From NCBI RefSeq assembly GCF_025558425.1, contig NZ_CP094718.1:1-64000 (forward strand): 64,000 nucleotides of DNA, in the 5' to 3' direction. This DNA comes from Staphylococcus sp. IVB6240 (GTDB taxonomy: Bacteria; Bacillota; Bacilli; Staphylococcales; Staphylococcaceae). The position numbers were made by a program, and so were the translations under genes. The notes under the pieces were generated by a model that was not told the origin of the DNA, did no database searches, and worked only from the letters and a program-made list of their open reading frames with translations. Shown piece by piece: positions 1-64,000 of the stretch; within the stretch, counting starts at the first letter, position 1, and the number at the start of each line of letters is the position of its first letter.

Positions 1-1338
1 ATGACAGAACAAGAAACTTGGGACAGCGTTCTGGAATTGGTTCGTGAAAGTGTAACTGAGTCTTCATATAACACATGGTTCAAAGATACAAAAATCCATT
101 CTCTTACTGATGACAAAATTGTTTTAGTTGCCAATAATCCATTTACTGCAAATTGGTTATTACAAAACTATAAAAGTGAGATTACTGGATATGTGAGTGC
201 TATTTCTGGTAAAAACATTACTGATTTAGACGTGTTCACTGAAGATGACTTAGATGAATTACAAGCAAAATTCACACCTCCTCAGAATGAAGTCAAACCC
301 GTACAACCTGTTCAAGGCGAACAATTCAATACGAATAATACGTTTGATACGTTCGTTATCGGACCGGGCAACCGTTTCCCACATGCTGCAAGCCTTGCCG
401 TTGCTGAATCGCCGGCAAAAGCTTACAATCCGCTATTTATCTATGGTGGTGTAGGCCTTGGTAAAACACACTTAATGCATGCAATCGGGCATTATGTGAC
501 AGAAAATAATAAAGATGCGAAAGTACTTTATACTTCTAGTGAGAAATTTACGAATGAATTCATTCAATCCATTCGTAACAACGACACTGAAGCATTCCGT
601 GAGAAGTACCGTAACATCGATGTTTTACTAATTGATGACATTCAATTTATTCAGAAAAAGGAACAAACACAAGAGGAGTTTTTCCATACTTTTAATGATT
701 TGCATCAAAATAATAAGCAAATTGTTATCTCTAGTGACCGCCCACCAAAAGAGATTTCAACTTTAGAAGAACGCTTGAAATCCCGCTTCCAATGGGGGTT
801 AATCGTGGATATCACACCACCTGACTTTGAGACACGTATGGCGATTCTGCAGAAAAAAACAGAAGAAGAAAATCTTGATGTACCGTTGGAGGCACTTACT
901 TATATTGCCAATCAGATTCAGACAAATATCCGTGAGTTAGAAGGTGCATTGAATCGTGTCAATGCCTTTTCAAACCTACAAGGTAAGCCAATTACAACTG
1001 AACTGACGGCCGAAGCACTAAAAGATATTATTCAAGTCGCCCCTACTAAAAAAATTACAATTCAAGATATTCAAAAAGTAGTTGGTGCTTACTATGGCGT
1101 GCGTATTGAAGACTTTGCAGCCAAAAAACGTACAAAATCAATCGCGTACCCACGTCAAATTGCTATGTATTTATCTCGTGAACTCACTGATTTTTCATTA
1201 CCTAAAATTGGTGAAGAATTTGGGGGTCGAGATCATACAACAGTTATTCATGCACACGATAAAATCAAAAAAGAGCTTGAAACAGACTCGGGATTGATGC
1301 GAGAAATACGACAATTAGAAAAAGATATTAAAAGTTGA
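1..1338 (+). CDS. dnaA: Chromosomal replication initiator DnaA
   Basis: DnaA binds DnaA boxes at oriC and melts the origin. The 445-residue protein has the usual four parts: an N-terminal domain I (about 1-85), a variable linker, an AAA+ core with Walker A GGVGLGKT at 149-156 and Walker [10 protein letters not shown] at 208-216, and a C-terminal DNA-binding domain with the signature [12 protein letters not shown] near 408-419. The ATG is the first base of the window, so its promoter and any DnaA boxes upstream lie outside. The downstream gap is oriC and dnaN follows, as in all Firmicutes. The length is close to the usual 450 residues and nothing is missing. Confidence 0.98.
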
Positions 1339-1514
1339 TTTGTGGATAATGTGCAAAAGTTGTACACACGATACACAAGTTATCCACATGTAAATAACCT
1401 TTATTTATCTTTATTCAATAGGGTTATCCACTAATCCACAAGCCCTACTACTATTATTACGATTTTTAATAATAACTATAACTTATATAAACGACTGAAA
1501 GGAGTTTATAATTT
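1339..1514. other. oriC: oriC: DnaA boxes and unwinding region
   Basis: The dnaA-dnaN gap holds two perfect DnaA boxes TTATCCACA (1341-1349 on the minus strand, 1380-1388 on the plus strand) and two one-mismatch boxes (1424-1432 TTATCCACT and 1432-1440 TAATCCACA). Immediately after the last box is a short GC-rich step and a run of triplets CTA-CTA-CTA-TTA-TTA at 1445-1459. These correspond to the DnaA-trio motif (3'-GAT-5' on the other strand) described for bacterial basal unwinding systems. An AT-rich tract (about 1460-1490) follows, then the dnaN ribosome binding site. Confidence 0.9.
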
Positions 1515-2648
1515 ATGGAGTTCACAATTAAACGTGATTATTTTATTACACAATTAAACGATACATTAAAAGCAATTTCACCTAGAACAACTTTACCAAT
1601 ACTGACAGGGATTAAAATCCATGCAACAAATGAAAGTGTTGTATTAACAGGGTCAGATTCAGAGATTTCAATCGAGATTACGATTCCAAATTTGATTGAT
1701 GGTGAAGAGATTGTTACCGTGACAGAACCAGGATCTGTTGTACTACCTGGCCGCTTCTTTGTCGATATCATCAAAAAACTACCTGGTAAAGAAGTTAAGT
1801 TAATTGCAAACGAACAATTTCAAACATTGATTACATCTGGCCATTCAGAGTTTAATTTAAGCGGTTTAGAACCTGATCAATACCCATTATTACCTCAAAT
1901 TTCAAGCGAAGATGCGCTCCAATTACCAATCAAAGTCTTGAAAAACATAATCGCACAAACAAATTTCGCAGTGTCCACGTCAGAAACACGTCCAGTACTT
2001 ACAGGTGTAAACTGGCTTATACAAGAAAATGAATTAATATGCACAGCGACTGACTCACACCGCTTGGCTGTAAGAAAGTTGAAGTTGGAAGACGAAGATA
2101 TCAGTGATAAAAATGTCATCATTCCTGGTAAAGCTCTTGCCGAATTAAACAAAATTATGACAGATAGTGATGATCATATTGATATTTACTTTGCTGCGAA
2201 CCAAGTGTTATTCCGCGTAGGACATGTTAACTTTATTTCACGCTTGTTAGAAGGACATTATCCTGATACATCACGCTTGTTCCCAGAAAACTATGAGATC
2301 AAGTTAGGATTAGATAACAGTGAATTTTATCATGCAATTGATCGTGCCTCATTACTAGCGCGTGAAGGTGGTAATAATGTCATCAAACTGAGCACAGGTG
2401 AAGAGCAAATTGAATTGTCATCAACATCACCAGAAATTGGAACGGTAAAAGAAGAAATCACTGCAAATGATGTAGAAGGTGGCAACTTGAAGATTTCATT
2501 TAACTCGAAGTACATGATGGATGCATTGAAAGCAATTGACCATGACGAAGTAGAGGTAGCATTCTTTGGTACGATGAAACCATTTATTTTAAAACCTAAA
2601 GACGACGATACAGTCACTCAATTGATCCTACCAATTCGAACATACTAG
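1515..2648 (+). CDS. dnaN: DNA polymerase III beta sliding clamp
   Basis: This is the ring-shaped processivity clamp of the replicative polymerase. The 377 residues have the usual length and three-domain composition, opening MEFTIKRDYF and ending in a typical clamp C-terminus (LPIRTY). A strong AAGGAG site lies 10-15 bases before the ATG. It is the second gene of the dnaA-dnaN pair and is followed by its own strong intrinsic terminator, so unlike in some relatives transcription is not expected to continue into yaaA-recF. Confidence 0.97.
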   Translation: MEFTIKRDYFITQLNDTLKAISPRTTLPILTGIKIHATNESVVLTGSDSEISIEITIPNLIDGEEIVTVTEPGSVVLPGRFFVDIIKKLPGKEVKLIANEQFQTLITSGHSEFNLSGLEPDQYPLLPQISSEDALQLPIKVLKNIIAQTNFAVSTSETRPVLTGVNWLIQENELICTATDSHRLAVRKLKLEDEDISDKNVIIPGKALAELNKIMTDSDDHIDIYFAANQVLFRVGHVNFISRLLEGHYPDTSRLFPENYEIKLGLDNSEFYHAIDRASLLAREGGNNVIKLSTGEEQIELSSTSPEIGTVKEEITANDVEGGNLKISFNSKYMMDALKAIDHDEVEVAFFGTMKPFILKPKDDDTVTQLILPIRTY

Positions 2649-2650
2649 AG

Positions 2651-2681
2651 AAAAAGCTAAGGCAGACGCCTTAGCTTTTTT
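2651..2681 (+). terminator. Intrinsic terminator after dnaN
   Basis: A 13-bp perfect stem (2651-2663 with 2668-2680), a 4-base loop AGAC and a T-run. It lies three bases after the dnaN stop codon. Confidence 0.9.
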
Positions 2682-2786
2682 CATTATACAAAAGTAATTG
2701 CATACGCATTTACGTGTATTCATATAGAGTCAAAATCATGTGAATCGAGTATAATAAAACTATATGTGAAGTTGGAGGAACGAAAT

Positions 2787-3476
2787 ATGAAAATTAAAAG
2801 AACATGGATTATTGTCATTGTTGTTTGTCTATTTGCACTTGCTATTCTAGGCACACTTTCTTTCTCAAATGATTCAAAAGATAAATTAGACAGCAAAGCA
2901 TTACATAAAGATACAGCATTACAACCGCAACTTGGTCCGAAAGACAGTCAAGTAAAACTCATTCTTTTTGGTGACTTTAAGTGCCCGTACTGTGGTGATT
3001 TTGAACGTCAAATCTTACCGAAAATCAAAAAAGACTATATTGATACAGACAAAGTAGAATTGCGTTACGTTAATGTTCTGATTCATGGAGAAGAGTCTAA
3101 ACGTGCAACACGTGCGTCTTTAGCAGTGAACAAGTATGCACCCGAAGCTTATTGGTCATTCCACGAAGCGTTATATCATGCGCAACCAAAATCAAAAGAA
3201 GCTGTATCGGATGAGGAATGGTTAACAGCGCAACTTGTTGAAAAAGAAATCAATGCATTGAAAATCAAGCCTGAACAAAAAAAACAAATTTTGAATACTT
3301 ACAATGACAAAACATTTCATCAACAAGCAAAACACGAAGATCAACTAGCGAAACAATATAAAGTATCAAAAGTGCCGTCACTTTATGTGAATGGTCAACG
3401 TGTAGAAGATGTCTCAGACTATAAAGTAGTCAAAGAGGCCATTGATGAAGCACTCAAACAACAAACGGAAAAGTAA
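2787..3476 (+). CDS. Membrane-anchored DsbA/BdbD-family thiol oxidoreductase
   Basis: A predicted extracytoplasmic thioredoxin-fold protein. From the ATG at 2787 it is 229 residues with an N-terminal membrane anchor (about residues 6-24, IIVIVVCLFALAILG), an active-site C66-P-Y-C69 in the context FGDFKCPYC, and a cis-proline loop KVPSLYVNG (Pro197). That is the layout of Bacillus BdbD and other DsbA-like oxidases that form disulfides in secreted proteins. Staphylococcal DsbA is a lipoprotein, whereas this one has no lipobox. GGAGGA at 2774-2779 favours ATG 2787 over an in-frame GTG at 2766. It sits alone between dnaN and yaaA, which is not the usual staphylococcal content. Its substrates and any redox partner are unknown. 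Confidence 0.85.
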   Translation: MKIKRTWIIVIVVCLFALAILGTLSFSNDSKDKLDSKALHKDTALQPQLGPKDSQVKLILFGDFKCPYCGDFERQILPKIKKDYIDTDKVELRYVNVLIHGEESKRATRASLAVNKYAPEAYWSFHEALYHAQPKSKEAVSDEEWLTAQLVEKEINALKIKPEQKKQILNTYNDKTFHQQAKHEDQLAKQYKVSKVPSLYVNGQRVEDVSDYKVVKEAIDEALKQQTEK

Positions 3477-3520
3477 GCAAATTTTTAATTTTTAAGACAC
3501 TAAATATCGCTTTAAATCAT

Positions 3521-3569
3521 AAGGTGCATGGTTCATTTGTTTCACATGAAACTTTTAGCCATGCACCTT
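3521..3569. repeat. Inverted repeat enclosing a parS-like site
   Basis: Arms AAGGTGCATGG (3521-3531) and CCATGCACCTT (3559-3569) are perfect complements separated by 27 bases that contain a parS-like 16-mer. No T-run follows, so it does not look like an ordinary terminator. Confidence 0.7.
3538..3553. promoter_or_regulatory. Candidate parS (ParB/Spo0J binding site)
   Basis: TGTTTCACATGAAACT matches the Firmicute parS consensus TGTTNCACGTGAAACA at 14 of 16 positions. The mismatches are one central base and the last base. Its position close to oriC is where ParB sites cluster in Firmicutes. Confidence 0.6.
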
Positions 3570-3612
3570 AAATAAATACGTATTTCTACATGAAATTTAG
3601 CGCATAAAAAGG

Positions 3613-3618
3613 TATAAT
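3613..3618 (+). promoter_or_regulatory. -10 box of the yaaA-recF-gyrBA promoter
   Basis: A perfect TATAAT lies about 36 bases before the yaaA start. No convincing -35 hexamer is visible. Since dnaN ends in a terminator, this is the likely start of the yaaA-recF-gyrB-gyrA transcript. Confidence 0.55.
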
Positions 3619-3653
3619 AGACTAGGTGAGCAATAACGAATGGAGTGATAATT

Positions 3654-3875
3654 TTGGCTGAGGAAATTATAGTTGATAGCGTTTTGACATTAGGTCAGTT
3701 TTTGAACTATGAAGGCATTATCGAGTCAGGTGGCCAAGCAAAATGGTTTTTACAAGAATATGATGTGTTCTTAAACGGTGAACACGAAACACGTCGCGGT
3801 AAAAAATTGAGCGATGGTGATGTGATTGGGATTCCTGAAGTAGGGTCTTACGTAATCAAAATTGGTGAACAATGA
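3654..3875 (+). CDS. yaaA: S4-domain RNA-binding protein YaaA
   Basis: A small S4-like RNA-binding protein conserved between dnaN and recF in Firmicutes and thought to act in ribosome or RNA biology. The TTG at 3654 gives 73 residues beginning [10 protein letters not shown], with TGGAG at 3641-3645 well placed. An upstream in-frame GTG at 3645 would overlap the ribosome binding site. The S4 fold is visible as the segment [20 protein letters not shown] followed by [15 protein letters not shown]. The stop overlaps the recF start by four bases (ATGA), indicating translational coupling. Confidence 0.88.
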
Positions 3876-4987
3876 AGTTAACGACGCTCCAGTTGGAAAA
3901 CTACCGGAACTACGCGCATGTGCTTTTAGAATGCCATCCGGAAGTCAATATACTCATTGGAGAAAATGCACAAGGTAAGACAAACCTACTTGAGTCCATT
4001 TACACATTGGCCTTAGCTAAAAGTCACAGAACAACGAACGATAGAGAGCTAATTCGGTTTGATGCGGAGTATGCTAAAATAGAAGGTGAACTGAGCTTTA
4101 GACATGGCAATATGCCACTCACGATGTTCATCACTAAAAAGGGCAAAAAAGCGAAAGTGAATCACTTGGAACAAAGTCGCCTGACACAATATATCGGACA
4201 TCTTAACGTCGTGTTATTTGCGCCAGAAGATCTCAATATTGTAAAAGGAGCGCCACAAGTGAGACGTCGCTTTGTTGATATGGAGCTAGGGCAGATATCG
4301 AGCTTATATTTGAGTGATTTGTCACAATATCAACGCATACTCAAACAACGTAATCATTACTTAAAACAACTGCAATTGAAACAACAGAAAGACACGACGA
4401 TGCTAGAAGTGCTGAATCAGCAATTTGCAACGTATGCAGTGAAGGTGACATTAAGACGCCAGAAGTTTATTGCAGAACTTGAAACACTTGCAGCACCGAT
4501 TCATTCGGGAATCACGAATGGCAAAGAACAACTGACATTGCAATATATGCCGAGTATCAAAATGGAAGACGCCCCGCAAGATGAGGACGTCTTAATCAAC
4601 GAGGTATTCGAATCATTACAGGCATCACTTGCCAAGGAAATTGAGCGTGGTGTCAGCATGCAAGGGCCACATCGAGATGACCTTGGATTTCAAGTGAACG
4701 GCATGGATGCCCAGACATTTGGTTCTCAAGGACAACAACGTACAACGGCACTCTCTATCAAATTAGCCGAAATAGAATTAATGCATCAAGAAGTGGGGGA
4801 ATACCCCATTTTGTTGCTTGATGACGTATTAAGCGAATTAGATGATTCTCGACAAACGCATTTGTTGAGTACGATACAACATAAAGTACAGACATTTGTA
4901 ACGACGACATCCGTGGATGGTATCGACCATGAAATAATGAAAGATGCTAAAGTATATCGAATTGCAGAAGGAAATATTAAGAAATAG
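3872..4987 (+). CDS. recF: Recombination and gap-repair ATPase RecF
   Basis: An SMC-like ATPase that loads RecA at single-strand gaps with RecO and RecR. The 371 residues contain Walker A GENAQGKT at 30-37, a QGPHRDD segment, the ABC-type signature region [11 protein letters not shown] and Walker [13 protein letters not shown] near the C-terminus. The length is typical. It is translationally coupled to yaaA by an ATGA overlap and followed within about 20 bases by gyrB, so these genes form one operon. Confidence 0.97.
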
Positions 4988-6931
<1,944 letters not shown>

Positions 6932-6966
6932 CGTGAACATTTGAAAATGAAAAGGAGGATATCTTG

Positions 6967-9570
6967 ATGGCTGAAACACCTGAATCAAGAATCAATGAAC
7001 GGAATATCAGCAAAGAGATGCGAGAATCATTTTTGGACTATGCCATGAGTGTTATCGTATCTCGTGCATTGCCAGACGTAAGAGATGGTTTGAAGCCTGT
7101 ACATCGCCGTATACTTTATGGTTTGAATGAACAAGGCATGACGCCAGATAAACCATATAAAAAATCAGCGCGTATCGTTGGGGATGTTATGGGTAAATAC
7201 CACCCACATGGTGACTCTTCAATTTATGAAGCGATGGTACGTATGGCGCAAGATTTTAGTTACCGTTATCCGTTGGTAGATGGTCAAGGGAACTTCGGTT
7301 CGATGGATGGTGACGGCGCTGCCGCAATGCGTTATACAGAGGCAAGAATGACGAAAATTGCGCTAGAACTTTTGAGAGATATTAATAAAGATACAATTGA
7401 CTTTATTGATAACTATGATGGAAATGAACGTGAGCCGAGTGTGTTACCGTCTCGTTTCCCGAACTTATTAGTGAATGGTGCATCAGGGATTGCGGTTGGG
7501 ATGGCAACGAATATTCCGCCACATAATATGCGTGAAGTGATTGATGGCGTCTTAAGTTTAAGTCACAATCCAGATATCTCAACGGCTGAGCTTATGGAAG
7601 ACATTCAAGGACCTGACTTCCCAACAGCAGGCTTAATCCTTGGTAAGAGTGGCATCCGTCGTGCGTATGAAACAGGTCGTGGATCTATTATGATGCGTGC
7701 CAAGGCGGATATTGAATCTAGTGGTGGTGGTCGTGAACGTATCGTTGTCACTGAAATTCCATTCCAAGTAAACAAAGCACGTATGATTGAAAAAATTGCA
7801 GACCTTGTACGTGATAAGAAAATTGAAGGTATTACAGACTTACGTGATGAAACAAGCTTGCGTACAGGCGTGCGTATCGTGATTGACGTTCGTAAAGATG
7901 CGAATGCGAGTGTTATTTTGAACAACTTGTACAAGCAAACGCCATTACAATCATCATTTGGCTTCAACATGATTGCATTAGTGAATGGTCGTCCACAGCT
8001 GATCACGTTGAAAGAAGCGTTGTATCACTACCTAGAGCATCAGAAAGAAGTTGTACGCCGTCGTACGGCCTACAACTTACGTAAAGCAAAAGACCGTGCC
8101 CATATTCTTGAAGGGCTTCGTATTGCGCTTGATCATATTGATGAGATTATTACAATTATCCGTGAATCTGAAACGGATAAAGTAGCAATGGACAGCTTAC
8201 AGTCACGTTTCTCATTATCAGACCGTCAAGCACAAGCCATTTTAGACATGCGCTTACGTCGTTTGACTGGTTTAGAGCGAGACAAGATTGAGAATGAATA
8301 CAACGAACTGATTGCCTATATTGCTGAATTAGAAGAAATTCTAGCAGATGAAGAAAAGTTATTAGCATTAGTTCGTGAAGAATTAACAGAGATTAAAGAA
8401 CGTTATGGTGATGATCGTCGCACAGAAATTCAATTAGGTGGCGTTGATAACCTAGAAGATGAAGACTTAATTCCAGAAGAACAAATCGTTATTTCATTAA
8501 GTCATAACAATTATATTAAACGACTCCCTGTTTCAACATATCGTGCTCAAAATAGAGGGGGCCGAGGTGTTCAAGGTATGAATACGCTTGAAGATGACTT
8601 CGTAAGCCAGCTCGTTACAACAAGTACGCATGATGATGTGCTCTTCTTTACGAACAAAGGTCGTGTGTATAAACTGCGTGGTTATGAAGTGCCGGAACTC
8701 TCACGTCAGTCTAAAGGCATTCCAGTTGTCAATGCGATTGCACTTGAGAGTGATGAAGTCATCAGTACGATGATTGCTGTGAAGGATTTGGATTCTGAAG
8801 ATAACTTCTTAGTCTTTGTAACGAAAAAAGGTCTTGTTAAGCGTTCAGCATTAAGTAACTTTAACCGTATCAACAAAAACGGTAAAATTGCGATTAAGTT
8901 TAGAGACGATGACGAACTTGTAGCCGTTCGATTAACAGATGGTCATAAACATATTCTAATCGGTACGTCTCAAGCATCACTTATTCGCTTTAAAGAAACA
9001 GATATCCGTGCAATGAGCCGAATTGCTTCAGGTGTTAAAGGAATTTCATTACGTGAAGATGATGAAGTCATCGGTCTCGGTGTGGCAGATGAGGATAATC
9101 AAGCAGAGATTCTTGTTGTAACTGAGAAAGGTTATGGTAAGCGAACACCAATTAGTGAATACCGCTTGTCACGTCGTGCAGGTATGGGTATTAAGACAGC
9201 AAATATTACAGAGCGTAATGGTAAACTTGTATGTATTGCAACAGTCGAAGGTAATGAAGATGTGATGGTGGTAACAGACCATGGTGTTATTATTCGTATG
9301 GAAGTAGAAGATATTTCTGTTAACGGCCGTAATACACAAGGTGTACGTTTAATTCGTCTTGATGAGGATCAATTCGTATCAACCGTTGCGAAAGTAAAAC
9401 AAGAACCAGAAGACTTAGAAGCGGAAGAAGACGGCGGGGTGTCTAAAGAGACTGAAACAACGTCAACTTCTGAAGTGACTGAAACAACTGATTTACCAGA
9501 AACATTAAGAGAAGACTTCATGGCACGTGTCGAAGAAGATATTGCCAATGAAGATGAGACAGACGAATAA
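6967..9570 (+). CDS. gyrA: DNA gyrase subunit A
   Basis: The breakage-reunion subunit of gyrase. The 867 residues carry the catalytic tyrosine in [11 protein letters not shown] (Tyr123) and six C-terminal beta-propeller blades with the GyrA-box segment [11 protein letters not shown]. The quinolone-resistance region reads [12 protein letters not shown] with Ser84 (TCT) and Glu88, both wild type in staphylococcal numbering. AAGGAGGA at 6951-6958 supports ATG 6967 over the adjacent TTG 6964. The acidic tail rich in Glu and Thr is variable among species. A strong bidirectional terminator follows. Confidence 0.98.
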
Positions 9571-9580
9571 AGATTAAGAT

Positions 9581-9620
9581 AAAAAAGGTTCAGAACATTT
9601 TCGAGTTCTGAACCTTTTTT
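9581..9620. terminator. Bidirectional terminator between gyrA and nnrD
   Basis: A 16-bp perfect stem (9581-9596 with 9605-9620), an 8-base loop, an A-run on one side and a T-run on the other. It can stop transcription from both convergent genes. Confidence 0.92.
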
Positions 9621-9626
9621 ACTATC

Positions 9627-10439
9627 TTATTGTTCAAGCTGCTTCATAGCATATGGAATTTCATCAATGATTTTTGAAGGTGGTACTACATACATATCCT
9701 TAGATAGTTTTTCGCCAATGTAACTATGCGTATAAGCTGCACTTGTTACAGCATCAATCATATCATCAAATTGACCAATGAAGCTTGTGATCATACCTGC
9801 GAGTGTATCACCCATACCACCTGTTGCCATAGCAGGTGTACCAATTTCTAATTTATATTCATTATTTTTGAAGAAGATTTCTGTTCCGTGCTTCTTCAAG
9901 ACAACCGTTGCCCCTATTTCATCTACAGCCGCACGGTTACGTTCATACGTTTGTTCTTCAATTGGAATACCGCTGAGACGTTCCCATTCCTTTTGATGTG
10001 GTGTATAAATGAGTTTGCACGGTGGAATTTCAGGTTTAAGCTTACTCATAATAGAGATTGCATCGCCATCAACAATCAGTGTGTGATGTTCTTGAATATT
10101 TTGTAGTAAGAAAGTCATCGCATTGTTCCCTTTGAAGTCTAGACCAAGTCCAGGACCGATTAAGATACAATCTGATTGCTCAATGACTTTTGTCAGTTTC
10201 TTCGTATCATTAATATCAATGACCATTGCTTCTGGACAGCGTGAATGAAGTGCGACATGATTTGTTGGATGTGTCGCCACTGTGATTAAATCACTGCCAC
10301 TGTATACACATGCACGAGCAGCTAACATAATTGCACCGCCTAACGTTGCATTGCCACCAATGAGAAGAATACGCCCATAGTCACCTTTATGTGTATCTAC
10401 TTTACGTTTTGGTATTCTAACATCTGACAATATTTCCAT
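9627..10439 (-). CDS. nnrD: ADP-dependent NAD(P)H-hydrate dehydratase
   Basis: Repairs hydrated NADH and NADPH to NAD(P)H using ADP. The 270-residue protein matches the C-terminal ribokinase-like domain of YjeF proteins: GGNATLGGAIMLAARA near the N-terminus, a GPGLG loop, and the nucleotide-binding motif TGGMGDTLAGMI near the C-terminus with the catalytic Asp. The N-terminal epimerase domain (NnrE) found in fused versions is absent. AGGAGG lies just upstream of the ATG. It is the only leftward gene in the first 23 kb and converges on gyrA. Confidence 0.93.
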   Translation of the reverse strand: MEILSDVRIPKRKVDTHKGDYGRILLIGGNATLGGAIMLAARACVYSGSDLITVATHPTNHVALHSRCPEAMVIDINDTKKLTKVIEQSDCILIGPGLGLDFKGNNAMTFLLQNIQEHHTLIVDGDAISIMSKLKPEIPPCKLIYTPHQKEWERLSGIPIEEQTYERNRAAVDEIGATVVLKKHGTEIFFKNNEYKLEIGTPAMATGGMGDTLAGMITSFIGQFDDMIDAVTSAAYTHSYIGEKLSKDMYVVPPSKIIDEIPYAMKQLEQ

Positions 10440-10654
10440 AGAGCAAGAACCTCCTATCTGGTATTTCCGATATTACAACAAGATATGATATACGCGTATA
10501 CGCTATTCGTCAATAGATAAAATAAGTCGATTTAGCGTAGTATATAGGTAACGCGCTACCTGATAACGAATATTGTCACAACTATTGTGTAACATAACCC
10601 TTAAATTTATACTGAAACAAGGATGGTAATAAATAACAAAGGGGTTGGATCATA
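10440..10654. promoter_or_regulatory. nnrD-hutH intergenic control region
   Basis: A divergent intergenic region. It contains a perfect 12-bp palindrome TATACGCGTATA (10489-10500) and a near-palindrome AGGTA-N6-TACCT (10546-10561). No catabolite-response element or canonical promoter hexamers were convincing. The palindromes are candidate operators for nnrD or hutH only. Confidence 0.4.
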
Positions 10655-12157
10655 ATGGTTTTATATTTAACAGGTGATGAATTAAGAATTAATGATATAC
10701 GTAACTTTTTAAATGATCAGACAACAGTAGAAATTACCGAAGAAGCATTAGCACGTGTCAAAGAAAGTCGTGCGATTGTAGAAGGTATTATTGAAAATAA
10801 AGAAACAATCTATGGTATTACGACTGGATTTGGATTATTCAGTGACGTGTTAATTGATCCACAGCAATATAATCAATTACAAGTAAATTTGATACGCTCA
10901 CATGCATGTGGGGTAGGGGACCCATTTGATCAAAATGTATCATTAGTTATGATGATATTACGATTAAACACATTGCTTAAAGGACATTCTGGTGCAACGG
11001 TTGATCTTGTCAGACAGCTACAATTTTTTATTAATCAAAGAATCATTCCAGTTATTCCACAACAAGGGTCATTAGGCGCATCAGGTGATTTAGCACCACT
11101 CTCTCATTTAGCTTTAGCATTGATAGGGGAGGGGAAAGTACAGTATCAAGGTGAGGTGTTAGACAGCTCGGACGTCTTAAAACGTTTAGATAAAGCGCCA
11201 TTAACATTACAAGCTAAAGAAGGATTAGCATTGATTAATGGTACACAGGCGATGACGGCACAAGGTGTCATCACAATGATTGAAGCGGAACATTTAGCAT
11301 ATGAAGTTGAGTGGATTGCATCATTAACACATCAAGCACTTAGAGGGATTACAGATGCTTATCATGCTTCTGTGCATACAGTACGTAACTTTGATGAGCA
11401 AACGGCTGTAGCTAGACGGATGTTAGACTGGCTTGAAGGTTCAACACTGACAACACGCCAAGGAGAGATACGTGTACAAGACCCTTATACTTTACGTTGT
11501 ATTCCACAAATTCACGGTGCGAGTTTCCAAGTGATCAACTATGTACGTGAGAAACTAGAATGTGAAATGAATGCGGCGAACGATAACCCATTGATTTTTG
11601 ATGAGGGAGATGAGACGTTAGTTATCTCTGGTGGCAACTTCCATGGACAACCTATTGCCTTTGCGTTAGACTTTTTAAAAATTGGCTTAAGTGAGTTAGG
11701 AAATGTATCTGAAAGACGTCTTGAACGCCTTGTAAATCCACAATTGAATGGTGGACTACCAGCATTCTTAAGTCCAGAACCAGGATTACAAAGTGGTGCT
11801 ATGATTATGCAGTATGCGGCGGCCAGTCTGGTTTCAGAAAATAAAACATTAGCACATCCAGCAAGTGTGGACTCCATTCCATCATCAGCCAATCAAGAAG
11901 ATCACGTATCGATGGGGACAATTGCAGCAAGACATGGTTATCAAATATTAGACAACGTACGACGTGTGATTGCAATAGAAGCCATTATTGCATTGCAAGC
12001 AGTAGAATTAAGAGGGATCGAAGGCTTATCGCCAAAAACGCGTCAACAATATGAAGCGTTGCGTAAGATTGTGCCGTCTATCACAGAAGACAGACAATTT
12101 CATAAAGATATTGAACGTGTCGCTAATTATCTACAAAGTACAGCGTACCATGACTAG
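10655..12157 (+). CDS. hutH: Histidine ammonia-lyase
   Basis: Deaminates L-histidine to trans-urocanate, the first step of histidine use. The 500 residues include the MIO cofactor triad Ala142-Ser143-Gly144 within [14 protein letters not shown], which is autocatalytically cyclised. Family landmarks YGITTGFG near residue 53 and the FHGQPIAFA segment are present. GGGGTTGG lies before the ATG. No other hut genes are adjacent, as in other staphylococci where hutH stands alone near oriC. It is followed by the serS T-box region rather than an operon partner. Confidence 0.95.
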
Positions 12158-12199
12158 TCTTGCAAAAAGGAAAAGACTCTGATATATTAAATTTAAATT

Positions 12200-13757
<1,558 letters not shown>

Positions 13758-13770
13758 TAGATTATTAAAT

Positions 13771-13818
13771 AAAGGTGCTATAAAGTGGGAATATTTTCTC
13801 ACGATATAGCACCTTTTT
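13771..13818 (+). terminator. Terminator after serS
   Basis: A 12-bp stem AAAGGTGCTATA (13771-13782) with TATAGCACCTTT (13805-13816), an internal GTGGGA/TCTCAC helix, then T residues. Confidence 0.88.
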
Positions 13819-13886
13819 TAGAATTTTACAGAGCAAAACACTACTTTTAAGACGTCTTTCATAGTTTTGTTATCAGAATATTTTGT

Positions 13887-13969
13887 TATAATTTAACGTT
13901 GATATGACAACGTTTATAGACTTCGGTGTGTGTGAAGTCACTATGACGTAAGTCTAACTCTATAGAATT
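13887..13969 (+). promoter_or_regulatory. azlCD promoter and operator-like palindrome
   Basis: TATAAT (13887-13892) is followed three bases later by the inverted repeat AACGTTG-N6-CAACGTT (13895-13914), which would cover the transcription start. A second hairpin GACTTC-N9-GAAGTC follows in the leader. The arrangement suggests repression of azlCD by an unidentified regulator. Confidence 0.5.
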
Positions 13970-14022
13970 CATTCGTATTTTGTAATACAATAAATTTAAT
14001 TTTTATGAAGGGGGTTAACGGC

Positions 14023-14715
14023 ATGTCATATCAGACATTTAAACAAGGTGTAAAAGATTGTATTCCTACTTTGCTAGGCTATGCTGGAATTGGTTTTTCA
14101 TTCGGTGTGGTAGGTATTACGTCTGGATTTAATATATTTGAGATTGCCTTATTATCTATTTTAATCTATGCCGGTGCTGCACAATTTATCGTCATTGCAT
14201 TAATGGTTGTCCATACACCTGTGTGGGTAATTGTATTGACGGCACTAATTGTGAATAGCCGAATGTTCTTATTGAGTATGACATTAGCGCCCTCTTTCAA
14301 GCATGAAACGTTAGGCCATCGTATTGGTATTGGAACATTGCTGACAGATGAGACATTTGGTGTGGCTATCACCCCCTACTCGAGAGGGGAGATAATTGGG
14401 CGTAACTGGATGTATGGCTTAAACATCACAGCGTATCTCTTTTGGATATTGACGACCATCCTTGGTGCGGCATTAGGTGACTTTGTCAGTCAACCAGAAA
14501 TGTTTGGTTTAGACTACGCAATCATAGCAATGTTTGTTTTCTTAGCTGCTGCACAATTAGAGGGCGTACATAAATCAAAGATACGTCTGTACTTATTACT
14601 TATCTTGGTTGTGATTGTCTTAATGTTGGTGTTAAGTCTATTTATGCCTTCTTACCTTGCTATTATGATTGCATCGATATTAACCGCAACATTAGGGATG
14701 GTGATTGAACAATGA
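14023..14715 (+). CDS. azlC: AzlC-family branched-chain amino-acid exporter, large subunit
   Basis: The large membrane subunit of an AzlCD-type exporter of branched-chain amino acids and analogues. From ATG 14023 it is 230 residues, preceded by AAGGGGG. It has several hydrophobic helices and family segments IGFSFGVVGITSGFN and LSILIYAGAAQFI near the N-terminus. The next gene overlaps by four bases and encodes the small AzlD subunit. Substrate identity in this organism is inferred from the family. Confidence 0.88.
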   Translation: MSYQTFKQGVKDCIPTLLGYAGIGFSFGVVGITSGFNIFEIALLSILIYAGAAQFIVIALMVVHTPVWVIVLTALIVNSRMFLLSMTLAPSFKHETLGHRIGIGTLLTDETFGVAITPYSRGEIIGRNWMYGLNITAYLFWILTTILGAALGDFVSQPEMFGLDYAIIAMFVFLAAAQLEGVHKSKIRLYLLLILVVIVLMLVLSLFMPSYLAIMIASILTATLGMVIEQ

Positions 14716-15044
14716 CAACATTTTATTTTTTGAGCGCGGTTGTGTTATCAGGTCTTGTGACATTGTTAGTACGCATCTTACCGCTAATCATGATCTCGAG
14801 ACTCGAGCTATCAGAGAAGTTTATTAAATGGCTTTCTTTCATCCCAATCACATTATTTACAGCACTTGTTGTTGACGGTTTGATACAGCAACAAGATGGC
14901 CAGTTTGGATATACCATCAATTGGACGTTTCTCATTGCGTTGGCACCTACTATCTTGGTTGCCTTACGTACACGTAGTTTAACAATGACTGTCATCATAG
15001 GGATGATAACAGTCGCAATATTAAGAGTCATGATAGGGGCTTGA
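14712..15044 (+). CDS. azlD: AzlD-family branched-chain amino-acid exporter, small subunit
   Basis: The 110-residue small partner of AzlC, with about four membrane helices and the conserved segment VRILPLIMISRLELSEKFIKWLSFIPITLF. It starts at an ATG overlapping the azlC stop (ATGA), so the two are translationally coupled. It is the last gene of the pair, and the SAM-I riboswitch of the next transcription unit follows within about 60 bases. Confidence 0.9.
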   Translation: MTTFYFLSAVVLSGLVTLLVRILPLIMISRLELSEKFIKWLSFIPITLFTALVVDGLIQQQDGQFGYTINWTFLIALAPTILVALRTRSLTMTVIIGMITVAILRVMIGA

Positions 15045-15100
15045 TGTTGTCTGATTGGATAAAATGGTGTATCATAACACTTAATTTAAAACATATAAAA

Positions 15101-15201
15101 ACTTATTGAGAGAAGCTGAGGGATTTGGCCCGTTGACGCTTCAGCAACCACTTATATATGAGAACGGTGCTACAACCAACGATTGAAGTCGAATGATAAG
15201 T
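15101..15201 (+). ncRNA. SAM-I (S-box) riboswitch aptamer
   Basis: Classic S-box elements are present: AGAAGCTGAGGGATTTGGCC, then the GACGCTTCAGCAACC segment, and GGTGCTAC-AACCAAC. A P1 helix is formed by ACTTAT (15101-15106) and ATAAGT (15196-15201). SAM binding would stabilise P1 and favour the downstream terminator, turning metX off when methionine/SAM is plentiful. Confidence 0.92.
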
Positions 15202-15203
15202 CA

Positions 15204-15263
15204 TCCTATAAATCTAGACTGTATCGTTGTTGGCTCAATGATGCAGTTTTTAATTTTATAGGA
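15204..15263 (+). terminator. SAM-I expression platform: terminator nested in an anti-SD helix
   Basis: An 11-bp hairpin CTGTATCGTTG (15219-15229) with CAATGATGCAG (15236-15246), including two G-U pairs, is followed by TTTTTAATTTT. Enclosing it, TCCTATAAA (15204-15212) is complementary to TTTATAGGA (15255-15263), which contains the start of the metX ribosome binding site. The platform could act on both transcription and translation. Confidence 0.75.
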
Positions 15264-15272
15264 GGGCGAACA

Positions 15273-16238
15273 ATGAGTAACTATATAGTAGACACGTTGC
15301 ATTTAGGTGCATTTACAACAGAATCTGGTGAAACGATTCAAGATTTACAGCTGCGATATGAATATGTTGGCTACAAAGGACAGCCGCTTGTGCTTGTTTG
15401 TCATGCACTCACTGGAAATCATTTAACGTATGGAACAGATGAGCAACCGGGGTGGTGGCGAGAAATTATTGATGGTGGCTATATGCCATTTCATGATTAT
15501 CAGTTTTTAACATTCAATGTCATCGGTAGTCCGTTTGGTTCAAGTTCACGTGCAAATGACCCACATTTTCCAGAACATCTGACAATGCGTGATATTGTGA
15601 GAGCTATTGAATTGGGTGTGAAAGCATTGGGTTATTCAGAAATTGATATTCTAATCGGAGCGTCACTCGGTGGTATGCAAGTCATGGAGTTGCTGTACAA
15701 TCGACAATTTCATGTGAAGAAAGCTGTCATTTTAGCCGCAACAGCTAAGACGTCTTCATACAGCCGTGCATTTAATGAAATTGCACGTCAGGTGATTCAT
15801 TTAGGTGGAACAGAGGGTCTGAGTATTGCGCGACAACTTGGTTTCCTTACGTACCGATCATCTAAAAGTTATGAGTCAAGATTTACACCTGATGAGGTTG
15901 TTTCATATCAGAAATATCAAGGGGATAAGTTTAAGTCAACATTCCATTTAGAGAGCTATTTAACACTGCTGGACGTCTTAGATAGTCATGATATTTATCG
16001 TGGGCGAGATGATGTGAGTGCTGTATTTCGTATGCTAGACACGAAAGTATTAACGATTGGTTTTGTTGATGACCTTTTATATCCAGATGATCAAGTGGAA
16101 GCGGTAGGCCAACATTTCCGTTACCATCGTCATTTCTTTGTACCTGATAATGTCGGACATGATGGCTTCCTTCTTAATTTTAATGATTGGGCACCTTATC
16201 TCTACCATTTCTTAAAAGTCTCTCGTTTTCGTCGCTAA
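15273..16238 (+). CDS. metX: MetX-type homoserine O-acyltransferase
   Basis: An alpha/beta-hydrolase enzyme that acylates homoserine with acetyl-CoA (or succinyl-CoA) at the entry to methionine synthesis. From ATG 15273, with TAGGAGGGC upstream, it has 321 residues. The nucleophile elbow is GASLGGMQ, the acid lies in FVDDLLYPDDQ and the base in NVGHDGFLL. The family QPLVLVCHALTGN segment is near the N-terminus. The SAM-I riboswitch immediately upstream supports a methionine-pathway role. Acetyl versus succinyl specificity cannot be settled by eye. Confidence 0.92.
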   Translation: MSNYIVDTLHLGAFTTESGETIQDLQLRYEYVGYKGQPLVLVCHALTGNHLTYGTDEQPGWWREIIDGGYMPFHDYQFLTFNVIGSPFGSSSRANDPHFPEHLTMRDIVRAIELGVKALGYSEIDILIGASLGGMQVMELLYNRQFHVKKAVILAATAKTSSYSRAFNEIARQVIHLGGTEGLSIARQLGFLTYRSSKSYESRFTPDEVVSYQKYQGDKFKSTFHLESYLTLLDVLDSHDIYRGRDDVSAVFRMLDTKVLTIGFVDDLLYPDDQVEAVGQHFRYHRHFFVPDNVGHDGFLLNFNDWAPYLYHFLKVSRFRR

Positions 16239-16240
16239 AT

Positions 16241-16270
16241 TTAGACGGATATCGCACATTTTGTTATAAT
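16241..16270 (+). promoter_or_regulatory. Promoter of the yybS-gdpP-rplI operon
   Basis: TTAGAC (16241-16246), an 18-base spacer and TATAAT (16265-16270). A leader of about 165 bases follows, containing a hairpin with GCAGT/ACTGC arms (about 16355-16390). Confidence 0.6.
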
Positions 16271-16441
16271 CAAAGGAATGAGAAAAGAAGGGTTAAGGTT
16301 TTGGGGGATATATATAATTAACAAGACAAAGACGCTCTTTTCCACAACAACTTTAGCAGTGCAATCTCAAGTCATTGTATTCGTACTGCAAAGTTTGTAA
16401 AATAATCGATAAAGAAATAAATTAGTTTGGAAGTGGCGTTA

Positions 16442-17347
16442 TTGTTTTCAAAAATACAGTTTAAACCAATGTTGCTATGTACACTTGCATGGCTATTGGT
16501 CATCTTAGCGATATACTTCATGCCCGCATTGGGATTGATTGTCGCATTGTTTGCAACACTCCCAGGGATTATATTATGGCACCGTTCCTTATATTCATTC
16601 GGATTCAGTGTCTTCATTACATTTATTATTGCGACATTAACAGGCAGCGTCATGATCATGAGTTTTATGATGATTGTTTTCGTAATCAGTGCATTGATTG
16701 GTCGCCTGTTACAGGAACGTGCCTCAAAAGAGCGCATCCTATACCTAACAACAATCGTATCAAGCATATTGACGTTAGGTTTAATGATGATTTTACAAAG
16801 TATTCAACAATTACCTTATGCACATGAATTGTTAGAACCATATCAAGCAGTGGTTGATCAAGCCATTGCTCTACAAGATTTAGATGAAGCATCACAAGAG
16901 GTGCTAAACGCATCTGTACAACAACTTGCCATTCAGATGCCAGGTCTTATTGTCATCGCATTGGCATTGTTCATGTTTTTAACGTTAGTGATTATTTGTC
17001 CTATTTTACGCAAGTTTAAGATTGCGACACCGGTTTTTAGACCGCTGTATCTATGGCAAATGAATCGTTCAGTCTTCTTTATTTATGCGATTGCATTGTT
17101 AGTAGGTATGACAACAGAACCTGCGACAACAATGAACAGTATCAGCGTGAACTTTCAAATTGTCCTCGGATTTTTACTTGTAATTCAAGGTTTGAGCTTT
17201 ATCCATTATATATGTGTGGTAAACCGACTACATATTAGTTTGACGATTGTATTTGTCATGTTAGGTGTAATGTTTTATCCTTTAACACGTATACTTGGAT
17301 TGCTAGATATAGGTTTAAATTTAAAAGGTATGATAAATAAACGATAA
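16442..17347 (+). CDS. DUF2232 (YybS-family) membrane protein
   Basis: An integral membrane protein of the YybS/DUF2232 family, function unknown, regularly found before gdpP in Firmicutes. It has roughly eight hydrophobic segments spread over about 300 residues. I prefer the TTG at 16442 (MFSKIQFKPML) because GGAAGTGG lies six bases before it. A TTG at 16427 would add five residues and overlap that site. It is followed after 11 bases by gdpP and is likely cotranscribed with gdpP and rplI. Confidence 0.85.
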   Translation: MFSKIQFKPMLLCTLAWLLVILAIYFMPALGLIVALFATLPGIILWHRSLYSFGFSVFITFIIATLTGSVMIMSFMMIVFVISALIGRLLQERASKERILYLTTIVSSILTLGLMMILQSIQQLPYAHELLEPYQAVVDQAIALQDLDEASQEVLNASVQQLAIQMPGLIVIALALFMFLTLVIICPILRKFKIATPVFRPLYLWQMNRSVFFIYAIALLVGMTTEPATTMNSISVNFQIVLGFLLVIQGLSFIHYICVVNRLHISLTIVFVMLGVMFYPLTRILGLLDIGLNLKGMINKR

Positions 17348-17358
17348 GAGGTGACAAA

Positions 17359-19326
17359 ATGAATCGTCATGCTATAAAGAAAGCATTGATCATTCCATTT
17401 GTATTGATGACACTTGCTGCCTTGATAAGTGTGGGTGTCTTAGTAATCTTTAACAAGATGTTTGCACTTATTGCAGGATTGGGGTTATTCGTTGTACTTA
17501 TCATTTGTGCCATACTTCTGAGACGTGTATATCAACATTTTGATGGTTACATTGACCAACTGAGCGGTAAGATTTCAGCTGGAAGTGATAGAGCAGTCAA
17601 GACGATGCCGATGGGACTGATCGTATTAGACGAAGCAGAGCAAATTGAATGGGTCAATCCATTTATGACTGAGCGTATTGAGCGCAATGTAATATCAGAT
17701 CCGATCAATGAAGTGTACCCAAATATTTTAAAGCAATTAGAAAAAGCAAAAGAAATTGAATATCAAGACGGTCCGTATGCATATCGTGTGAAATATTCAG
17801 AAGAAGAAAAAATTCTTTATTTCCTAGATATGACAGAAGAAACGGAAATACGACAAGAATATGAAGACCAACAACCGATTATTGCCACATTATTCTTGGA
17901 TAACTATGATGAAATTACACAAAATATGAATGACACACAACGTTCTGAAATCAATGCGATGGTGACGCGTGTGATTAGTCGTTGGGCTCAGAGACATAAC
18001 GTTTACTTCAAGCGTTATAGCTCAGACCAATTTGTCGCATATTTGAATAGACGAATTTTACGTGAAATTGAAGAAAGTAAATTTGATATTTTGAGTGAAT
18101 TGCGTGAGAAGAGTAGTGGTTATCGTGCACAGCTGACGTTCAGTATTGGCGTCGGGGAAGGCTCAGAAAACTTAATTGACCTTGGTGAACTATCACAGTC
18201 AGGTTTAGACTTAGCGTTAGGACGTGGTGGAGACCAAGTTGCGATTAAAAATATCAATGGTAATGTGCGTTTCTATGGCGGTAAGACTGACCCGATGGAA
18301 AAACGTACCCGTGTACGTGCACGTGTTATTTCACATGCGTTGAAGGATATCTTACTTGAAGGCGATAAAGTGATTGTGATGGGGCATAAGCGACCAGACC
18401 TAGATGCGATTGGCGCAGCGATTGGTGTCACACGCTTTGCGATGATGAATAACTTGGATGCGTATGTTGTATTAAATGAGTCAGATATTGATCCAACGTT
18501 ACAACGTGTGATGGATGAAATCAACGAAAAGCCAGAGCTGAAAGAACGCTTCATCACATCAGATGATGCATGGAATATGATGACGTCTAAAACAACATTA
18601 GTCGTTGTCGATACACATAAACCAGAAATGGTGATTGATGAAAATATTTTAAATAAAGCAAACCGTAAAGTAGTGATCGACCACCATCGTCGAGGAGAAA
18701 GTTTTATTTCAAATCCACTTCTCGTGTATATGGAGCCGTATGCAAGCTCAACTGCAGAGCTCGTAACAGAGTTGCTTGAATACCAACCAACAGAACAGCG
18801 ACTTACACGACTTGAATCAACTGTGATGTACGCAGGTATTATTGTGGATACGCGTAACTTTACATTGCGTACAGGTTCTCGTACATTTGATGCGGCAAGC
18901 TACTTGCGTGCCCATGGTGCAGATACAATTCTTACACAGCATTTCTTAAAAGATGATATTGAAACTTACATCAATCGTTCAGAATTAATTCGTACAGTAG
19001 ATTTACAAGATAACGGTATTGCAATTGCCCACGGCGCAGATGACAAAAAATATCACCCTGTTACAGTGGCACAAGCAGCTGATGAATTATTAAGTTTAGA
19101 TGGTGTAGATGCCTCTTATGTTGTTGCAAGACGCGAAGATGACCTTGTAGGTATGTCTGCCCGATCACTTGGTGGCTTTAATGTTCAATTAACAATGGAA
19201 GCACTTGGTGGTGGTGGTCATCTGACAAATGCAGCGACACAGATTAAAGATGTAACAGTAGAAGAAGCGATTGAACAATTGAAAGTTGCAATTGCGGAAC
19301 AAATAGATAGGAGTGACGAATCATGA
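17359..19326 (+). CDS. gdpP: Cyclic-di-AMP phosphodiesterase GdpP
   Basis: Hydrolyses c-di-AMP, setting levels that govern potassium and osmolyte uptake, cell-wall stress and beta-lactam tolerance. The 655-residue protein has two N-terminal membrane helices (about 9-55), a degenerate PAS domain, a degenerate GGDEF domain ([11 protein letters not shown]), then DHH and DHHA1 domains. The catalytic motif VIDHH and the terminal [13 protein letters not shown] are intact. No truncation is present, which matters because loss of GdpP raises beta-lactam resistance in staphylococci. It overlaps rplI by four bases. Confidence 0.96.
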
Positions 19327-19769
19327 AAGTAATTTTTACACAAGACGTAAAAGGTAAAGGTAAAAAAGGCGAAATTAAAAATGTACCAGTAGGTTATGCG
19401 AATAACTTCTTAATCAAAAATGGTTATGCTGTTGAAGCGACACCTGGTAACTTAAAACAATTAGAACAAAAAAATAAGCGTATCGAAAAAGAAAAGCAAC
19501 AAGAATTTGAAGATGCTAAAGCGTTAAAAGAAAAGTTAGAAACACTTGAAGTAGAAGTAAAAGCGAAGTCAGGTGAGGGCGGTAAGTTGTTCGGTTCAAT
19601 CAGTACAAAACAAATTGCTGAATCCCTAAATAAACAACACGGTATTAAACTTGATAAACGTAAAATGGACTTAGCAAACGGCATCCATGCGTTAGGTTAT
19701 ACGAACGTACCTGTGAAGTTACACAAAGATGTAGAGGGTACAATTCGTGTTCATACAGTAGAACAATAA
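19323..19769 (+). CDS. rplI: 50S ribosomal protein L9
   Basis: A large-subunit ribosomal protein with an N-terminal globular domain ([27 protein letters not shown]), a long connecting helix rich in Lys/Glu (about 45-75) and a C-terminal domain. Its 148 residues are the standard length. The ATG overlaps the gdpP stop (ATGA), so it is translationally coupled to the c-di-AMP phosphodiesterase, the usual Firmicute order. Confidence 0.97.
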
Positions 19770-19793
19770 AAAAAGCGTGATGGAGCGTGTTTA

Positions 19794-19826
19794 AAGGCTG
19801 GGGCATCAGAGACATGTTCCAGCCTT
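19794..19826. repeat. Staphylococcal-type intergenic hairpin
   Basis: A 13-bp stem AAGGCTGGGGCAT (19794-19806) with ATGTTCCAGCCTT (19814-19826), including two G-U pairs and a 7-base loop. No T-run follows. It resembles the GGGGCTGGGACAT hairpin family scattered in staphylococcal intergenic DNA; a relative occurs at the end of arsC (53362-53387). Confidence 0.65.
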
Positions 19827-19874
19827 AAAATATGAGTAAAAGTATGCCCAATAAAGTTAAAGGAGGCGGATGGC

Positions 19875-21275
19875 ATGGATGGTATGTTTGACCATAATCA
19901 AATGCCACATAGTCATGAAGCGGAACAATCTGTACTAGGTGCGATATTTTTAGATCCTGAACTGATCTCAACGACACAAGAGATATTAGTGCCTGAATCT
20001 TTTTATCGTGCGCCGCATCAACATATTTTCCGTGCTATGATGCACTTAAATGAAGACGGCAATGATATCGATATCGTGACAGTATTGGATCGCCTGACCC
20101 AAGATGGTGTTGTGAATGAAGCGGGAGGTGTACAATATTTAGCTGAGATTACATCTAGCGTTCCGACAACGCGAAATATTGAATATTATACAAATGTCGT
20201 TTTTAAACACGCAATGAAGCGTAAATTAATCCATACAGCAGATAGTATCGCAAGTGATGGGTACAATGATGAGTTAGATTTGGACACGATCCTAAACGAT
20301 GCAGAACGACGTATCTTAGAACTTTCAAATGTACGTGAAAGTGATGGCTTTAAAGATATCCGTGATGTCTTAGGACAAGTGTATGAGAATGCGGAAGAAC
20401 TCGATCAAAATAGCGGACAAACACCAGGTATTCCAACTGGATATCGTGATCTCGATCAGATGACAGCAGGTTTTAACCGCAACGACTTAATTATTCTAGC
20501 AGCCCGTCCATCAGTCGGTAAGACTGCCTTCGCACTTAACATTGCACAAAAAGTTGCGACACATGAAGACAATTATACAGTGGGTATCTTCTCGCTCGAG
20601 ATGGGTGCTGATCAGTTAGCCACACGTATGATCTGTAGTTCAGGGAATGTGGATTCTAACCGCTTGAGAACGGGGACGATGACGGAAGAAGACTGGAATC
20701 GTTTTACCGTAGCAGTCGGTAAGCTTTCTCGTACTAAAATCTTTATTGATGATACGCCGGGTATTCGTATTACAGATATTCGCTCAAAATGTCGACGCTT
20801 AAAGCAAGAGCACGGACTTGATATGATTGTGATTGACTACTTACAATTGATACAAGGAAGCGGTTCTAGAGCTTCAGACAACCGTCAACAAGAAGTCTCT
20901 GAAATCTCACGTATGTTAAAAGCCATCGCGCGTGAACTCGAATGTCCTGTCATTGCACTTAGTCAGCTCTCACGTGGCGTAGAGCAACGACAAGATAAGC
21001 GACCAATGATGAGTGATATTCGTGAATCAGGGTCTATCGAGCAAGATGCGGATATCGTAGCCTTCTTATATCGTGATGATTATTATAATCGCGGTGATGG
21101 TGAAGATGATGATGACGATACGAGTTTTGAACCACAAACGAATGATGAAAATGGTGAAATTGAAATTATTATCGCCAAGCAGCGTAACGGCCCAACAGGT
21201 ACTGTGAAGCTACACTTTATGAAACAATACAATAAATTTACAGATATTGATTATGCGCATGCAGAAATGGCATAA
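19875..21275 (+). CDS. dnaB: Replicative DNA helicase DnaB (staphylococcal DnaC)
   Basis: The hexameric 5'-3' helicase of the replication fork, called DnaC in S. aureus. The 466 residues have an N-terminal DnaB domain (about 10-110) and a RecA-like C-terminal domain with Walker A ARPSVGKTAFALN, Walker B MIVIDYLQLI, and the arginine-finger region RPMMSDIRESGSIEQDAD. AAAGGAGG lies at the right distance before ATG 19875. A short acidic Asp/Glu run near the C-terminus is lineage-variable. Confidence 0.97.
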   Translation: MDGMFDHNQMPHSHEAEQSVLGAIFLDPELISTTQEILVPESFYRAPHQHIFRAMMHLNEDGNDIDIVTVLDRLTQDGVVNEAGGVQYLAEITSSVPTTRNIEYYTNVVFKHAMKRKLIHTADSIASDGYNDELDLDTILNDAERRILELSNVRESDGFKDIRDVLGQVYENAEELDQNSGQTPGIPTGYRDLDQMTAGFNRNDLIILAARPSVGKTAFALNIAQKVATHEDNYTVGIFSLEMGADQLATRMICSSGNVDSNRLRTGTMTEEDWNRFTVAVGKLSRTKIFIDDTPGIRITDIRSKCRRLKQEHGLDMIVIDYLQLIQGSGSRASDNRQQEVSEISRMLKAIARELECPVIALSQLSRGVEQRQDKRPMMSDIRESGSIEQDADIVAFLYRDDYYNRGDGEDDDDDTSFEPQTNDENGEIEIIIAKQRNGPTGTVKLHFMKQYNKFTDIDYAHAEMA

Positions 21276-21290
21276 AAAAATTAACGTCCT

Positions 21291-21337
21291 TAAAACCGTA
21301 CTTTAAAACCTTTTTAAAATTTTAAGTACGGTTTTTG
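21291..21337 (+). terminator. Terminator after dnaB
   Basis: Arms AAAACCGTACTT and AAGTACGGTTTT around an A/T-rich loop, ending in a T-run. Confidence 0.85.
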
Positions 21338-21480
21338 TATTGTATTTACACACTATTTTTAAATTAAGTTAGGATTTTGGATGGATCTAAAAATTGCAAA
21401 AACCCCTTGTAATATGCGTGATTGATAGTGTTGAGAGGAGTCATATCATCAGATATCAAAGTGCATGATCACCTAAAATG

Positions 21481-21526
21481 AATGTTCGTTTTTTCATTTG
21501 CATTCGTGTGAAGTTATTGGTAGAAT
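21481..21526 (+). promoter_or_regulatory. purA promoter with PurBox-like site
   Basis: TTGCAT (21498-21503), a 17-base spacer and TAGAAT (21521-21526) form a good SigA promoter. Immediately upstream, AATGTTCGTTTTT (21481-21493) is on the minus strand a 12 of 13 match to the PurR PurBox AWWWCCGAACWWT. Confidence 0.6.
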
Positions 21527-21562
21527 ACATTTGGTTAATTGAGAAAACTTGGAGGTGCTCTT

Positions 21563-22849
21563 ATGTCATCAATCGTAGTAGTTGGGACACAATGGGGAGA
21601 CGAAGGTAAAGGTAAAATTACAGACTTTTTAGCGGAACAAGCAGATGTGATCACACGTTTTTCAGGTGGAAATAACGCAGGTCATACAATCAAGTTTGAC
21701 GGTGAAACATACAAATTGCACTTAGTACCATCTGGTATTTTCTATAAAGATAAATTATCAGTGATTGGTAACGGTGTGGTAGTAGATCCAGTTGCAATTT
21801 TAAAAGAATTAGACGCTTTGAACGAACGTGGTATCGCGACAGATAACTTGCGCATTTCAAACCGTGCGCATGTGATTTTACCATATCACCTAATGCAAGA
21901 TGAGCTTGAAGAAGCACGTCGTGGTGATAACAAAATCGGTACAACGAAAAAAGGTATTGGCCCAGCATACGTAGACAAAGCACAACGTATTGGTATCCGT
22001 ATGGCTGATCTTTTAGACAAAGAAGTATTTGAAGCACGTTTAAAAGAAAACTTAGCTTATAAAAACGATTATTTCAAAGGTATGTTCAATGCAGAAGCAC
22101 CTGCATTTGAAGAAATTTTTGAAGAATACTACGCAGCAGGTCAACGCCTTGCACCATACGTAACAGATACAGCCAAAGTATTGGATGATGCATTTGTTGC
22201 GGATGAGCGTGTCCTATTTGAAGGCGCACAAGGTGTCATGTTAGACATCGACCACGGAACATATCCATTTGTTACATCAAGTAACCCTATCGCAGGTAAC
22301 GTAACAGTGGGTGCTGGTGTGGGTCCAACAAATGTTTCAAAAGTTGTGGGTGTATGTAAAGCGTACACATCTCGTGTAGGTGATGGTCCATTCCCAACAG
22401 AATTATTTGATGAAGATGGTCACCACATTCGTGAAGTTGGCCGTGAATACGGTACAACAACAGGACGTCCACGTCGTGTAGGTTGGTTCGACTCAGTTGT
22501 ATTACGTCACTCTCGTCGTGTGAGTGGTATTACAGATTTATCAATCAACTCAATCGACGTCTTAACTGGTTTAGATACAGTGAAAATCTGTACAGCATAC
22601 GAGTTAGATGGCAAAGAGATCACAGAGTACCCAGCAAACTTAAATGATTTAAAACGTTGTAAGCCAATCTTTGAAGAGTTACCAGGTTGGAAAGAAGATA
22701 TCACAAATGTACGTACATTAGATGAATTACCTGATAATGCACGACGTTACTTAGAACGTATTTCTGAATTATGTAACGTACACATTTCTATCTTCTCAGT
22801 AGGTCCAGACCGTAACCAAACAAATGTTGTAGAACAATTATGGGTATAA
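21563..22849 (+). CDS. purA: Adenylosuccinate synthetase
   Basis: Converts IMP, aspartate and GTP to adenylosuccinate in AMP synthesis. From ATG 21563, with GGAGGTG 6-12 bases before it, it has 428 residues. The P-loop [11 protein letters not shown] is at 8-18, the GGNNAGHT segment holds the catalytic His, and the [14 protein letters not shown] segment is present. A strong terminator follows. Control by PurR is suggested by the PurBox-like site at its promoter. Confidence 0.97.
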
Positions 22850-22903
22850 TTAAATAAAAAGGGTAGACTGCCGGTAACACTTCCGGGTAGACTAACTCTT
22901 CAT

Positions 22904-22938
22904 AAAAAGCCTAAGACACCACTTGTCTTAGGCTTTTT
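22904..22938 (+). terminator. Terminator after purA
   Basis: A 15-bp perfect stem (22904-22918 with 22924-22938), a 5-base loop and a T-run. Symmetric A/T ends make it potentially bidirectional. Confidence 0.92.
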
Positions 22939-22942
22939 ATAT

Positions 22943-23005
22943 TAAAAAAATCTATTTACATATTTAGGACTTAAGCGACTTAAGTGATAAATATGTAAAT
23001 AGATT
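22943..23005 (-). terminator. Large hairpin terminator of the yitT gene
   Basis: A 17-bp stem (22949-22965 with 22989-23005) topped by a second 7-bp helix ACTTAAG/CTTAAGT. Read leftward it ends in a run of seven T, seven bases after the yitT stop. Confidence 0.85.
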
Positions 23006-23011
23006 GCACAT

Positions 23012-23905
23012 TTAGTGAATATCACGTTTTTTGTGATTACCACCACGTACTTCGGATACATTACCAATAGAAAGAAACGCACGCTCATCAATTTCCATTA
23101 CAATATCTTTGAGCTTTGCTTCTTCTAAACGTGTGATAACACAGAAGATAACACGTTTATCTTCGCCAGTATAAGCACCTTCACCTTTTAAATAAGTGAC
23201 ACCACGACCGAGACGAGAGTTAATTGCTTCACCAATGTCTTTATAAGCATCACTGATCACCCAAACAGATTTCGATTCGTCAAAGCCAAGTAATACCGTA
23301 TCAATCATTTTTGATGCGATAAAGTATGCGACAACACTAAAAAGTGCATTCTCCCATGTGAAGACAAAGCCAGCTGCACCAAAGATGAAGAAGTTAATAA
23401 TCATCACGATTTCTCCAACTGAAAATGGGACTTTGTTTTGTACGAGAATGGATAGTATTTCTGTACCGTCTAATGATCCGCCATATCTTAGGACGATTCC
23501 GACACCAATCCCAAGCACAGCACCACCAAAAATGGTTACTAGAAACTTATCTTCAATGAGTGGATCAATTGGATGAAGTAAAATCGTTGAAAGAGATAAT
23601 ACTGTAATGGCATAAATTGTAGAAATCGCAAAGGTCTTACCGATTTGTTTATAACCTAAAAAGAAAAACGGTAGGTTTAGAATAAAGATAAAAGCCCCCA
23701 GCTTAATCCCAGATAAGTGGGATAAAATAATTGAGATACCGACAATGCCACCATCAAGTAATTGATTTGGAACGAGAAAGAGTTCTAATGCGACACCCAT
23801 CAGTACGGCACCCAGTGTGATGAAGAAAAAACGTTTGATAAAGTACGTCGCACGACGTGGTTTTTCCCTCTTGTAAGATACAGGTTCTTGCTCTGTAATT
23901 TCCAT
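23012..23905 (-). CDS. YitT-family membrane protein
   Basis: A 297-residue protein of the YitT family: about five or six N-terminal membrane helices (residues about 20-200, beginning FFITLGAVLMGVALELFLVPNQLLDGGIVG) and a C-terminal cytoplasmic DUF2179 domain (about 210-290, TYLKGEGAYTGEDKRVIFCVI). Function is unknown; the C-terminal domain is thought to be a ligand-sensing module. It lies leftward between purA and the tRNA genes with its own hairpin terminator. A GGGGGACAATAT stretch precedes the ATG as ribosome binding site. Confidence 0.9.
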   Translation of the reverse strand: MEITEQEPVSYKREKPRRATYFIKRFFFITLGAVLMGVALELFLVPNQLLDGGIVGISIILSHLSGIKLGAFIFILNLPFFFLGYKQIGKTFAISTIYAITVLSLSTILLHPIDPLIEDKFLVTIFGGAVLGIGVGIVLRYGGSLDGTEILSILVQNKVPFSVGEIVMIINFFIFGAAGFVFTWENALFSVVAYFIASKMIDTVLLGFDESKSVWVISDAYKDIGEAINSRLGRGVTYLKGEGAYTGEDKRVIFCVITRLEEAKLKDIVMEIDERAFLSIGNVSEVRGGNHKKRDIH

Positions 23906-24011
23906 ATATTGTCCCCCTTTTAATCATCTATAAAAAATTATACAAAAAAATATGAAAAAAATCTTGTCAACGAGAAAAGACGATGCTATAATAATTTTTG
24001 TGTTAAAGAAC

Positions 24012-24086
24012 GGCTCCTTGGTCAAGCGGTTAAGACACCGCCCTTTCACGGCGGTAACACGGGTTCGAGTCCCGTAGGAGTCACCA
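24012..24086 (+). tRNA. tRNA-Glu (TTC)
   Basis: The acceptor GGCTCCT (24012-24018) pairs with AGGAGTC (24076-24082). The anticodon loop CTTTCAC carries TTC, the T-loop GGTTCGAGTCC is canonical, and CCA is encoded (24084-24086). Confidence 0.96.
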
Positions 24087-24091
24087 TTTAT

Positions 24092-24165
24092 GGTCCCGTA
24101 GTGGAGCGGTTTAACACGCCTGCCTGTCACGCAGGAGATCGCGGGTTCGATTCCCGTCGGGACCG
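24092..24165 (+). tRNA. tRNA-Asp (GTC)
   Basis: The acceptor GGTCCCG (24092-24098) pairs with CGGGACC (24158-24164). The anticodon loop CTGTCAC carries GTC and the T-loop is canonical. The next bases are G then CTA, so a full CCA is not encoded. Confidence 0.96.
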
Positions 24166-24171
24166 CTAATT

Positions 24172-24197
24172 GCTCATCCAAGAGGATGAGCTTTTTT
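24172..24197 (+). terminator. Terminator after the tRNA pair
   Basis: An 8-bp stem GCTCATCC/GGATGAGC with a 4-base loop and six T. A second imperfect hairpin with a T-run lies at 24215-24256. Confidence 0.9.
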
Positions 24198-24256
24198 ATT
24201 TGTTCTTATATAGAGAAAAGGCGAGATGACACGTTGATGTGATCTTGCCTTTTTTG

Positions 24257-24551
24257 GTCTTTAGTAGGAAATTTATTTTTTAAATATAAATCTAGATATA
24301 GATTCATGAGAATATAAAGTCTTGTTAAATAAAAATATAGACAAAAGAATAGTACTTTTAAAAGAATTATGCTATCGTTAGGTTACAAAAATATAAATTT
24401 GTAACTAGTAAATATAAAAAAATCAAGTCAACGTTTATCAGAATCATTACAATAATAAAAAGAAGACTGAAACATCATAAATTTGTGTGACAAGGAAATT
24501 GATAAACGGTTTCCAAGTATACAAATTCATTATGCATCAGCCTCAAGCAAA
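24257..24551. other. AT-rich intergenic region without recognised genes
   Basis: About 295 bases of very AT-rich DNA between the tRNA terminators and the 3' end of the tetR-like gene. No RNA motif, convincing open frame or promoter was recognised. Confidence 0.6.
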
Positions 24552-25106
24552 TTAAACACTATGTTTGATTAGGTCGAATGTCATCTCAAAACGATGTGCG
24601 TAGTCTGGTAAATCCCACGTATCTTTGAACATTGGTAGTGTAAAGGCTGAAAATGCAGAAAGAATCACTTCAGCCCTCTCAAGCTGATGCTCATCATAGC
24701 CCATTTGCTGTTGAATGCGAATGTAACAAGGCGTTAAGACCTCTCGTAGCATGAAGGGATCTTTATCGATATAACGTGTATTCAATTCAAACATCACTTT
24801 GTTTGAATGATATGTATCTCTTTTCGCATTCACAAACGCCCAAAGATAATCATGAAGCCATTCTATTTTATTCGTATAGGCTGCATCATTGATATCGATT
24901 CGTTGGATAATACGCGACATAAACCAATCTTTACAGACAGCCGTCCACAAAGCCTGTTTATTCTCAAAATGTTTATAAATAGCTGCATGTGTCACATCAA
25001 GTGCTATCGCAATTTTAGAGATTGAAATCTCTGTCTGCTGTGTTTCTTGAATGATTGTTTGAGCCGTTGTAATAATTAATGATTTTGTTATTTTTTGCTT
25101 TTCCAT
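24552..25106 (-). CDS. TetR/AcrR-family transcriptional regulator
   Basis: The 184-residue regulator from the ATG at 25106 begins MEKQKITKSLI. An N-terminal helix-turn-helix is visible as ISISKIAIALDVTHAAIYKHF followed by ENKQALW (about residues 27-55). The rest is a ligand-binding alpha-helical domain. It is divergently transcribed from the oxidoreductase gene starting at 25156, with only about 50 bases between the starts. It probably represses that gene and perhaps itself, responding to an unknown compound such as a quinone or aldehyde. Confidence 0.85.
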   Translation of the reverse strand: MEKQKITKSLIITTAQTIIQETQQTEISISKIAIALDVTHAAIYKHFENKQALWTAVCKDWFMSRIIQRIDINDAAYTNKIEWLHDYLWAFVNAKRDTYHSNKVMFELNTRYIDKDPFMLREVLTPCYIRIQQQMGYDEHQLERAEVILSAFSAFTLPMFKDTWDLPDYAHRFEMTFDLIKHSV

Positions 25107-25155
25107 AAGCTTTATCTTATCACAATCAACTAAAATATAAAGAGGGGCTGATTTA

Positions 25156-26175
25156 ATGAAAGCCGTACAATTAGAGAAATATAACAAAGATTTAAAAGTA
25201 AAAATAAATGATATTCCTGTTCCATCTATTCAAGCAGATGAGGTGTTAATCAAGGTTGCGTATGCAGCGATTAATCCTTTAGAAAAATTAACGATAACAG
25301 GTGCTATAAAGTTAATTCAAGACTACCCTAAGCCAGTCACACTTGGTAATGAATTGACAGGAACAATTGTTGAAGCTGGTCAAACTGTTAAAAATTTAAA
25401 AGCTGGTGATGTCGTTTATACACGCCTGCCTATTACACGTATCGGTGCATTTGCTGAGTATGTAGTTGTAAAGGCTGAATATGTGGTACCTATTCCTAGT
25501 AATTTAGATATGAAAACAGCAACAGCTGCACCGCTAACAGGCCTAACTGCATATCAAGCGCTAACTGAAGAACTTGAAGTAGAAGCAGGAAAAACACTCT
25601 TTATCTCAGGTGGTTCTGGTAGCTTTGGTCAAATGGCCGTTCCACTCGCAAAGTCAATGGGACTTAAAGTGATCATTTCAGGAAATGCACGATCAAAAGA
25701 AACGTTCTTAGCCAAAGGTGTTGACCAATACATCGACTATACACAAGAAAATTATTGGGAAGTCTTATCGGATGTCGACTATGTCATCGATACATTAGGA
25801 CCGAAAGAATTTGAAAAAGAATTGTCTATTATGAAGTCAGGTGGAAAAATTGTTAGCTTGATTAATGCTCCGAACAAAGCATTTGCTGAGAAGCAAGGTT
25901 TCTCTAAATTTAAGACATTATTATTTACACTCGCTGGTCAAAAATTCGATCGTAAAGCAAAAGCACAAGGTGTTGAATACCGCTTCATCTTCGTACGTGC
26001 AGATGGACAGCAATTGAAAGCCATCACAGACATGGTAGAGCGTGAAAATATCATTCCAGCTGTAGACTCACGTATTTTTACAGTAGATGAAGTTGACGAA
26101 GCATTAGACTATACATTCAACCAACGTACGAATGGAAAGGTATTAATTCAATTTGATACGGAAGATACACTATAA
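25156..26175 (+). CDS. Zinc-independent NADPH:quinone-type oxidoreductase
   Basis: A medium-chain dehydrogenase/reductase-superfamily protein of 339 residues. The N-terminal GroES-like domain lacks the zinc-ligand pattern, and the Rossmann fold carries the nucleotide motif FISGGSGSFGQMA (about residues 151-163). These features place it with quinone or enone reductases of the QOR type. GAGGGG precedes the ATG. The divergent TetR-type regulator suggests induction by an electrophile. The exact substrate is unknown. A hairpin terminator follows. Confidence 0.85.
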   Translation: MKAVQLEKYNKDLKVKINDIPVPSIQADEVLIKVAYAAINPLEKLTITGAIKLIQDYPKPVTLGNELTGTIVEAGQTVKNLKAGDVVYTRLPITRIGAFAEYVVVKAEYVVPIPSNLDMKTATAAPLTGLTAYQALTEELEVEAGKTLFISGGSGSFGQMAVPLAKSMGLKVIISGNARSKETFLAKGVDQYIDYTQENYWEVLSDVDYVIDTLGPKEFEKELSIMKSGGKIVSLINAPNKAFAEKQGFSKFKTLLFTLAGQKFDRKAKAQGVEYRFIFVRADGQQLKAITDMVERENIIPAVDSRIFTVDEVDEALDYTFNQRTNGKVLIQFDTEDTL

Positions 26176-26185
26176 AACATAAAAT

Positions 26186-26227
26186 AAAACTGGATGCATG
26201 CTGAAATGAGCATGTTATCCAGTTTTT
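26186..26227 (+). terminator. Terminator after the quinone oxidoreductase
   Basis: Stem AAAACTGGAT/ATCCAGTTTT with an inner ATGCT/AGCAT helix and a T-run. Confidence 0.88.
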
Positions 26228-26281
26228 CTTATAGCTATCATTTTCATCAGACATATGAACTTTAGAAACGTAAAAGGATAG

Positions 26282-26329
26282 AATTCACACTATAGAAGTG
26301 ATACATTATAAGGTATAGGAGTGTGAATT
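26282..26329. repeat. Inverted repeat upstream of walR
   Basis: Arms AATTCACACT (26282-26291) and AGTGTGAATT (26320-26329) are perfectly complementary across 28 bases, about 125 bases before walR. It is a possible regulatory or processing element of the walRK leader. Confidence 0.6.
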
Positions 26330-26453
26330 TGGACACCATAGAAACATCATGTCAGGGAAAATGCACCACTTATAAACAGATAATCGGTACCAAGTACACA
26401 TAAAAAATCTCTCAGCGCATAGCGTTGATTAATGAAGAAATGAGGTCATGTAG

Positions 26454-27155
26454 ATGGCGAAAAAAGTAGTTGTAGTAGACGATGAAAAACCAATTGCAGA
26501 TATACTTGAATTTAACTTAAAAAAAGAAGGCTATGATGTATTCGTTGCTTATGATGGTGATGATGCGGTTGAATTGATCTATACGCAAGAACCGGACATT
26601 GTTTTACTGGATATTATGTTGCCGGGTCGAGACGGTATGGAAGTCTGCCGTGAAGTACGTAAAAAATATGATATGCCCATCATTATGTTGACTGCGAAAG
26701 ACTCAGAAATCGACAAAGTACTAGGCCTTGAATTAGGGGCGGATGACTATGTAACAAAACCATTTAGTACACGTGAATTAATCGCACGTGTTAAAGCGAA
26801 CTTACGCCGTCATCATGCACAACCAAGTGTTGAGAATAACAAACAGTCTAACGAGATTGCGATTAAAGATATTGTCGTATATCCAGATGCTTATTCTATT
26901 AAAAAACGTGGTGAGTCTATCGATCTGACACATCGTGAATTTGAGTTGTTCCATTATCTTTCTAAACATATGGGTCAAGTGATGACACGTGAACATTTAC
27001 TACAAACAGTATGGGGCTATGATTATTTCGGTGATGTACGTACAGTTGATGTAACGATCCGTCGTTTACGTGAAAAAATTGAAGATGACCCATCACATCC
27101 AGATTATATTGTGACACGTCGAGGTGTGGGATACTTCCTACAACATCATGAGTAG
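26454..27155 (+). CDS. walR: Essential response regulator WalR (YycF)
   Basis: An OmpR-family response regulator controlling autolysin and cell-wall genes. The 233 residues have a receiver domain with the acidic pocket Asp9/Asp10, phospho-acceptor Asp53 in [11 protein letters not shown] and Lys in the VTKPF loop. The C-terminal winged-helix domain shows [37 protein letters not shown]. It is the first gene of the walRKHIJ operon, 15 bases before walK. Confidence 0.98.
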
Positions 27156-27170
27156 AAGGAAGTTGTGTTT

Positions 27171-29003
27171 ATGAAGTGGTTAAAACAATTTCAATCTCTT
27201 CACACAAAACTTGTCATTGTCTATGTCTTGCTGATTATTATTGGGATGCAAATTATCGGTTTGTACTTCACCAATAGTCTTGAAAAAGAAATGACTGAGA
27301 CATTTAAAACCAATATCTCACAAAATGCCAAGCAGATTGAGTTGAGCATTGAAAGAATATATGCAGAAGGCAACAATACAACAAATACACAGAAAGAAAT
27401 CCAGAACCTACTGAATGAATATGCCAACCGCAATGAAATGATTGAAATTCGTTTCATCGATACTGATCAAATCATTGTTGCAACATCGAAACAATCGAAC
27501 CGTCATCTCATCAATCAGAAAGCGAATGACAGTGCAATTCAAAAGGCATTATCACTCCGTCAATCAAATTCTGAAGTGGTCTTAAAAGATTATGGTGAAG
27601 GTAAACAACGTGTATGGGTTAAAAATATGCCGGTGACAACGAGCAAAGGGCTCATCGGTAATATTTATATTGAATCAAACATTAACCAAGTATATGACCA
27701 ATTGAGTGATATTAACCAAACCTTTATCGTTGGGACAGGTATTTCACTGATTATTACGATTATCCTCGGTTTCTTTATTGCACGCACGATTACAAAACCA
27801 ATTACGGACATGCGTAACCAAACTGTTGAAATGTCAAAAGGTAATTATACGCAACGTGTGAAAATCTATGGGAATGACGAGATTGGTGAACTTGCCCTCG
27901 CATTTAATAATCTCTCTAAACGTGTACAAGAAGCACAGGCCAATACGGAGAGTGAGAAGCGACGTCTGGACTCGGTTATCCGTCATATGAGTGATGGTGT
28001 TATTGCGACAGACAGACGTGGACGTATTAAAATTATTAATGATATGGCGTTGAAAATGCTGGGTGAATCAAAAGAAGATATTGAAGGTGCATTTATTTTA
28101 GATGTTCTTGACTTGAATGATGAGCTTAGCTTAGACGAGTTGAATGAGAATAATGAGAGTTTATTGATAGATATTAACGAGGAAGATGGTATTATCGTAC
28201 GTCTGAACTTTAGTACCATTGTTCAAAATACGGGATTTGTCAATGGTTATATCGCGATGTTGCATGATGTAACAGAACAACAACAAATCGAGCGTGAACG
28301 TCGAGAATTCGTTGCTAACGTATCACATGAATTGCGTACACCACTCACATCTATGAATAGCTATATTGAAGCATTAGAACAAGGTGCGTGGAAAGATGAA
28401 CAGATTGCACCACAATTCTTGTCAGTTACACGTGAAGAAACAGAACGAATGATTCGACTGGTGAATGATCTCTTACATCTCTCTAAAATGGATAATGAGA
28501 CAGAAGAAATTACGAAAGAGATTGTCGATTTTAATCTGTTTATCAATAAGGTTATTAATCGCCATGAAATGTCAGCGAAAGATACGACATTTGTACGAGA
28601 TATACCAAGTCAGACGATTTTCACAGAAATTGATCCAGATAAGATGACACAAGTATTTGATAATGTCATTACCAATGCATTGAAATATTCGCGTGGTCAG
28701 AAGCGGGTAGAGTTTCATGTGAAACATAATCCGTCACATCGACGTCTCACAGTGCGTATTAAAGATAATGGGATTGGTATTCCTGTGAATAAAGTCGATA
28801 AAATATTTGATCGCTTTTTCCGTGTAGATAAGGCACGTACGCGAAAAATGGGTGGTACAGGTCTCGGCTTAGCGATTTCTAAGGAGATTGTAGAAGCACA
28901 TAAAGGACGTATATGGGCCAATAGTGTAGAGGGTCAAGGGACATCGATCTTCATTACACTACCTTGTGAAATCATAGAAGATGGTGATTGGGATGCAAGT
29001 TAA
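27171..29003 (+). CDS. walK: Sensor histidine kinase WalK (YycG)
   Basis: The membrane sensor kinase partner of WalR. From ATG 27171 ([14 protein letters not shown], 610 residues; GTG 27165 is an alternative) it has one membrane helix near 14-34, an extracytoplasmic Cache-like domain, a second helix near 183-203 and a HAMP domain ([10 protein letters not shown]). A PAS domain follows, then the H-box [12 protein letters not shown] and the HATPase N, G1 and G2 boxes ([28 protein letters not shown]). All catalytic motifs are intact. The 3' end overlaps walH. Confidence 0.97.
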
Positions 29004-30330
29004 GGAACTCATAAAGTCCATTACACTCATCATACTAGTCATATCGAGCATGGTACTCACATTATTAATTTGGAACTTTTCTCCTGATACGGCAGATGTG
29101 GACAACGAACCAACAAAAGAAAATACAAAAGCGATTGGTCCCCGATTCAATGCAGATATCAACCAAGTGGTGTCTCCTTTTCAATTGGTACATGTTAATG
29201 GTGTGCATGTTGAAGGAATGCCAGCAACAAGCGAAGTCAATGAACTGGCAAATGCATTTACGAAACAACATATTCATAAGGTCGTCTATATTGAGAATGA
29301 CCAATCACTTTTATTGAGAGAACTGAGTGATCATTTTCTTGTTTTAGACTACCCGACAGACGTCCCGCTCTCTATGTATTTGAGTGAAGTCCTAGATTTG
29401 CAGGCCAAAGTACCGAATCAATTTAAGTTTGATCGTCTGATTTATGATATTGATCCAACAGATAACTTAGTTGTGTACGCAATTGATAGTACACGTCATC
29501 GCGCAGTTAAAATGACAACATCTATTAAGACAAGTGCTATTAAAAATCATTTATCAGAGCTTAAAGTGGCATTGCGCCCTTATACGAATTTATCAATGAA
29601 TGAAGATACAATTAATAAGGCAACATATCTTTATGCGCCGAAAGCCCCTGAAAATTTAAAAACGTATCGTACTATTTTTAATCACATTAGTGCTGAAGAT
29701 TTGAACAGTATTTTATTTGATGACACACCTATTGTACGTACGACGGAGAGTGGAAATACGATTTATAACAATAATACGGGTGTAGTGAACTATGATCCGG
29801 ATAAGAAAACATATCATTATACGAACTTGTCAGAAGATGAATATAGTACGCGTGATATGAATATCAGTATTCCAAGAACTTTTGATTATATTAATGAACA
29901 TGGTGGTTTTACAGATGATTTTCGTCTCTTTGATGCAAATAAAGATCAAGGCTTAATTACGTATCAAATGTTCTTGAATGGGCGCCCTATCTTTTATCAG
30001 AACCAACTGAATCAAATTCTAGTTAGTTGGGGAGAACGTGGTATTTTTGAATATAGTAGAGGCTTATTGAAAACGAATGTGACAATTGATAATGGTAAAA
30101 AACCTAAGGCGTTACCGACGCTTGAAGATGTTAGAGGTAAATTGGCAAGCAGTAATCAAGTCGACTTCAGAAAGGTCGAGCAATTAGTTGTTGGTTACAA
30201 AATGGTATCTCAAAAAGGTCCTGACGATCGAATGGAAATTCAAGAAAATAGTCAGTTTGTACCGACGTGGTTTGTGAAATACGAAGGAAAATGGTATAAA
30301 TTTGATGATGGGGAGTTGATTGAACAATGA
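28993..30330 (+). CDS. walH: WalRK accessory protein WalH (YycH)
   Basis: A membrane-anchored extracytoplasmic protein that modulates WalK activity together with WalI. It has an N-terminal membrane helix (about 8-28, [16 protein letters not shown]) and a large outer domain of mixed folds. I chose ATG 28993 (MQVKELIKS, 445 residues), preceded by GGTGAT; ATG 28981 would add four residues. Both starts lie inside the walK 3' end, so translation is coupled. The sequence diverges from S. aureus, as is usual for this protein. Confidence 0.92.
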
Positions 30331-31106
30331 ATTGGAAACGTACCAAAACATTATTCATTATCGTCTTCTTTCTCATCAATATCAGTTTAGGCATCATGTA
30401 TGTTGATAAGTATAACAAGTCAAAAGTAAATCCGTCTGATGGCGACAATGGTGTGAACTTCACACAAGAAAATATTAAATTACCAAAAAATATACCAGAA
30501 GTAAGCAAAGTTAAGATGCAATTGATTACAGCACGCTCACATCAATTTGAAAGCAATGCAGAAGAACAGAGTGATGAGAGTCAAAGTGATGAAGGCTATG
30601 TTTTAACGAAACAAGTCAATGAGACGGTTAATGTCAAATTAGACCCAATCTCCCATTTAAAACCATATATTAACGATCATGTCTATAAAGGGAATGAGTA
30701 TCAATTCCATGATACAGAAGATGGATCTATTAGCTATGAGCAGACATATGAAGGATTCCCGATCATGAATAATCAGCGTGCAGCGTTAACATTTATGACA
30801 GAAAATGATCGGGTGAAATCATATAAACAAGCAGCGATGGAAGACATCCGTCCGTCTAAAGGGACAAATAATAAACGTCATCAAGTTATCAGTGCTCATA
30901 AAGCATTAGAGGCTCTGTATTACAATCAGTACCTTCAAGATGGCGATGAAGTGATAAACTTACGATTAGGTTATTATACAGTGGTTAAAGAAACAAATCT
31001 TCAAGTGCTTCAAGCAAACTGGGAGATTCGTGTGAAACATGGTAAAGAGACAAAAACGTATTATGTAGAAGCTGTCTCATCGAATCCGAAAATTATAGAA
31101 CAGTAG
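30327..31106 (+). CDS. walI: WalRK accessory protein WalI (YycI)
   Basis: The second WalK-modulating membrane protein, 259 residues. The N-terminal transmembrane helix spans about residues 7-24 ([18 protein letters not shown]), followed by an extracytoplasmic YycI domain. It overlaps walH by four bases (ATGA) and is followed by walJ after 13 bases, consistent with one wal operon. Confidence 0.93.
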
Positions 31107-31119
31107 AAAGGGTGGTCAC

Positions 31120-31911
31120 TTGATACGTATGAGTGTACTTGCAAGTGGTAGTACGGGAAATGCCACTTATATAGAGAATGATAAGGGTAGTCTACTTGTG
31201 GATGTCGGTCTGACAGGTAAAAAGATGGAAGGTTTATTTGAACAAATAGACCGCAAAATTGAAAATTTAAACGGAATTCTTGTGACACATGAACATGTCG
31301 ATCATATTAAAGGACTAGGCGTTATCGCGCGTAAATATGGATTGCCTATTTATGCGAATGAAAAAACATGGTCATGTATCGATAAGAAAGACAGCAAAAT
31401 TCCCACTGATCAGAAATTTATTTTTAATCCATATGAAACGAAATCAATTGCAGGATTTGATATTGAATCATTCAACGTCTCACATGATGCGATTGATCCA
31501 CAATTTTATATTTTCCATAACGATTATAAAAAATTGACGCTGATTACAGATACAGGATATGTGTCCGATCGTATGAAAGGTATGATCCGTGGTAGTGATG
31601 CCTTTGTATTTGAAAGCAATCACGATGTAGACATGTTGCGTATGGGTCGTTACCCATGGAAGACGAAACAACGTATTTTAAGTGATATGGGGCATGTATC
31701 TAATGAAGATGCTGCTTATGCGATGAGAGATGTCATCACAGGTCAGACGAAACGTATCTATTTGTCGCATCTGTCTCAAGACAACAATATGAAAGACCTG
31801 GCACGAATGAGTGTTGGACAAATATTACAAGAACACGATATTGATACGAATAATGAAGTGAAATTGTGTGATACGGATAAAGAACAGGCAACACCAATTT
31901 ATACACTATAA
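31120..31911 (+). CDS. walJ: Metallo-beta-lactamase-fold exonuclease WalJ (YycJ)
   Basis: A metal-dependent nuclease of the MBL superfamily at the end of the wal operon; the family has been linked to DNA mismatch and replication maintenance. The metal motif [10 protein letters not shown] is seen near residue 57, with further ligands in the LITDTGYVS and LSHLSQDN segments. I keep the TTG at 31120 (four bases after AGGGTGG); ATG 31129 is the alternative. A strong terminator follows, and no surface protein gene lies between it and rlmH. Confidence 0.93.
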
Positions 31912-31926
31912 AACGATATAATGAAG

Positions 31927-31982
31927 AAAGGTCATGAGATACAATGCTGTTATTGAAGCATGTGTACGTCATGGCCTTTTTT
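31927..31982 (+). terminator. Terminator of the wal operon
   Basis: An 11-bp outer stem AAAGGTCATGA/TCATGGCCTTT (one G-U pair), an inner ATGCT/AGCAT helix and a T-run. Confidence 0.88.
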
Positions 31983-32066
31983 GTTGTATAGTATAAAATG
32001 AATAAATGCACAGGATATACAGTCATTTATCCCCATAACTGTGCACAAATTAATCAACAATTGTTA

Positions 32067-32227
32067 ATATCCACATGTTAATAAACGGTTTATCAATAAG
32101 GTTATACACATATCCACAGAGTTATGCACAAAAATTTGTGTTTTCATTGGTATTTCTATTATTTTTTATATACATAAGTTGTATAATCAAAGACTCTTAT
32201 GTGAATAAGTTAATAACATGTGGATAA
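32067..32227. promoter_or_regulatory. DnaA-box cluster upstream of rlmH
   Basis: One perfect DnaA box (32219-32227, minus strand) and four one-mismatch boxes: ATATCCACA at 32067-32075, TTATACACA at 32102-32110, ATATCCACA at 32110-32118 and TTATGCACA at 32122-32130. The density is comparable to oriC itself. Confidence 0.75.
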
Positions 32228-32258
32228 CTTATTAAAATATACACATAAGGAGCATTAT

Positions 32259-32738
32259 ATGAAAATTACAGTCATTGCAGTTGGGAAATTAAAAGAAAAA
32301 TATTGGAAACAAGCCATATCAGAATATGAAAAACGACTCGGTGCCTATACGAAAATTGAGATCATTGAAGTCCCTGATGAAAAAGCACCTGAAACAATGA
32401 GTGATAAAGAAGTAGAACAAGTGAAATATAAAGAAGGACAACGTATTCTTGCTAAAATCAAACCACAATCTACAGTCATCACACTAGAAATACAAGGTAA
32501 GATGTTAAGTTCAGAAGCATTAGCACAGGAAATTCAACAGCGTATGACACGTGGGACAAGTGACTTTATCTTTGTCATTGGTGGGTCTAATGGTTTACAT
32601 CAGGATGTATTGAACCGTAGTGACTATGCACTATCATTCAGTAAAATGACTTTCCCTCATCAAATGATGCGTGTGATTTTACTGGAGCAAGTGTATCGTG
32701 CGTTTAAGATCATGCGTGGCGAAGCGTATCACAAATAA
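32259..32738 (+). CDS. rlmH: 23S rRNA pseudouridine-1915 N3-methyltransferase (OrfX)
   Basis: A SPOUT-family methyltransferase modifying helix 69 of 23S rRNA. From ATG 32259, with ATAAGGAG upstream, it has the standard 159 residues. The AdoMet-binding knot is visible in [47 protein letters not shown]. The last codons (GEAYHK) form the SCC attachment site, and the reading frame is preserved after integration. Everything to its right in this window is acquired DNA. Confidence 0.98.
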
Positions 32739-32748
32739 AACTAAAAAA
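32721..32748 (+). other. SCC attachment site at the rlmH 3' end
   Basis: GAAGCGTATCACAAATAA followed by AACTAAAAAA. The same 28-mer with one substitution recurs at 36086-36113. This is the canonical integration site used by Ccr recombinases. Confidence 0.92.
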
Positions 32749-32833
32749 TAAGTTGTATGTAACTCACTTTGAAATTGATTGAATATATAGTATCTTTAAT
32801 AAAATGCAGCTATTGTGGCGTAGAATTTGAGAA

Positions 32834-33060
32834 TCAAAAAAGGATTAATATAGTTTGAAGAGACTGAGCATAAATACTAGAAAAATGGCCAGTAAATGAG
32901 TTTATTATAAATTCATTTACTGGCTTCTTTAAATAATTATCTAGACAATTTGCTTTTCTAGACATACTCTGAAATGCGTTATTTTCTTTAAGGATATTAA
33001 TATATGACTTGTTTTGGTAATGATAACCTTGGTCAGAGTGTATTGTCATGCGATAGTTAA
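32834..33060 (-). pseudogene. IS3-family (IS150-type) transposase remnant
   Basis: Read leftward, the frame contains IHSDQGYHYQNKSYINIL followed by NNAFQSMSRKANCLDN, the central part of an IS3-family OrfB DDE domain around the second Asp. After LDN the frame is scrambled and the final catalytic Glu region is missing; a hairpin (32888-32924) lies there. No intact ends or first catalytic Asp are present. It is a relic next to the att site. Confidence 0.7.
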
Positions 33061-33180
33061 GATTAGATCTTTTAATTAAAACATTGTTTTAAATATCGAT
33101 GACAAGGTCTAATGTAGGACGTGTAGACATAAGTTTCGGAATTATATAAATTCATAAAAGTAGATAAATCGAAATCCTTT

Positions 33181-33212
33181 ATACCCCTAATGGGTATGTG
33201 TTATAGTATAAG
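33181..33212 (+). promoter_or_regulatory. copB promoter with CsoR-type operator
   Basis: ATACCCCTAATGGGTAT (33181-33197) is the TACCC-N5-GGGTA palindrome recognised by copper-sensing CsoR. It overlaps the -35/spacer of a promoter whose -10 is TATAGT (33202-33207) or TATAAG (33207-33212). Copper should release CsoR and induce copB-copL. Confidence 0.75.
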
Positions 33213-33252
33213 TATAGCTAATATAATATTTTCATAAATAGGAGGAGTTAAT

Positions 33253-35316
33253 TTGAAGAATAATGGTGAAGCGCATAATCATCAAAATCACATGAATCAT
33301 TCCAATCAAATGCATCATGATAACCATGAATCACATAATCATCATAGTGGCCATGCACATCATCATGGGAATTTTAAAGCTAAGTTTTTTGTTTCATTAA
33401 TTTTTGCAATACCTATCATTCTTTTATCGCCACTGATGGGTGTTAACTTACCTTTTCAATTCACATTTCCAGGTTCTGAATGGGTAGTGTTAATATTAAG
33501 TACAATTTTATTCTTTTATGGTGGTAAACCGTTCTTGTCTGGTGGTAAAGATGAAATTGCTGCAAAAAAACCAGGCATGATGACCTTAGTTGCCCTAGGC
33601 ATTTCGGTAGCTTATATTTATAGCTTGTATGCTTTTTATATGAATAACTTTAGTAGTGCAACTGGTCATACAATGGACTTTTTTTGGGAATTAGCTACCT
33701 TAATTTTAATTATGTTATTAGGACATTGGATAGAAATGAATGCTGTCGGAAATGCTGGAGATGCCTTAAAGAAAATGGCAGAACTTTTACCTAATAGTGC
33801 TATTAAAGTTATGGACAATGGTCAACGCGAAGAAGTTAAAATATCAGAGATCATGACTGATGATATCGTCGAAGTAAAAGCCGGAGAAAGCATTCCAACA
33901 GATGGTATTATTGTTCAAGGACAAACATCCATAGATGAATCCCTAGTCACTGGAGAATCAAAAAAAGTACAAAAAAATCAAAATGACAACGTTATTGGGG
34001 GTTCTATTAATGGATCTGGAACAATACAAGTCAAGGTTACAGCTGTTGGAGAAGATGGATATCTTTCTCAAGTTATGGGACTTGTTAATCAAGCACAAAA
34101 TGATAAATCTAGTGCTGAATTGTTATCTGATAAAGTAGCGGGTTATTTATTCTACTTTGCTGTAAGTGTCGGCGTGATTTCGTTTATTGTCTGGATGCTC
34201 ATTCAAAATGATGTTGATTTTGCATTAGAACGTCTCGTAACTGTATTAGTCATTGCTTGTCCACATGCTTTAGGCTTGGCAATACCTTTAGTCACTGCAC
34301 GTTCTACTTCAATTGGTGCACATAATGGTTTAATTATTAAAAATAGAGAGTCTGTAGAAATAGCTCAACATATCGATTATGTAATGATGGATAAAACTGG
34401 TACTTTAACTGAGGGTAACTTTTCTGTGAATCATTATGAGAGCTTTAAAAATGATTTGAGTAATGATACAATATTAAGCCTTTTCGCCTCATTAGAAAGT
34501 CAATCTAATCACCCATTAGCTATAAGTATTGTTGATTTTGCGAAAAGTAAAAATGTTTCATTTACTAATCCACAAGACGTTAATAATATTCCAGGTGTCG
34601 GATTAGAAGGTCTAATTGATAATAAAACATATAAAATAACAAATGTCTCTTATCTTGATAAACATAAACTTAATTATGACGATGACTTGTTTACTAAATT
34701 AGCTCAACAAGGTAATTCAATCAGCTATTTAATTGAGGAACAACAAGTCATTGGCATGATTGCTCAAGGAGATCAAATTAAAGAAAGCTCAAAACAAATG
34801 GTAGCTGAGTTACTATCAAGAAATATTACACCAGTCATGCTTACAGGTGACAATAATGAAGTGGCACACGCTGTCGCAAAAGAATTAGGTATTAGTGATG
34901 TCCACGCACAACTCATGCCAGAAGATAAGGAAAGCATTATAAAAGATTATCAAAGTAACGGTAATAAAGTCATGATGGTCGGAGACGGTATCAACGATGC
35001 GCCGAGTCTTATAAGAGCCGATATTGGTATAGCAATTGGTGCAGGCACAGATGTTGCAGTGGATTCAGGTGATATCATACTTGTTAAAAGTAATCCATCA
35101 GATATTATTCATTTCTTGACCCTTTCAAATAATACTATGAGAAAAATGGTGCAAAACTTATGGTGGGGTGCAGGTTATAATATTGTTGCTGTACCTTTAG
35201 CAGCTGGTATTTTAGCATTTATCGGCTTGATTTTATCACCTGCAATAGGTGCTATTTTAATGTCACTAAGTACGGTTATTGTTGCAATTAATGCCTTTAC
35301 ATTAAAATTAAAATAA
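33253..35316 (+). CDS. copB: Copper-exporting P1B-type ATPase CopB
   Basis: An ATP-driven copper exporter, 687 residues, starting at TTG 33253 behind AGGAGGAG. The N-terminus (1-37) is very rich in His and Met, a likely metal-binding tail. The intramembrane metal motif is Cys-Pro-His at 336-338, the mark of CopB rather than the CPC of CopA. The phosphorylation site is DKTGT with Asp380, and the hinge GDGINDAP starts at 577. It forms an operon with copL 17 bases downstream, behind a CsoR-type operator, as in the copper cargo of ACME-type islands. Confidence 0.95.
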
Positions 35317-35333
35317 AAGATAGGAGTTTTATT

Positions 35334-35879
35334 ATGATTAAAAAATTATTTTTTATGATATTAGGATCATTACTAATATTATCAGCTTGCTCCAATAATG
35401 ATGAAAAAGATAAAGACACTAATGACCAAAAAAGTGAGAGCCATATGAAACATAATGATGAAAGTAAAGTTCCAGAAGATATGAAATCGACTAATGAGGG
35501 TGAATTTAAAGTGGGAGATAAAGTAACGATTACAGCAGGGCATATGCCAGGTATGAAAGGTGCAGAAGCTACTGTAAAAGGTGCGTATAAAACATATGCC
35601 TATGTTGTAAGTTATAAACCCACAAATGGAAATGAAAAAGTAAACAATCATAAATGGGTCGTAAACGAAGAGATTAAAGATGCACCTAAAGATGGATTTA
35701 GTAAGGGCGATACTGTTAAATTAGAAGCAAGTCATATGTCTGGTATGAAAGGTGCTACAGCCAATATAGATAACGTGAAAAAGACTACTGTTTACGTAGT
35801 TGATTACAAATCCAAAGATAATGGTAAAATCATTAAAAATCATAAATGGATGACAGGAAATGAGCTGAAAGCACGATAA
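35334..35879 (+). CDS. copL: Copper-binding lipoprotein CopL (DUF1541 repeats)
   Basis: A 181-residue surface lipoprotein. The signal peptide ends in the lipobox LSAC with Cys19. Two tandem DUF1541 (YdhK) repeats follow (about 58-115 and 120-178), each carrying a GHMPGMKGA or SHMSGMKGA motif with His and Met that suits Cu(I) binding, then a YVVDYK-type strand and NHKW. It lies directly behind copB with its own TAGGAG site. In staphylococcal islands such a protein adds copper tolerance by binding the metal outside the membrane. Confidence 0.92.
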   Translation: MIKKLFFMILGSLLILSACSNNDEKDKDTNDQKSESHMKHNDESKVPEDMKSTNEGEFKVGDKVTITAGHMPGMKGAEATVKGAYKTYAYVVSYKPTNGNEKVNNHKWVVNEEIKDAPKDGFSKGDTVKLEASHMSGMKGATANIDNVKKTTVYVVDYKSKDNGKIIKNHKWMTGNELKAR

Positions 35880-36058
35880 AAATCTAGTTCTAAATTGAGA
35901 AATAAATAGATATAAAAATATCCCACTTGATCAATAATTTAAATAACTTATTATTTTTAAGGAGGATATTTTTTAGCGTGTAAATTAAAAAGAATTTTAG
36001 AAGAATAAAATTTATAAAAAAAACTATTCATTACCTTATTAATTGAAATTATATAATT

Positions 36059-36113
36059 AAAAACCGCATCATTAACCGATACTCAGAAGCATATCACAAA
36101 TAAAACTAAAAAA
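36059..36113 (+). other. Second SCC att site with terminal inverted-repeat motif
   Basis: AAAAACCGCATCA (36059-36071), the terminal motif typical of SCC right ends, precedes GAAGCATATCACAAATAA (36086-36103) and AACTAAAAAA. The 28-bp att copy differs from the rlmH copy by one base. It marks the junction between two tandem elements. Confidence 0.85.
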
Positions 36114-36176
36114 ACGAGGTTGAACAATAATATTCATTATGAATTTTTTGAGTAAATCTTAGGAGGAGAAATTAAA

Positions 36177-36531
36177 TTGATTAAACCTAAAGATATAGTT
36201 CAATTTTTAAAGCCATGGTTTTTGGCTCTTATATTTGTTGTTTTTATACTTATTCAAGTAGCAGGTTTCACTGGTTATAGTGAAGATTTTTTCGGGCTAT
36301 TTCATATTGGAATTGGACAATTAGGTTTACTTTTACGATACAGCTTGGCATTTTTATTGTCTGGTGTTGTTACCTTTATTTACTTGTACTATTATAAAAA
36401 ATTCATAGGAAAAAATAAGAATGATTATATAAAAAAAGTGAAGTCTGTTGTTGTTTTTGTGACATTTTTTATAGGTGGATTTATTATATATAAAGATATA
36501 TACCTATCAGACATATTGCAAAACGCTTTAT
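36177..36531 (+). pseudogene. Membrane protein gene truncated by IS431
   Basis: An open frame starting at TTG 36177 behind AGGAGGAG. About 118 residues remain, with four hydrophobic segments (LALIFVVFILIQVAG, LGLLLRYSLAFLLSG, VVTFIYLYYY, VVVFVTFFIGGFIIY). The frame runs into the left end of IS431 at 36532, so the C-terminus is lost. I do not recognise the family. It is the first gene after the second att site. Confidence 0.6.
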
Positions 36532-37322
36532 GGTTCTGTTGCAAAGTTGAGTTTATAGTATAATTTTAACAAAAAGGAGTATGCTATATGAACTATTTCA
36601 GATATAAACAATTTAACAAGGACGTCATCACTGTAGCCGTTGGCTACTATCTAAGATACGCACTGAGTTATCGTGATATATCTGAAATTCTAAGAGAACG
36701 TGGTGTCAACGTTCATCATTCAACGGTCTACCGTTGGGTTCAAGAATATGCTCCGATTTTGTATCAAATTTGGAAGAAAAAACATAAAAAAGCCTATTAC
36801 AAATGGCGTATTGATGAGACGTACGTCAAAATAAAAGGGAAATGGAGCTATTTATATCGTGCTATTGATGCAGAGGGGCATACATTAGATATTTGGTTGC
36901 GTAAGCAACGTGATAATCATGCAGCATATGCGTTTATCAAACGTCTTATTAAACAATTTGGTAAACCTCAAAAAGTGATTACAGATCAGGTACCTTCAAC
37001 GAAGGTAGCCATGGCTAAAGTTATTAAAACGTTTAAACTGAATCCCGACTGTCATTGTACATCGAAATATCTGAATAATCTCATTGAGCAAGATCACCGT
37101 CATATTAAAGTAAGAAAGACAAGATATCAAAGTATGAATACGGCAAAGAATACTTTAAAAGGTATTGAATGTATTTACGCTCTATATAAAAAGAACCGCA
37201 GGTCTCTTCAGATCTACGGATTTTCGCCATGCCACGAAATTAGCATCATGCTAGCAAGTTAAACGAACACTGACATGACATATTAGTGGTTAGCTATATT
37301 TTTTTACTTTGCAACAGAACCA
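36532..37322 (+). mobile_element. IS431 (IS6/IS26 family), copy 1
   Basis: A 791-bp element with terminal inverted repeats GGTTCTGTTGCAAAGT and its complement ending at 37322. The flanking octamers do not match (no target duplication), so the flanks have been rearranged. The right end reads outward through TTGCAA, known as a -35 hexamer in IS431/IS257 hybrid promoters. Confidence 0.95.
36588..37262 (+). CDS. tnp: IS431 transposase, copy 1
   Basis: A 224-residue DDE transposase of the IS6 family. An N-terminal helix-turn-helix (DISEILRERGVNVHHSTVYRW) precedes the DDE core, with Asp in WRIDETYVKIKG, Asp in VITDQVPSTK and Glu in NLIEQDHRHIK. AAAAGGAG precedes the ATG. Almost identical to copy 2 at 40437-41111. 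Confidence 0.96.
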   Translation: MNYFRYKQFNKDVITVAVGYYLRYALSYRDISEILRERGVNVHHSTVYRWVQEYAPILYQIWKKKHKKAYYKWRIDETYVKIKGKWSYLYRAIDAEGHTLDIWLRKQRDNHAAYAFIKRLIKQFGKPQKVITDQVPSTKVAMAKVIKTFKLNPDCHCTSKYLNNLIEQDHRHIKVRKTRYQSMNTAKNTLKGIECIYALYKKNRRSLQIYGFSPCHEISIMLAS

Positions 37323-38223
37323 AAAAATAGACAATGTGAGTTACGCGGATATTCTGGAAATTTTAAAAATCAAAAAAGCGCATAATGTTAAACAATGCGG
37401 CAATGTCTTAGAATTCAAACCGACCGATGAAGGTTATTTGAAATTATATAAAACGTGGTTTTGTAAATCGAAGTTATGTCCGGTTTGTAATTGGAGGCGT
37501 GCGATGAAAAATAGTTATCACGCTCGAAAAGTGATTGAAGAGGTGATAAAAGAAAAACCGAAAGGGCGTTGGTTATTTTTAACACTTTCGACACGAAATG
37601 CGATAGATGGGGATACGTTAGATCAAAGTTTAAAACATTTAACAGAATCATTTAGAAGATTGTTTAAGTATAAAAAAATTAGTAAAAATTTAATTGGTTT
37701 TATTAGGTCAACAGAAGTGACAGTTAATAAAAATGACGGTAGTTATAATCAACATATGCATGTGTTGATGTGTGTCGAAAATAGTTATTTTAAGAATAAA
37801 GCTAATTATATAACTCAAGAAGAATGGATTGATTTGTGGCAAAAAGCATTACAAGTTGATTATCGTCCAGTTGCAAATATCAAAGCGATCAAACCGAATA
37901 AAAAGGGGGATAAAGATATTCAAGCAGCAATCAAAGAGACCTCAAAATATTCGGTTAAATCATCAGATTATTTAACTGATGATGATGAAAGAAATCAAGA
38001 AATTGTGAGAGATTTAGAATACGGCTTGTATCGAAAACGTATGTTGAGTTATGGTGGTTTGCTTAAACAAAAGCATAAAATTTTAAATTTAGATGACTCA
38101 GAGGACGGTAATTTAATTAATACAAGTGATGAAGAACAAACGACAGATGAAGAAGAAAAAGCACATTCAATTACGGCAATCTGGAATTTTGAAAAACAAA
38201 ATTATTTTTTGAAAAATTTGTAG
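37323..38223 (+). pseudogene. pUB110-type RepU replication initiator, 5' truncated
   Basis: A rolling-circle plasmid replication protein missing its N-terminus. The remaining frame (about 300 codons, running out of the IS431 end) begins NVSYADILEI and contains the zinc-like motif WFCKSKLCPVCNWRRAM, the HUH-type sequence NQHMHVLMCVE and the catalytic Tyr region TSKYSVKSSDYL. It resembles RepU of pUB110, which has about 45 further N-terminal residues. A hairpin terminator follows. An integrated plasmid fragment, presumably unable to replicate. Confidence 0.88.
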
Positions 38224-38250
38224 CGTTAGCTTAAAAGCTAGCGTTTTTTT
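38223..38250 (+). terminator. Terminator after the repU fragment
   Basis: GCGTTAGCTT paired with AAGCTAGCG (one G-U pair), then seven T. Confidence 0.85.
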
Positions 38251-38369
38251 ATGCTTTTTTACCTCCGTAGGAACTATAGTGTTCAACCGGCATGGTTGAC
38301 CAGTTTGTATGCTAATTTTTAAATTTGCATGTAACTGGGCAGTGTCTTAAAAAATCGACACTGGAATTG

Positions 38370-38570
38370 TTAAAAATTGATGTCTGGATTATCTGAAAAA
38401 TAAAAATCATAAATCTTAAGAAATTCAAAATCAGTATCTGATATGTTTTGTTCTTTCATGATTTTAATTACATTTTGAATTCGTTGGTCGTTAGGGATAT
38501 TACATAGTTCAGAAATTTCTTTTGATGTTTTATCAAATACGGAAAATGTAAATTCAAAGTTTATTGTCAT
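38370..38570 (-). CDS. Small plasmid-type hypothetical protein
   Basis: A 66-residue acidic protein from ATG 38570, preceded on its strand by AAGAGGTG. It reads MTINFEFTFSVFDKTSKEIS and ends FYFSDNPDINF. No family recognised and no membrane segment. Its last residues recur at 42908-42937 as FADNPDINF next to the IS30 element, showing that a second, mostly deleted copy of this plasmid region exists in the opposite orientation. Confidence 0.6.
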   Translation of the reverse strand: MTINFEFTFSVFDKTSKEISELCNIPNDQRIQNVIKIMKEQNISDTDFEFLKIYDFYFSDNPDINF

Positions 38571-38953
38571 AAAGAACACCTCTTATTTGGCTCATATTTG
38601 CGTTTTAAGAAACAAATATAATTATACAGGTGAAAACTATATATTTTTAAAGTTTGCTCTAAATACCCCCTTAAAATGCAAAATAAGGGTATTGGATTAT
38701 CACACGCAAATTTTGTTTTTAGCACGACACCTTTTCAGGTGTGTAAGTGCGCCCTTGGACAATGGAAAAATAAAACTCTTAATTAAACAGAGTTTAACTA
38801 AGATAGTCACGAGGAATTGAATAGCCTTTAATTCTGAGTTTCTTCAGATGTACCTGATTTATGGGGTGGTTTATGGTATGACGTTAAATTAACCCATGAA
38901 TCAACGTATAAACTAATACATAATGTAGGGGTAAAAAAGCACATAAAATAAGC
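38571..38953. other. Plasmid-derived non-coding stretch
   Basis: AT-rich DNA without a convincing gene. It contains one small hairpin ACACCT/AGGTGT (38727-38742) inside GCAC/GTGC, possibly part of a plasmid control RNA or origin. Nothing else recognised. Confidence 0.5.
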
Positions 38954-38979
38954 ACGCATTTATGCCGAGAAAATTTATT

Positions 38980-39090
38980 GATCAATGAGAAGAACCCTTA
39001 ACTAAACTTGTAGACGAATGTCGGCATAGCGTGAGCTATTAAGCCGACCATTCGACAAGTTTTGGGTTTGTTAAGGGTTCCGAGGCTCAT
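38980..39090. other. Rolling-circle plasmid single-strand origin (ssoA type)
   Basis: A long imperfect palindrome: AACCCTTAAC pairs with GTTAAGGGTT and CGAATGTCGGC with GCCGACCATTCG. The loop carries TAGCGT (39027-39032), the conserved CS-6 hexamer of ssoA origins. It directs lagging-strand priming in staphylococcal plasmids such as pC194 or pE194 relatives. Confidence 0.8.
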
Positions 39091-39124
39091 TGTCAATAAA
39101 GCAATTGGAATAAAGCAATAAAGA

Positions 39125-39334
39125 TTAACTTAATACTTTTACAATGAGGGTTGAGATGATTTTATAAGCTAAAAATAAAATACTTACTTTAACTATAAAT
39201 ATAATTGCAAATATTATTACTTCGCCGATACTTTGTATGTTAGTAAATGATGCAGTAGAAGTGCTAAACGTTGCAAACATTAAAGCTACAAATAAACTAA
39301 ACCAATAACTAGTTACTATTTCTGTTATTTTCAT
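39125..39334 (-). CDS. Small two-helix membrane protein, possible immunity peptide
   Basis: A 69-residue hydrophobic protein (MKITEIVTSYWFSLFVALMF...) with two predicted membrane helices (about 10-30 and 37-62). It lies on the same strand just downstream of the decayed secreted-peptide gene at 39360-39856. The pairing suggests an immunity or export role for that peptide, but no family was recognised and this is inference. Confidence 0.5.
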   Translation of the reverse strand: MKITEIVTSYWFSLFVALMFATFSTSTASFTNIQSIGEVIIFAIIFIVKVSILFLAYKIISTLIVKVLS

Positions 39335-39359
39335 AAAATCACCTTACTAGAGTTATTTT

Positions 39360-39856
39360 TTATAAATGACCATTAGTAGAGCAATAATCATCAAAAGCTG
39401 CCCATTTTCCTTTGTTAGACTGACAAGTTTTTTTAATTCCATAATTCATTATTTCATCAAGCAATTTAGTTGCTACTGCTCATCCTATTACACCGAGTAC
39501 TGCTGCTAATGCTGGGGCTATACGTGTAGATGTACCTTCATTATTATTTGAATCTAGATCGGGTTTGAACCCTATTTTTTGGTTAAATTTCTCTATTTGG
39601 TCTTTATTCATACTTTCGAAATATGTTTTAAGATTTTCTGCTTGTTTTTGTGTCAATCCATTATTTGTAGCGTATTCTGTATTGAAAACATATTTTTTAT
39701 TTTGAATATCGTATTTTAGAGACTTTTGTATTGTATTGATTTCTTTTTCACTGATTGAACTACTTTCTGCTTGGGTTGGATTATTGAATATACCGAAAAA
39801 AGTAATAATAAGACTTAAAGTTAATAAAAAACTTTTGTTAAATATAATTTTTTCAT
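39360..39856 (-). pseudogene. Decayed secreted (bacteriocin-like) peptide precursor
   Basis: Read leftward from the ATG near 39856 (GGAGG upstream), the gene would encode a signal peptide (SFLLTLSLIITFFGIF, ending near NPTQAES), a charged middle region of about 80 residues and a hydrophobic C-terminal domain RIAPALAAVLGVIG...AVATKLLDEI, ending KGKWAAFDDYCSTNGHL. Two lesions are visible: one A missing from the A-run after the start codon (frameshift), and an in-frame TGA at 39480-39482 in the VIG-stop-AVATK segment where Trp would fit. Lantibiotic-unrelated; class II-like precursor is a guess. Confidence 0.6.
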
Positions 39857-39944
39857 CATGATATCCTCCTTTATTAAATTTTACCCCAAGTAAAATTGAT
39901 AAAACTTTATTAGAGGTTTTGAAACGAGTTGAAAACGAGTTTCT

Positions 39945-40015
39945 TCTTGTCTTGATACTATATAGAAATAACGTTCTTTTTAAGAATGTGCGTTTAACGT
40001 TGATATATCAACGTT
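39945..40015 (+). other. Double-strand origin of a pC194-type plasmid
   Basis: TCTTGATA (39950-39957) in the context CTTCTTGTCTTGATACTA matches the nick region of pC194/pUB110-family origins. It is followed by the perfect 20-bp palindrome AACGTTGATATATCAACGTT (39996-40015). It lies just before the pC194-type rep fragment, as in the free plasmid. Confidence 0.75.
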
Positions 40016-40059
40016 TTTGTTGATTTTCTAGGTGGAAAACAAAATTTGACGATTATAAC

Positions 40060-40380
40060 ATGGAAAAGTATACTGAGAAAAAACAAAGAAATCAAGTATT
40101 TCAAAAATTTATTAAACGTCATATTGGAGAGAATCAAATGGATTTAGTTGAAGATTGCAATACATTTCTGTCTTTTGTAGCTGATAAAACTTTAGAAAAA
40201 CAGAAATTATATAAAGCTAATTCTTGTAAAAATCGATTTTGTCCTGTCTGTGCTTGGAGAAAAGCTAGAAAAGATGCGTTGGGTTTATCTTTGATGATGA
40301 AATATATTAAGCAGCAAGAGAAAAAGGAGTTTATCTTTTTAACTTTGACTACACCTAATGTAATGAGTGATGAATTAGAA
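40060..40380 (+). pseudogene. pC194-type Rep, N-terminal half
   Basis: 107 codons of a pC194-type rolling-circle Rep ([18 protein letters not shown]...), including the motif NRFCPVCAWRKARKDAL and the FIFLTLTTPNVMSDELE segment. The frame runs into the left end of IS431 copy 2 at 40381. The C-terminal half of the same protein type lies inverted at 43215-43723. About 32 residues that join the two halves in pC194 Rep are missing. Confidence 0.88.
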
Positions 40381-41165
40381 GGTTCTGTTGCAAAGTTGAG
40401 TTTATAGTATAATTTTAACAAAAAGGAGTATGCTATATGAACTATTTCAGATATAAACAATTTAACAAGGACGTCATCACTGTAGCCGTTGGCTACTATC
40501 TAAGATACGCACTGAGTTATCGTGATATATCTGAAATTCTAAGAGAACGTGGTGTCAACGTTCATCATTCAACGGTCTACCGTTGGGTTCAAGAATATGC
40601 TCCGATTTTGTATCAAATTTGGAAGAAAAAACATAAAAAAGCCTATTACAAATGGCGTATTGATGAGACGTACGTCAAAATAAAAGGGAAATGGAGCTAT
40701 TTATATCGTGCTATTGATGCAGAGGGGCATACATTAGATATTTGGTTGCGTAAGCAACGTGATAATCATGCAGCATATGCGTTTATCAAACGTCTCATTA
40801 AACAATTTGGTAAACCTCAAAAAGTGATTACAGATCAGGTACCTTCAACGAAGGTAGCCATGGCTAAAGTTATTAAAACGTTTAAACTGAATCCCGACTG
40901 TTATTGTACATCGAAATATCTGAATAATCTCATTGAGCAAGATCACCGTCATATTAAAGTAAGAAAGACAAGATATCAAAGTATGAATACGGCAAAGAAT
41001 ACTTTAAAAGGTATTGAATGTATTTACGCTCTATATAAAAAGAACCGCAGGTCTCTTCAGATCTACGGATTTTCGCCATGCCACGAAATTAGCATCATGC
41101 TAGCAAGTTAAACGAACACTGACATATTAGTGGTTAGCTATATTTTTTTACTTTGCAACAGAACC
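40381..41165 (+). mobile_element. IS431 (IS6/IS26 family), copy 2
   Basis: A 785-bp IS431 with intact terminal repeats, shorter than copy 1 by a small deletion near its right end (one GACAT unit missing). Inserted in the pC194-type rep gene. Direct orientation relative to copy 1, inverted relative to copy 3. No target duplication. Confidence 0.95.
40437..41111 (+). CDS. tnp: IS431 transposase, copy 2
   Basis: A 224-residue IS6-family DDE transposase, differing from copy 1 by one visible residue (NPDCYCTS instead of NPDCHCTS). All catalytic residues are present. Same start and ribosome binding site context as copy 1. Confidence 0.96.
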   Translation: MNYFRYKQFNKDVITVAVGYYLRYALSYRDISEILRERGVNVHHSTVYRWVQEYAPILYQIWKKKHKKAYYKWRIDETYVKIKGKWSYLYRAIDAEGHTLDIWLRKQRDNHAAYAFIKRLIKQFGKPQKVITDQVPSTKVAMAKVIKTFKLNPDCYCTSKYLNNLIEQDHRHIKVRKTRYQSMNTAKNTLKGIECIYALYKKNRRSLQIYGFSPCHEISIMLAS

Positions 41166-41263
41166 GCTTTTTTTCACTTAAATTCAAGATAAGAAAAAAC
41201 CATGAAAAATAGACCTGCAAAACAATAACTATTGTGATAAAGTTTGCTAAAAAGGAGTTTTGA

Positions 41264-41410
41264 AGTTGAAAAAAAACAGAACGTAATTTATTTTCTATTT
41301 TCTTATCTTTAGGAAGTCTTTTTGCAACCTTTAGTGGTTTCTTTATTTTGGGCATTGGAATGTTAATTGGTGGAGCAACTTTATTAACTAAAAGTATTTC
41401 TGAAGAATAA
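41264..41410 (+). pseudogene. Small membrane peptide gene with frameshift
   Basis: AAAAGGAG precedes TTG and an eight-A run. With seven A the frame would read KKTERNLFSIFLSLGSLF, then ATFSGFFILGIGMLIGG and end TLLTKSISEE, a 48-residue two-helix membrane peptide. As it stands the start is out of frame with the body. Probably plasmid-derived. Function unknown. Confidence 0.45.
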
Positions 41411-41573
41411 AAGAGTTGACGCATTTATGCCGAGAAAATTTTTGGTGGGAAAAGCGAAACGGAAACATACTAAAAAGCCGAATGGCTGGATACCGTTAGG
41501 TATCAATTTTGCCATTTGACAGCTTTTTTATTTTTTGTTTCGCTGTTGGTTCACACCAAAAGGAAATTGGAAG

Positions 41574-42898
41574 GTGGATTTTATAATCAACTTAGCCACC
41601 TTTAGACAAAAAAACGCCAGGTGAATTTCATGTTATTATTGAGGCTACCAGACCAAATCAATAAAGGAATGAATTCACATGACGCATACTTATTCTAACA
41701 TGACAAACCATAAAGGAACACACTTAAGTTATGAAGAACGTGTTCAAATAGAAACACTTAAAAATTTAGGTTTTTCAAATCGTGCAATAGCGCGTGAATT
41801 AGGACGTGCACCTCAAACAATCAATAACGAAATTCATCGAGGAACAACACGTCAAATTAAACGACAAAAACAACAACATAAAGTCTATGAATATGAGACG
41901 CAAATTTATTTTTCTTCACTAGGTCAACAACGTTATCGACAAAACAGACAACAATGTGGTGCTCAGCCCTTATGGAAGAAGAACCCATTATTTATGCCAT
42001 GGGCAGATCACCTCATGAAAAAGAAACGCTGGTCACCTGAAGCAGTCGTGGCATATGCTCACAAGGAACAATGTTTTGAAAGAGAAGAAATCCCTTCAAC
42101 AACGACAGTATATGCTTGGATAGATCAACAAATCATGGAAACTAAGAATATTGATCTACTAGAAAAATTAAAAAGACGTCACTCTACTCAGAATAGCTAC
42201 CATAATCATCCACACAGTCGAGTGCTCGGTCCAAGTATTGAGACACGTCCTAGTGAAATTGAATCACGTCAGTCTTTTGGTCACTGGGAAATAGATACCG
42301 TAATAGGAACTAAAGACAAGTCAAAGCCAGTTATCTTAACACTTGTTGAGAGACAAACGCGTTTTGAAATACTAGAAATAATAGAAAGTAAAAGTGCTGA
42401 TGCGGTGTCTCACGCATTGAAAAACTTATTTGACTCCTTAGGCGAAAAAGCACCAAAAATCTTTAAATCTATCACATCTGACAATGGTTCAGAATTTGCA
42501 TTGCTGTATGAAGAATTTGGCCATATGATAGAAATATACTTCACACATCCATTCTCATCATATGAACGTGGGACAAGTGAAAACCAACATAAAATGATTC
42601 GTCGTTTTATTCCAAAAGTACATGATTTATCCAATGTTCAAAAACGCTTCATAAAAGCCATACAACAATATATGAATGACTATCCTAGAAAGACTTTAAA
42701 TTACAACACAGCTCATCATCAAATGACAGAATGTTTAAAGCACCTCAATCTGTATGGATCTTTCCAAAGCTAAAGTCTTAGCTTTGGTTACCTGTTGAGT
42801 ATTAATTGATTAAAACCAATCAATCCTCAACAGGTTCGAATACGGTTAACCCTTGTGTACACCTCAGTCATTATAGGTGGCTAACTTAAACTTGAAAT
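41574..42898 (+). mobile_element. IS30-family insertion sequence, intact copy
   Basis: The element spans from GGTGGATTTTATAATCAACTTAGCC on the left to GGTGGCTAACTTAAACTTGAAAT on the right. The imperfect terminal repeats align around the shared AACTTAGCCACC / AAGTTAGCCACC core. It contains one transposase gene and a post-gene hairpin (CCTGTTGAG...CTCAACAGG, about 42790-42834). A second copy starts at 63456 and a deleted relic lies at 47945-48136. Exact ends are uncertain by a few bases. Confidence 0.85.
41679..42773 (+). CDS. IS30-family transposase
   Basis: 364 residues. The N-terminal helix-turn-helix reads SYEERVQIETLKNLGFSNRAIA followed by RELGRAPQTINNEI. The integrase core has Asp in HWEIDTVIG, Asp in TSDNGSEF, and Glu in GTSENQHKMIRRF with the (E)NxxKNxxIRxF-like signature of the IS30 family. 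Length and catalytic triad are complete, so it may be active. Confidence 0.93.
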   Translation: MTHTYSNMTNHKGTHLSYEERVQIETLKNLGFSNRAIARELGRAPQTINNEIHRGTTRQIKRQKQQHKVYEYETQIYFSSLGQQRYRQNRQQCGAQPLWKKNPLFMPWADHLMKKKRWSPEAVVAYAHKEQCFEREEIPSTTTVYAWIDQQIMETKNIDLLEKLKRRHSTQNSYHNHPHSRVLGPSIETRPSEIESRQSFGHWEIDTVIGTKDKSKPVILTLVERQTRFEILEIIESKSADAVSHALKNLFDSLGEKAPKIFKSITSDNGSEFALLYEEFGHMIEIYFTHPFSSYERGTSENQHKMIRRFIPKVHDLSNVQKRFIKAIQQYMNDYPRKTLNYNTAHHQMTECLKHLNLYGSFQS

Positions 42899-43149
42899 TC
42901 TCGTTTATTTTGCAGATAATCCAGATATCAATTTTTAAAAAATCCAGTGTCGATTTTTTAAAACACTGCCCAGTTACATGCAAATTAAAATTTTCATGAT
43001 TTTTTATAGTTCCTAACAGGGTTAAAATTTGTATAACAAAAGTATAATGTTTATATAACGTTAGTATAATAAAACATTTTAACATTATACTTTTGATAAT
43101 CGTTTATCGCCGTCATCACAATAACTTTTAAAATACTCGTGCATAATTC
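42899..43149. repeat. Plasmid segment duplicated in inverted orientation
   Basis: Bases about 42905-43015 are the reverse-complement relative of 38275-38405: shared GATAATCCAGA / TCTGGATTATC, TCCAGTGTCGATTTTTTAA and CACTGCCCAGTTACATGCAAATT. It includes the last codons FADNPDINF of the 38370-38570 protein. The rest to 43149 is AT-rich without a gene. Confidence 0.75.
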
Positions 43150-43199
43150 AACAGCTGACCTCCCAATAACTACATGATGTTATCGGGAGGTCAGCTGTT
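43150..43199 (-). terminator. Terminator of the pC194-type rep gene
   Basis: A perfect 15-bp stem AACAGCTGACCTCCC (43150-43164) with its complement (43185-43199), and a second helix ATAAC/GTTAT inside. Confidence 0.88.
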
Positions 43200-43214
43200 A
43201 ACACTTATATTTTG

Positions 43215-43723
43215 TTATTGTTCTTCCTCGATTTCGTCTATCATTTTATGATTAATTTCTCTTTTTTCTTGTTCTGTTAAATCATAAAGTTCACTAGCCA
43301 AATACTCTTTTTGTTTCCAAATATAAAAAATTTGATAGATATATTCGGTTGGATCAATTTCTTTTAAATAATCTAAATCCCCATTTTTTAATTTCTTTTT
43401 AGCCTCTTTAAATAATCCTGAATAAACTAAAACCTGTTTACCTTTAAGTGATTTATAGAATGCATCAAATACTTTTTGATTTATTAAATAATCACTATCT
43501 TTACCAGAATACTTAGCCATTTCATATAACTCTTTATTGTTATTTTGTCTTATTTTTTGAACTTGAACTTGTGTGATTTCTGAAATGCCCGTTACATCAC
43601 GCCATAAATCTAACCATTCTTGTTGGCTAATATAATATCTTTTATCTGTGAAATACGATTTATTTACTGCAATTAACACATGAAAATGAGGATTATAATC
43701 ATCTCTTTTTTTATTATATGTAA
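43215..43723 (-). pseudogene. pC194-type Rep, C-terminal half
   Basis: About 169 codons read leftward from the IS431 copy 3 boundary, beginning LTYNKKRDDYNPHFHVLIAV. This includes the HUH-like PHFHVLIAV motif and the catalytic tyrosine region YEMAKYSGKDSDYLI, and ends in IDEIEEEQ like pC194 Rep. It is the missing C-terminus of the fragment at 40060-40380, now on the opposite strand. The native rep terminator follows it. Confidence 0.88.
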
Positions 43724-44513
43724 GGTTCTGTTGCAAAGTAAAAAAATATAGCTAACCACTAATATGTCATGTCAGTGTTCGTTTAACTTGCTAGCATGAT
43801 GCTAATTTCGTGGCATGGCGAAAATCCGCAGATCTGAAGAGACCTGCGGTTCTTTTTATATAGAGCGTAAATATATTGAATACCTTTTAAAGTATTCTTT
43901 GCCGTATTGATACTTTGATATCTTGTCTTTCTTACTTTAATATGACGGTGATCTTGCTCAATGAGATTATTCAGATATTTCGATGTACAATGACAGTCGG
44001 GATTCAGTTTAAACGTTTTAATAACTTTAGTCATGGCTACCTTCGTTGAAGGTGCCTGATCTGTAATCACTTTTTGAGGTTTACCAAATTGTTTAATGAG
44101 ACGTTTGATAAACGCATATGCTGCATGATTATCACGTTGCTTACGCAACCAAATATCTAATGTATGTCCCTCTGCATCAATGGCACGATATAAATAGTTC
44201 CATTTTCCTTTTATTTTGATGTACGTCTCATCAATACGCCATTTGTAATAAGCTTTTTTATGCTTTTTCTTCCAAATTTGATATAAAATCGGGGCATATT
44301 CTTGAACCCAACGGTAGACCGTTGAATGATGAACATTTACACCACGTTCCCTTAATATTTCAGATATATCACGATAACTCAATGCATATCTTAGATAGTA
44401 GCCAACGGCTAAAGTGATGACGTCCTTGTTAAATTGTTTATATCTGAAATAGTTCATACAGAAGACTCCTTTTTGTTAAAATTATACTATAAATTCAACT
44501 TTGCAACAGAACC
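43724..44513 (-). mobile_element. IS431 (IS6/IS26 family), copy 3
   Basis: A 790-bp IS431 in inverted orientation to copies 1 and 2, with both 16-bp terminal repeats intact. It is more divergent (for example THGA-type substitutions in the leader and ITDQAPSTK in the transposase). No target duplication: TATATGTAA on the left, TGTCAGAA on the right. Confidence 0.95.
43783..44457 (-). CDS. tnp: IS431 transposase, copy 3
   Basis: A 224-residue IS6-family DDE transposase with all three catalytic residues. It differs from copies 1 and 2 at several positions (TLAVG, TYIKIKGKWNY, TDQAPSTKVAMTK, YQSINTAKN), so it was acquired separately. Confidence 0.95.
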   Translation of the reverse strand: MNYFRYKQFNKDVITLAVGYYLRYALSYRDISEILRERGVNVHHSTVYRWVQEYAPILYQIWKKKHKKAYYKWRIDETYIKIKGKWNYLYRAIDAEGHTLDIWLRKQRDNHAAYAFIKRLIKQFGKPQKVITDQAPSTKVAMTKVIKTFKLNPDCHCTSKYLNNLIEQDHRHIKVRKTRYQSINTAKNTLKGIQYIYALYKKNRRSLQICGFSPCHEISIMLAS

Positions 44514-44845
44514 TGTCAGAAGGTAATCCTTATAATAAGGGTACACGTAAAAATCAGTTAACAGGTAGTTATGGACTATTTTCCCCTAGTGAAGTAAAAA
44601 GCGAGGGAACGAGATATCCAATTGATTTAACTTATTTTAAAACGGCAGAATCTGAAGGTAAAGTTTACCATCCGACTCAAAAACCCATAGATTTAGGCAG
44701 ATATTTAGTAAAAACTTATTCTAATTTGGGTGATACCATTTTAGATAATACTTGTGGTAGTGGTTCATTTTTAGTTTCTGCACTATTAGAAGGACGTAAC
44801 TTTATAGGTATAGACAAGGACATTGGACTACACGAGTTTGACTAG
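44514..44845 (+). pseudogene. DNA N6/N4-methyltransferase, C-terminal fragment
   Basis: About 110 codons running out of IS431 copy 3. They contain the HPTQKPIDLGRYLV motif and the AdoMet-binding FxGxG-type motif DNTCGSGSFLVSALL with GRNFIGIDKD, which belong to the C-terminal part of beta-class DNA methyltransferases. The N-terminal catalytic DPPY motif is lost, and after IDKD the frame ends abruptly (IGLHEFD). No restriction gene is next to it. An orphan stub of a restriction-modification system. Confidence 0.75.
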
Positions 44846-44945
44846 AATTATAACATGAAATCGAAAGCTTCTAAAATAACCAACATTTATGTTAAAGTAT
44901 GAAAATGGATTGAAAACGAAAAAATGTAATGAAAGAAGGATTGTT

Positions 44946-45854
44946 GTGACTCAACAATTTATCATAATTATTATACTGATTGCATTGGGTTATACATTAA
45001 AGAGGATTAATTACTTTAAGGCGAATGATAGTCAAGTATTCTCTACCTTAGTATTAAATGTCACATTGCCTTCGCTAGTAATAGTTAATTTGAACGGTGC
45101 AGAATTAGATTTATCACTTTCAATTTTACCAATAATGATGATTATTTATGGTATTCTTGCCAAAATTATTGTGGTCTGGTTATTTATAAATTATGATAAT
45201 CAGATTCGTGGTGCCACTGGCATGATGATAGCTTCGTTAAATATAGGGTTATTTGCGTATCCACTCGTTGAAGCGATATGGCCACAAACAGGGATGATAT
45301 ACTTTGGTATGGCTGATATAGGTGGGGCTATTATCATGTTTGGTGTAACTTACTTTGTCGGTAGCTATTTTAGTAGTGAAGGGGATAGTTTCGACTTTAA
45401 ATATTTAGGGAAAAACTTGCTTAAATCGGTGCCACTTATGACATATATTATAATGTTTATCTTAAATATGCTTGATATTCATTTTCCAGAGCCAGTAATT
45501 GATTTCTTCTCTGTGCTATCAGGTGCGAATATGCCATTATCAATGATTTTACTAGGTCTGATGTTAAACTTCAGTATTGATAAGAGATTCTTACCAATTG
45601 CTCTTAAATATTTAGCTATACACTATGGCTTAGGTATTATTGCTGGCTTATTAGTACATTTCTTTTTACCAGTTGATGATGAGATGATCAAAACAACTCT
45701 ACAAGTTGCCTGGTTATTACCAGTTGGCGTAGCTATCATACCTTACTCCATACAATTTAAATATAAAACTTTACCACTGGTAGGTATGGTCACTAATTTA
45801 ACGATTGTCATTAGCATTGTCATTTTATATATTTATCAAGCTTTATTTGTATAA
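44946..45854 (+). CDS. AEC-family (auxin efflux carrier type) permease
   Basis: A 303-residue integral membrane transporter from GTG 44946, with AAAGAAGGA just before it. About ten hydrophobic segments in two halves, opening FIIIIILIALGYTLKRINYF, match the AEC family of organic-anion or malate-type permeases. The two cytoplasmic breaks with Asn/Pro (NVTLPSLVIVNL and SGANMPLSMILLGLML) are family marks. The substrate is unknown. It stands alone before a large palindrome and a convergent gdh-glcU unit. Confidence 0.82.
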   Translation: MTQQFIIIIILIALGYTLKRINYFKANDSQVFSTLVLNVTLPSLVIVNLNGAELDLSLSILPIMMIIYGILAKIIVVWLFINYDNQIRGATGMMIASLNIGLFAYPLVEAIWPQTGMIYFGMADIGGAIIMFGVTYFVGSYFSSEGDSFDFKYLGKNLLKSVPLMTYIIMFILNMLDIHFPEPVIDFFSVLSGANMPLSMILLGLMLNFSIDKRFLPIALKYLAIHYGLGIIAGLLVHFFLPVDDEMIKTTLQVAWLLPVGVAIIPYSIQFKYKTLPLVGMVTNLTIVISIVILYIYQALFV

Positions 45855-45891
45855 AACGTTTTTAATGAATACTTTATTTATCAAACACATG

Positions 45892-45925
45892 TTAAGGTTG
45901 CGGCAATTAATTGCCGCAACCTTAA
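45892..45925. terminator. Perfect palindrome after the AEC permease
   Basis: A 34-base perfect palindrome TTAAGGTTGCGGCAATT and its complement, without a loop. It probably acts as a bidirectional terminator between the permease and gdh, although no long T-run follows. Confidence 0.65.
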
Positions 45926-46069
45926 TCGTTATATGGGCAGTAGCTTAAACTCTCCTCTATTTATTAGCTTTATTAATTGAAAAACAAGAATAATAAGACA
46001 TTTCAGTTTAAATGGTCTTAGCAAACGATTTGTCGCTAGACAAGATTAAGTCTAATTGACAAATATAAG

Positions 46070-46861
46070 TTAGCCTTTACCGCCCTTAAATGCTGGGTAG
46101 TTTGTCATACCACCATCTACATAGATTGTAGTACCATGAATGTAGTCAGCTAGATCTGAACATAAGAAACGTGCAACATTTGCAACTTGATCAGCTTCAC
46201 CAATTTCTTTGGCTGGAATCATTTCTAATGTTTCAGCGCGTGTTTCTGGGTCAGAGAATTTTTCTCTTGTATGTTCTGTTACGATAGCCCCAGGTGAGAT
46301 ATTGTTAATGCGGATGCCGTGTTGAGCATATTCCATAGACATTGTTTCCATCATTAATTTCAAACCACCTTTACTAGCAGCGTAGTTTACATAGTTTGGC
46401 CAAGGAATTCTATCGTGAACACTTGATGTATTAAGAATAATACCTTTTTTATCTTCTTTAAGAAATTGATTAACAGCGGCTTTTGAACCGATAAATGCAC
46501 CAGTTAAGTTGATATCAATAACTTTTTGCCATTCTTCTAGAGGCATTTCATGAGTTGGAATTGGTTTTTCGAAACCAGCATTATTAATAAGAATATCTAA
46601 TGTACCGAATGTATCAACTGCTGCTTTAATTAAATTGTTTACATCTTCTTCTTTTGATACATCTGCATGTACTTTAATTGCTTGTCCGCCTGCATCTTCA
46701 ATTAATTTGATAGATTCAGCAACATCGTCTAATGAACTTTCTGAAAGATAGTTAATAACAACTTTAGCTTTTTCTTTACCAAATTGTTCTACCATTGCTT
46801 TACCAATGCCGCTACTACCACCTGTGATAACTACTACTTTGCCTTCTAAATCTTTGAACAT
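46070..46861 (-). CDS. gdh: Glucose 1-dehydrogenase (short-chain dehydrogenase)
   Basis: An NAD(P)-dependent SDR enzyme of 263 residues from ATG 46861, with AAGGAGGAG ten bases upstream. The Rossmann motif is TGGSSGIGKA near residue 13, NNAG follows near 90, and the catalytic Ser-Tyr-Lys set is in SSVHDRIPWPNYVNYAASKGG. It matches Bacillus-type glucose dehydrogenases that make gluconolactone. The upstream partner glcU, 59 bases away on the same strand, encodes glucose uptake, as in Bacillus glcU-gdh operons. Confidence 0.88.
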   Translation of the reverse strand: MFKDLEGKVVVITGGSSGIGKAMVEQFGKEKAKVVINYLSESSLDDVAESIKLIEDAGGQAIKVHADVSKEEDVNNLIKAAVDTFGTLDILINNAGFEKPIPTHEMPLEEWQKVIDINLTGAFIGSKAAVNQFLKEDKKGIILNTSSVHDRIPWPNYVNYAASKGGLKLMMETMSMEYAQHGIRINNISPGAIVTEHTREKFSDPETRAETLEMIPAKEIGEADQVANVARFLCSDLADYIHGTTIYVDGGMTNYPAFKGGKG

Positions 46862-46920
46862 ATTCAAACTCCTCCTTAATTAGTAACAATCTAAAGCATG
46901 GTCATATCTCTTAATTATAA

Positions 46921-47778
46921 TTATGCTTTAATATATCCGAGTACAAAGGCTGCAATAACGATAAGTACAATACCAGCCCAAATACCAATCATTTGACGTT
47001 TGTCTTTTTTCTCGCCTAATAGGAAAATACCGCCGAGTGTAGATACAATAACTAATAACTGTGAAAATGAGAAACTAGTTGCTACACCAACTTTTGGTTG
47101 TGAGTAGAACATAAATAAGTTACCGATACCCCACACAACACCTGGGATTAAATTCCATAGTGTACTTTTAACTGATGTTTCATGTTTAGCTGATAGTATT
47201 AAACCACCAATAGCCATACCTATAGATTGGAAGAATAAAGCATTCATTCCATCTACGCCGAATATTTGTGCTACTACTACGTAGACAACATAACCAACAG
47301 TAGAAATTAAAAGGATAGGCATCGCTTTACCAAAGTTTTTGGTACTTTCTGATTCTTCATTTTTACCTTTAATAGATGTTAAAGCAATACCGATAACAAG
47401 TAATACCATAGCAACAAGTCCTAATGTAACTTGCACACCAGTACTCCATTCACCTAAGAAAATAGCACTAAATAACGTTGTACCAACTAATTGTAAACCT
47501 GTAGAAATAGGCATTGTTTTTGAAACACCTATAAGGCTGACAGATTTTAATTGATAACCTTGTCCTAATGCCCAGAAAGCACCAGAAATTAAACCAACGA
47601 TAATAATCGTAAGGTCATCAAATTTAGCATTACCTGTAAGTAATAAGATAATACCGATGATTAACGCACCAAAAGTTGTCCCTCTAATTTGATTATAAGG
47701 ACCTCCACCTACAAGAACATTAATTAAAACTACACTACCCCAGAATAACGCGGGTAATAAAGCAATTAATAAATCCAT
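46921..47778 (-). CDS. glcU: Glucose uptake permease GlcU (GRP family)
   Basis: A ten-helix sugar permease of the glucose/ribose porter family. From ATG 47778 it is 285 residues ([15 protein letters not shown]...); a GTG at 47790 would add four. The conserved [12 protein letters not shown] and [12 protein letters not shown] segments, and the [27 protein letters not shown] region, match staphylococcal GlcU. It imports glucose by a non-PTS route for the linked dehydrogenase. It is the first gene of a leftward operon with gdh. Confidence 0.9.
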
Positions 47779-47944
47779 ACTTTTACTCACTCTCTCTCTA
47801 TTTGTTTTTCTCCCCTTAAAACAATCACCAACAATTGTTTACAAACATTCATTCTAAACCAAACTATTATTTTAGTAAAAGTATTAGTTTATAATTTGCA
47901 ATTTTTTTATAATTAAATTGCAAAAAGATTTTATTTTAAATAAT

Positions 47945-48136
47945 GGTGGATTTTATAATCAACTTAGCTACCTTTAGACAAAAAACGCCACGTGAATTTC
48001 ATGTTATTATTGAAGTTACCACACAAACAATAAAGGAATGAATTTACATGACGCATACTTATTCTAACATGACAAATCATAAAGGAACACACCTAAGTTA
48101 TGTAGTCGGAAAAGGTGGCTAACTTAAACTTGAAAT
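47945..48136 (+). mobile_element. Internally deleted IS30 relic (MITE-like)
   Basis: 192 bases retain both ends of the IS30 element: the left end GGTGGATTTTATAATCAACTTAGC, the transposase start (MTHTYSNMTNHKGTHLSY), and the right end GGTGGCTAACTTAAACTTGAAAT. More than 1.1 kb in between is missing. Because both termini remain it could be mobilised in trans. Confidence 0.8.
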
Positions 48137-48353
48137 TTGCGTAATGAATTTTTTGAAAATAGCCCATTGAATGTATACATCCTATGTGTAATAAGGAATG
48201 ACACTAATATCAAAAATTCAGAAATCAGTAATATTATTTTGAAAATATTACAACTTTTTATTTACTATACACAAATCGATTACAAGTATTTATTTTCATT
48301 TAAGCACGTGATAGATTGAGTTCTATAGTTTAAGAAAAGGAAGGTTTATTAAA
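48137..48353. other. Intergenic region before lytM
   Basis: AT-rich. No RNA structure or clear promoter was recognised apart from the lytM ribosome binding site AAGGAAGG near 48337. Confidence 0.5.
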
Positions 48354-49316
48354 ATGAAAAAAATACTAACAACTTCAATAGCGACTATTGGAATTCTAAC
48401 TATGAGTATTGCTCAACAAGACGCACAAGCTGAAGAACAAAGTAGTGTATCTACGCAAAATACTCACAACTATACGGGAATTGAAAATGATGTTTATTAT
48501 ACAATAGATAGTAAAGGGAATTATCATCACACATTAGATGGCAATTGGAATCAATCTATGTTTGAACATAAAGAATATAAATCGTATGAAGTAGATCAAA
48601 ATGGTGTTACGCATTATTACTATTTTGAAAAAGATGATAATGATTATTCACCATCTCAATCAAATCAATCAATTAAGGATAAAGGTTATCAAGTAAATAA
48701 TGGAGAAGAGAATCAAACATCTGAAACAAATAAAGAAACGATAGCAAATGATAATCAAACAGCTAAGCATAATGAAACAGGAAGTAATGGACATGTAGCG
48801 ATTTCTAATGAAACAAATGATAATCAAGAAACAGCTCAATATAACAATACTGCTTCTAAAGAACAATCTACTCATAACAACGATGCAACTAGCACTAAGG
48901 AAGCGAAAGGTAATGCAGAAGCTTCATCAAATTGGCTTACTAAAAATAAAAAGTTACAAGAATATGGTCAATATCACGGCGGAGGTGCACATTACGGTGT
49001 AGATTATGCTATGGAAGAAAATACCCCTGTATACGCTTTAGCAGATGGAACTGTGATTCAAAGTGGTTGGAGTAACTACGGTGGTGGTAACCAAGTAACA
49101 ATAAAAGAGAAAAATAGTGATTATTATCAATGGTACATGCATATGAATAAATTAAATGTAAATAAAGGTGACGAAGTGAAAGCAGGTCAACAAATTGGAC
49201 AATCAGGTAATACTGGTAATTCAACGGCACCACATTTACATTTCCAACGTATGCAAGGTGGCGTAGGTAATGAATATTCAGTTAATCCAGATTCTTATAT
49301 CAACAACAATCAATAA
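48354..49316 (+). CDS. lytM: LytM-family M23 glycyl-glycine endopeptidase
   Basis: A secreted peptidoglycan hydrolase of 320 residues. The signal peptide ends near DAQA-EEQ (Ala26). The N-terminal domain [19 protein letters not shown] matches S. aureus LytM, a linker rich in Asn/Thr/Glu follows (about 100-190), and the C-terminal M23 domain has zinc ligands His213, Asp217 (HYGVD) and His296 (HLH) with catalytic His263. It should cut pentaglycine cross-bridges. A terminator follows. WalR usually controls such autolysins, but no clear WalR box was seen. Confidence 0.93.
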
Positions 49317-49325
49317 TTTTATAAG

Positions 49326-49360
49326 AAAAAATCACGTCTTATTATAGGCGTGATTTTTTT
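49326..49360 (+). terminator. Terminator after lytM
   Basis: An 11-bp stem AAAAAATCACG/CGTGATTTTTT with a 12-base loop and a T-run. Confidence 0.9.
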
Positions 49361-49387
49361 ATTTGAACTTAAGAAGTAGATATGTTT

Positions 49388-49412
49388 AAATGTAATTATT
49401 ATAGTTACATTT
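49388..49412. promoter_or_regulatory. Operator-like palindrome before the hypR pseudogene
   Basis: AAATGTAA-N9-TTACATTT, perfectly symmetric arms, 17 bases before the gene start. Probable autoregulatory site of the Rrf2-type repressor. Confidence 0.6.
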
Positions 49413-49428
49413 AAAAGGAGATGATTCA

Positions 49429-49863
49429 TTGAATTTAGAATTTAATATCGCGGTTCACGTATTAACTTTCTTAAGTAAACATTCATCTGAAAGATTTAGT
49501 AGTGTCGAATTGTCATGAAAAGTTTGTGTTAATCCTGTGCAATTAAGAAGAGTTATGAGCAAACTATTAGAAGAAGGTTACATTACAACACAAAAGGGCA
49601 AATATGGAGGGTATCGTATAAATGGTAATGTGTTAGATACGCCATTATCCAATTTATTTAAATTATTCGCTTCTAGTCAATCATTTGGCAGAATTTATAC
49701 AGGTACAAAAGAAAGTGACTGTAAAATCTCAAATGAAATGAGTCGAGTAATGTCCAACTATCATCGAAAAGAATTTGAAATAATTGAAAAATATTATCAA
49801 AATATTTCTATTGGAGATATATTAAACGATATATTAATGGAGGGTTACAATGAAAAAGTATGA
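49429..49863 (+). pseudogene. HypR-like Rrf2 redox regulator, interrupted by TGA
   Basis: From TTG 49429 (AAAAGGAG upstream) the frame reads MNLEFNIAVHVLTFLSKHSSERFSSVELS, stops at TGA 49516-49518, then continues KVCVNPVQLRRVMSKLLEEG and YGGYRINGNVL to 49863. This is an Rrf2-family winged-helix regulator. Cys33 in VCVNP and Cys98 correspond to the redox cysteines Cys33 and Cys99 of S. aureus HypR, the hypochlorite-sensing repressor of merA. Restart at GTG or ATG inside would lose the first helix. The 3' end overlaps the merA-like start by 14 bases. Confidence 0.85.
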
Positions 49864-51172
49864 TTTATTAATTTTAGGGTTTGGTAAAGGTGGAAAAACA
49901 CTAGCAAAAACAGCTTCAGCTCAAGGGAAACAAGTAGCAGTTGTTGAACAATCCAAAAAAATGTATGGTGGTACATGTATCAATATCGGCTGTATTCCAT
50001 CTAAAACATTAGTGCACGAAGGATTAGAAAGTGGATCGTTCAATCAAGCATTTGAGCGTAAAGAAGAAGTCGTAACGGCCCTTAATAAAAAGAATTATCA
50101 TAACTTAGCAGACGATGAAAATATAACAGTATTAGATTACAAGGCTAGCTTTAAATCCAATACGGAAGTAGACTTATTAGATGAACAAGGCAAAGTTGTA
50201 GATACTTTAACAGCAGATGACATTGTGATAAATACTGGTGCAACACCTGTTATTCCTGATATCAAAGGCATTAAAGAATCTAAACATTTATATGATTCTA
50301 CAGGAATAATGAATTTAAGCGAACAACCTAAACGGTTAGTTATTGTTGGCGGAGGATATATTTCTTTAGAATTCGCATCTATGTTTTCAAACTTTGGTAC
50401 ACAAGTGACTGTATTAGAAGCGAATGATAAATTAATGGCAAGAGAAGATGAAGAAATCGTTTCACATGCGATTAAAGATTTAGAAGATAAAGGTGTAAAA
50501 TTCGAGTTAGGTGCTCAAACTTCAGAATTTGAAGATAAAGATGGATATACAATCGCTAAAACGAATAAAGGTGATTTTGAAGCAGAAGCGGTATTACTCG
50601 CAATTGGTAGAAAGCCAAATACTGACTTAAATTTAGAAAACACTGATATTAAACTAGGTGAACGTGGCGAAATAGAAGTCAATAATCAGTTGGAAACAGC
50701 TGTAAAACATATCTATGCAATAGGTGATGTAAAAGGTGGCATGCAATTCACTTATATTTCTTTAGATGACTTTAGAATTGTTAAAGACAAATTATTCGGT
50801 TCAGTTGCTCGCACTACAGAAAATAGAGGTGCGGTACCTTATACGGTATTTATAGATCCTCCATTATCTCGTGTGGGATTGACTGCTAAAGAAGCAAAAG
50901 AACAAGGGTATGAAATTAAAGAAGGTAAACTACCAGTAAGTAATATACCTCGTCACAAAATTAATAATGATCCTAGAGGTTTGTTTAAAGTTGTGATAGA
51001 CGCAACAACAAATAAAGTACTTGGGGCTACTTTATATGGTTTACAATCCGAGGAAATCATAAATTTAGTAAAACTGACAATTGACCAAAATATTGACTAT
51101 ACAGTTTTACGTGACAATATATATACACATCCTACTATGATAGAATCATTTAATGATTTATTTAATATTTAA
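49850..51172 (+). CDS. merA: MerA/RclA-like flavin disulfide reductase
   Basis: A 440-residue pyridine-nucleotide-disulfide oxidoreductase. The FAD motif GFGKGGKTLA is near residue 10, the redox pair is Cys43/Cys48 in GGTCINIGCIPSK, the NAD(P)H motif is VGGGYISLEFASMF, and the C-terminal dimerisation domain ends with the HPTMIE segment. No N-terminal heavy-metal domain and no C-terminal Cys pair of mercuric reductases are present. It matches the HypR-controlled MerA of S. aureus, which protects against hypochlorite and allicin. The broken hypR upstream suggests constitutive expression. Confidence 0.88.
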   Translation: MKKYDLLILGFGKGGKTLAKTASAQGKQVAVVEQSKKMYGGTCINIGCIPSKTLVHEGLESGSFNQAFERKEEVVTALNKKNYHNLADDENITVLDYKASFKSNTEVDLLDEQGKVVDTLTADDIVINTGATPVIPDIKGIKESKHLYDSTGIMNLSEQPKRLVIVGGGYISLEFASMFSNFGTQVTVLEANDKLMAREDEEIVSHAIKDLEDKGVKFELGAQTSEFEDKDGYTIAKTNKGDFEAEAVLLAIGRKPNTDLNLENTDIKLGERGEIEVNNQLETAVKHIYAIGDVKGGMQFTYISLDDFRIVKDKLFGSVARTTENRGAVPYTVFIDPPLSRVGLTAKEAKEQGYEIKEGKLPVSNIPRHKINNDPRGLFKVVIDATTNKVLGATLYGLQSEEIINLVKLTIDQNIDYTVLRDNIYTHPTMIESFNDLFNI

Positions 51173-51291
51173 TTATATATAAATGTAATAAAGGCACAAC
51201 ACATATTGACGAATTGTTCAATAATGTGGATGTGCCTTTTTTTATTGAAACGACATTAACTACTCTTCATCCCGATTTTAATACTTGTAAT

Positions 51292-51322
51292 TATAATACA
51301 GTTAAACAACTATATAGTTGTT
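51292..51322 (+). promoter_or_regulatory. ars promoter and ArsR operator
   Basis: TATAAT at 51292-51297 is followed by the perfect 18-bp palindrome AACAAC-TATATA-GTTGTT (51305-51322), which would be the ArsR binding site over the transcription start. Confidence 0.75.
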
Positions 51323-51351
51323 AATCTATTTAATATCTAGGAGGTAGATAT

Positions 51352-51666
51352 GTGTCTTATAAAGAACTCTCAACAATATTAAAAGTGTTATCAGATCCAA
51401 GTATATTGGAAATATTAGACTTGCTTTCTTGTGGTGAATTATGTGCTTGTGATTTGTTGGAGCACTTTCAATTCTCACAACCAACACTCAGTCATCATAT
51501 GAAGTTATTAGTAGATAACGAATTAGTTTATACACGTAAAGATGGTAACAAACATATGTACCAACTTAATCATGTTATTTTAGATGATATCAATCAAAAT
51601 ATAAACATTATTGACACATCTAACCAACGTTGTGTATGTAAAAATATAAAATCAGGTGAATGTTGA
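51352..51666 (+). CDS. arsR: Arsenic-responsive repressor ArsR
   Basis: A SmtB/ArsR-family winged-helix repressor, 104 residues, from GTG 51352 behind AGGAGGT. The arsenite-binding site is the ELCACDL motif (two Cys in one helix) within [16 protein letters not shown], followed by the recognition helix [11 protein letters not shown]. Release by As(III) or Sb(III) derepresses the operon. A further Cys pair lies near the C-terminus ([11 protein letters not shown]). It overlaps the arsB start. Confidence 0.95.
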
Positions 51667-52957
51667 TGATGATGACTTTAGGAATTGTAATTTTTCTTTT
51701 AACTTTAATCTTTGTGATATGGCAACCTAAAGGTTTAGATATTGGTATTACAGCTTTAATTGGGGCGGTCATCTCTATTATTACAGGCGTTGTTAGCTTT
51801 TCTGATGTACTAGAGGTAACAAGTATCGTTTGGAATGCCACTTTAACATTTGTAGCTGTTATTCTTATTTCATTAATATTAGACGAGATTGGATTTTTTG
51901 AATGGTCTGCAATACATATGGTCAAAGCTTCAAACGGTAACGTCTTAAAAATGTTTGTATATATTATGCTATTAGGATCAATAGTAGCTGCATTTTTCGC
52001 AAATGATGGTGCAGCTTTAATCTTAACGCCAATTGTATTAGCGATGGTAAGAAATTTGGGTTTCAGTAAAAAAACGTTATTCCCTTTTATTATTGCATGT
52101 GGATTTATTGCTGATACTACATCACTTCCATTAATTGTGAGGAATTTAGTAAATGTCGTTTCTGCTGATTACTTCAATATTGGATTTATTGAGTACCTTA
52201 GTCGAATGATTATTCCAAATATATTCTCTCTGATCGCTAGCATATTTGTATTATGGCTTTATTTCAGAACGTCTATACCAAAAACTTTCGATAAAAGAAT
52301 CTTATGAACCCAAATGATGCAATTAAAGACTTAAAATTATTTAAGATTTCTTGGCTAGTATTAGCAATATTACTTGTAGGCTATCTTGTTAGTGAGTTTA
52401 TTCAAATCCCTGTATCGATCATTGCTTGTACGATTGCACTTATCTTTGTGATCTTAGCTCGTAATTCTCCTTCAGTTCATACTAAACAAGTGATTAAAGG
52501 TGCACCATGGAATATTGTTCTATTTTCTATAGGTATGTACTTAGTTGTATTTGGATTAAAAAACGTTGGCATCACATCAATTTTAGCTGAAGTATTATCT
52601 AATATTTCAAGTCATGGATTATTCAGTAGTGTTATGGGCATGGGCTTTATATCAGCATTTTTATCATCCATTATGAATAATATGCCTACTGTCTTAATCG
52701 ATGCTATAGCGATTGGACAATCTAATGTAGTAGGAACCATTAAAGAAGGTATGGTTTATGCCAATATAATAGGTTCTGATTTAGGACCGAAAATCACACC
52801 GATTGGGTCTTTAGCAACATTATTGTGGCTACATGTGTTAACACAAAAAGGTGTAAAGATTTCGTGGAGAATATATTTTAAAACTGGAATCATTATTACT
52901 ATTCCGGTACTATTTGTCACACTCTTAGGTTTATATCTCACACTAATTATATTTTAA
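51660..52957 (+). pseudogene. arsB: Arsenite efflux permease ArsB, split by frameshift
   Basis: A 12-helix arsenite exporter closely like plasmid pI258 ArsB (about 429 residues), here in two frames. The first half (51660-52307, 215 codons; likely start among ATGs 51666-51672) ends KTFDKRIL. The second (52304-52957, 217 codons) begins MNPNDAIKD, where the intact protein runs through. One A appears missing near 52292-52299. The break lies in the central cytoplasmic loop, and the stop and next ATG overlap as ATGA, so coupled translation of two half-permeases is possible. Otherwise inactive. Confidence 0.85.
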
Positions 52958-52974
52958 GAAAAGAGGCTTTAACT

Positions 52975-53394
52975 ATGGATAAGAAAACAATTTATTTTTT
53001 ATGTACTGGCAACTCTTGTCGTAGCCAAATGGCAGAAGGTTGGGAAAAGAAAATTTTAGGTGACAGTTTTTATGTCTATTCTGCTGGAATTGAAACACAT
53101 GGTTTTAATCCAAAAGCAGTAGAAGCTATGAAAGAAGTAGGTATTGATATCTCAAATTATACATCAGACTTGATTGATAATGATATCTTAAGACAATCAG
53201 ATTTAGTCATAACATTATGTAGCAATGCAGATGATAATTGTACCATCATACCACCTAACGTCAAAAAAGAACACTGGGGCTTTGATGATCCAGCAGGAAA
53301 AGAATGGTCAGAATTTCAACGTGTTAGAGATGAAATCGGAAGTAGAATACAAGAATATAAAGGGGCTAGGAATTATGTCCCAGCCCCGTCATGA
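52975..53394 (+). CDS. arsC: Thioredoxin-linked arsenate reductase ArsC
   Basis: Reduces arsenate to arsenite for export. A low-molecular-weight phosphatase fold with the catalytic triad Cys10 (CTGNSCRS P-loop), Cys82 and Cys89 (LCSNADDNC), as in pI258 ArsC. Its 139 residues exceed the usual 131: after [11 protein letters not shown] the last residues ([11 protein letters not shown]) are read from a staphylococcal intergenic hairpin, so the native C-terminus was replaced. The catalytic core is complete. Confidence 0.93.
53362..53387. repeat. GGGGCT...AGCCCC hairpin at the arsC 3' end
   Basis: GGGGCT (53362-53367) pairs with AGCCCC (53382-53387), with an inner GG/TCC helix around AATTATG. It resembles the hairpin at 19794-19826 and may serve as terminator for arsC and for the leftward SCC genes. 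Confidence 0.6.
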
Positions 53395-53457
53395 TTAGTT
53401 ATCGTTCTGTAACTTTTCAACGACTAAGTCAGCTAATACTTCAATTAACTCATCCAT
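53395..53457 (-). CDS. 20-residue acidic amphipathic peptide
   Basis: ATG 53457 with AGGAGTG eight bases upstream encodes MDELIEVLADLVVEKLQNDN and a stop. It is the last leftward frame after cch, ending two bases from hairpin-bearing arsC DNA. The heptad-like spacing of Leu/Ile/Val suggests one amphipathic helix. No family recognised. It could be a leader peptide of the lost ccr genes or a PSM-like peptide, but its net charge is negative. Confidence 0.45.
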   Translation of the reverse strand: MDELIEVLADLVVEKLQNDN

Positions 53458-53492
53458 TTTATTCACTCCTGCACAATTTCATCTTTAAGTTA

Positions 53493-55261
53493 TTAAAAAT
53501 CAATTAAATCATCATTCTGTTTTTTCAATGATTCAAGCATCTTTTTGTTATCCAAGTTAATTTCAGCTTTAATAGGTTCAGCATCTTTAGTTAGATCAAA
53601 AATAGACGCATATTTTGAATCTAGCTTTAAATGGTAAAAGACAAGTGACTGTTTTTTGCCATTGTCATCTTTGACTGTTCTTTTTGTTATAATTCGATCA
53701 TGGTCAGATTCGATAAATCTTTTATCCCTTAGTGCATTCACGACATTGTTGACATCTTGGAAGTGATGTTCTGCCAACATATTTTTAAATACAAACGCAA
53801 TGATTTTGACTTCGATATACTCATCTTTTAAGGCAATTAGTCCATGGTTCTCAGTCATATTCTTTAACGCTTTGTCATCAGAAAATTTACCACGGTTTTG
53901 AGCTACAGATTACGTAATGACTTCAATCGCTTTATCTGCCAGTGATCGTTCAGATACTGTATGAGCATGATAATCAATAAAGTAGTCTCTTATTTTAGCA
54001 ATATCAATATCAGTAGCTAAAACACGACTTAGAATCTTGGCAGAAGTAGTGATAGTCGCATATCGCTTAAACATACGAACACCAGTATTATTTGTTTCAT
54101 CTTTCAATGTTTCATTAAACCAATGATGCTCCTCTTGAAACCATTGAATGACTTCATCTTCACGGTTTATAAGATATTTAGCTACTAACGGTAAAAGATA
54201 ACCATAGTTTAGTGCCACAGATTTTTAATATTATCAGAATTTGTTGCATCTTTAGTAAACCGTTCATTAATTTCAATAGTTCTCACGCGTAAACCATCAT
54301 TTTGGGCAGAATCAGTAAAGATACTGTATTCAGAGGTTGAAATCATAGAAGTGCCCCAATTCTTAGGCGTTTTAACTTCTCCATGTACATTGGAACTTTG
54401 ACGCCCTTGACCTTCAGTGATAGAGTACAATAACCCTGTTGTATCTTTAAAAGTTGCTGATGAGAGTTCATCAAATACAATAGGTACACCAAAATTGTTA
54501 CTCAAGTAACCTTCAAGTGCATTACGTGTGGCATTCCAACTTTGAAAAAGTATTTGATTACCTTTAGTTGGATTTCCAGCGACGGATACTGCTAAAGCTG
54601 CCGCTGTTGATTTACCAGTTGATGACTGGCCTGTAAAACTAAAAATAATTCCTGCAAATTCGATTTCACGTTTGTACTTCAGAAAGCTTGTCACTAAGGC
54701 AGAAATTCCAAATACGACCGCTAAATCTAGAAGAAGATGACCTTTGACTTCGTTAATATACCTATTTAACCAATCTTTAAATGTACCTTTAGACTCTAAT
54801 AGATAAGCACTATCGACAATAGGATCTAAAGATGATAATTGATCATATTGTTTAGATGTATAAATTGTATTTATCATTACAATATAACCGTGGGGTGTTT
54901 CTATGATGCCCGAGCCATCATATAAATCAGAAGTGGGCAGTTCATCGCGCATTAATTGTAGTGCATAGCTCAAATCTCTTATATAATTTTCATTGATACT
55001 GTGACCATATTTAACCAAGGAAGGTAACTTTCGAGTTGTTAAAATATCAGATTCAAATGTATGTTCTTTATCTTTACCGTTAGAAATAATTATCTTTTCT
55101 GTATTTTCTGAGGTATGCCAAAATTTAGCTTCAACAGTGATACAACTAGACATAGTCACCACTTTTTTCTCATCTCCATCTTTTTTAGGTAGAATAGTTT
55201 TATGACATCCCATTGAATCTATATGGTATGGAAATCGTTTAAAAAAGTCATGATGACTCAT
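53493..55261 (-). pseudogene. cch: SCC replicative helicase Cch (DUF927), broken twice
   Basis: A self-loading MCM-like helicase thought to replicate excised SCC elements. The first 350 codons (from ATG 55261) include Walker A GQSSTGKST at 211-219 and a Walker B-like VPIVFDELS. Near 54218 the frame shifts (one T missing at AAAATCTG; frame resumes as VALNYGYLLPLVAKYL). A second lesion is TAA at 53910-53912, where ITKSVAQNRGKFSDDK would be expected to read on. The last frame continues to 53493. Total coding length without lesions would be about 590 residues. Certainly non-functional as one protein. Confidence 0.85.
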
Positions 55262-55346
55262 TAGCGAACACCCCCTTTCGAAGGGTTGCTAATATTATTT
55301 GTACTGACCTTACGGTAAATTAAATTACGATTTGATTTACGGTTGA

Positions 55347-55568
55347 TTATAATAACGTTTGCTTGAGGACATTTTTTACCCATGAACTATAACGACGTCC
55401 AACCTCTCTTTGTTCATTAATTGAAAGATCCATATTATTAAATTGTGGCATTTTTATTGCCATATTTTTTAACTCATTAAAAGAATAATCTGTATTTGGA
55501 GATAACTTCTTAGTAACTATCTTTACACCTTCATATAGTAATTCTTGTTCGTTTCTTTTTTCTTTCAT
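55347..55568 (-). CDS. DUF1413-type ssDNA-binding protein (LP1413-like)
   Basis: A 73-residue protein upstream of cch. It contains YSFNELKNMAIKMPQF and NEQREVGRRYSSWVKN, the winged-helix DUF1413 pattern of the LP1413 proteins that bind single-stranded DNA in the SCC replication operon. AAAGGATG precedes the ATG. It is transcribed leftward toward cch, about 85 bases apart, and is the only gene of this module that is still intact. Confidence 0.75.
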   Translation of the reverse strand: MKEKRNEQELLYEGVKIVTKKLSPNTDYSFNELKNMAIKMPQFNNMDLSINEQREVGRRYSSWVKNVLKQTLL

Positions 55569-55831
55569 TGATTAAACATCCTTTCTTAATATGCCCTTTA
55601 TTTCTATGACTAGTTCTTGTTGTTTATGTTCAGAGTATATAAAGAAAGTACTGATCTTCCTATTTAATTTTTCACATTCGAAATTTTAGTAAATAACCTA
55701 AAAAAACAGCACAAACACAGTGTTGAATGAGTGTTTGCGCTTTAGAATCACTAATTGATTAATGTGCAACTTTAATGAATGTTTACTAATAAATCAGTTA
55801 TCAGCCTATTAATAAAAAATATATAAATTTT
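55569..55831. other. SCC intergenic region
   Basis: About 260 AT-rich bases upstream of the DUF1413 gene, including a sequence ACAGCACAAACACAGTG and AGTGTTTGCGC. It probably holds the promoter and possibly an SCC replication origin. Nothing can be assigned firmly. Confidence 0.4.
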
Positions 55832-57379
55832 TTATTTACGACTACTTATTAGTTTTGATTTATAGATGTTTAAGAAATTAACGTCATCAAATAATGAAAA
55901 TGTGCTCTTAGAATGTATATGATTTAAACTCGTAAATAGCTTATCCTGATAAATACTTAGAGATTGAGAAGTATTATCTTTACTACTATTAGACTTTATA
56001 TCTTTGAAATTAAAGTTGTTAATTTTAGTATGTAAATAATCATTAAATTCAAATATATCAAAGCACTTGTTTCTAGTATAACTGTTGTACATTTCCTCCT
56101 TTATTAAAATTCGAGTGTAATTTGCTAATGTTCTTAAATCATTGAAACCTTTAAAGTAATAAATATAAAAATCTTTAAACACTTGATGTAAAGGGTAGTA
56201 AGATGCCCTCTTTTTAAAATGAAATATTAAATTATAATTATCGAGAAAATCCGCATCTAAAAGGTCCTCTAAACTATAAGTAGTGCTATTTCTCAAAATA
56301 ATTAAATGCTTAGGTATTATATTTGAGAGTAGTTCAACTACTTTAGAAAAATCTTCATTGAGTAGTTCTTTAGAATTATTAGAAGTAAGTAATGTGTCAA
56401 TAAATGTCTCTGATAAAGTATGAGTGAGTGTTGCTTTAGAATTTTCATACTTAGATAAAAGCTTTTTATTGTGATTTAATAATTGCCAATACGTGTTAGA
56501 CAGTAATAACCTATTGACCGTACAATTGGTTATTATTAGTAAAGTATCATTAAATGTATAAAATGCTTTAGTAAAGTCATTATCTTGTTCTTTAGCAACA
56601 TGCTTCATTAAATTATCAATATCCTTATCCAGGTCTTTCTTAGTAGGCATTTCTATTGATGAGGTTGAGCTAATATAACTTTTCATCGTCGCATAATAGC
56701 TTATTTGAATATCTTTTCTTTTAAACTGAATACCGCTATAGAAATGGCCATTTGGATTGAATTCACTGGTATCAGCTAAGGATTTAGTTAATTTGCTTAA
56801 TCGAATCTTTTCATATTGGCTGTAAGTTTTTGCATTCTTCATATTAGATTGGGGGAGTTGTTTTAATCTTGCAACAACAGATTCAATATTATTTACAATA
56901 GGAGTTAAATGAAATCGATAGTTTAAAGATTCCTTTGATCCACCGAAAGTAATGGCTATCTTTATATTTTTTATTTCTTTATCAATTAAATCAATTAAGT
57001 TATCTTGTAGTAAGAAATATTATAAGTAACGAGTAACGCTTTCTTTATCAATAAAATATGATACGATTTCTTCTTTTACCTGTTCGAATTGTTCATCTAG
57101 CATTTCTTGATCGTAACTATATTTCAAAAATTTATATAAAGCGTCGAATAATCGGTTAAGTATTAAGACAGAACCAGCGTGTGCGCCATATTGATTGATA
57201 ACATGTTTGAAATCATCTTTTATTTCAATGCTTATTTTATTAGTGATAAATGGCGCACTTAGCATTTGGTTTGAGCTAATGAATATTTCTTCGTTAAATT
57301 CTAAATTTTCAGAAGCTATATTAAGTAATTGAACTACTGCTTTAACTAGCTGCTTTTCATCTTTATTAACTTTAAACAT
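55832..57379 (-). pseudogene. Large SCC hypothetical gene interrupted by TAA
   Basis: One reading frame of about 515 codons from ATG 57379 (AAAGGGA upstream) is cut by a single TAA at 57020-57022 after 119 codons. After it the same frame continues YFLLQDNLIDLIDKEIKNIK to 55832, with a possible restart ATG at 56842. It is rich in Asn, Lys and Tyr, with no signal peptide, membrane helix or known motif. It belongs to the hypothetical proteins found beside cch in SCC elements. Function unknown. Confidence 0.7.
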
Positions 57380-57809
57380 TCTTAAATCCCTTTCTATTTT
57401 TCTCTAAATATACAATAAACTATAAATAAATAGATAAGAAAAATGGCTAATCCTGGAGATAAATCAAAAAGTAAGTAAAAAACGTTTCAATCTTATTAAG
57501 ACGTTTAATGTTTATTTATCTATTAGCAATTATGATTATTTTATTAACACTTGTTATTCTGTTATTCAATTACTCAATTAATTTTGTAAATTTACAGCTT
57601 TTATAGATTTTTTGATAATACCAATGTTAGTCGAAAACTTTTGGTAAAGCATCATTCACTCAAGTATCAATTTAATAGCTGTCATTTTTCATAATTTTAA
57701 TGGTCTGAAGTGTTTTGACTACTATAAGACTTATAGTTTATATCATTTTTCTTACAGATATACATAAATGTAATAAAACTAAGTAATAAGCTATGAGATA
57801 AAAAGTTTA
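57380..57809. other. AT-rich gap between SCC module and importer operon
   Basis: About 430 bases with two tiny frames of 11 and about 32 codons that I would not call genes. ACGTTTCAATCTTATTAAGACGT forms a weak imperfect palindrome near 57480. No att site or known motif seen. Confidence 0.5.
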
Positions 57810-57864
57810 TTGTGTAAATTGATAGAGTATAGTATTATTTAAAACGTAATAATTACGATTTAAA
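57810..57864 (+). promoter_or_regulatory. Zur-box-bearing promoter of the importer operon
   Basis: TTGTGT (57810-57815), a 17-base spacer and TATTAT (57833-57838). Overlapping the -10 and start is a 27-bp palindrome TTTAAAACGTAAT-A-ATTACGATTTAAA (57838-57864) with a single mismatch between the arms. It fits the Zur consensus AAATCGTAATNATTACGATTT at all but one position. Confidence 0.8.
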
Positions 57865-57881
57865 GTAAGGAGAAAAATGAA

Positions 57882-58574
57882 ATGACTGATAGTTATGACG
57901 TTTGGTGGCAAAAAGGTCAAGAATCAGATGATGATATGGCACGAGACCATCAAGAAGCTTGGGAGAGAACGATAGAAATGCTTGATAGATCTGACATCGA
58001 AGGGAAAACGATTTTAGATGTGGGATGTAATCAAGGCGGATTTTTACGACAATTATACGATACAACACCGTTTAAAGAAGGTGTTGGCATCGATTTAGCA
58101 CGTTTATCTTTGGAAAAAGCAGAGACATTAAAAGGACAACGTCCACTTACATACTATTTAACAGATAAACCACAAGAAACGAAGCACATATTTGATACGG
58201 CTGTAAGTACGTCTGTCTTGTACTTAATAGAGGATATTCCGCAACATGCGAAAGATTTAAAAGAGGTATTGAAACCAGGTGGCGTTTATTACGCTTCATT
58301 CGCGGATTTAACTAATAACTCGAGTCGTCAGTTTATGGATGACACGATTAATCAATATGGTGCCACACCGTCTCAGAATCATTCTCTAAAACATATCGTT
58401 GATAGCTTTGTGGATGCAGGATTTGAAGTTGCAGTAATGAAAGAGCCTGTACCTGACGTGATTGATTTAACACATTATAGCGATTTTTATTTATCACCGA
58501 ATGATTATTTACAAACATTATATGAAGAATCATTTTTAATCAAAGCAAGAGTGAAAGAAGGTACTGAGAAATGA
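57882..58574 (+). CDS. SAM-dependent methyltransferase of the importer operon
   Basis: A class I methyltransferase of 230 residues. Motif I TILDVGCNQGGF is at 43-54, an acidic end of strand 2 is GVGIDLARLSLEKA, and the LKPGGVYYAS segment follows. AAGGAG precedes the ATG. It is the first gene behind the Zur box and overlaps the substrate-binding protein gene by four bases (ATGA), so it is tightly coupled to transport. The methyl acceptor is unknown. A role in modifying a metallophore or its precursor is inference; ACME opp3 clusters have a similar extra first gene. Confidence 0.85.
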   Translation: MTDSYDVWWQKGQESDDDMARDHQEAWERTIEMLDRSDIEGKTILDVGCNQGGFLRQLYDTTPFKEGVGIDLARLSLEKAETLKGQRPLTYYLTDKPQETKHIFDTAVSTSVLYLIEDIPQHAKDLKEVLKPGGVYYASFADLTNNSSRQFMDDTINQYGATPSQNHSLKHIVDSFVDAGFEVAVMKEPVPDVIDLTHYSDFYLSPNDYLQTLYEESFLIKARVKEGTEK

Positions 58575-60124
58575 AGAAACGTATATTAATGACGGTAGCA
58601 GCAAGTGTTACGCTCTTATTAGCAGGTTGTGGCAATGGTCAAAAAGAAGATAAAGATGTTACGGTATCGCTACCTACTGAAGCAAAGGCGGATAAACTTG
58701 ACGCGCAAGGCTATGATGCAGCGATGCCCGTTTATAGTGCAGTGTATGATGCATTAGTTAAATACGACAAAGATAAGGGCTTTAAAGCAGGTTTAGCAGA
58801 TAAATGGCGCGTTGATGAATCAGGAAAAGTTTATGAATTCCATTTGAAAAAGAACGTTAAATTCTCAGATGGTTCAGCATTAGATGCTAAGGCCGTGAAA
58901 TTTTCGATTGATCGTGCGAAAGCGATGAATAAAGATACGACTGTAGAAACGTTAAAAAAATTAGATAAGGTCGTTGTTAAAAATGATCACGTGGTCCAAA
59001 TTAGATTGAAATCTCCATCAAATCAAGTGTTAAATGAATTAACACAAGTGAGACCGTTGCGTATTATGAGTCCACATTCAGTAGAAGATGGTAAAGTAAA
59101 CGGTAAATTTGAAAAAGCGATTGGAACAGGTGCATTTGTTGTTGATAAAACTGGGAAAGAAAAAACGACAATGAAGCCAAATAAATATTTCGACAACGGT
59201 CACCCAGTCAATTATCATCTTGCATTCCAAACGATTGAAGATGGGGACTCAAGAAATTCTGCAGTACAAAGTGGTTCTGTAGATATTTCTGGTGGTGCTT
59301 TAGGAATGCTCTCAGATGAACAAATCAAACAAGATAAGAAAAATAAGAACTTAACGATTGAAGATAGACCTAGCACAGTAAGTCACTTTATGGCATTTAA
59401 CCCTAAAAATGATGTATTAAATCATCGCGCAATTCGTGAAGCGATAAGTAAGAGCATCGATGCGAAAGATATTGCGGGTAAATCTATAAATGGTCTGTTC
59501 CAGAAGAACGTACAATTTGTGACTAAAGATAATCAACAGCCACACGATTATGATATGAAAGCGGCTGAAAGTTTACTTAAATCAGAAGGCTATCATAAAA
59601 ACGATGACGGCATCTTTGAAAAGAATGGCAAACCTTTATCATTTAACTTAGTCATTCAAACTGCAGAGTTCCCAAGTTGGAAAGATAAAGCAGAAAAAGT
59701 GCAACGCCAGCTTAAACAAGCCGGTATTAAGTTAAATGTGAAGACGTTAGATTCACAATCATACTATGATACATTATGGACGAAAAAAGACTATGATTTG
59801 ATTTTCTATAGAACGTATTCAGATGCATTAATGCCTTACAACTTTATGAGTTCAGTGTTTAAAAATAATGATGGTCAACCAGGGGTGTTAGCTGATGATG
59901 AAACATTAACGAAACAGCTAGACGATTTCCCATCAACTGTATCAAAAGAAGACCAACAGCGTTCGTTTGATGACATATTTAAACACTTTAATCAACAATA
60001 TTATGGTGTGCCAATTGCTTATCCTAATGAGACATTTGTAGTGAGTGATAAAGTAAAACAATTCAAATTCTCTGGACTTACGGATGCACCAATTGATTAT
60101 AAAGCGTTGAAAGTTAATGAATAA
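58571..60124 (+). CDS. opp3A: Nickel/peptide-type ABC substrate-binding lipoprotein
   Basis: A family-5 solute-binding lipoprotein of 517 residues. Lipobox LLAGC with Cys20, then a bilobal binding domain with the family segments YEFHLKKNVKFSDGSALDAKAVKFSIDRA and SHFMAFNPKNDVLNHRAIREAISKSID. The layout resembles NikA/CntA and Opp proteins. ACME opp3 offers the closest context I recognise. Zur control points to a metal-metallophore cargo rather than peptides, which remains an inference. Symbol tentative. Confidence 0.85.
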   Translation: MKKRILMTVAASVTLLLAGCGNGQKEDKDVTVSLPTEAKADKLDAQGYDAAMPVYSAVYDALVKYDKDKGFKAGLADKWRVDESGKVYEFHLKKNVKFSDGSALDAKAVKFSIDRAKAMNKDTTVETLKKLDKVVVKNDHVVQIRLKSPSNQVLNELTQVRPLRIMSPHSVEDGKVNGKFEKAIGTGAFVVDKTGKEKTTMKPNKYFDNGHPVNYHLAFQTIEDGDSRNSAVQSGSVDISGGALGMLSDEQIKQDKKNKNLTIEDRPSTVSHFMAFNPKNDVLNHRAIREAISKSIDAKDIAGKSINGLFQKNVQFVTKDNQQPHDYDMKAAESLLKSEGYHKNDDGIFEKNGKPLSFNLVIQTAEFPSWKDKAEKVQRQLKQAGIKLNVKTLDSQSYYDTLWTKKDYDLIFYRTYSDALMPYNFMSSVFKNNDGQPGVLADDETLTKQLDDFPSTVSKEDQQRSFDDIFKHFNQQYYGVPIAYPNETFVVSDKVKQFKFSGLTDAPIDYKALKVNE

Positions 60125-60126
60125 CA

Positions 60127-61083
60127 ATGCTCAAACGTACAATTAAATTCATACTTTATTTAACCGTAAGTTCGTTTATTATCTTCATTTTAGTTGAGAA
60201 GACATCTGGTAATCCAGCGATTCTGTATCTACAACGTCATGGTTATACGTCGATTACGCAAGACAATATTGAAGCGGCACAACATAAACTTGGCTTAGGA
60301 CAACATGTGTTACTAAGATATATCGATTGGGTTGGACATGCACTTACGGGCAACTTAGGATACAGCTTTAGTACCAACGAAGCGGTTACCGCTATGATAA
60401 TGGAAGCTATCATGCCAACGCTTGTGCTAATCATTGTCTCTAGTTGTATCATGTTGCCATTTGGCTATATTGTTGGTTACTTCGTTGGGACGCGTCCGCA
60501 TACACGTTACGCTAATGGAATTCGTGGATTCGCCCAAGTGATGACCTCAATGCCGGAATACTGGTTAGCTATTTTATTCATTTATTATTTAGGAGTACGT
60601 TGGCAATTGTTACCATTTGTAGGTAGTGGTTCATGGCAACACTTTGTGCTGCCAATCTTCACAATTGTTGTTATAGAAGGGTGTCATATCTTATTGATGA
60701 CAGCACATTTGATGGCGCAAACGTTAGATCAAGATGCGTATCAACTTGCGCAGTTAAGACATTTCTCGTTAAAAGCGCGTATCATCGTACAAATTAAAGA
60801 GATATTTGCACCACTAATGACCATTTCAATTAACAGTGTCATTCATTTAATTGGAAAAGCCGTAATACTTGAAGTCATCTTCAGCATGTCTGGAATAGGT
60901 AAATTGTTGATTAATGCTATTAACCAACGAGATTATCCACTAATTCAGGGCATTGTCATCTTTATCATCGTCTTTATTATGCTAATGAATTATTTAGGCG
61001 ATGTGATTATCTTGAAGAATGAACCTAGACTTCGACGACGTCATACCCAGCAGTCAGGCAATGAGAAAAGAGGTGCGATGTGA
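60127..61083 (+). CDS. opp3B: ABC importer permease (NikB/OppB type)
   Basis: A 318-residue inner-membrane permease with about six helices. The N-terminal OppB-like segment is followed by ALTGNLGYSFSTNEAVTAMI, and the cytoplasmic EAA-like loop (AYQLAQLRHFSLKARIIVQ) contacts the ATPases. It starts two bases after the binding-protein stop. The C-terminus overlaps the next permease gene by a base. It should pair with the NikC-type permease downstream. Confidence 0.88.
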   Translation: MLKRTIKFILYLTVSSFIIFILVEKTSGNPAILYLQRHGYTSITQDNIEAAQHKLGLGQHVLLRYIDWVGHALTGNLGYSFSTNEAVTAMIMEAIMPTLVLIIVSSCIMLPFGYIVGYFVGTRPHTRYANGIRGFAQVMTSMPEYWLAILFIYYLGVRWQLLPFVGSGSWQHFVLPIFTIVVIEGCHILLMTAHLMAQTLDQDAYQLAQLRHFSLKARIIVQIKEIFAPLMTISINSVIHLIGKAVILEVIFSMSGIGKLLINAINQRDYPLIQGIVIFIIVFIMLMNYLGDVIILKNEPRLRRRHTQQSGNEKRGAM

Positions 61084-61850
61084 TGAAAAAATATCAAACG
61101 TACATCGCAATAGGTTCACTATTAAGTTTGATAGTTGTATTAGTGACGTATGGTTTAATGCAAGACACGCAACATTTGAACCCACTTGAGTCACCTAATG
61201 GACAACATTGGTTGGGTACCGATCAATTAGGCAGAGACTTCTTAGTAAGACTGATTGTCGGTAGTCTTGTCACATTGAGTTTAACAGGTATAGTGATTCT
61301 ATTAAGTGTTTGTATGGGACTTATCTTTGGCTTAATTGCAGGCATAGAAAGACGATGGTTAGATCAAATCATTATGTTTGTTGCCGATATGTTGTTGGCT
61401 ATTCCGTCATTTATTATCGCATTAGTCATTTTAAGTTTAGTAAGTAACTCCATGATAGGTTTGATACTTGCTTTAACGATTGGATGGATAGGACGTTATT
61501 TACGTTACTTCAGAAATTTAACGCGAGATATTCAAAAACGTCCATTTGTTCAATATGCACGATTGAGTGGGAACTCAACATTCAAAACGACAGTAACACA
61601 TGTGATTCCACATTTATTGAGTAATATATCCGCTTTGGTAACGGCTGACTTTGGCAAAATGATGCTCAGCATATCTGGTCTTGCCTTTCTAGGACTAGGT
61701 ATTAAACCGCCGACGCCTGAGTTAGGAACAATTCTTTTTGATGGGAAAAGTTATTTCAACGGCGCACCGTGGCTCTTCTTCTTTCCTGGTGTATTGTTAG
61801 GAGGTTTCGCCTTATTATGTCAAATCATCAACAAAAAAATAACGCAGTAA
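61083..61850 (+). CDS. opp3C: ABC importer permease (NikC/OppC type)
   Basis: A 255-residue permease from ATG 61083, just after the preceding stop TGA, with AGAGGTG upstream. The OppC-like ESPNGQHWLGTDQLGRDFLVRL segment lies near residue 37, and the EAA-type loop is FVQYARLSGNSTFKTTVTHVIPH. About five helices. Its 3' end overlaps the first ATPase gene by 34 bases. Confidence 0.88.
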   Translation: MKKYQTYIAIGSLLSLIVVLVTYGLMQDTQHLNPLESPNGQHWLGTDQLGRDFLVRLIVGSLVTLSLTGIVILLSVCMGLIFGLIAGIERRWLDQIIMFVADMLLAIPSFIIALVILSLVSNSMIGLILALTIGWIGRYLRYFRNLTRDIQKRPFVQYARLSGNSTFKTTVTHVIPHLLSNISALVTADFGKMMLSISGLAFLGLGIKPPTPELGTILFDGKSYFNGAPWLFFFPGVLLGGFALLCQIINKKITQ

Positions 61851-62584
61851 ATACGGTAGTCAACGTCAATCAATTATCGATTTTAGATCAAAAAAAAGTA
61901 TTGTTAAAAGATGTTGATTTGACAGTAACTAAAGGTGCATTTCATTGCATTATAGGTGAAAGTGGCAGTGGGAAATCATTGTTAACAAGAACGATACTTG
62001 GAATGAAACGACCACAATTATGTTATCAAGGAGATATTGACATCGATTTAACTAAAACAGATGCAGTGTTTCAAGATGTTCAAAGTAATATGTTTCAAAA
62101 TATAACATTAGCTAAGCATTTCCAATACATTTATGAAGCCAATCGGACACATCTGACTAAACAGTGTATTAAGGAGGACGTCTTACAGATGATGCAATTA
62201 CTTGGTTTAAGGCAAGGAGAACATTTACTTGAGCGTTATCCCTTTGAACTTAGTGGAGGTATGGCACAACGTGTCGCCTTTATAATGTCATTAATTAGAC
62301 GTCCGGACTACTTATTTTTAGATGAACCGACGAGTGCACTTGATCAAGGAAATGTTAAAAAGTTTATGCATTACCTTCTTAAGGCACAAGAACGCTACCA
62401 AATGACCATCGTTTTTATCACACACGATATTAACTTAGTGAAAGAATTTGCCACGCATATTAGCATTATGCAGCAAGGTCAATTGATAGAAAGTGGTGAG
62501 GCAGCGTCAATCTTAACTAAGCCGACATATAGTTACACGAAAAAATTAATTACGATTGCACATCGGAGACAACCTTATGCTTAA
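61817..62584 (+). CDS. opp3D: ABC importer ATP-binding protein (NikD/OppD type)
   Basis: A 255-residue ATPase from ATG 61817 inside the preceding gene. Walker A GESGSGKS at 47-54, signature ELSGGMAQR, Walker B YLFLDEPTSAL and switch His in VFITHDI. All motifs for ATP hydrolysis are intact. The zinc/iron-sulfur C-terminal extension of peptide OppD is absent, typical of NikD-like proteins. Confidence 0.9.
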   Translation: MSNHQQKNNAVNTVVNVNQLSILDQKKVLLKDVDLTVTKGAFHCIIGESGSGKSLLTRTILGMKRPQLCYQGDIDIDLTKTDAVFQDVQSNMFQNITLAKHFQYIYEANRTHLTKQCIKEDVLQMMQLLGLRQGEHLLERYPFELSGGMAQRVAFIMSLIRRPDYLFLDEPTSALDQGNVKKFMHYLLKAQERYQMTIVFITHDINLVKEFATHISIMQQGQLIESGEAASILTKPTYSYTKKLITIAHRRQPYA

Positions 62585-63212
62585 AATAGAGAGTCTAACC
62601 AAATATATAGATACGAAACTAATATTTAAAGAGATATCATGTACAATTAATGACCAACACTTACTCATAAGTGGTGAGAGTGGTTGTGGTAAATCTACGT
62701 TAGCCAAGATTATCGCTGGCTTAGATACGGATTATCAGGGCAAATTATATCTTAATGGGAACTTACGTGAATCTTATACATCTAAAGAGTGGATGAAGCA
62801 CATCCAATATGTACCACAATATCAACGCGATACCTTAAATCAACGTAAAACGGTATTAGCTACACTATTAGAACCACTTAAGAATTACAAGATTGATAAA
62901 CAGCGTTATACATCAAGCATTGAAACAGTACTTGATCAGTGTAACTTACCATACAATATACTTAATCAAAAAGTTTCAACGTTAAGTGGTGGTCAATTTC
63001 AACGGGTATGGATAGCTAAAGCTTTAATATTAGAACCAGAAATCCTCATATTGGATGAAGCAACAACCAATTTAGATATCATTAATGAAGAAGATATACT
63101 TCAAATGTTGATTTCCTTAAAGATGACACAATTAATCATTATTTCACATGATACATACGTCTTAAGCCAATTTGAAGGAATTCAGTTACAGCTAAATAAA
63201 TTGAATAATTAA
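62577..63212 (+). CDS. opp3E: ABC importer ATP-binding protein (NikE/OppF type)
   Basis: The second ATPase, 211 residues from ATG 62577 (CGGAGA six bases before it), overlapping the previous gene by eight bases. Walker A GESGCGKS at 33-40, signature TLSGGQFQRV, Walker B ILILDEATTNLD and IISHD. Last gene of the six-gene operon. The overlap of every junction supports one transcript. Confidence 0.9.
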   Translation: MLKIESLTKYIDTKLIFKEISCTINDQHLLISGESGCGKSTLAKIIAGLDTDYQGKLYLNGNLRESYTSKEWMKHIQYVPQYQRDTLNQRKTVLATLLEPLKNYKIDKQRYTSSIETVLDQCNLPYNILNQKVSTLSGGQFQRVWIAKALILEPEILILDEATTNLDIINEEDILQMLISLKMTQLIIISHDTYVLSQFEGIQLQLNKLNN

Positions 63213-63455
63213 GATCACAAATCCTAATATGGTGTATACTTAATGATACGTAAAAAATAAAATTTGGACTGCAATGTCTAAATCAATATGATTTTCCATT
63301 AGAGTATTTAAAAATGATGACAACACTAAAAGATTCCAAATTATTATATTTAATATAATTATACATATGATAAACGGACAACAATGTCAATGTAAATTCT
63401 TTTTATATAAATTATTTATAATTATATATAATTTATATAAAAATATAAGTCGAGG
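63213..63455. other. Intergenic region after the importer operon
   Basis: About 240 AT-rich bases. No clear terminator, no att-like sequence and no gene. Confidence 0.5.
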
Positions 63456-64000
63456 ATTTCAAGTTTAAGTTAGCCACCTATAATGACTGAGGTGTACACA
63501 AGGGTTAACCGTATTCGAACCTGTTGAGGATTGATTGGTTTTAATCAATTAATACTCAACAGGTAACCAAAGCTAAGATTTTAGCTTTGGAAAGATTCAT
63601 ACAGATTGAGGTGCTTTAAACTTTCTGCCATATTATGATGAGCTGTGTTGTAATTTAAAGTCTTTCTAGGATAGTCATTCATATATTGTTGTATGGCTTT
63701 TATGAAGTGTTTTTGAACATTGGATAAATCATGTGCTTTTGGAATAAAACGACGAATCATTTTATGTTGGTTTTCACTTGTCCCACGTTCATATGATGAG
63801 AATGGATGTGTGAAGTATATTTCTATCATATGGCCAAATTCTTCATACAGCGATGCAAATTCTGAACCATTGTCAGATGTGATAGATTTGAAGATTTTTG
63901 GTGCTTTTTCGGCTAAGGAGTCAAATAAGTTTTTCAATGCGTGAGACACCGCATCAGCACTTTTACTCTCTATTATTTCTAGTATTTCAAAACGCGTTTG
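63456..64000 (-). mobile_element. IS30-family insertion sequence, second copy (cut by window end)
   Basis: The right end ATTTCAAGTTTAAGTTAGCCACC is at 63456, and the same hairpin and transposase 3' end as in the 41574-42898 copy follow, in the opposite orientation. The left half lies outside the window. Confidence 0.88.
63581..64000 (-). CDS. IS30-family transposase, partial
   Basis: The C-terminal 140 codons of the IS30 transposase, running off the right edge. Second catalytic Asp in TSDNGSEF and Glu in GTSENQHKMIRRF are present. Compared with the other copy it has small changes (DSLAEKAPK, ALLYEEF to ASLYEEF, QMTECLKHL to NMAESLKHL), so the two copies are not recent duplicates. Confidence 0.9.
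   Translation of the reverse strand, partial: QTRFEILEIIESKSADAVSHALKNLFDSLAEKAPKIFKSITSDNGSEFASLYEEFGHMIEIYFTHPFSSYERGTSENQHKMIRRFIPKAHDLSNVQKHFIKAIQQYMNDYPRKTLNYNTAHHNMAESLKHLNLYESFQS

Follow-up and report, generated by a model that had tools for sequence, protein, structure and literature searches.

The locus at positions 57810–63212 of the window (the whole stretch of DNA that was analysed, 64,000 nucleotides from Staphylococcus sp. IVB6240) raises the question of what an ABC importer transports when its genes bear the name of an oligopeptide permease, follow a methyltransferase gene and lie behind a palindrome that resembles a Zur operator. An earlier note, made from the sequence, had proposed an importer of metal or metallophore that is induced by zinc starvation and accompanied by a tailoring methyltransferase. 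The elements of the locus are the following.

57810..57838, plus strand: putative promoter (TTGTGT at 57810–57815, 17 nt, TATTAT at 57833–57838)
57838..57864, no strand assigned: 27-nt palindrome with a Zur-like operator (core 57841–57861)
57882..58574, plus strand: class I SAM-dependent methyltransferase (MT), 230 aa, motif I GCNQGG (Pfam PF13489/PF08242 above cut-off; model pLDDT 94.6; invariant columns)
58571..60124, plus strand: substrate-binding lipoprotein (SBP, SBP_bac_5), 517 aa, ACME opp3A (Pfam PF00496; best families NikA/CntA; model nearest NikA and CntA)
59478..60660, plus strand: predicted ACME opp3AB amplicon, 1,183 bp
60127..61083, plus strand: permease opp3B (nearest NCBIfam: Opp2B nickel permease)
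61080..61850, plus strand: permease opp3C (nearest NCBIfam: Opp2C nickel permease)
61817..62584, plus strand: ATPase (nearest CntD/CntF/NikD)
62577..63212, plus strand: ATPase (nearest NikE)

The six genes had been described as overlapping, which holds for four of the five junctions; the SBP gene and the first permease gene are separated by a gap of 2 nt. The operon is the opp3 cluster of ACME (opp-ACME). The forward opp3AB primer (table of PMC7402503) corresponds to 59478–59500 with two mismatches, and the reverse primer, in the version used here, corresponds exactly to 60640–60660; the table of PMC7402503 prints the reverse primer with a different last base and gives a product of 1,183 bp. 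The USA300 lineage is characterised by ACME (PMC7029739), for which opp3 is used as a typing marker under a peptide-transport label (PMC7402503). In S. epidermidis 1FSE05, a copy of the operon that is 96.2% identical over 3,172 nt adjoins arcA, arcD and arcC and ends short of an IS257. The 1FSE05 record with this copy is called a plasmid, yet contains gyrA and serS. A protein cluster of 416 members with an S. aureus label is 96% identical to the MT.

The SCC-type island context that had been proposed for the operon agrees with the position of the rlmH gene (recognised by eye), which ends near 32.7 kb, with a large serine recombinase ∼30 kb downstream of the operon, and with repeats at 32721, 36086, 71866 and 87932, which have two to three mismatches to an 18-mer that we take to be the att sequence and for which there is no chance estimate. 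In the window and the next 40 kb, no match to arcA, argF or arcD was obtained by tblastn, and the island is not ACME type I but comes closer to type III in the definition of PMC7402503. In S. borealis, the operon adjoins a zinc importer and a CobW gene. The 97.1% DNA identity of this copy over 5,409 nt, together with its zinc-related setting, suggests an S. borealis-like donor.

The domain composition of the importer (an SBP_bac_5 lipoprotein, two BPD_transp_1 permeases and two ABC ATPases, all above the Pfam cut-offs) places it in the Opp/Nik class. The best NCBIfam family of the SBP by score is nickel_nikA, and the nickel and CntA families score well above Opp4A and OppA, with all values below the family cut-offs: 187.1 bits against 800 for CntA, and 229.1 against 393 (TIGR02294) and 185 against 600 (NF045468) for NikA/Opp5A. 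The scores of the permeases for the Opp3B and Opp3C families are far below cut-off (103.5 against 480 and 94.6 against 450, respectively). When the predicted SBP model was compared with CntA, NikA and OppA, as the earlier note had advised, it was nearer to NikA and CntA than to OppA; identity to CntA over the structural alignment is 26%. These family relationships make it likely that the operon encodes a metal-chelate importer of the Nik/Cnt class and not an oligopeptide permease.

Two 13-nt arms (57838–57850 and 57852–57864) with 92% complementarity and a 1-nt spacer form the 27-nt inverted repeat, so the palindrome over the promoter with one mismatch between its arms is real. Its core at 57841–57861, AAAACGTAATAATTACGATTT, contains one mismatch in 20 fixed positions to AAATCGTAATNATTACGATTT, which we take to be the Gram-positive Zur box consensus and which was used for scoring; relative to this sequence, the proposed match to the consensus is confirmed. 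The palindrome begins right behind a plausible −10 element (TATTAT, 57833–57838). The TTGTGT and TATTAT hexamers are absent from the output of a sigma-70 scanner, and the promoter is therefore treated as putative, on the basis of its position and of similar hexamers that are found in other staphylococcal upstream regions when these are aligned on the box.

The core CGTAATNATTACG occurs at three places in the 2.195-Mb genome and at none in the backward-read control. These places are the operon promoter, the region between the genes for ribosomal proteins S14 and L33 (the latter identified by eye) and the region upstream of a CobW-type GTPase gene. When up to three mismatches were allowed, 11 sites were found against four in the backward-read control; weak sites were therefore left out of the regulon count, and three-mismatch sites were not used except for the one on the L33 side. 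A site with two mismatches at G000:1500071 lies inside an ORF and was dismissed as a chance match. The better sites include the promoters of an FAD oxidoreductase and a ZnuA-ZinT lipoprotein, so that within the same genome close matches to the operon box precede S14, CobW and ZnuA-type genes, in line with the comparison that had been recommended. A Fur-family gene that directly follows an adcC/adcB-like pair and overlaps its end is probably zur, an assignment made by position. Taken together, these sequence comparisons make Zur control of the operon very likely.

Among 84 Staphylococcus genomes searched for the MT, 31 had a match, of which 16 are orthologues (66–100% identity) and 15 are distant only (≤35%). 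Each of the 16 orthologous loci has a box with 0–2 mismatches that ends 19–24 nt upstream of the MT gene, and the SBP gene comes immediately after the MT gene; when 300-nt upstream regions were resampled, none of 3000 contained a box with ≤2 mismatches. All 16 orthologues have a full-length MT frame (an internal stop considered as damage in S. lugdunensis is the natural end, codon 228), and the SBP is interrupted in one carrier only (G013, codon 137). Absence of the palindrome from other clusters with the same genes, which the earlier note had named as an argument against its reading, was not encountered, as the ACME copy of S. epidermidis also has the box, with one mismatch.

Fourteen of the 16 orthologous neighbourhoods (all but those of the window's genome and G028) were read beyond the operon, over 12.7–21.6 kb each. 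An AdcA/AdcB-like (ZnuA, ABC-3) zinc importer lies within ∼6 kb in eight of them, and six of these eight also have a CobW GTPase gene that is directly preceded by its own box. The S. caprae neighbourhood contains cntK, cntL and cntM, likewise behind a box, and the operon and cntK are ∼3.5 kb apart. The remaining five neighbourhoods contain no ZnuA-type importer, CobW or cntKLM. One locus, L085, is a second mobile copy of the operon.

Three paralogous operons (53% SBP identity) provide a contrast. They have no MT among their listed ORFs and no box, with the best candidates showing 7–8 mismatches in 300 nt. Two of them are near urease genes, which were recognised by eye: one directly follows the urease operon, and the other is ∼8 kb from urease accessory genes. 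No urease was found in the 19 kb read around the third. SBP residues such as H272, W403, D418 and S428 are common to the staphylococcal orthologues and to 16/16 more distant relatives, and are changed in the paralogues. Comparative evidence thus lends strong support to the proposal of Zur control with a metal-chelate instead of a peptide role.

The MT has a SAM-binding Rossmann fold with motif I, and the residues D46, G48, G52, G53 and D71 are invariant; by Pfam and fold matches it belongs to the small-molecule class I methyltransferases. The fold matches did not single out one substrate, and the xenorhabdin methyltransferase XrdM ranked 15th of 1354 (E ≤ 0.001). Neither CntL nor nicotianamine synthase was among the best 50 fold matches, a result that excludes nothing; methyl transfer is the predicted chemistry, with aminocarboxypropyl transfer as a possible alternative.

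The MT gene is rare, as it was found in 10/398 genomes of a class-wide draw and 2/398 of a phylum-wide draw, the window's own included; its breadth outside Bacilli refers to protein matches taken without gene context. Genus labels of the following genomes were inferred from the names of near-identical or similar proteins. In two Brevibacillus-type genomes, the MT occurs with an SBP, permeases and ATPases, and the distance from a box with 2–3 mismatches to the listed start of the MT is 215–236 nt. Eight of the 197 Paenibacillaceae-type genomes drawn carry the MT. In four of them (G178, G516, G529 and G537), it is the next gene after that for an EamA exporter, within an opine-zincophore cluster that contains cntL, cntM, an SBP, permeases and ATPases in variable order: the ATPases are upstream of cntL in G529 and G537, and a second SBP/permease/ATPase set is downstream of the MT in G178. 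G619 has the EamA-MT pair only, and in G523 and G493 the MT has other neighbours. G540 contains an MT-SBP-permease-ATPases arrangement with Zur-like boxes (2–4 mismatches) and no cntL match, and its SBP groups with the CntA clade on a long branch, so its placement is unsure; boxes with ≤4 mismatches were not found at the other seven loci. Many MT loci thus have to do with the handling of metallophores or metals; some of them include synthesis genes, and those of most staphylococci encode import only.

Staphylopine synthesis genes, for which cntL served as the marker, appear infrequent among the staphylococcal carriers. cntL is present in three of the 16, and no match was found in the window's genome and 12/15 other carriers. 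The window's genome also has no CntA above cut-off, and there is no exporter or other synthase within the operon. Among the non-carriers, cntL occurs in 28/68; two of 33 cntL matches were dropped from this comparison (one weak, E = 8.2e-4, and one fragmented). An anticorrelation between the operon and cntL was considered and discarded (p = 0.15, not significant). The lack of a cntL match in 13/16 carriers suggests, at the level of gene content, that carriers use foreign metallophores.

The best explanation of the whole, to which we assign a probability of roughly 0.6, is an importer of metal-chelator complexes that is induced by zinc starvation and has a dedicated MT. Under zinc-replete conditions, Zur would occupy the palindrome, which adjoins the −10 element on its downstream side, and block transcription; when zinc is scarce, the promoter would open and the six genes would be made. 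The lipoprotein would capture a metal-chelator complex, most likely zinc with an opine-type or similar zincophore, the permease/ATPase set would bring the complex into the cell, and the MT would act in the cytoplasm on the imported chelator. In non-producers such as the window's genome, the imported chelator would be the MT substrate, perhaps for metal release or for disarming of the free chelator, and in Paenibacillaceae-type producers the MT possibly acts on a home-made chelator. That the MT acts on a chelator has slightly better than an even chance, and that this is an imported one in non-producers is a tentative proposal. As 13/16 carriers have no cntL match, a role on imported chelators agrees better with the data than tailoring within the carrier's own biosynthesis and is favoured but not proven. 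The tailoring methyltransferase of the earlier note is plausible in view of the four Paenibacillaceae-type homologues that follow an exporter gene, but biosynthetic tailoring by the carrier is doubtful. An extension that we regard as speculative, and rather doubtful, is that opp-ACME is a mobile zincophore-piracy kit: carriers that do not make staphylopine would import the metal-loaded opine zincophores of their neighbours and methylate them inside the cell, whereby the metal would be released and the chelator, whose accumulation is reported to harm S. aureus, would be disarmed. The operon would have reached ACME from a donor similar to S. borealis, where it belonged to a Zur-controlled zinc cluster of the chromosome.

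Oligopeptide transport, as the name opp3 implies, is hardly tenable and was rejected as the main reading, since the order of the family scores, the predicted fold and the Zur box speak against it, and the available text of PMC6495380, which includes an opp-ACME mutant, tells of no peptide defect for this mutant, and the mutant reported there to grow poorly on peptides is that of the chromosomal opp3. In a medium replete with zinc, a promoter under Zur control would stay closed, which bears on the opp-ACME result. Another possible cargo, imported under Zur control, is nickel or cobalt bound by histidine or a different ligand; this was the original proposal for Opp1/Cnt. Such a cargo would agree with nickel_nikA as the best SBP family, with the Opp2B/Opp2C nickel assignments of the permeases and with the urease genes near two of the nearest paralogues (L082 and L084), but it is improbable given the zinc-specific neighbours (ZnuA-type importer in 8/14 and CobW GTPase in 6/14), the paralogues without MT and box, and the four SBP residues that are changed in them.

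The remaining alternatives concern the MT. It might make or finish the carrier's own metallophore, by tailoring or one-enzyme synthesis, which would then be exported and re-imported by the operon. PMC7438024 reports methyltransferases whose role is unclear in some zincophore clusters and suggests that they act in tailoring, and the MT directly follows the exporter gene in four of the eight Paenibacillaceae-type carriers; the scarcity of cntL among staphylococcal carriers and an operon without exporter or other synthase make this unlikely for them. S-methylation as a defence against zinc-chelating dithiol antibiotics, with the importer neighbourhood reflecting co-regulation only, would explain the XrdM fold match, and a promoter under Zur control would respond to the chelation of zinc as such. 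We consider this defence very improbable, as XrdM is only one of many small-molecule methyltransferases among the matches, the MT and SBP genes are adjacent in 16/16 staphylococcal carriers, and the MT is found in opine clusters elsewhere. Import of a metal-chelator complex under zinc starvation, with a dedicated MT, thus remains our preferred reading.

A metal role for ACME Opp has already been proposed in print: PMC12510641 places it closer to Opp1/2 and considers metal ions the more likely concern. Zur has been shown to control adcA and cnt, and zinc to be taken up in a staphylopine-dependent manner (PMC5666155). Staphylococcal metallophore systems have been mapped and cheating described (PMC12709192); ACME, methyltransferase and Zur each have zero occurrences in the main text of that paper. 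Two titles in the reference list of PMC7438024 name harm from accumulated staphylopine. In S. capitis, ACME is found in clade A and cntKLM is enriched in clade B (PMC10370188), a split that is suggestive only with respect to the operon. Among open-licence PMC papers, a search brought up none that describes a Zur box or the MT in ACME opp. New here are the conservation across the genus, the contrast with the paralogues and the link of the MT to opine zincophore clusters. If the operon is a zinc-starvation importer of metal-chelator complexes, some of the fitness benefit attributed to ACME would have to do with the withholding of zinc by the host and by neighbouring cells. The conservation of the MT hints at a step in the use of zincophores that has gone unrecognised, and its pairing with importers in genomes that gave no cntL match makes staphylococcal ‘metallophore cheating’ testable with the existing opp-ACME transposon mutants (PMC6495380) and purified protein.

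When the operon is set beside known systems, it shares ABC architecture and name with the chromosomal Opp3 oligopeptide permease but belongs to a different family. NikABCDE and Opp5A-Opp2 nickel importers are the nearest SBP and permease families, NikA is the nearest fold of the predicted model, and a 53% paralogue lies beside urease; however, the operon scores below the cut-offs of these families, and none of the three paralogues read has its Zur box or MT. Similar ABC importers occur in opine zincophore clusters that include additional methyltransferases (PMC7438024), and in four cntL-cntM clusters a homologous MT, 40–44% identical to that of the window, follows the EamA exporter gene, whereas the staphylococcal operon consists of importer and MT only, without synthesis or export genes. 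The S. aureus staphylopine importer CntABCDF (Opp1) differs in that the operon carries an MT gene, its SBP is only 26% identical to CntA and far below the CntA cut-off, and the window's genome has no cntL match; the two systems have in common the five-component SBP/permease/permease/ATPase/ATPase organisation, a Zur-type box and the logic of zinc starvation.

All 57 aligned relatives of the MT, the class I SAM-dependent methyltransferase of the operon, share an N-terminal stretch in which M19, H23 and W27 are invariant. They also all have a motif I of unusual form, GCN(Q)GG, with the Q in at least 90% of them. In six zinc clusters (L004, L005, L089, L090, L092 and L093), the Zur-boxed CobW GTPase gene and the MT operon are separated by a gene for a branched-chain amino acid carrier of about 453 aa. 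In the genome of the window, a further Zur-like box with one mismatch (G000:C1:2017862-2017882, L030) lies immediately upstream of a gene for an FAD-dependent oxidoreductase with weak similarity to lysine/ornithine monooxygenases, and this gene is a candidate Zur target.

The SBP gene of G013, a staphylococcal MT carrier, contains an in-frame stop at codon 137 (L091, 9585-11138), and from this interrupted reading frame it is possible that the operon is lost in nature. The S. epidermidis record NZ_CP121525.1 (L117; 386 kb) is labeled as a plasmid, but since its ACME adjoins gyrA and serS, the record may be chromosomal in origin.

The following other features of the SCC-type island were recognized by eye:

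Window 33253-35879: copper-type P-ATPase and lipoprotein gene, immediately after rlmH.
Window 36588-44457 and 63581-64000: multiple transposase genes, which belong to two or more families.
Window 51660-52957: arsB-like transporter, split into two overlapping ORFs of 215 and 217 aa.
L080 13423 to L081 3463, spanning these two stretches of the island: very long surface-protein-like ORF.

The transposase copies are dense from the rlmH side to past the operon. The long ORF carries a YSIRK-type signal and aspartate-rich repeats. In contrast to the split window copy, the arsB-like transporter in L080 is longer (431 aa). The copper-type P-ATPase/lipoprotein pair is similar to copper modules that have been described as joined to ACME.
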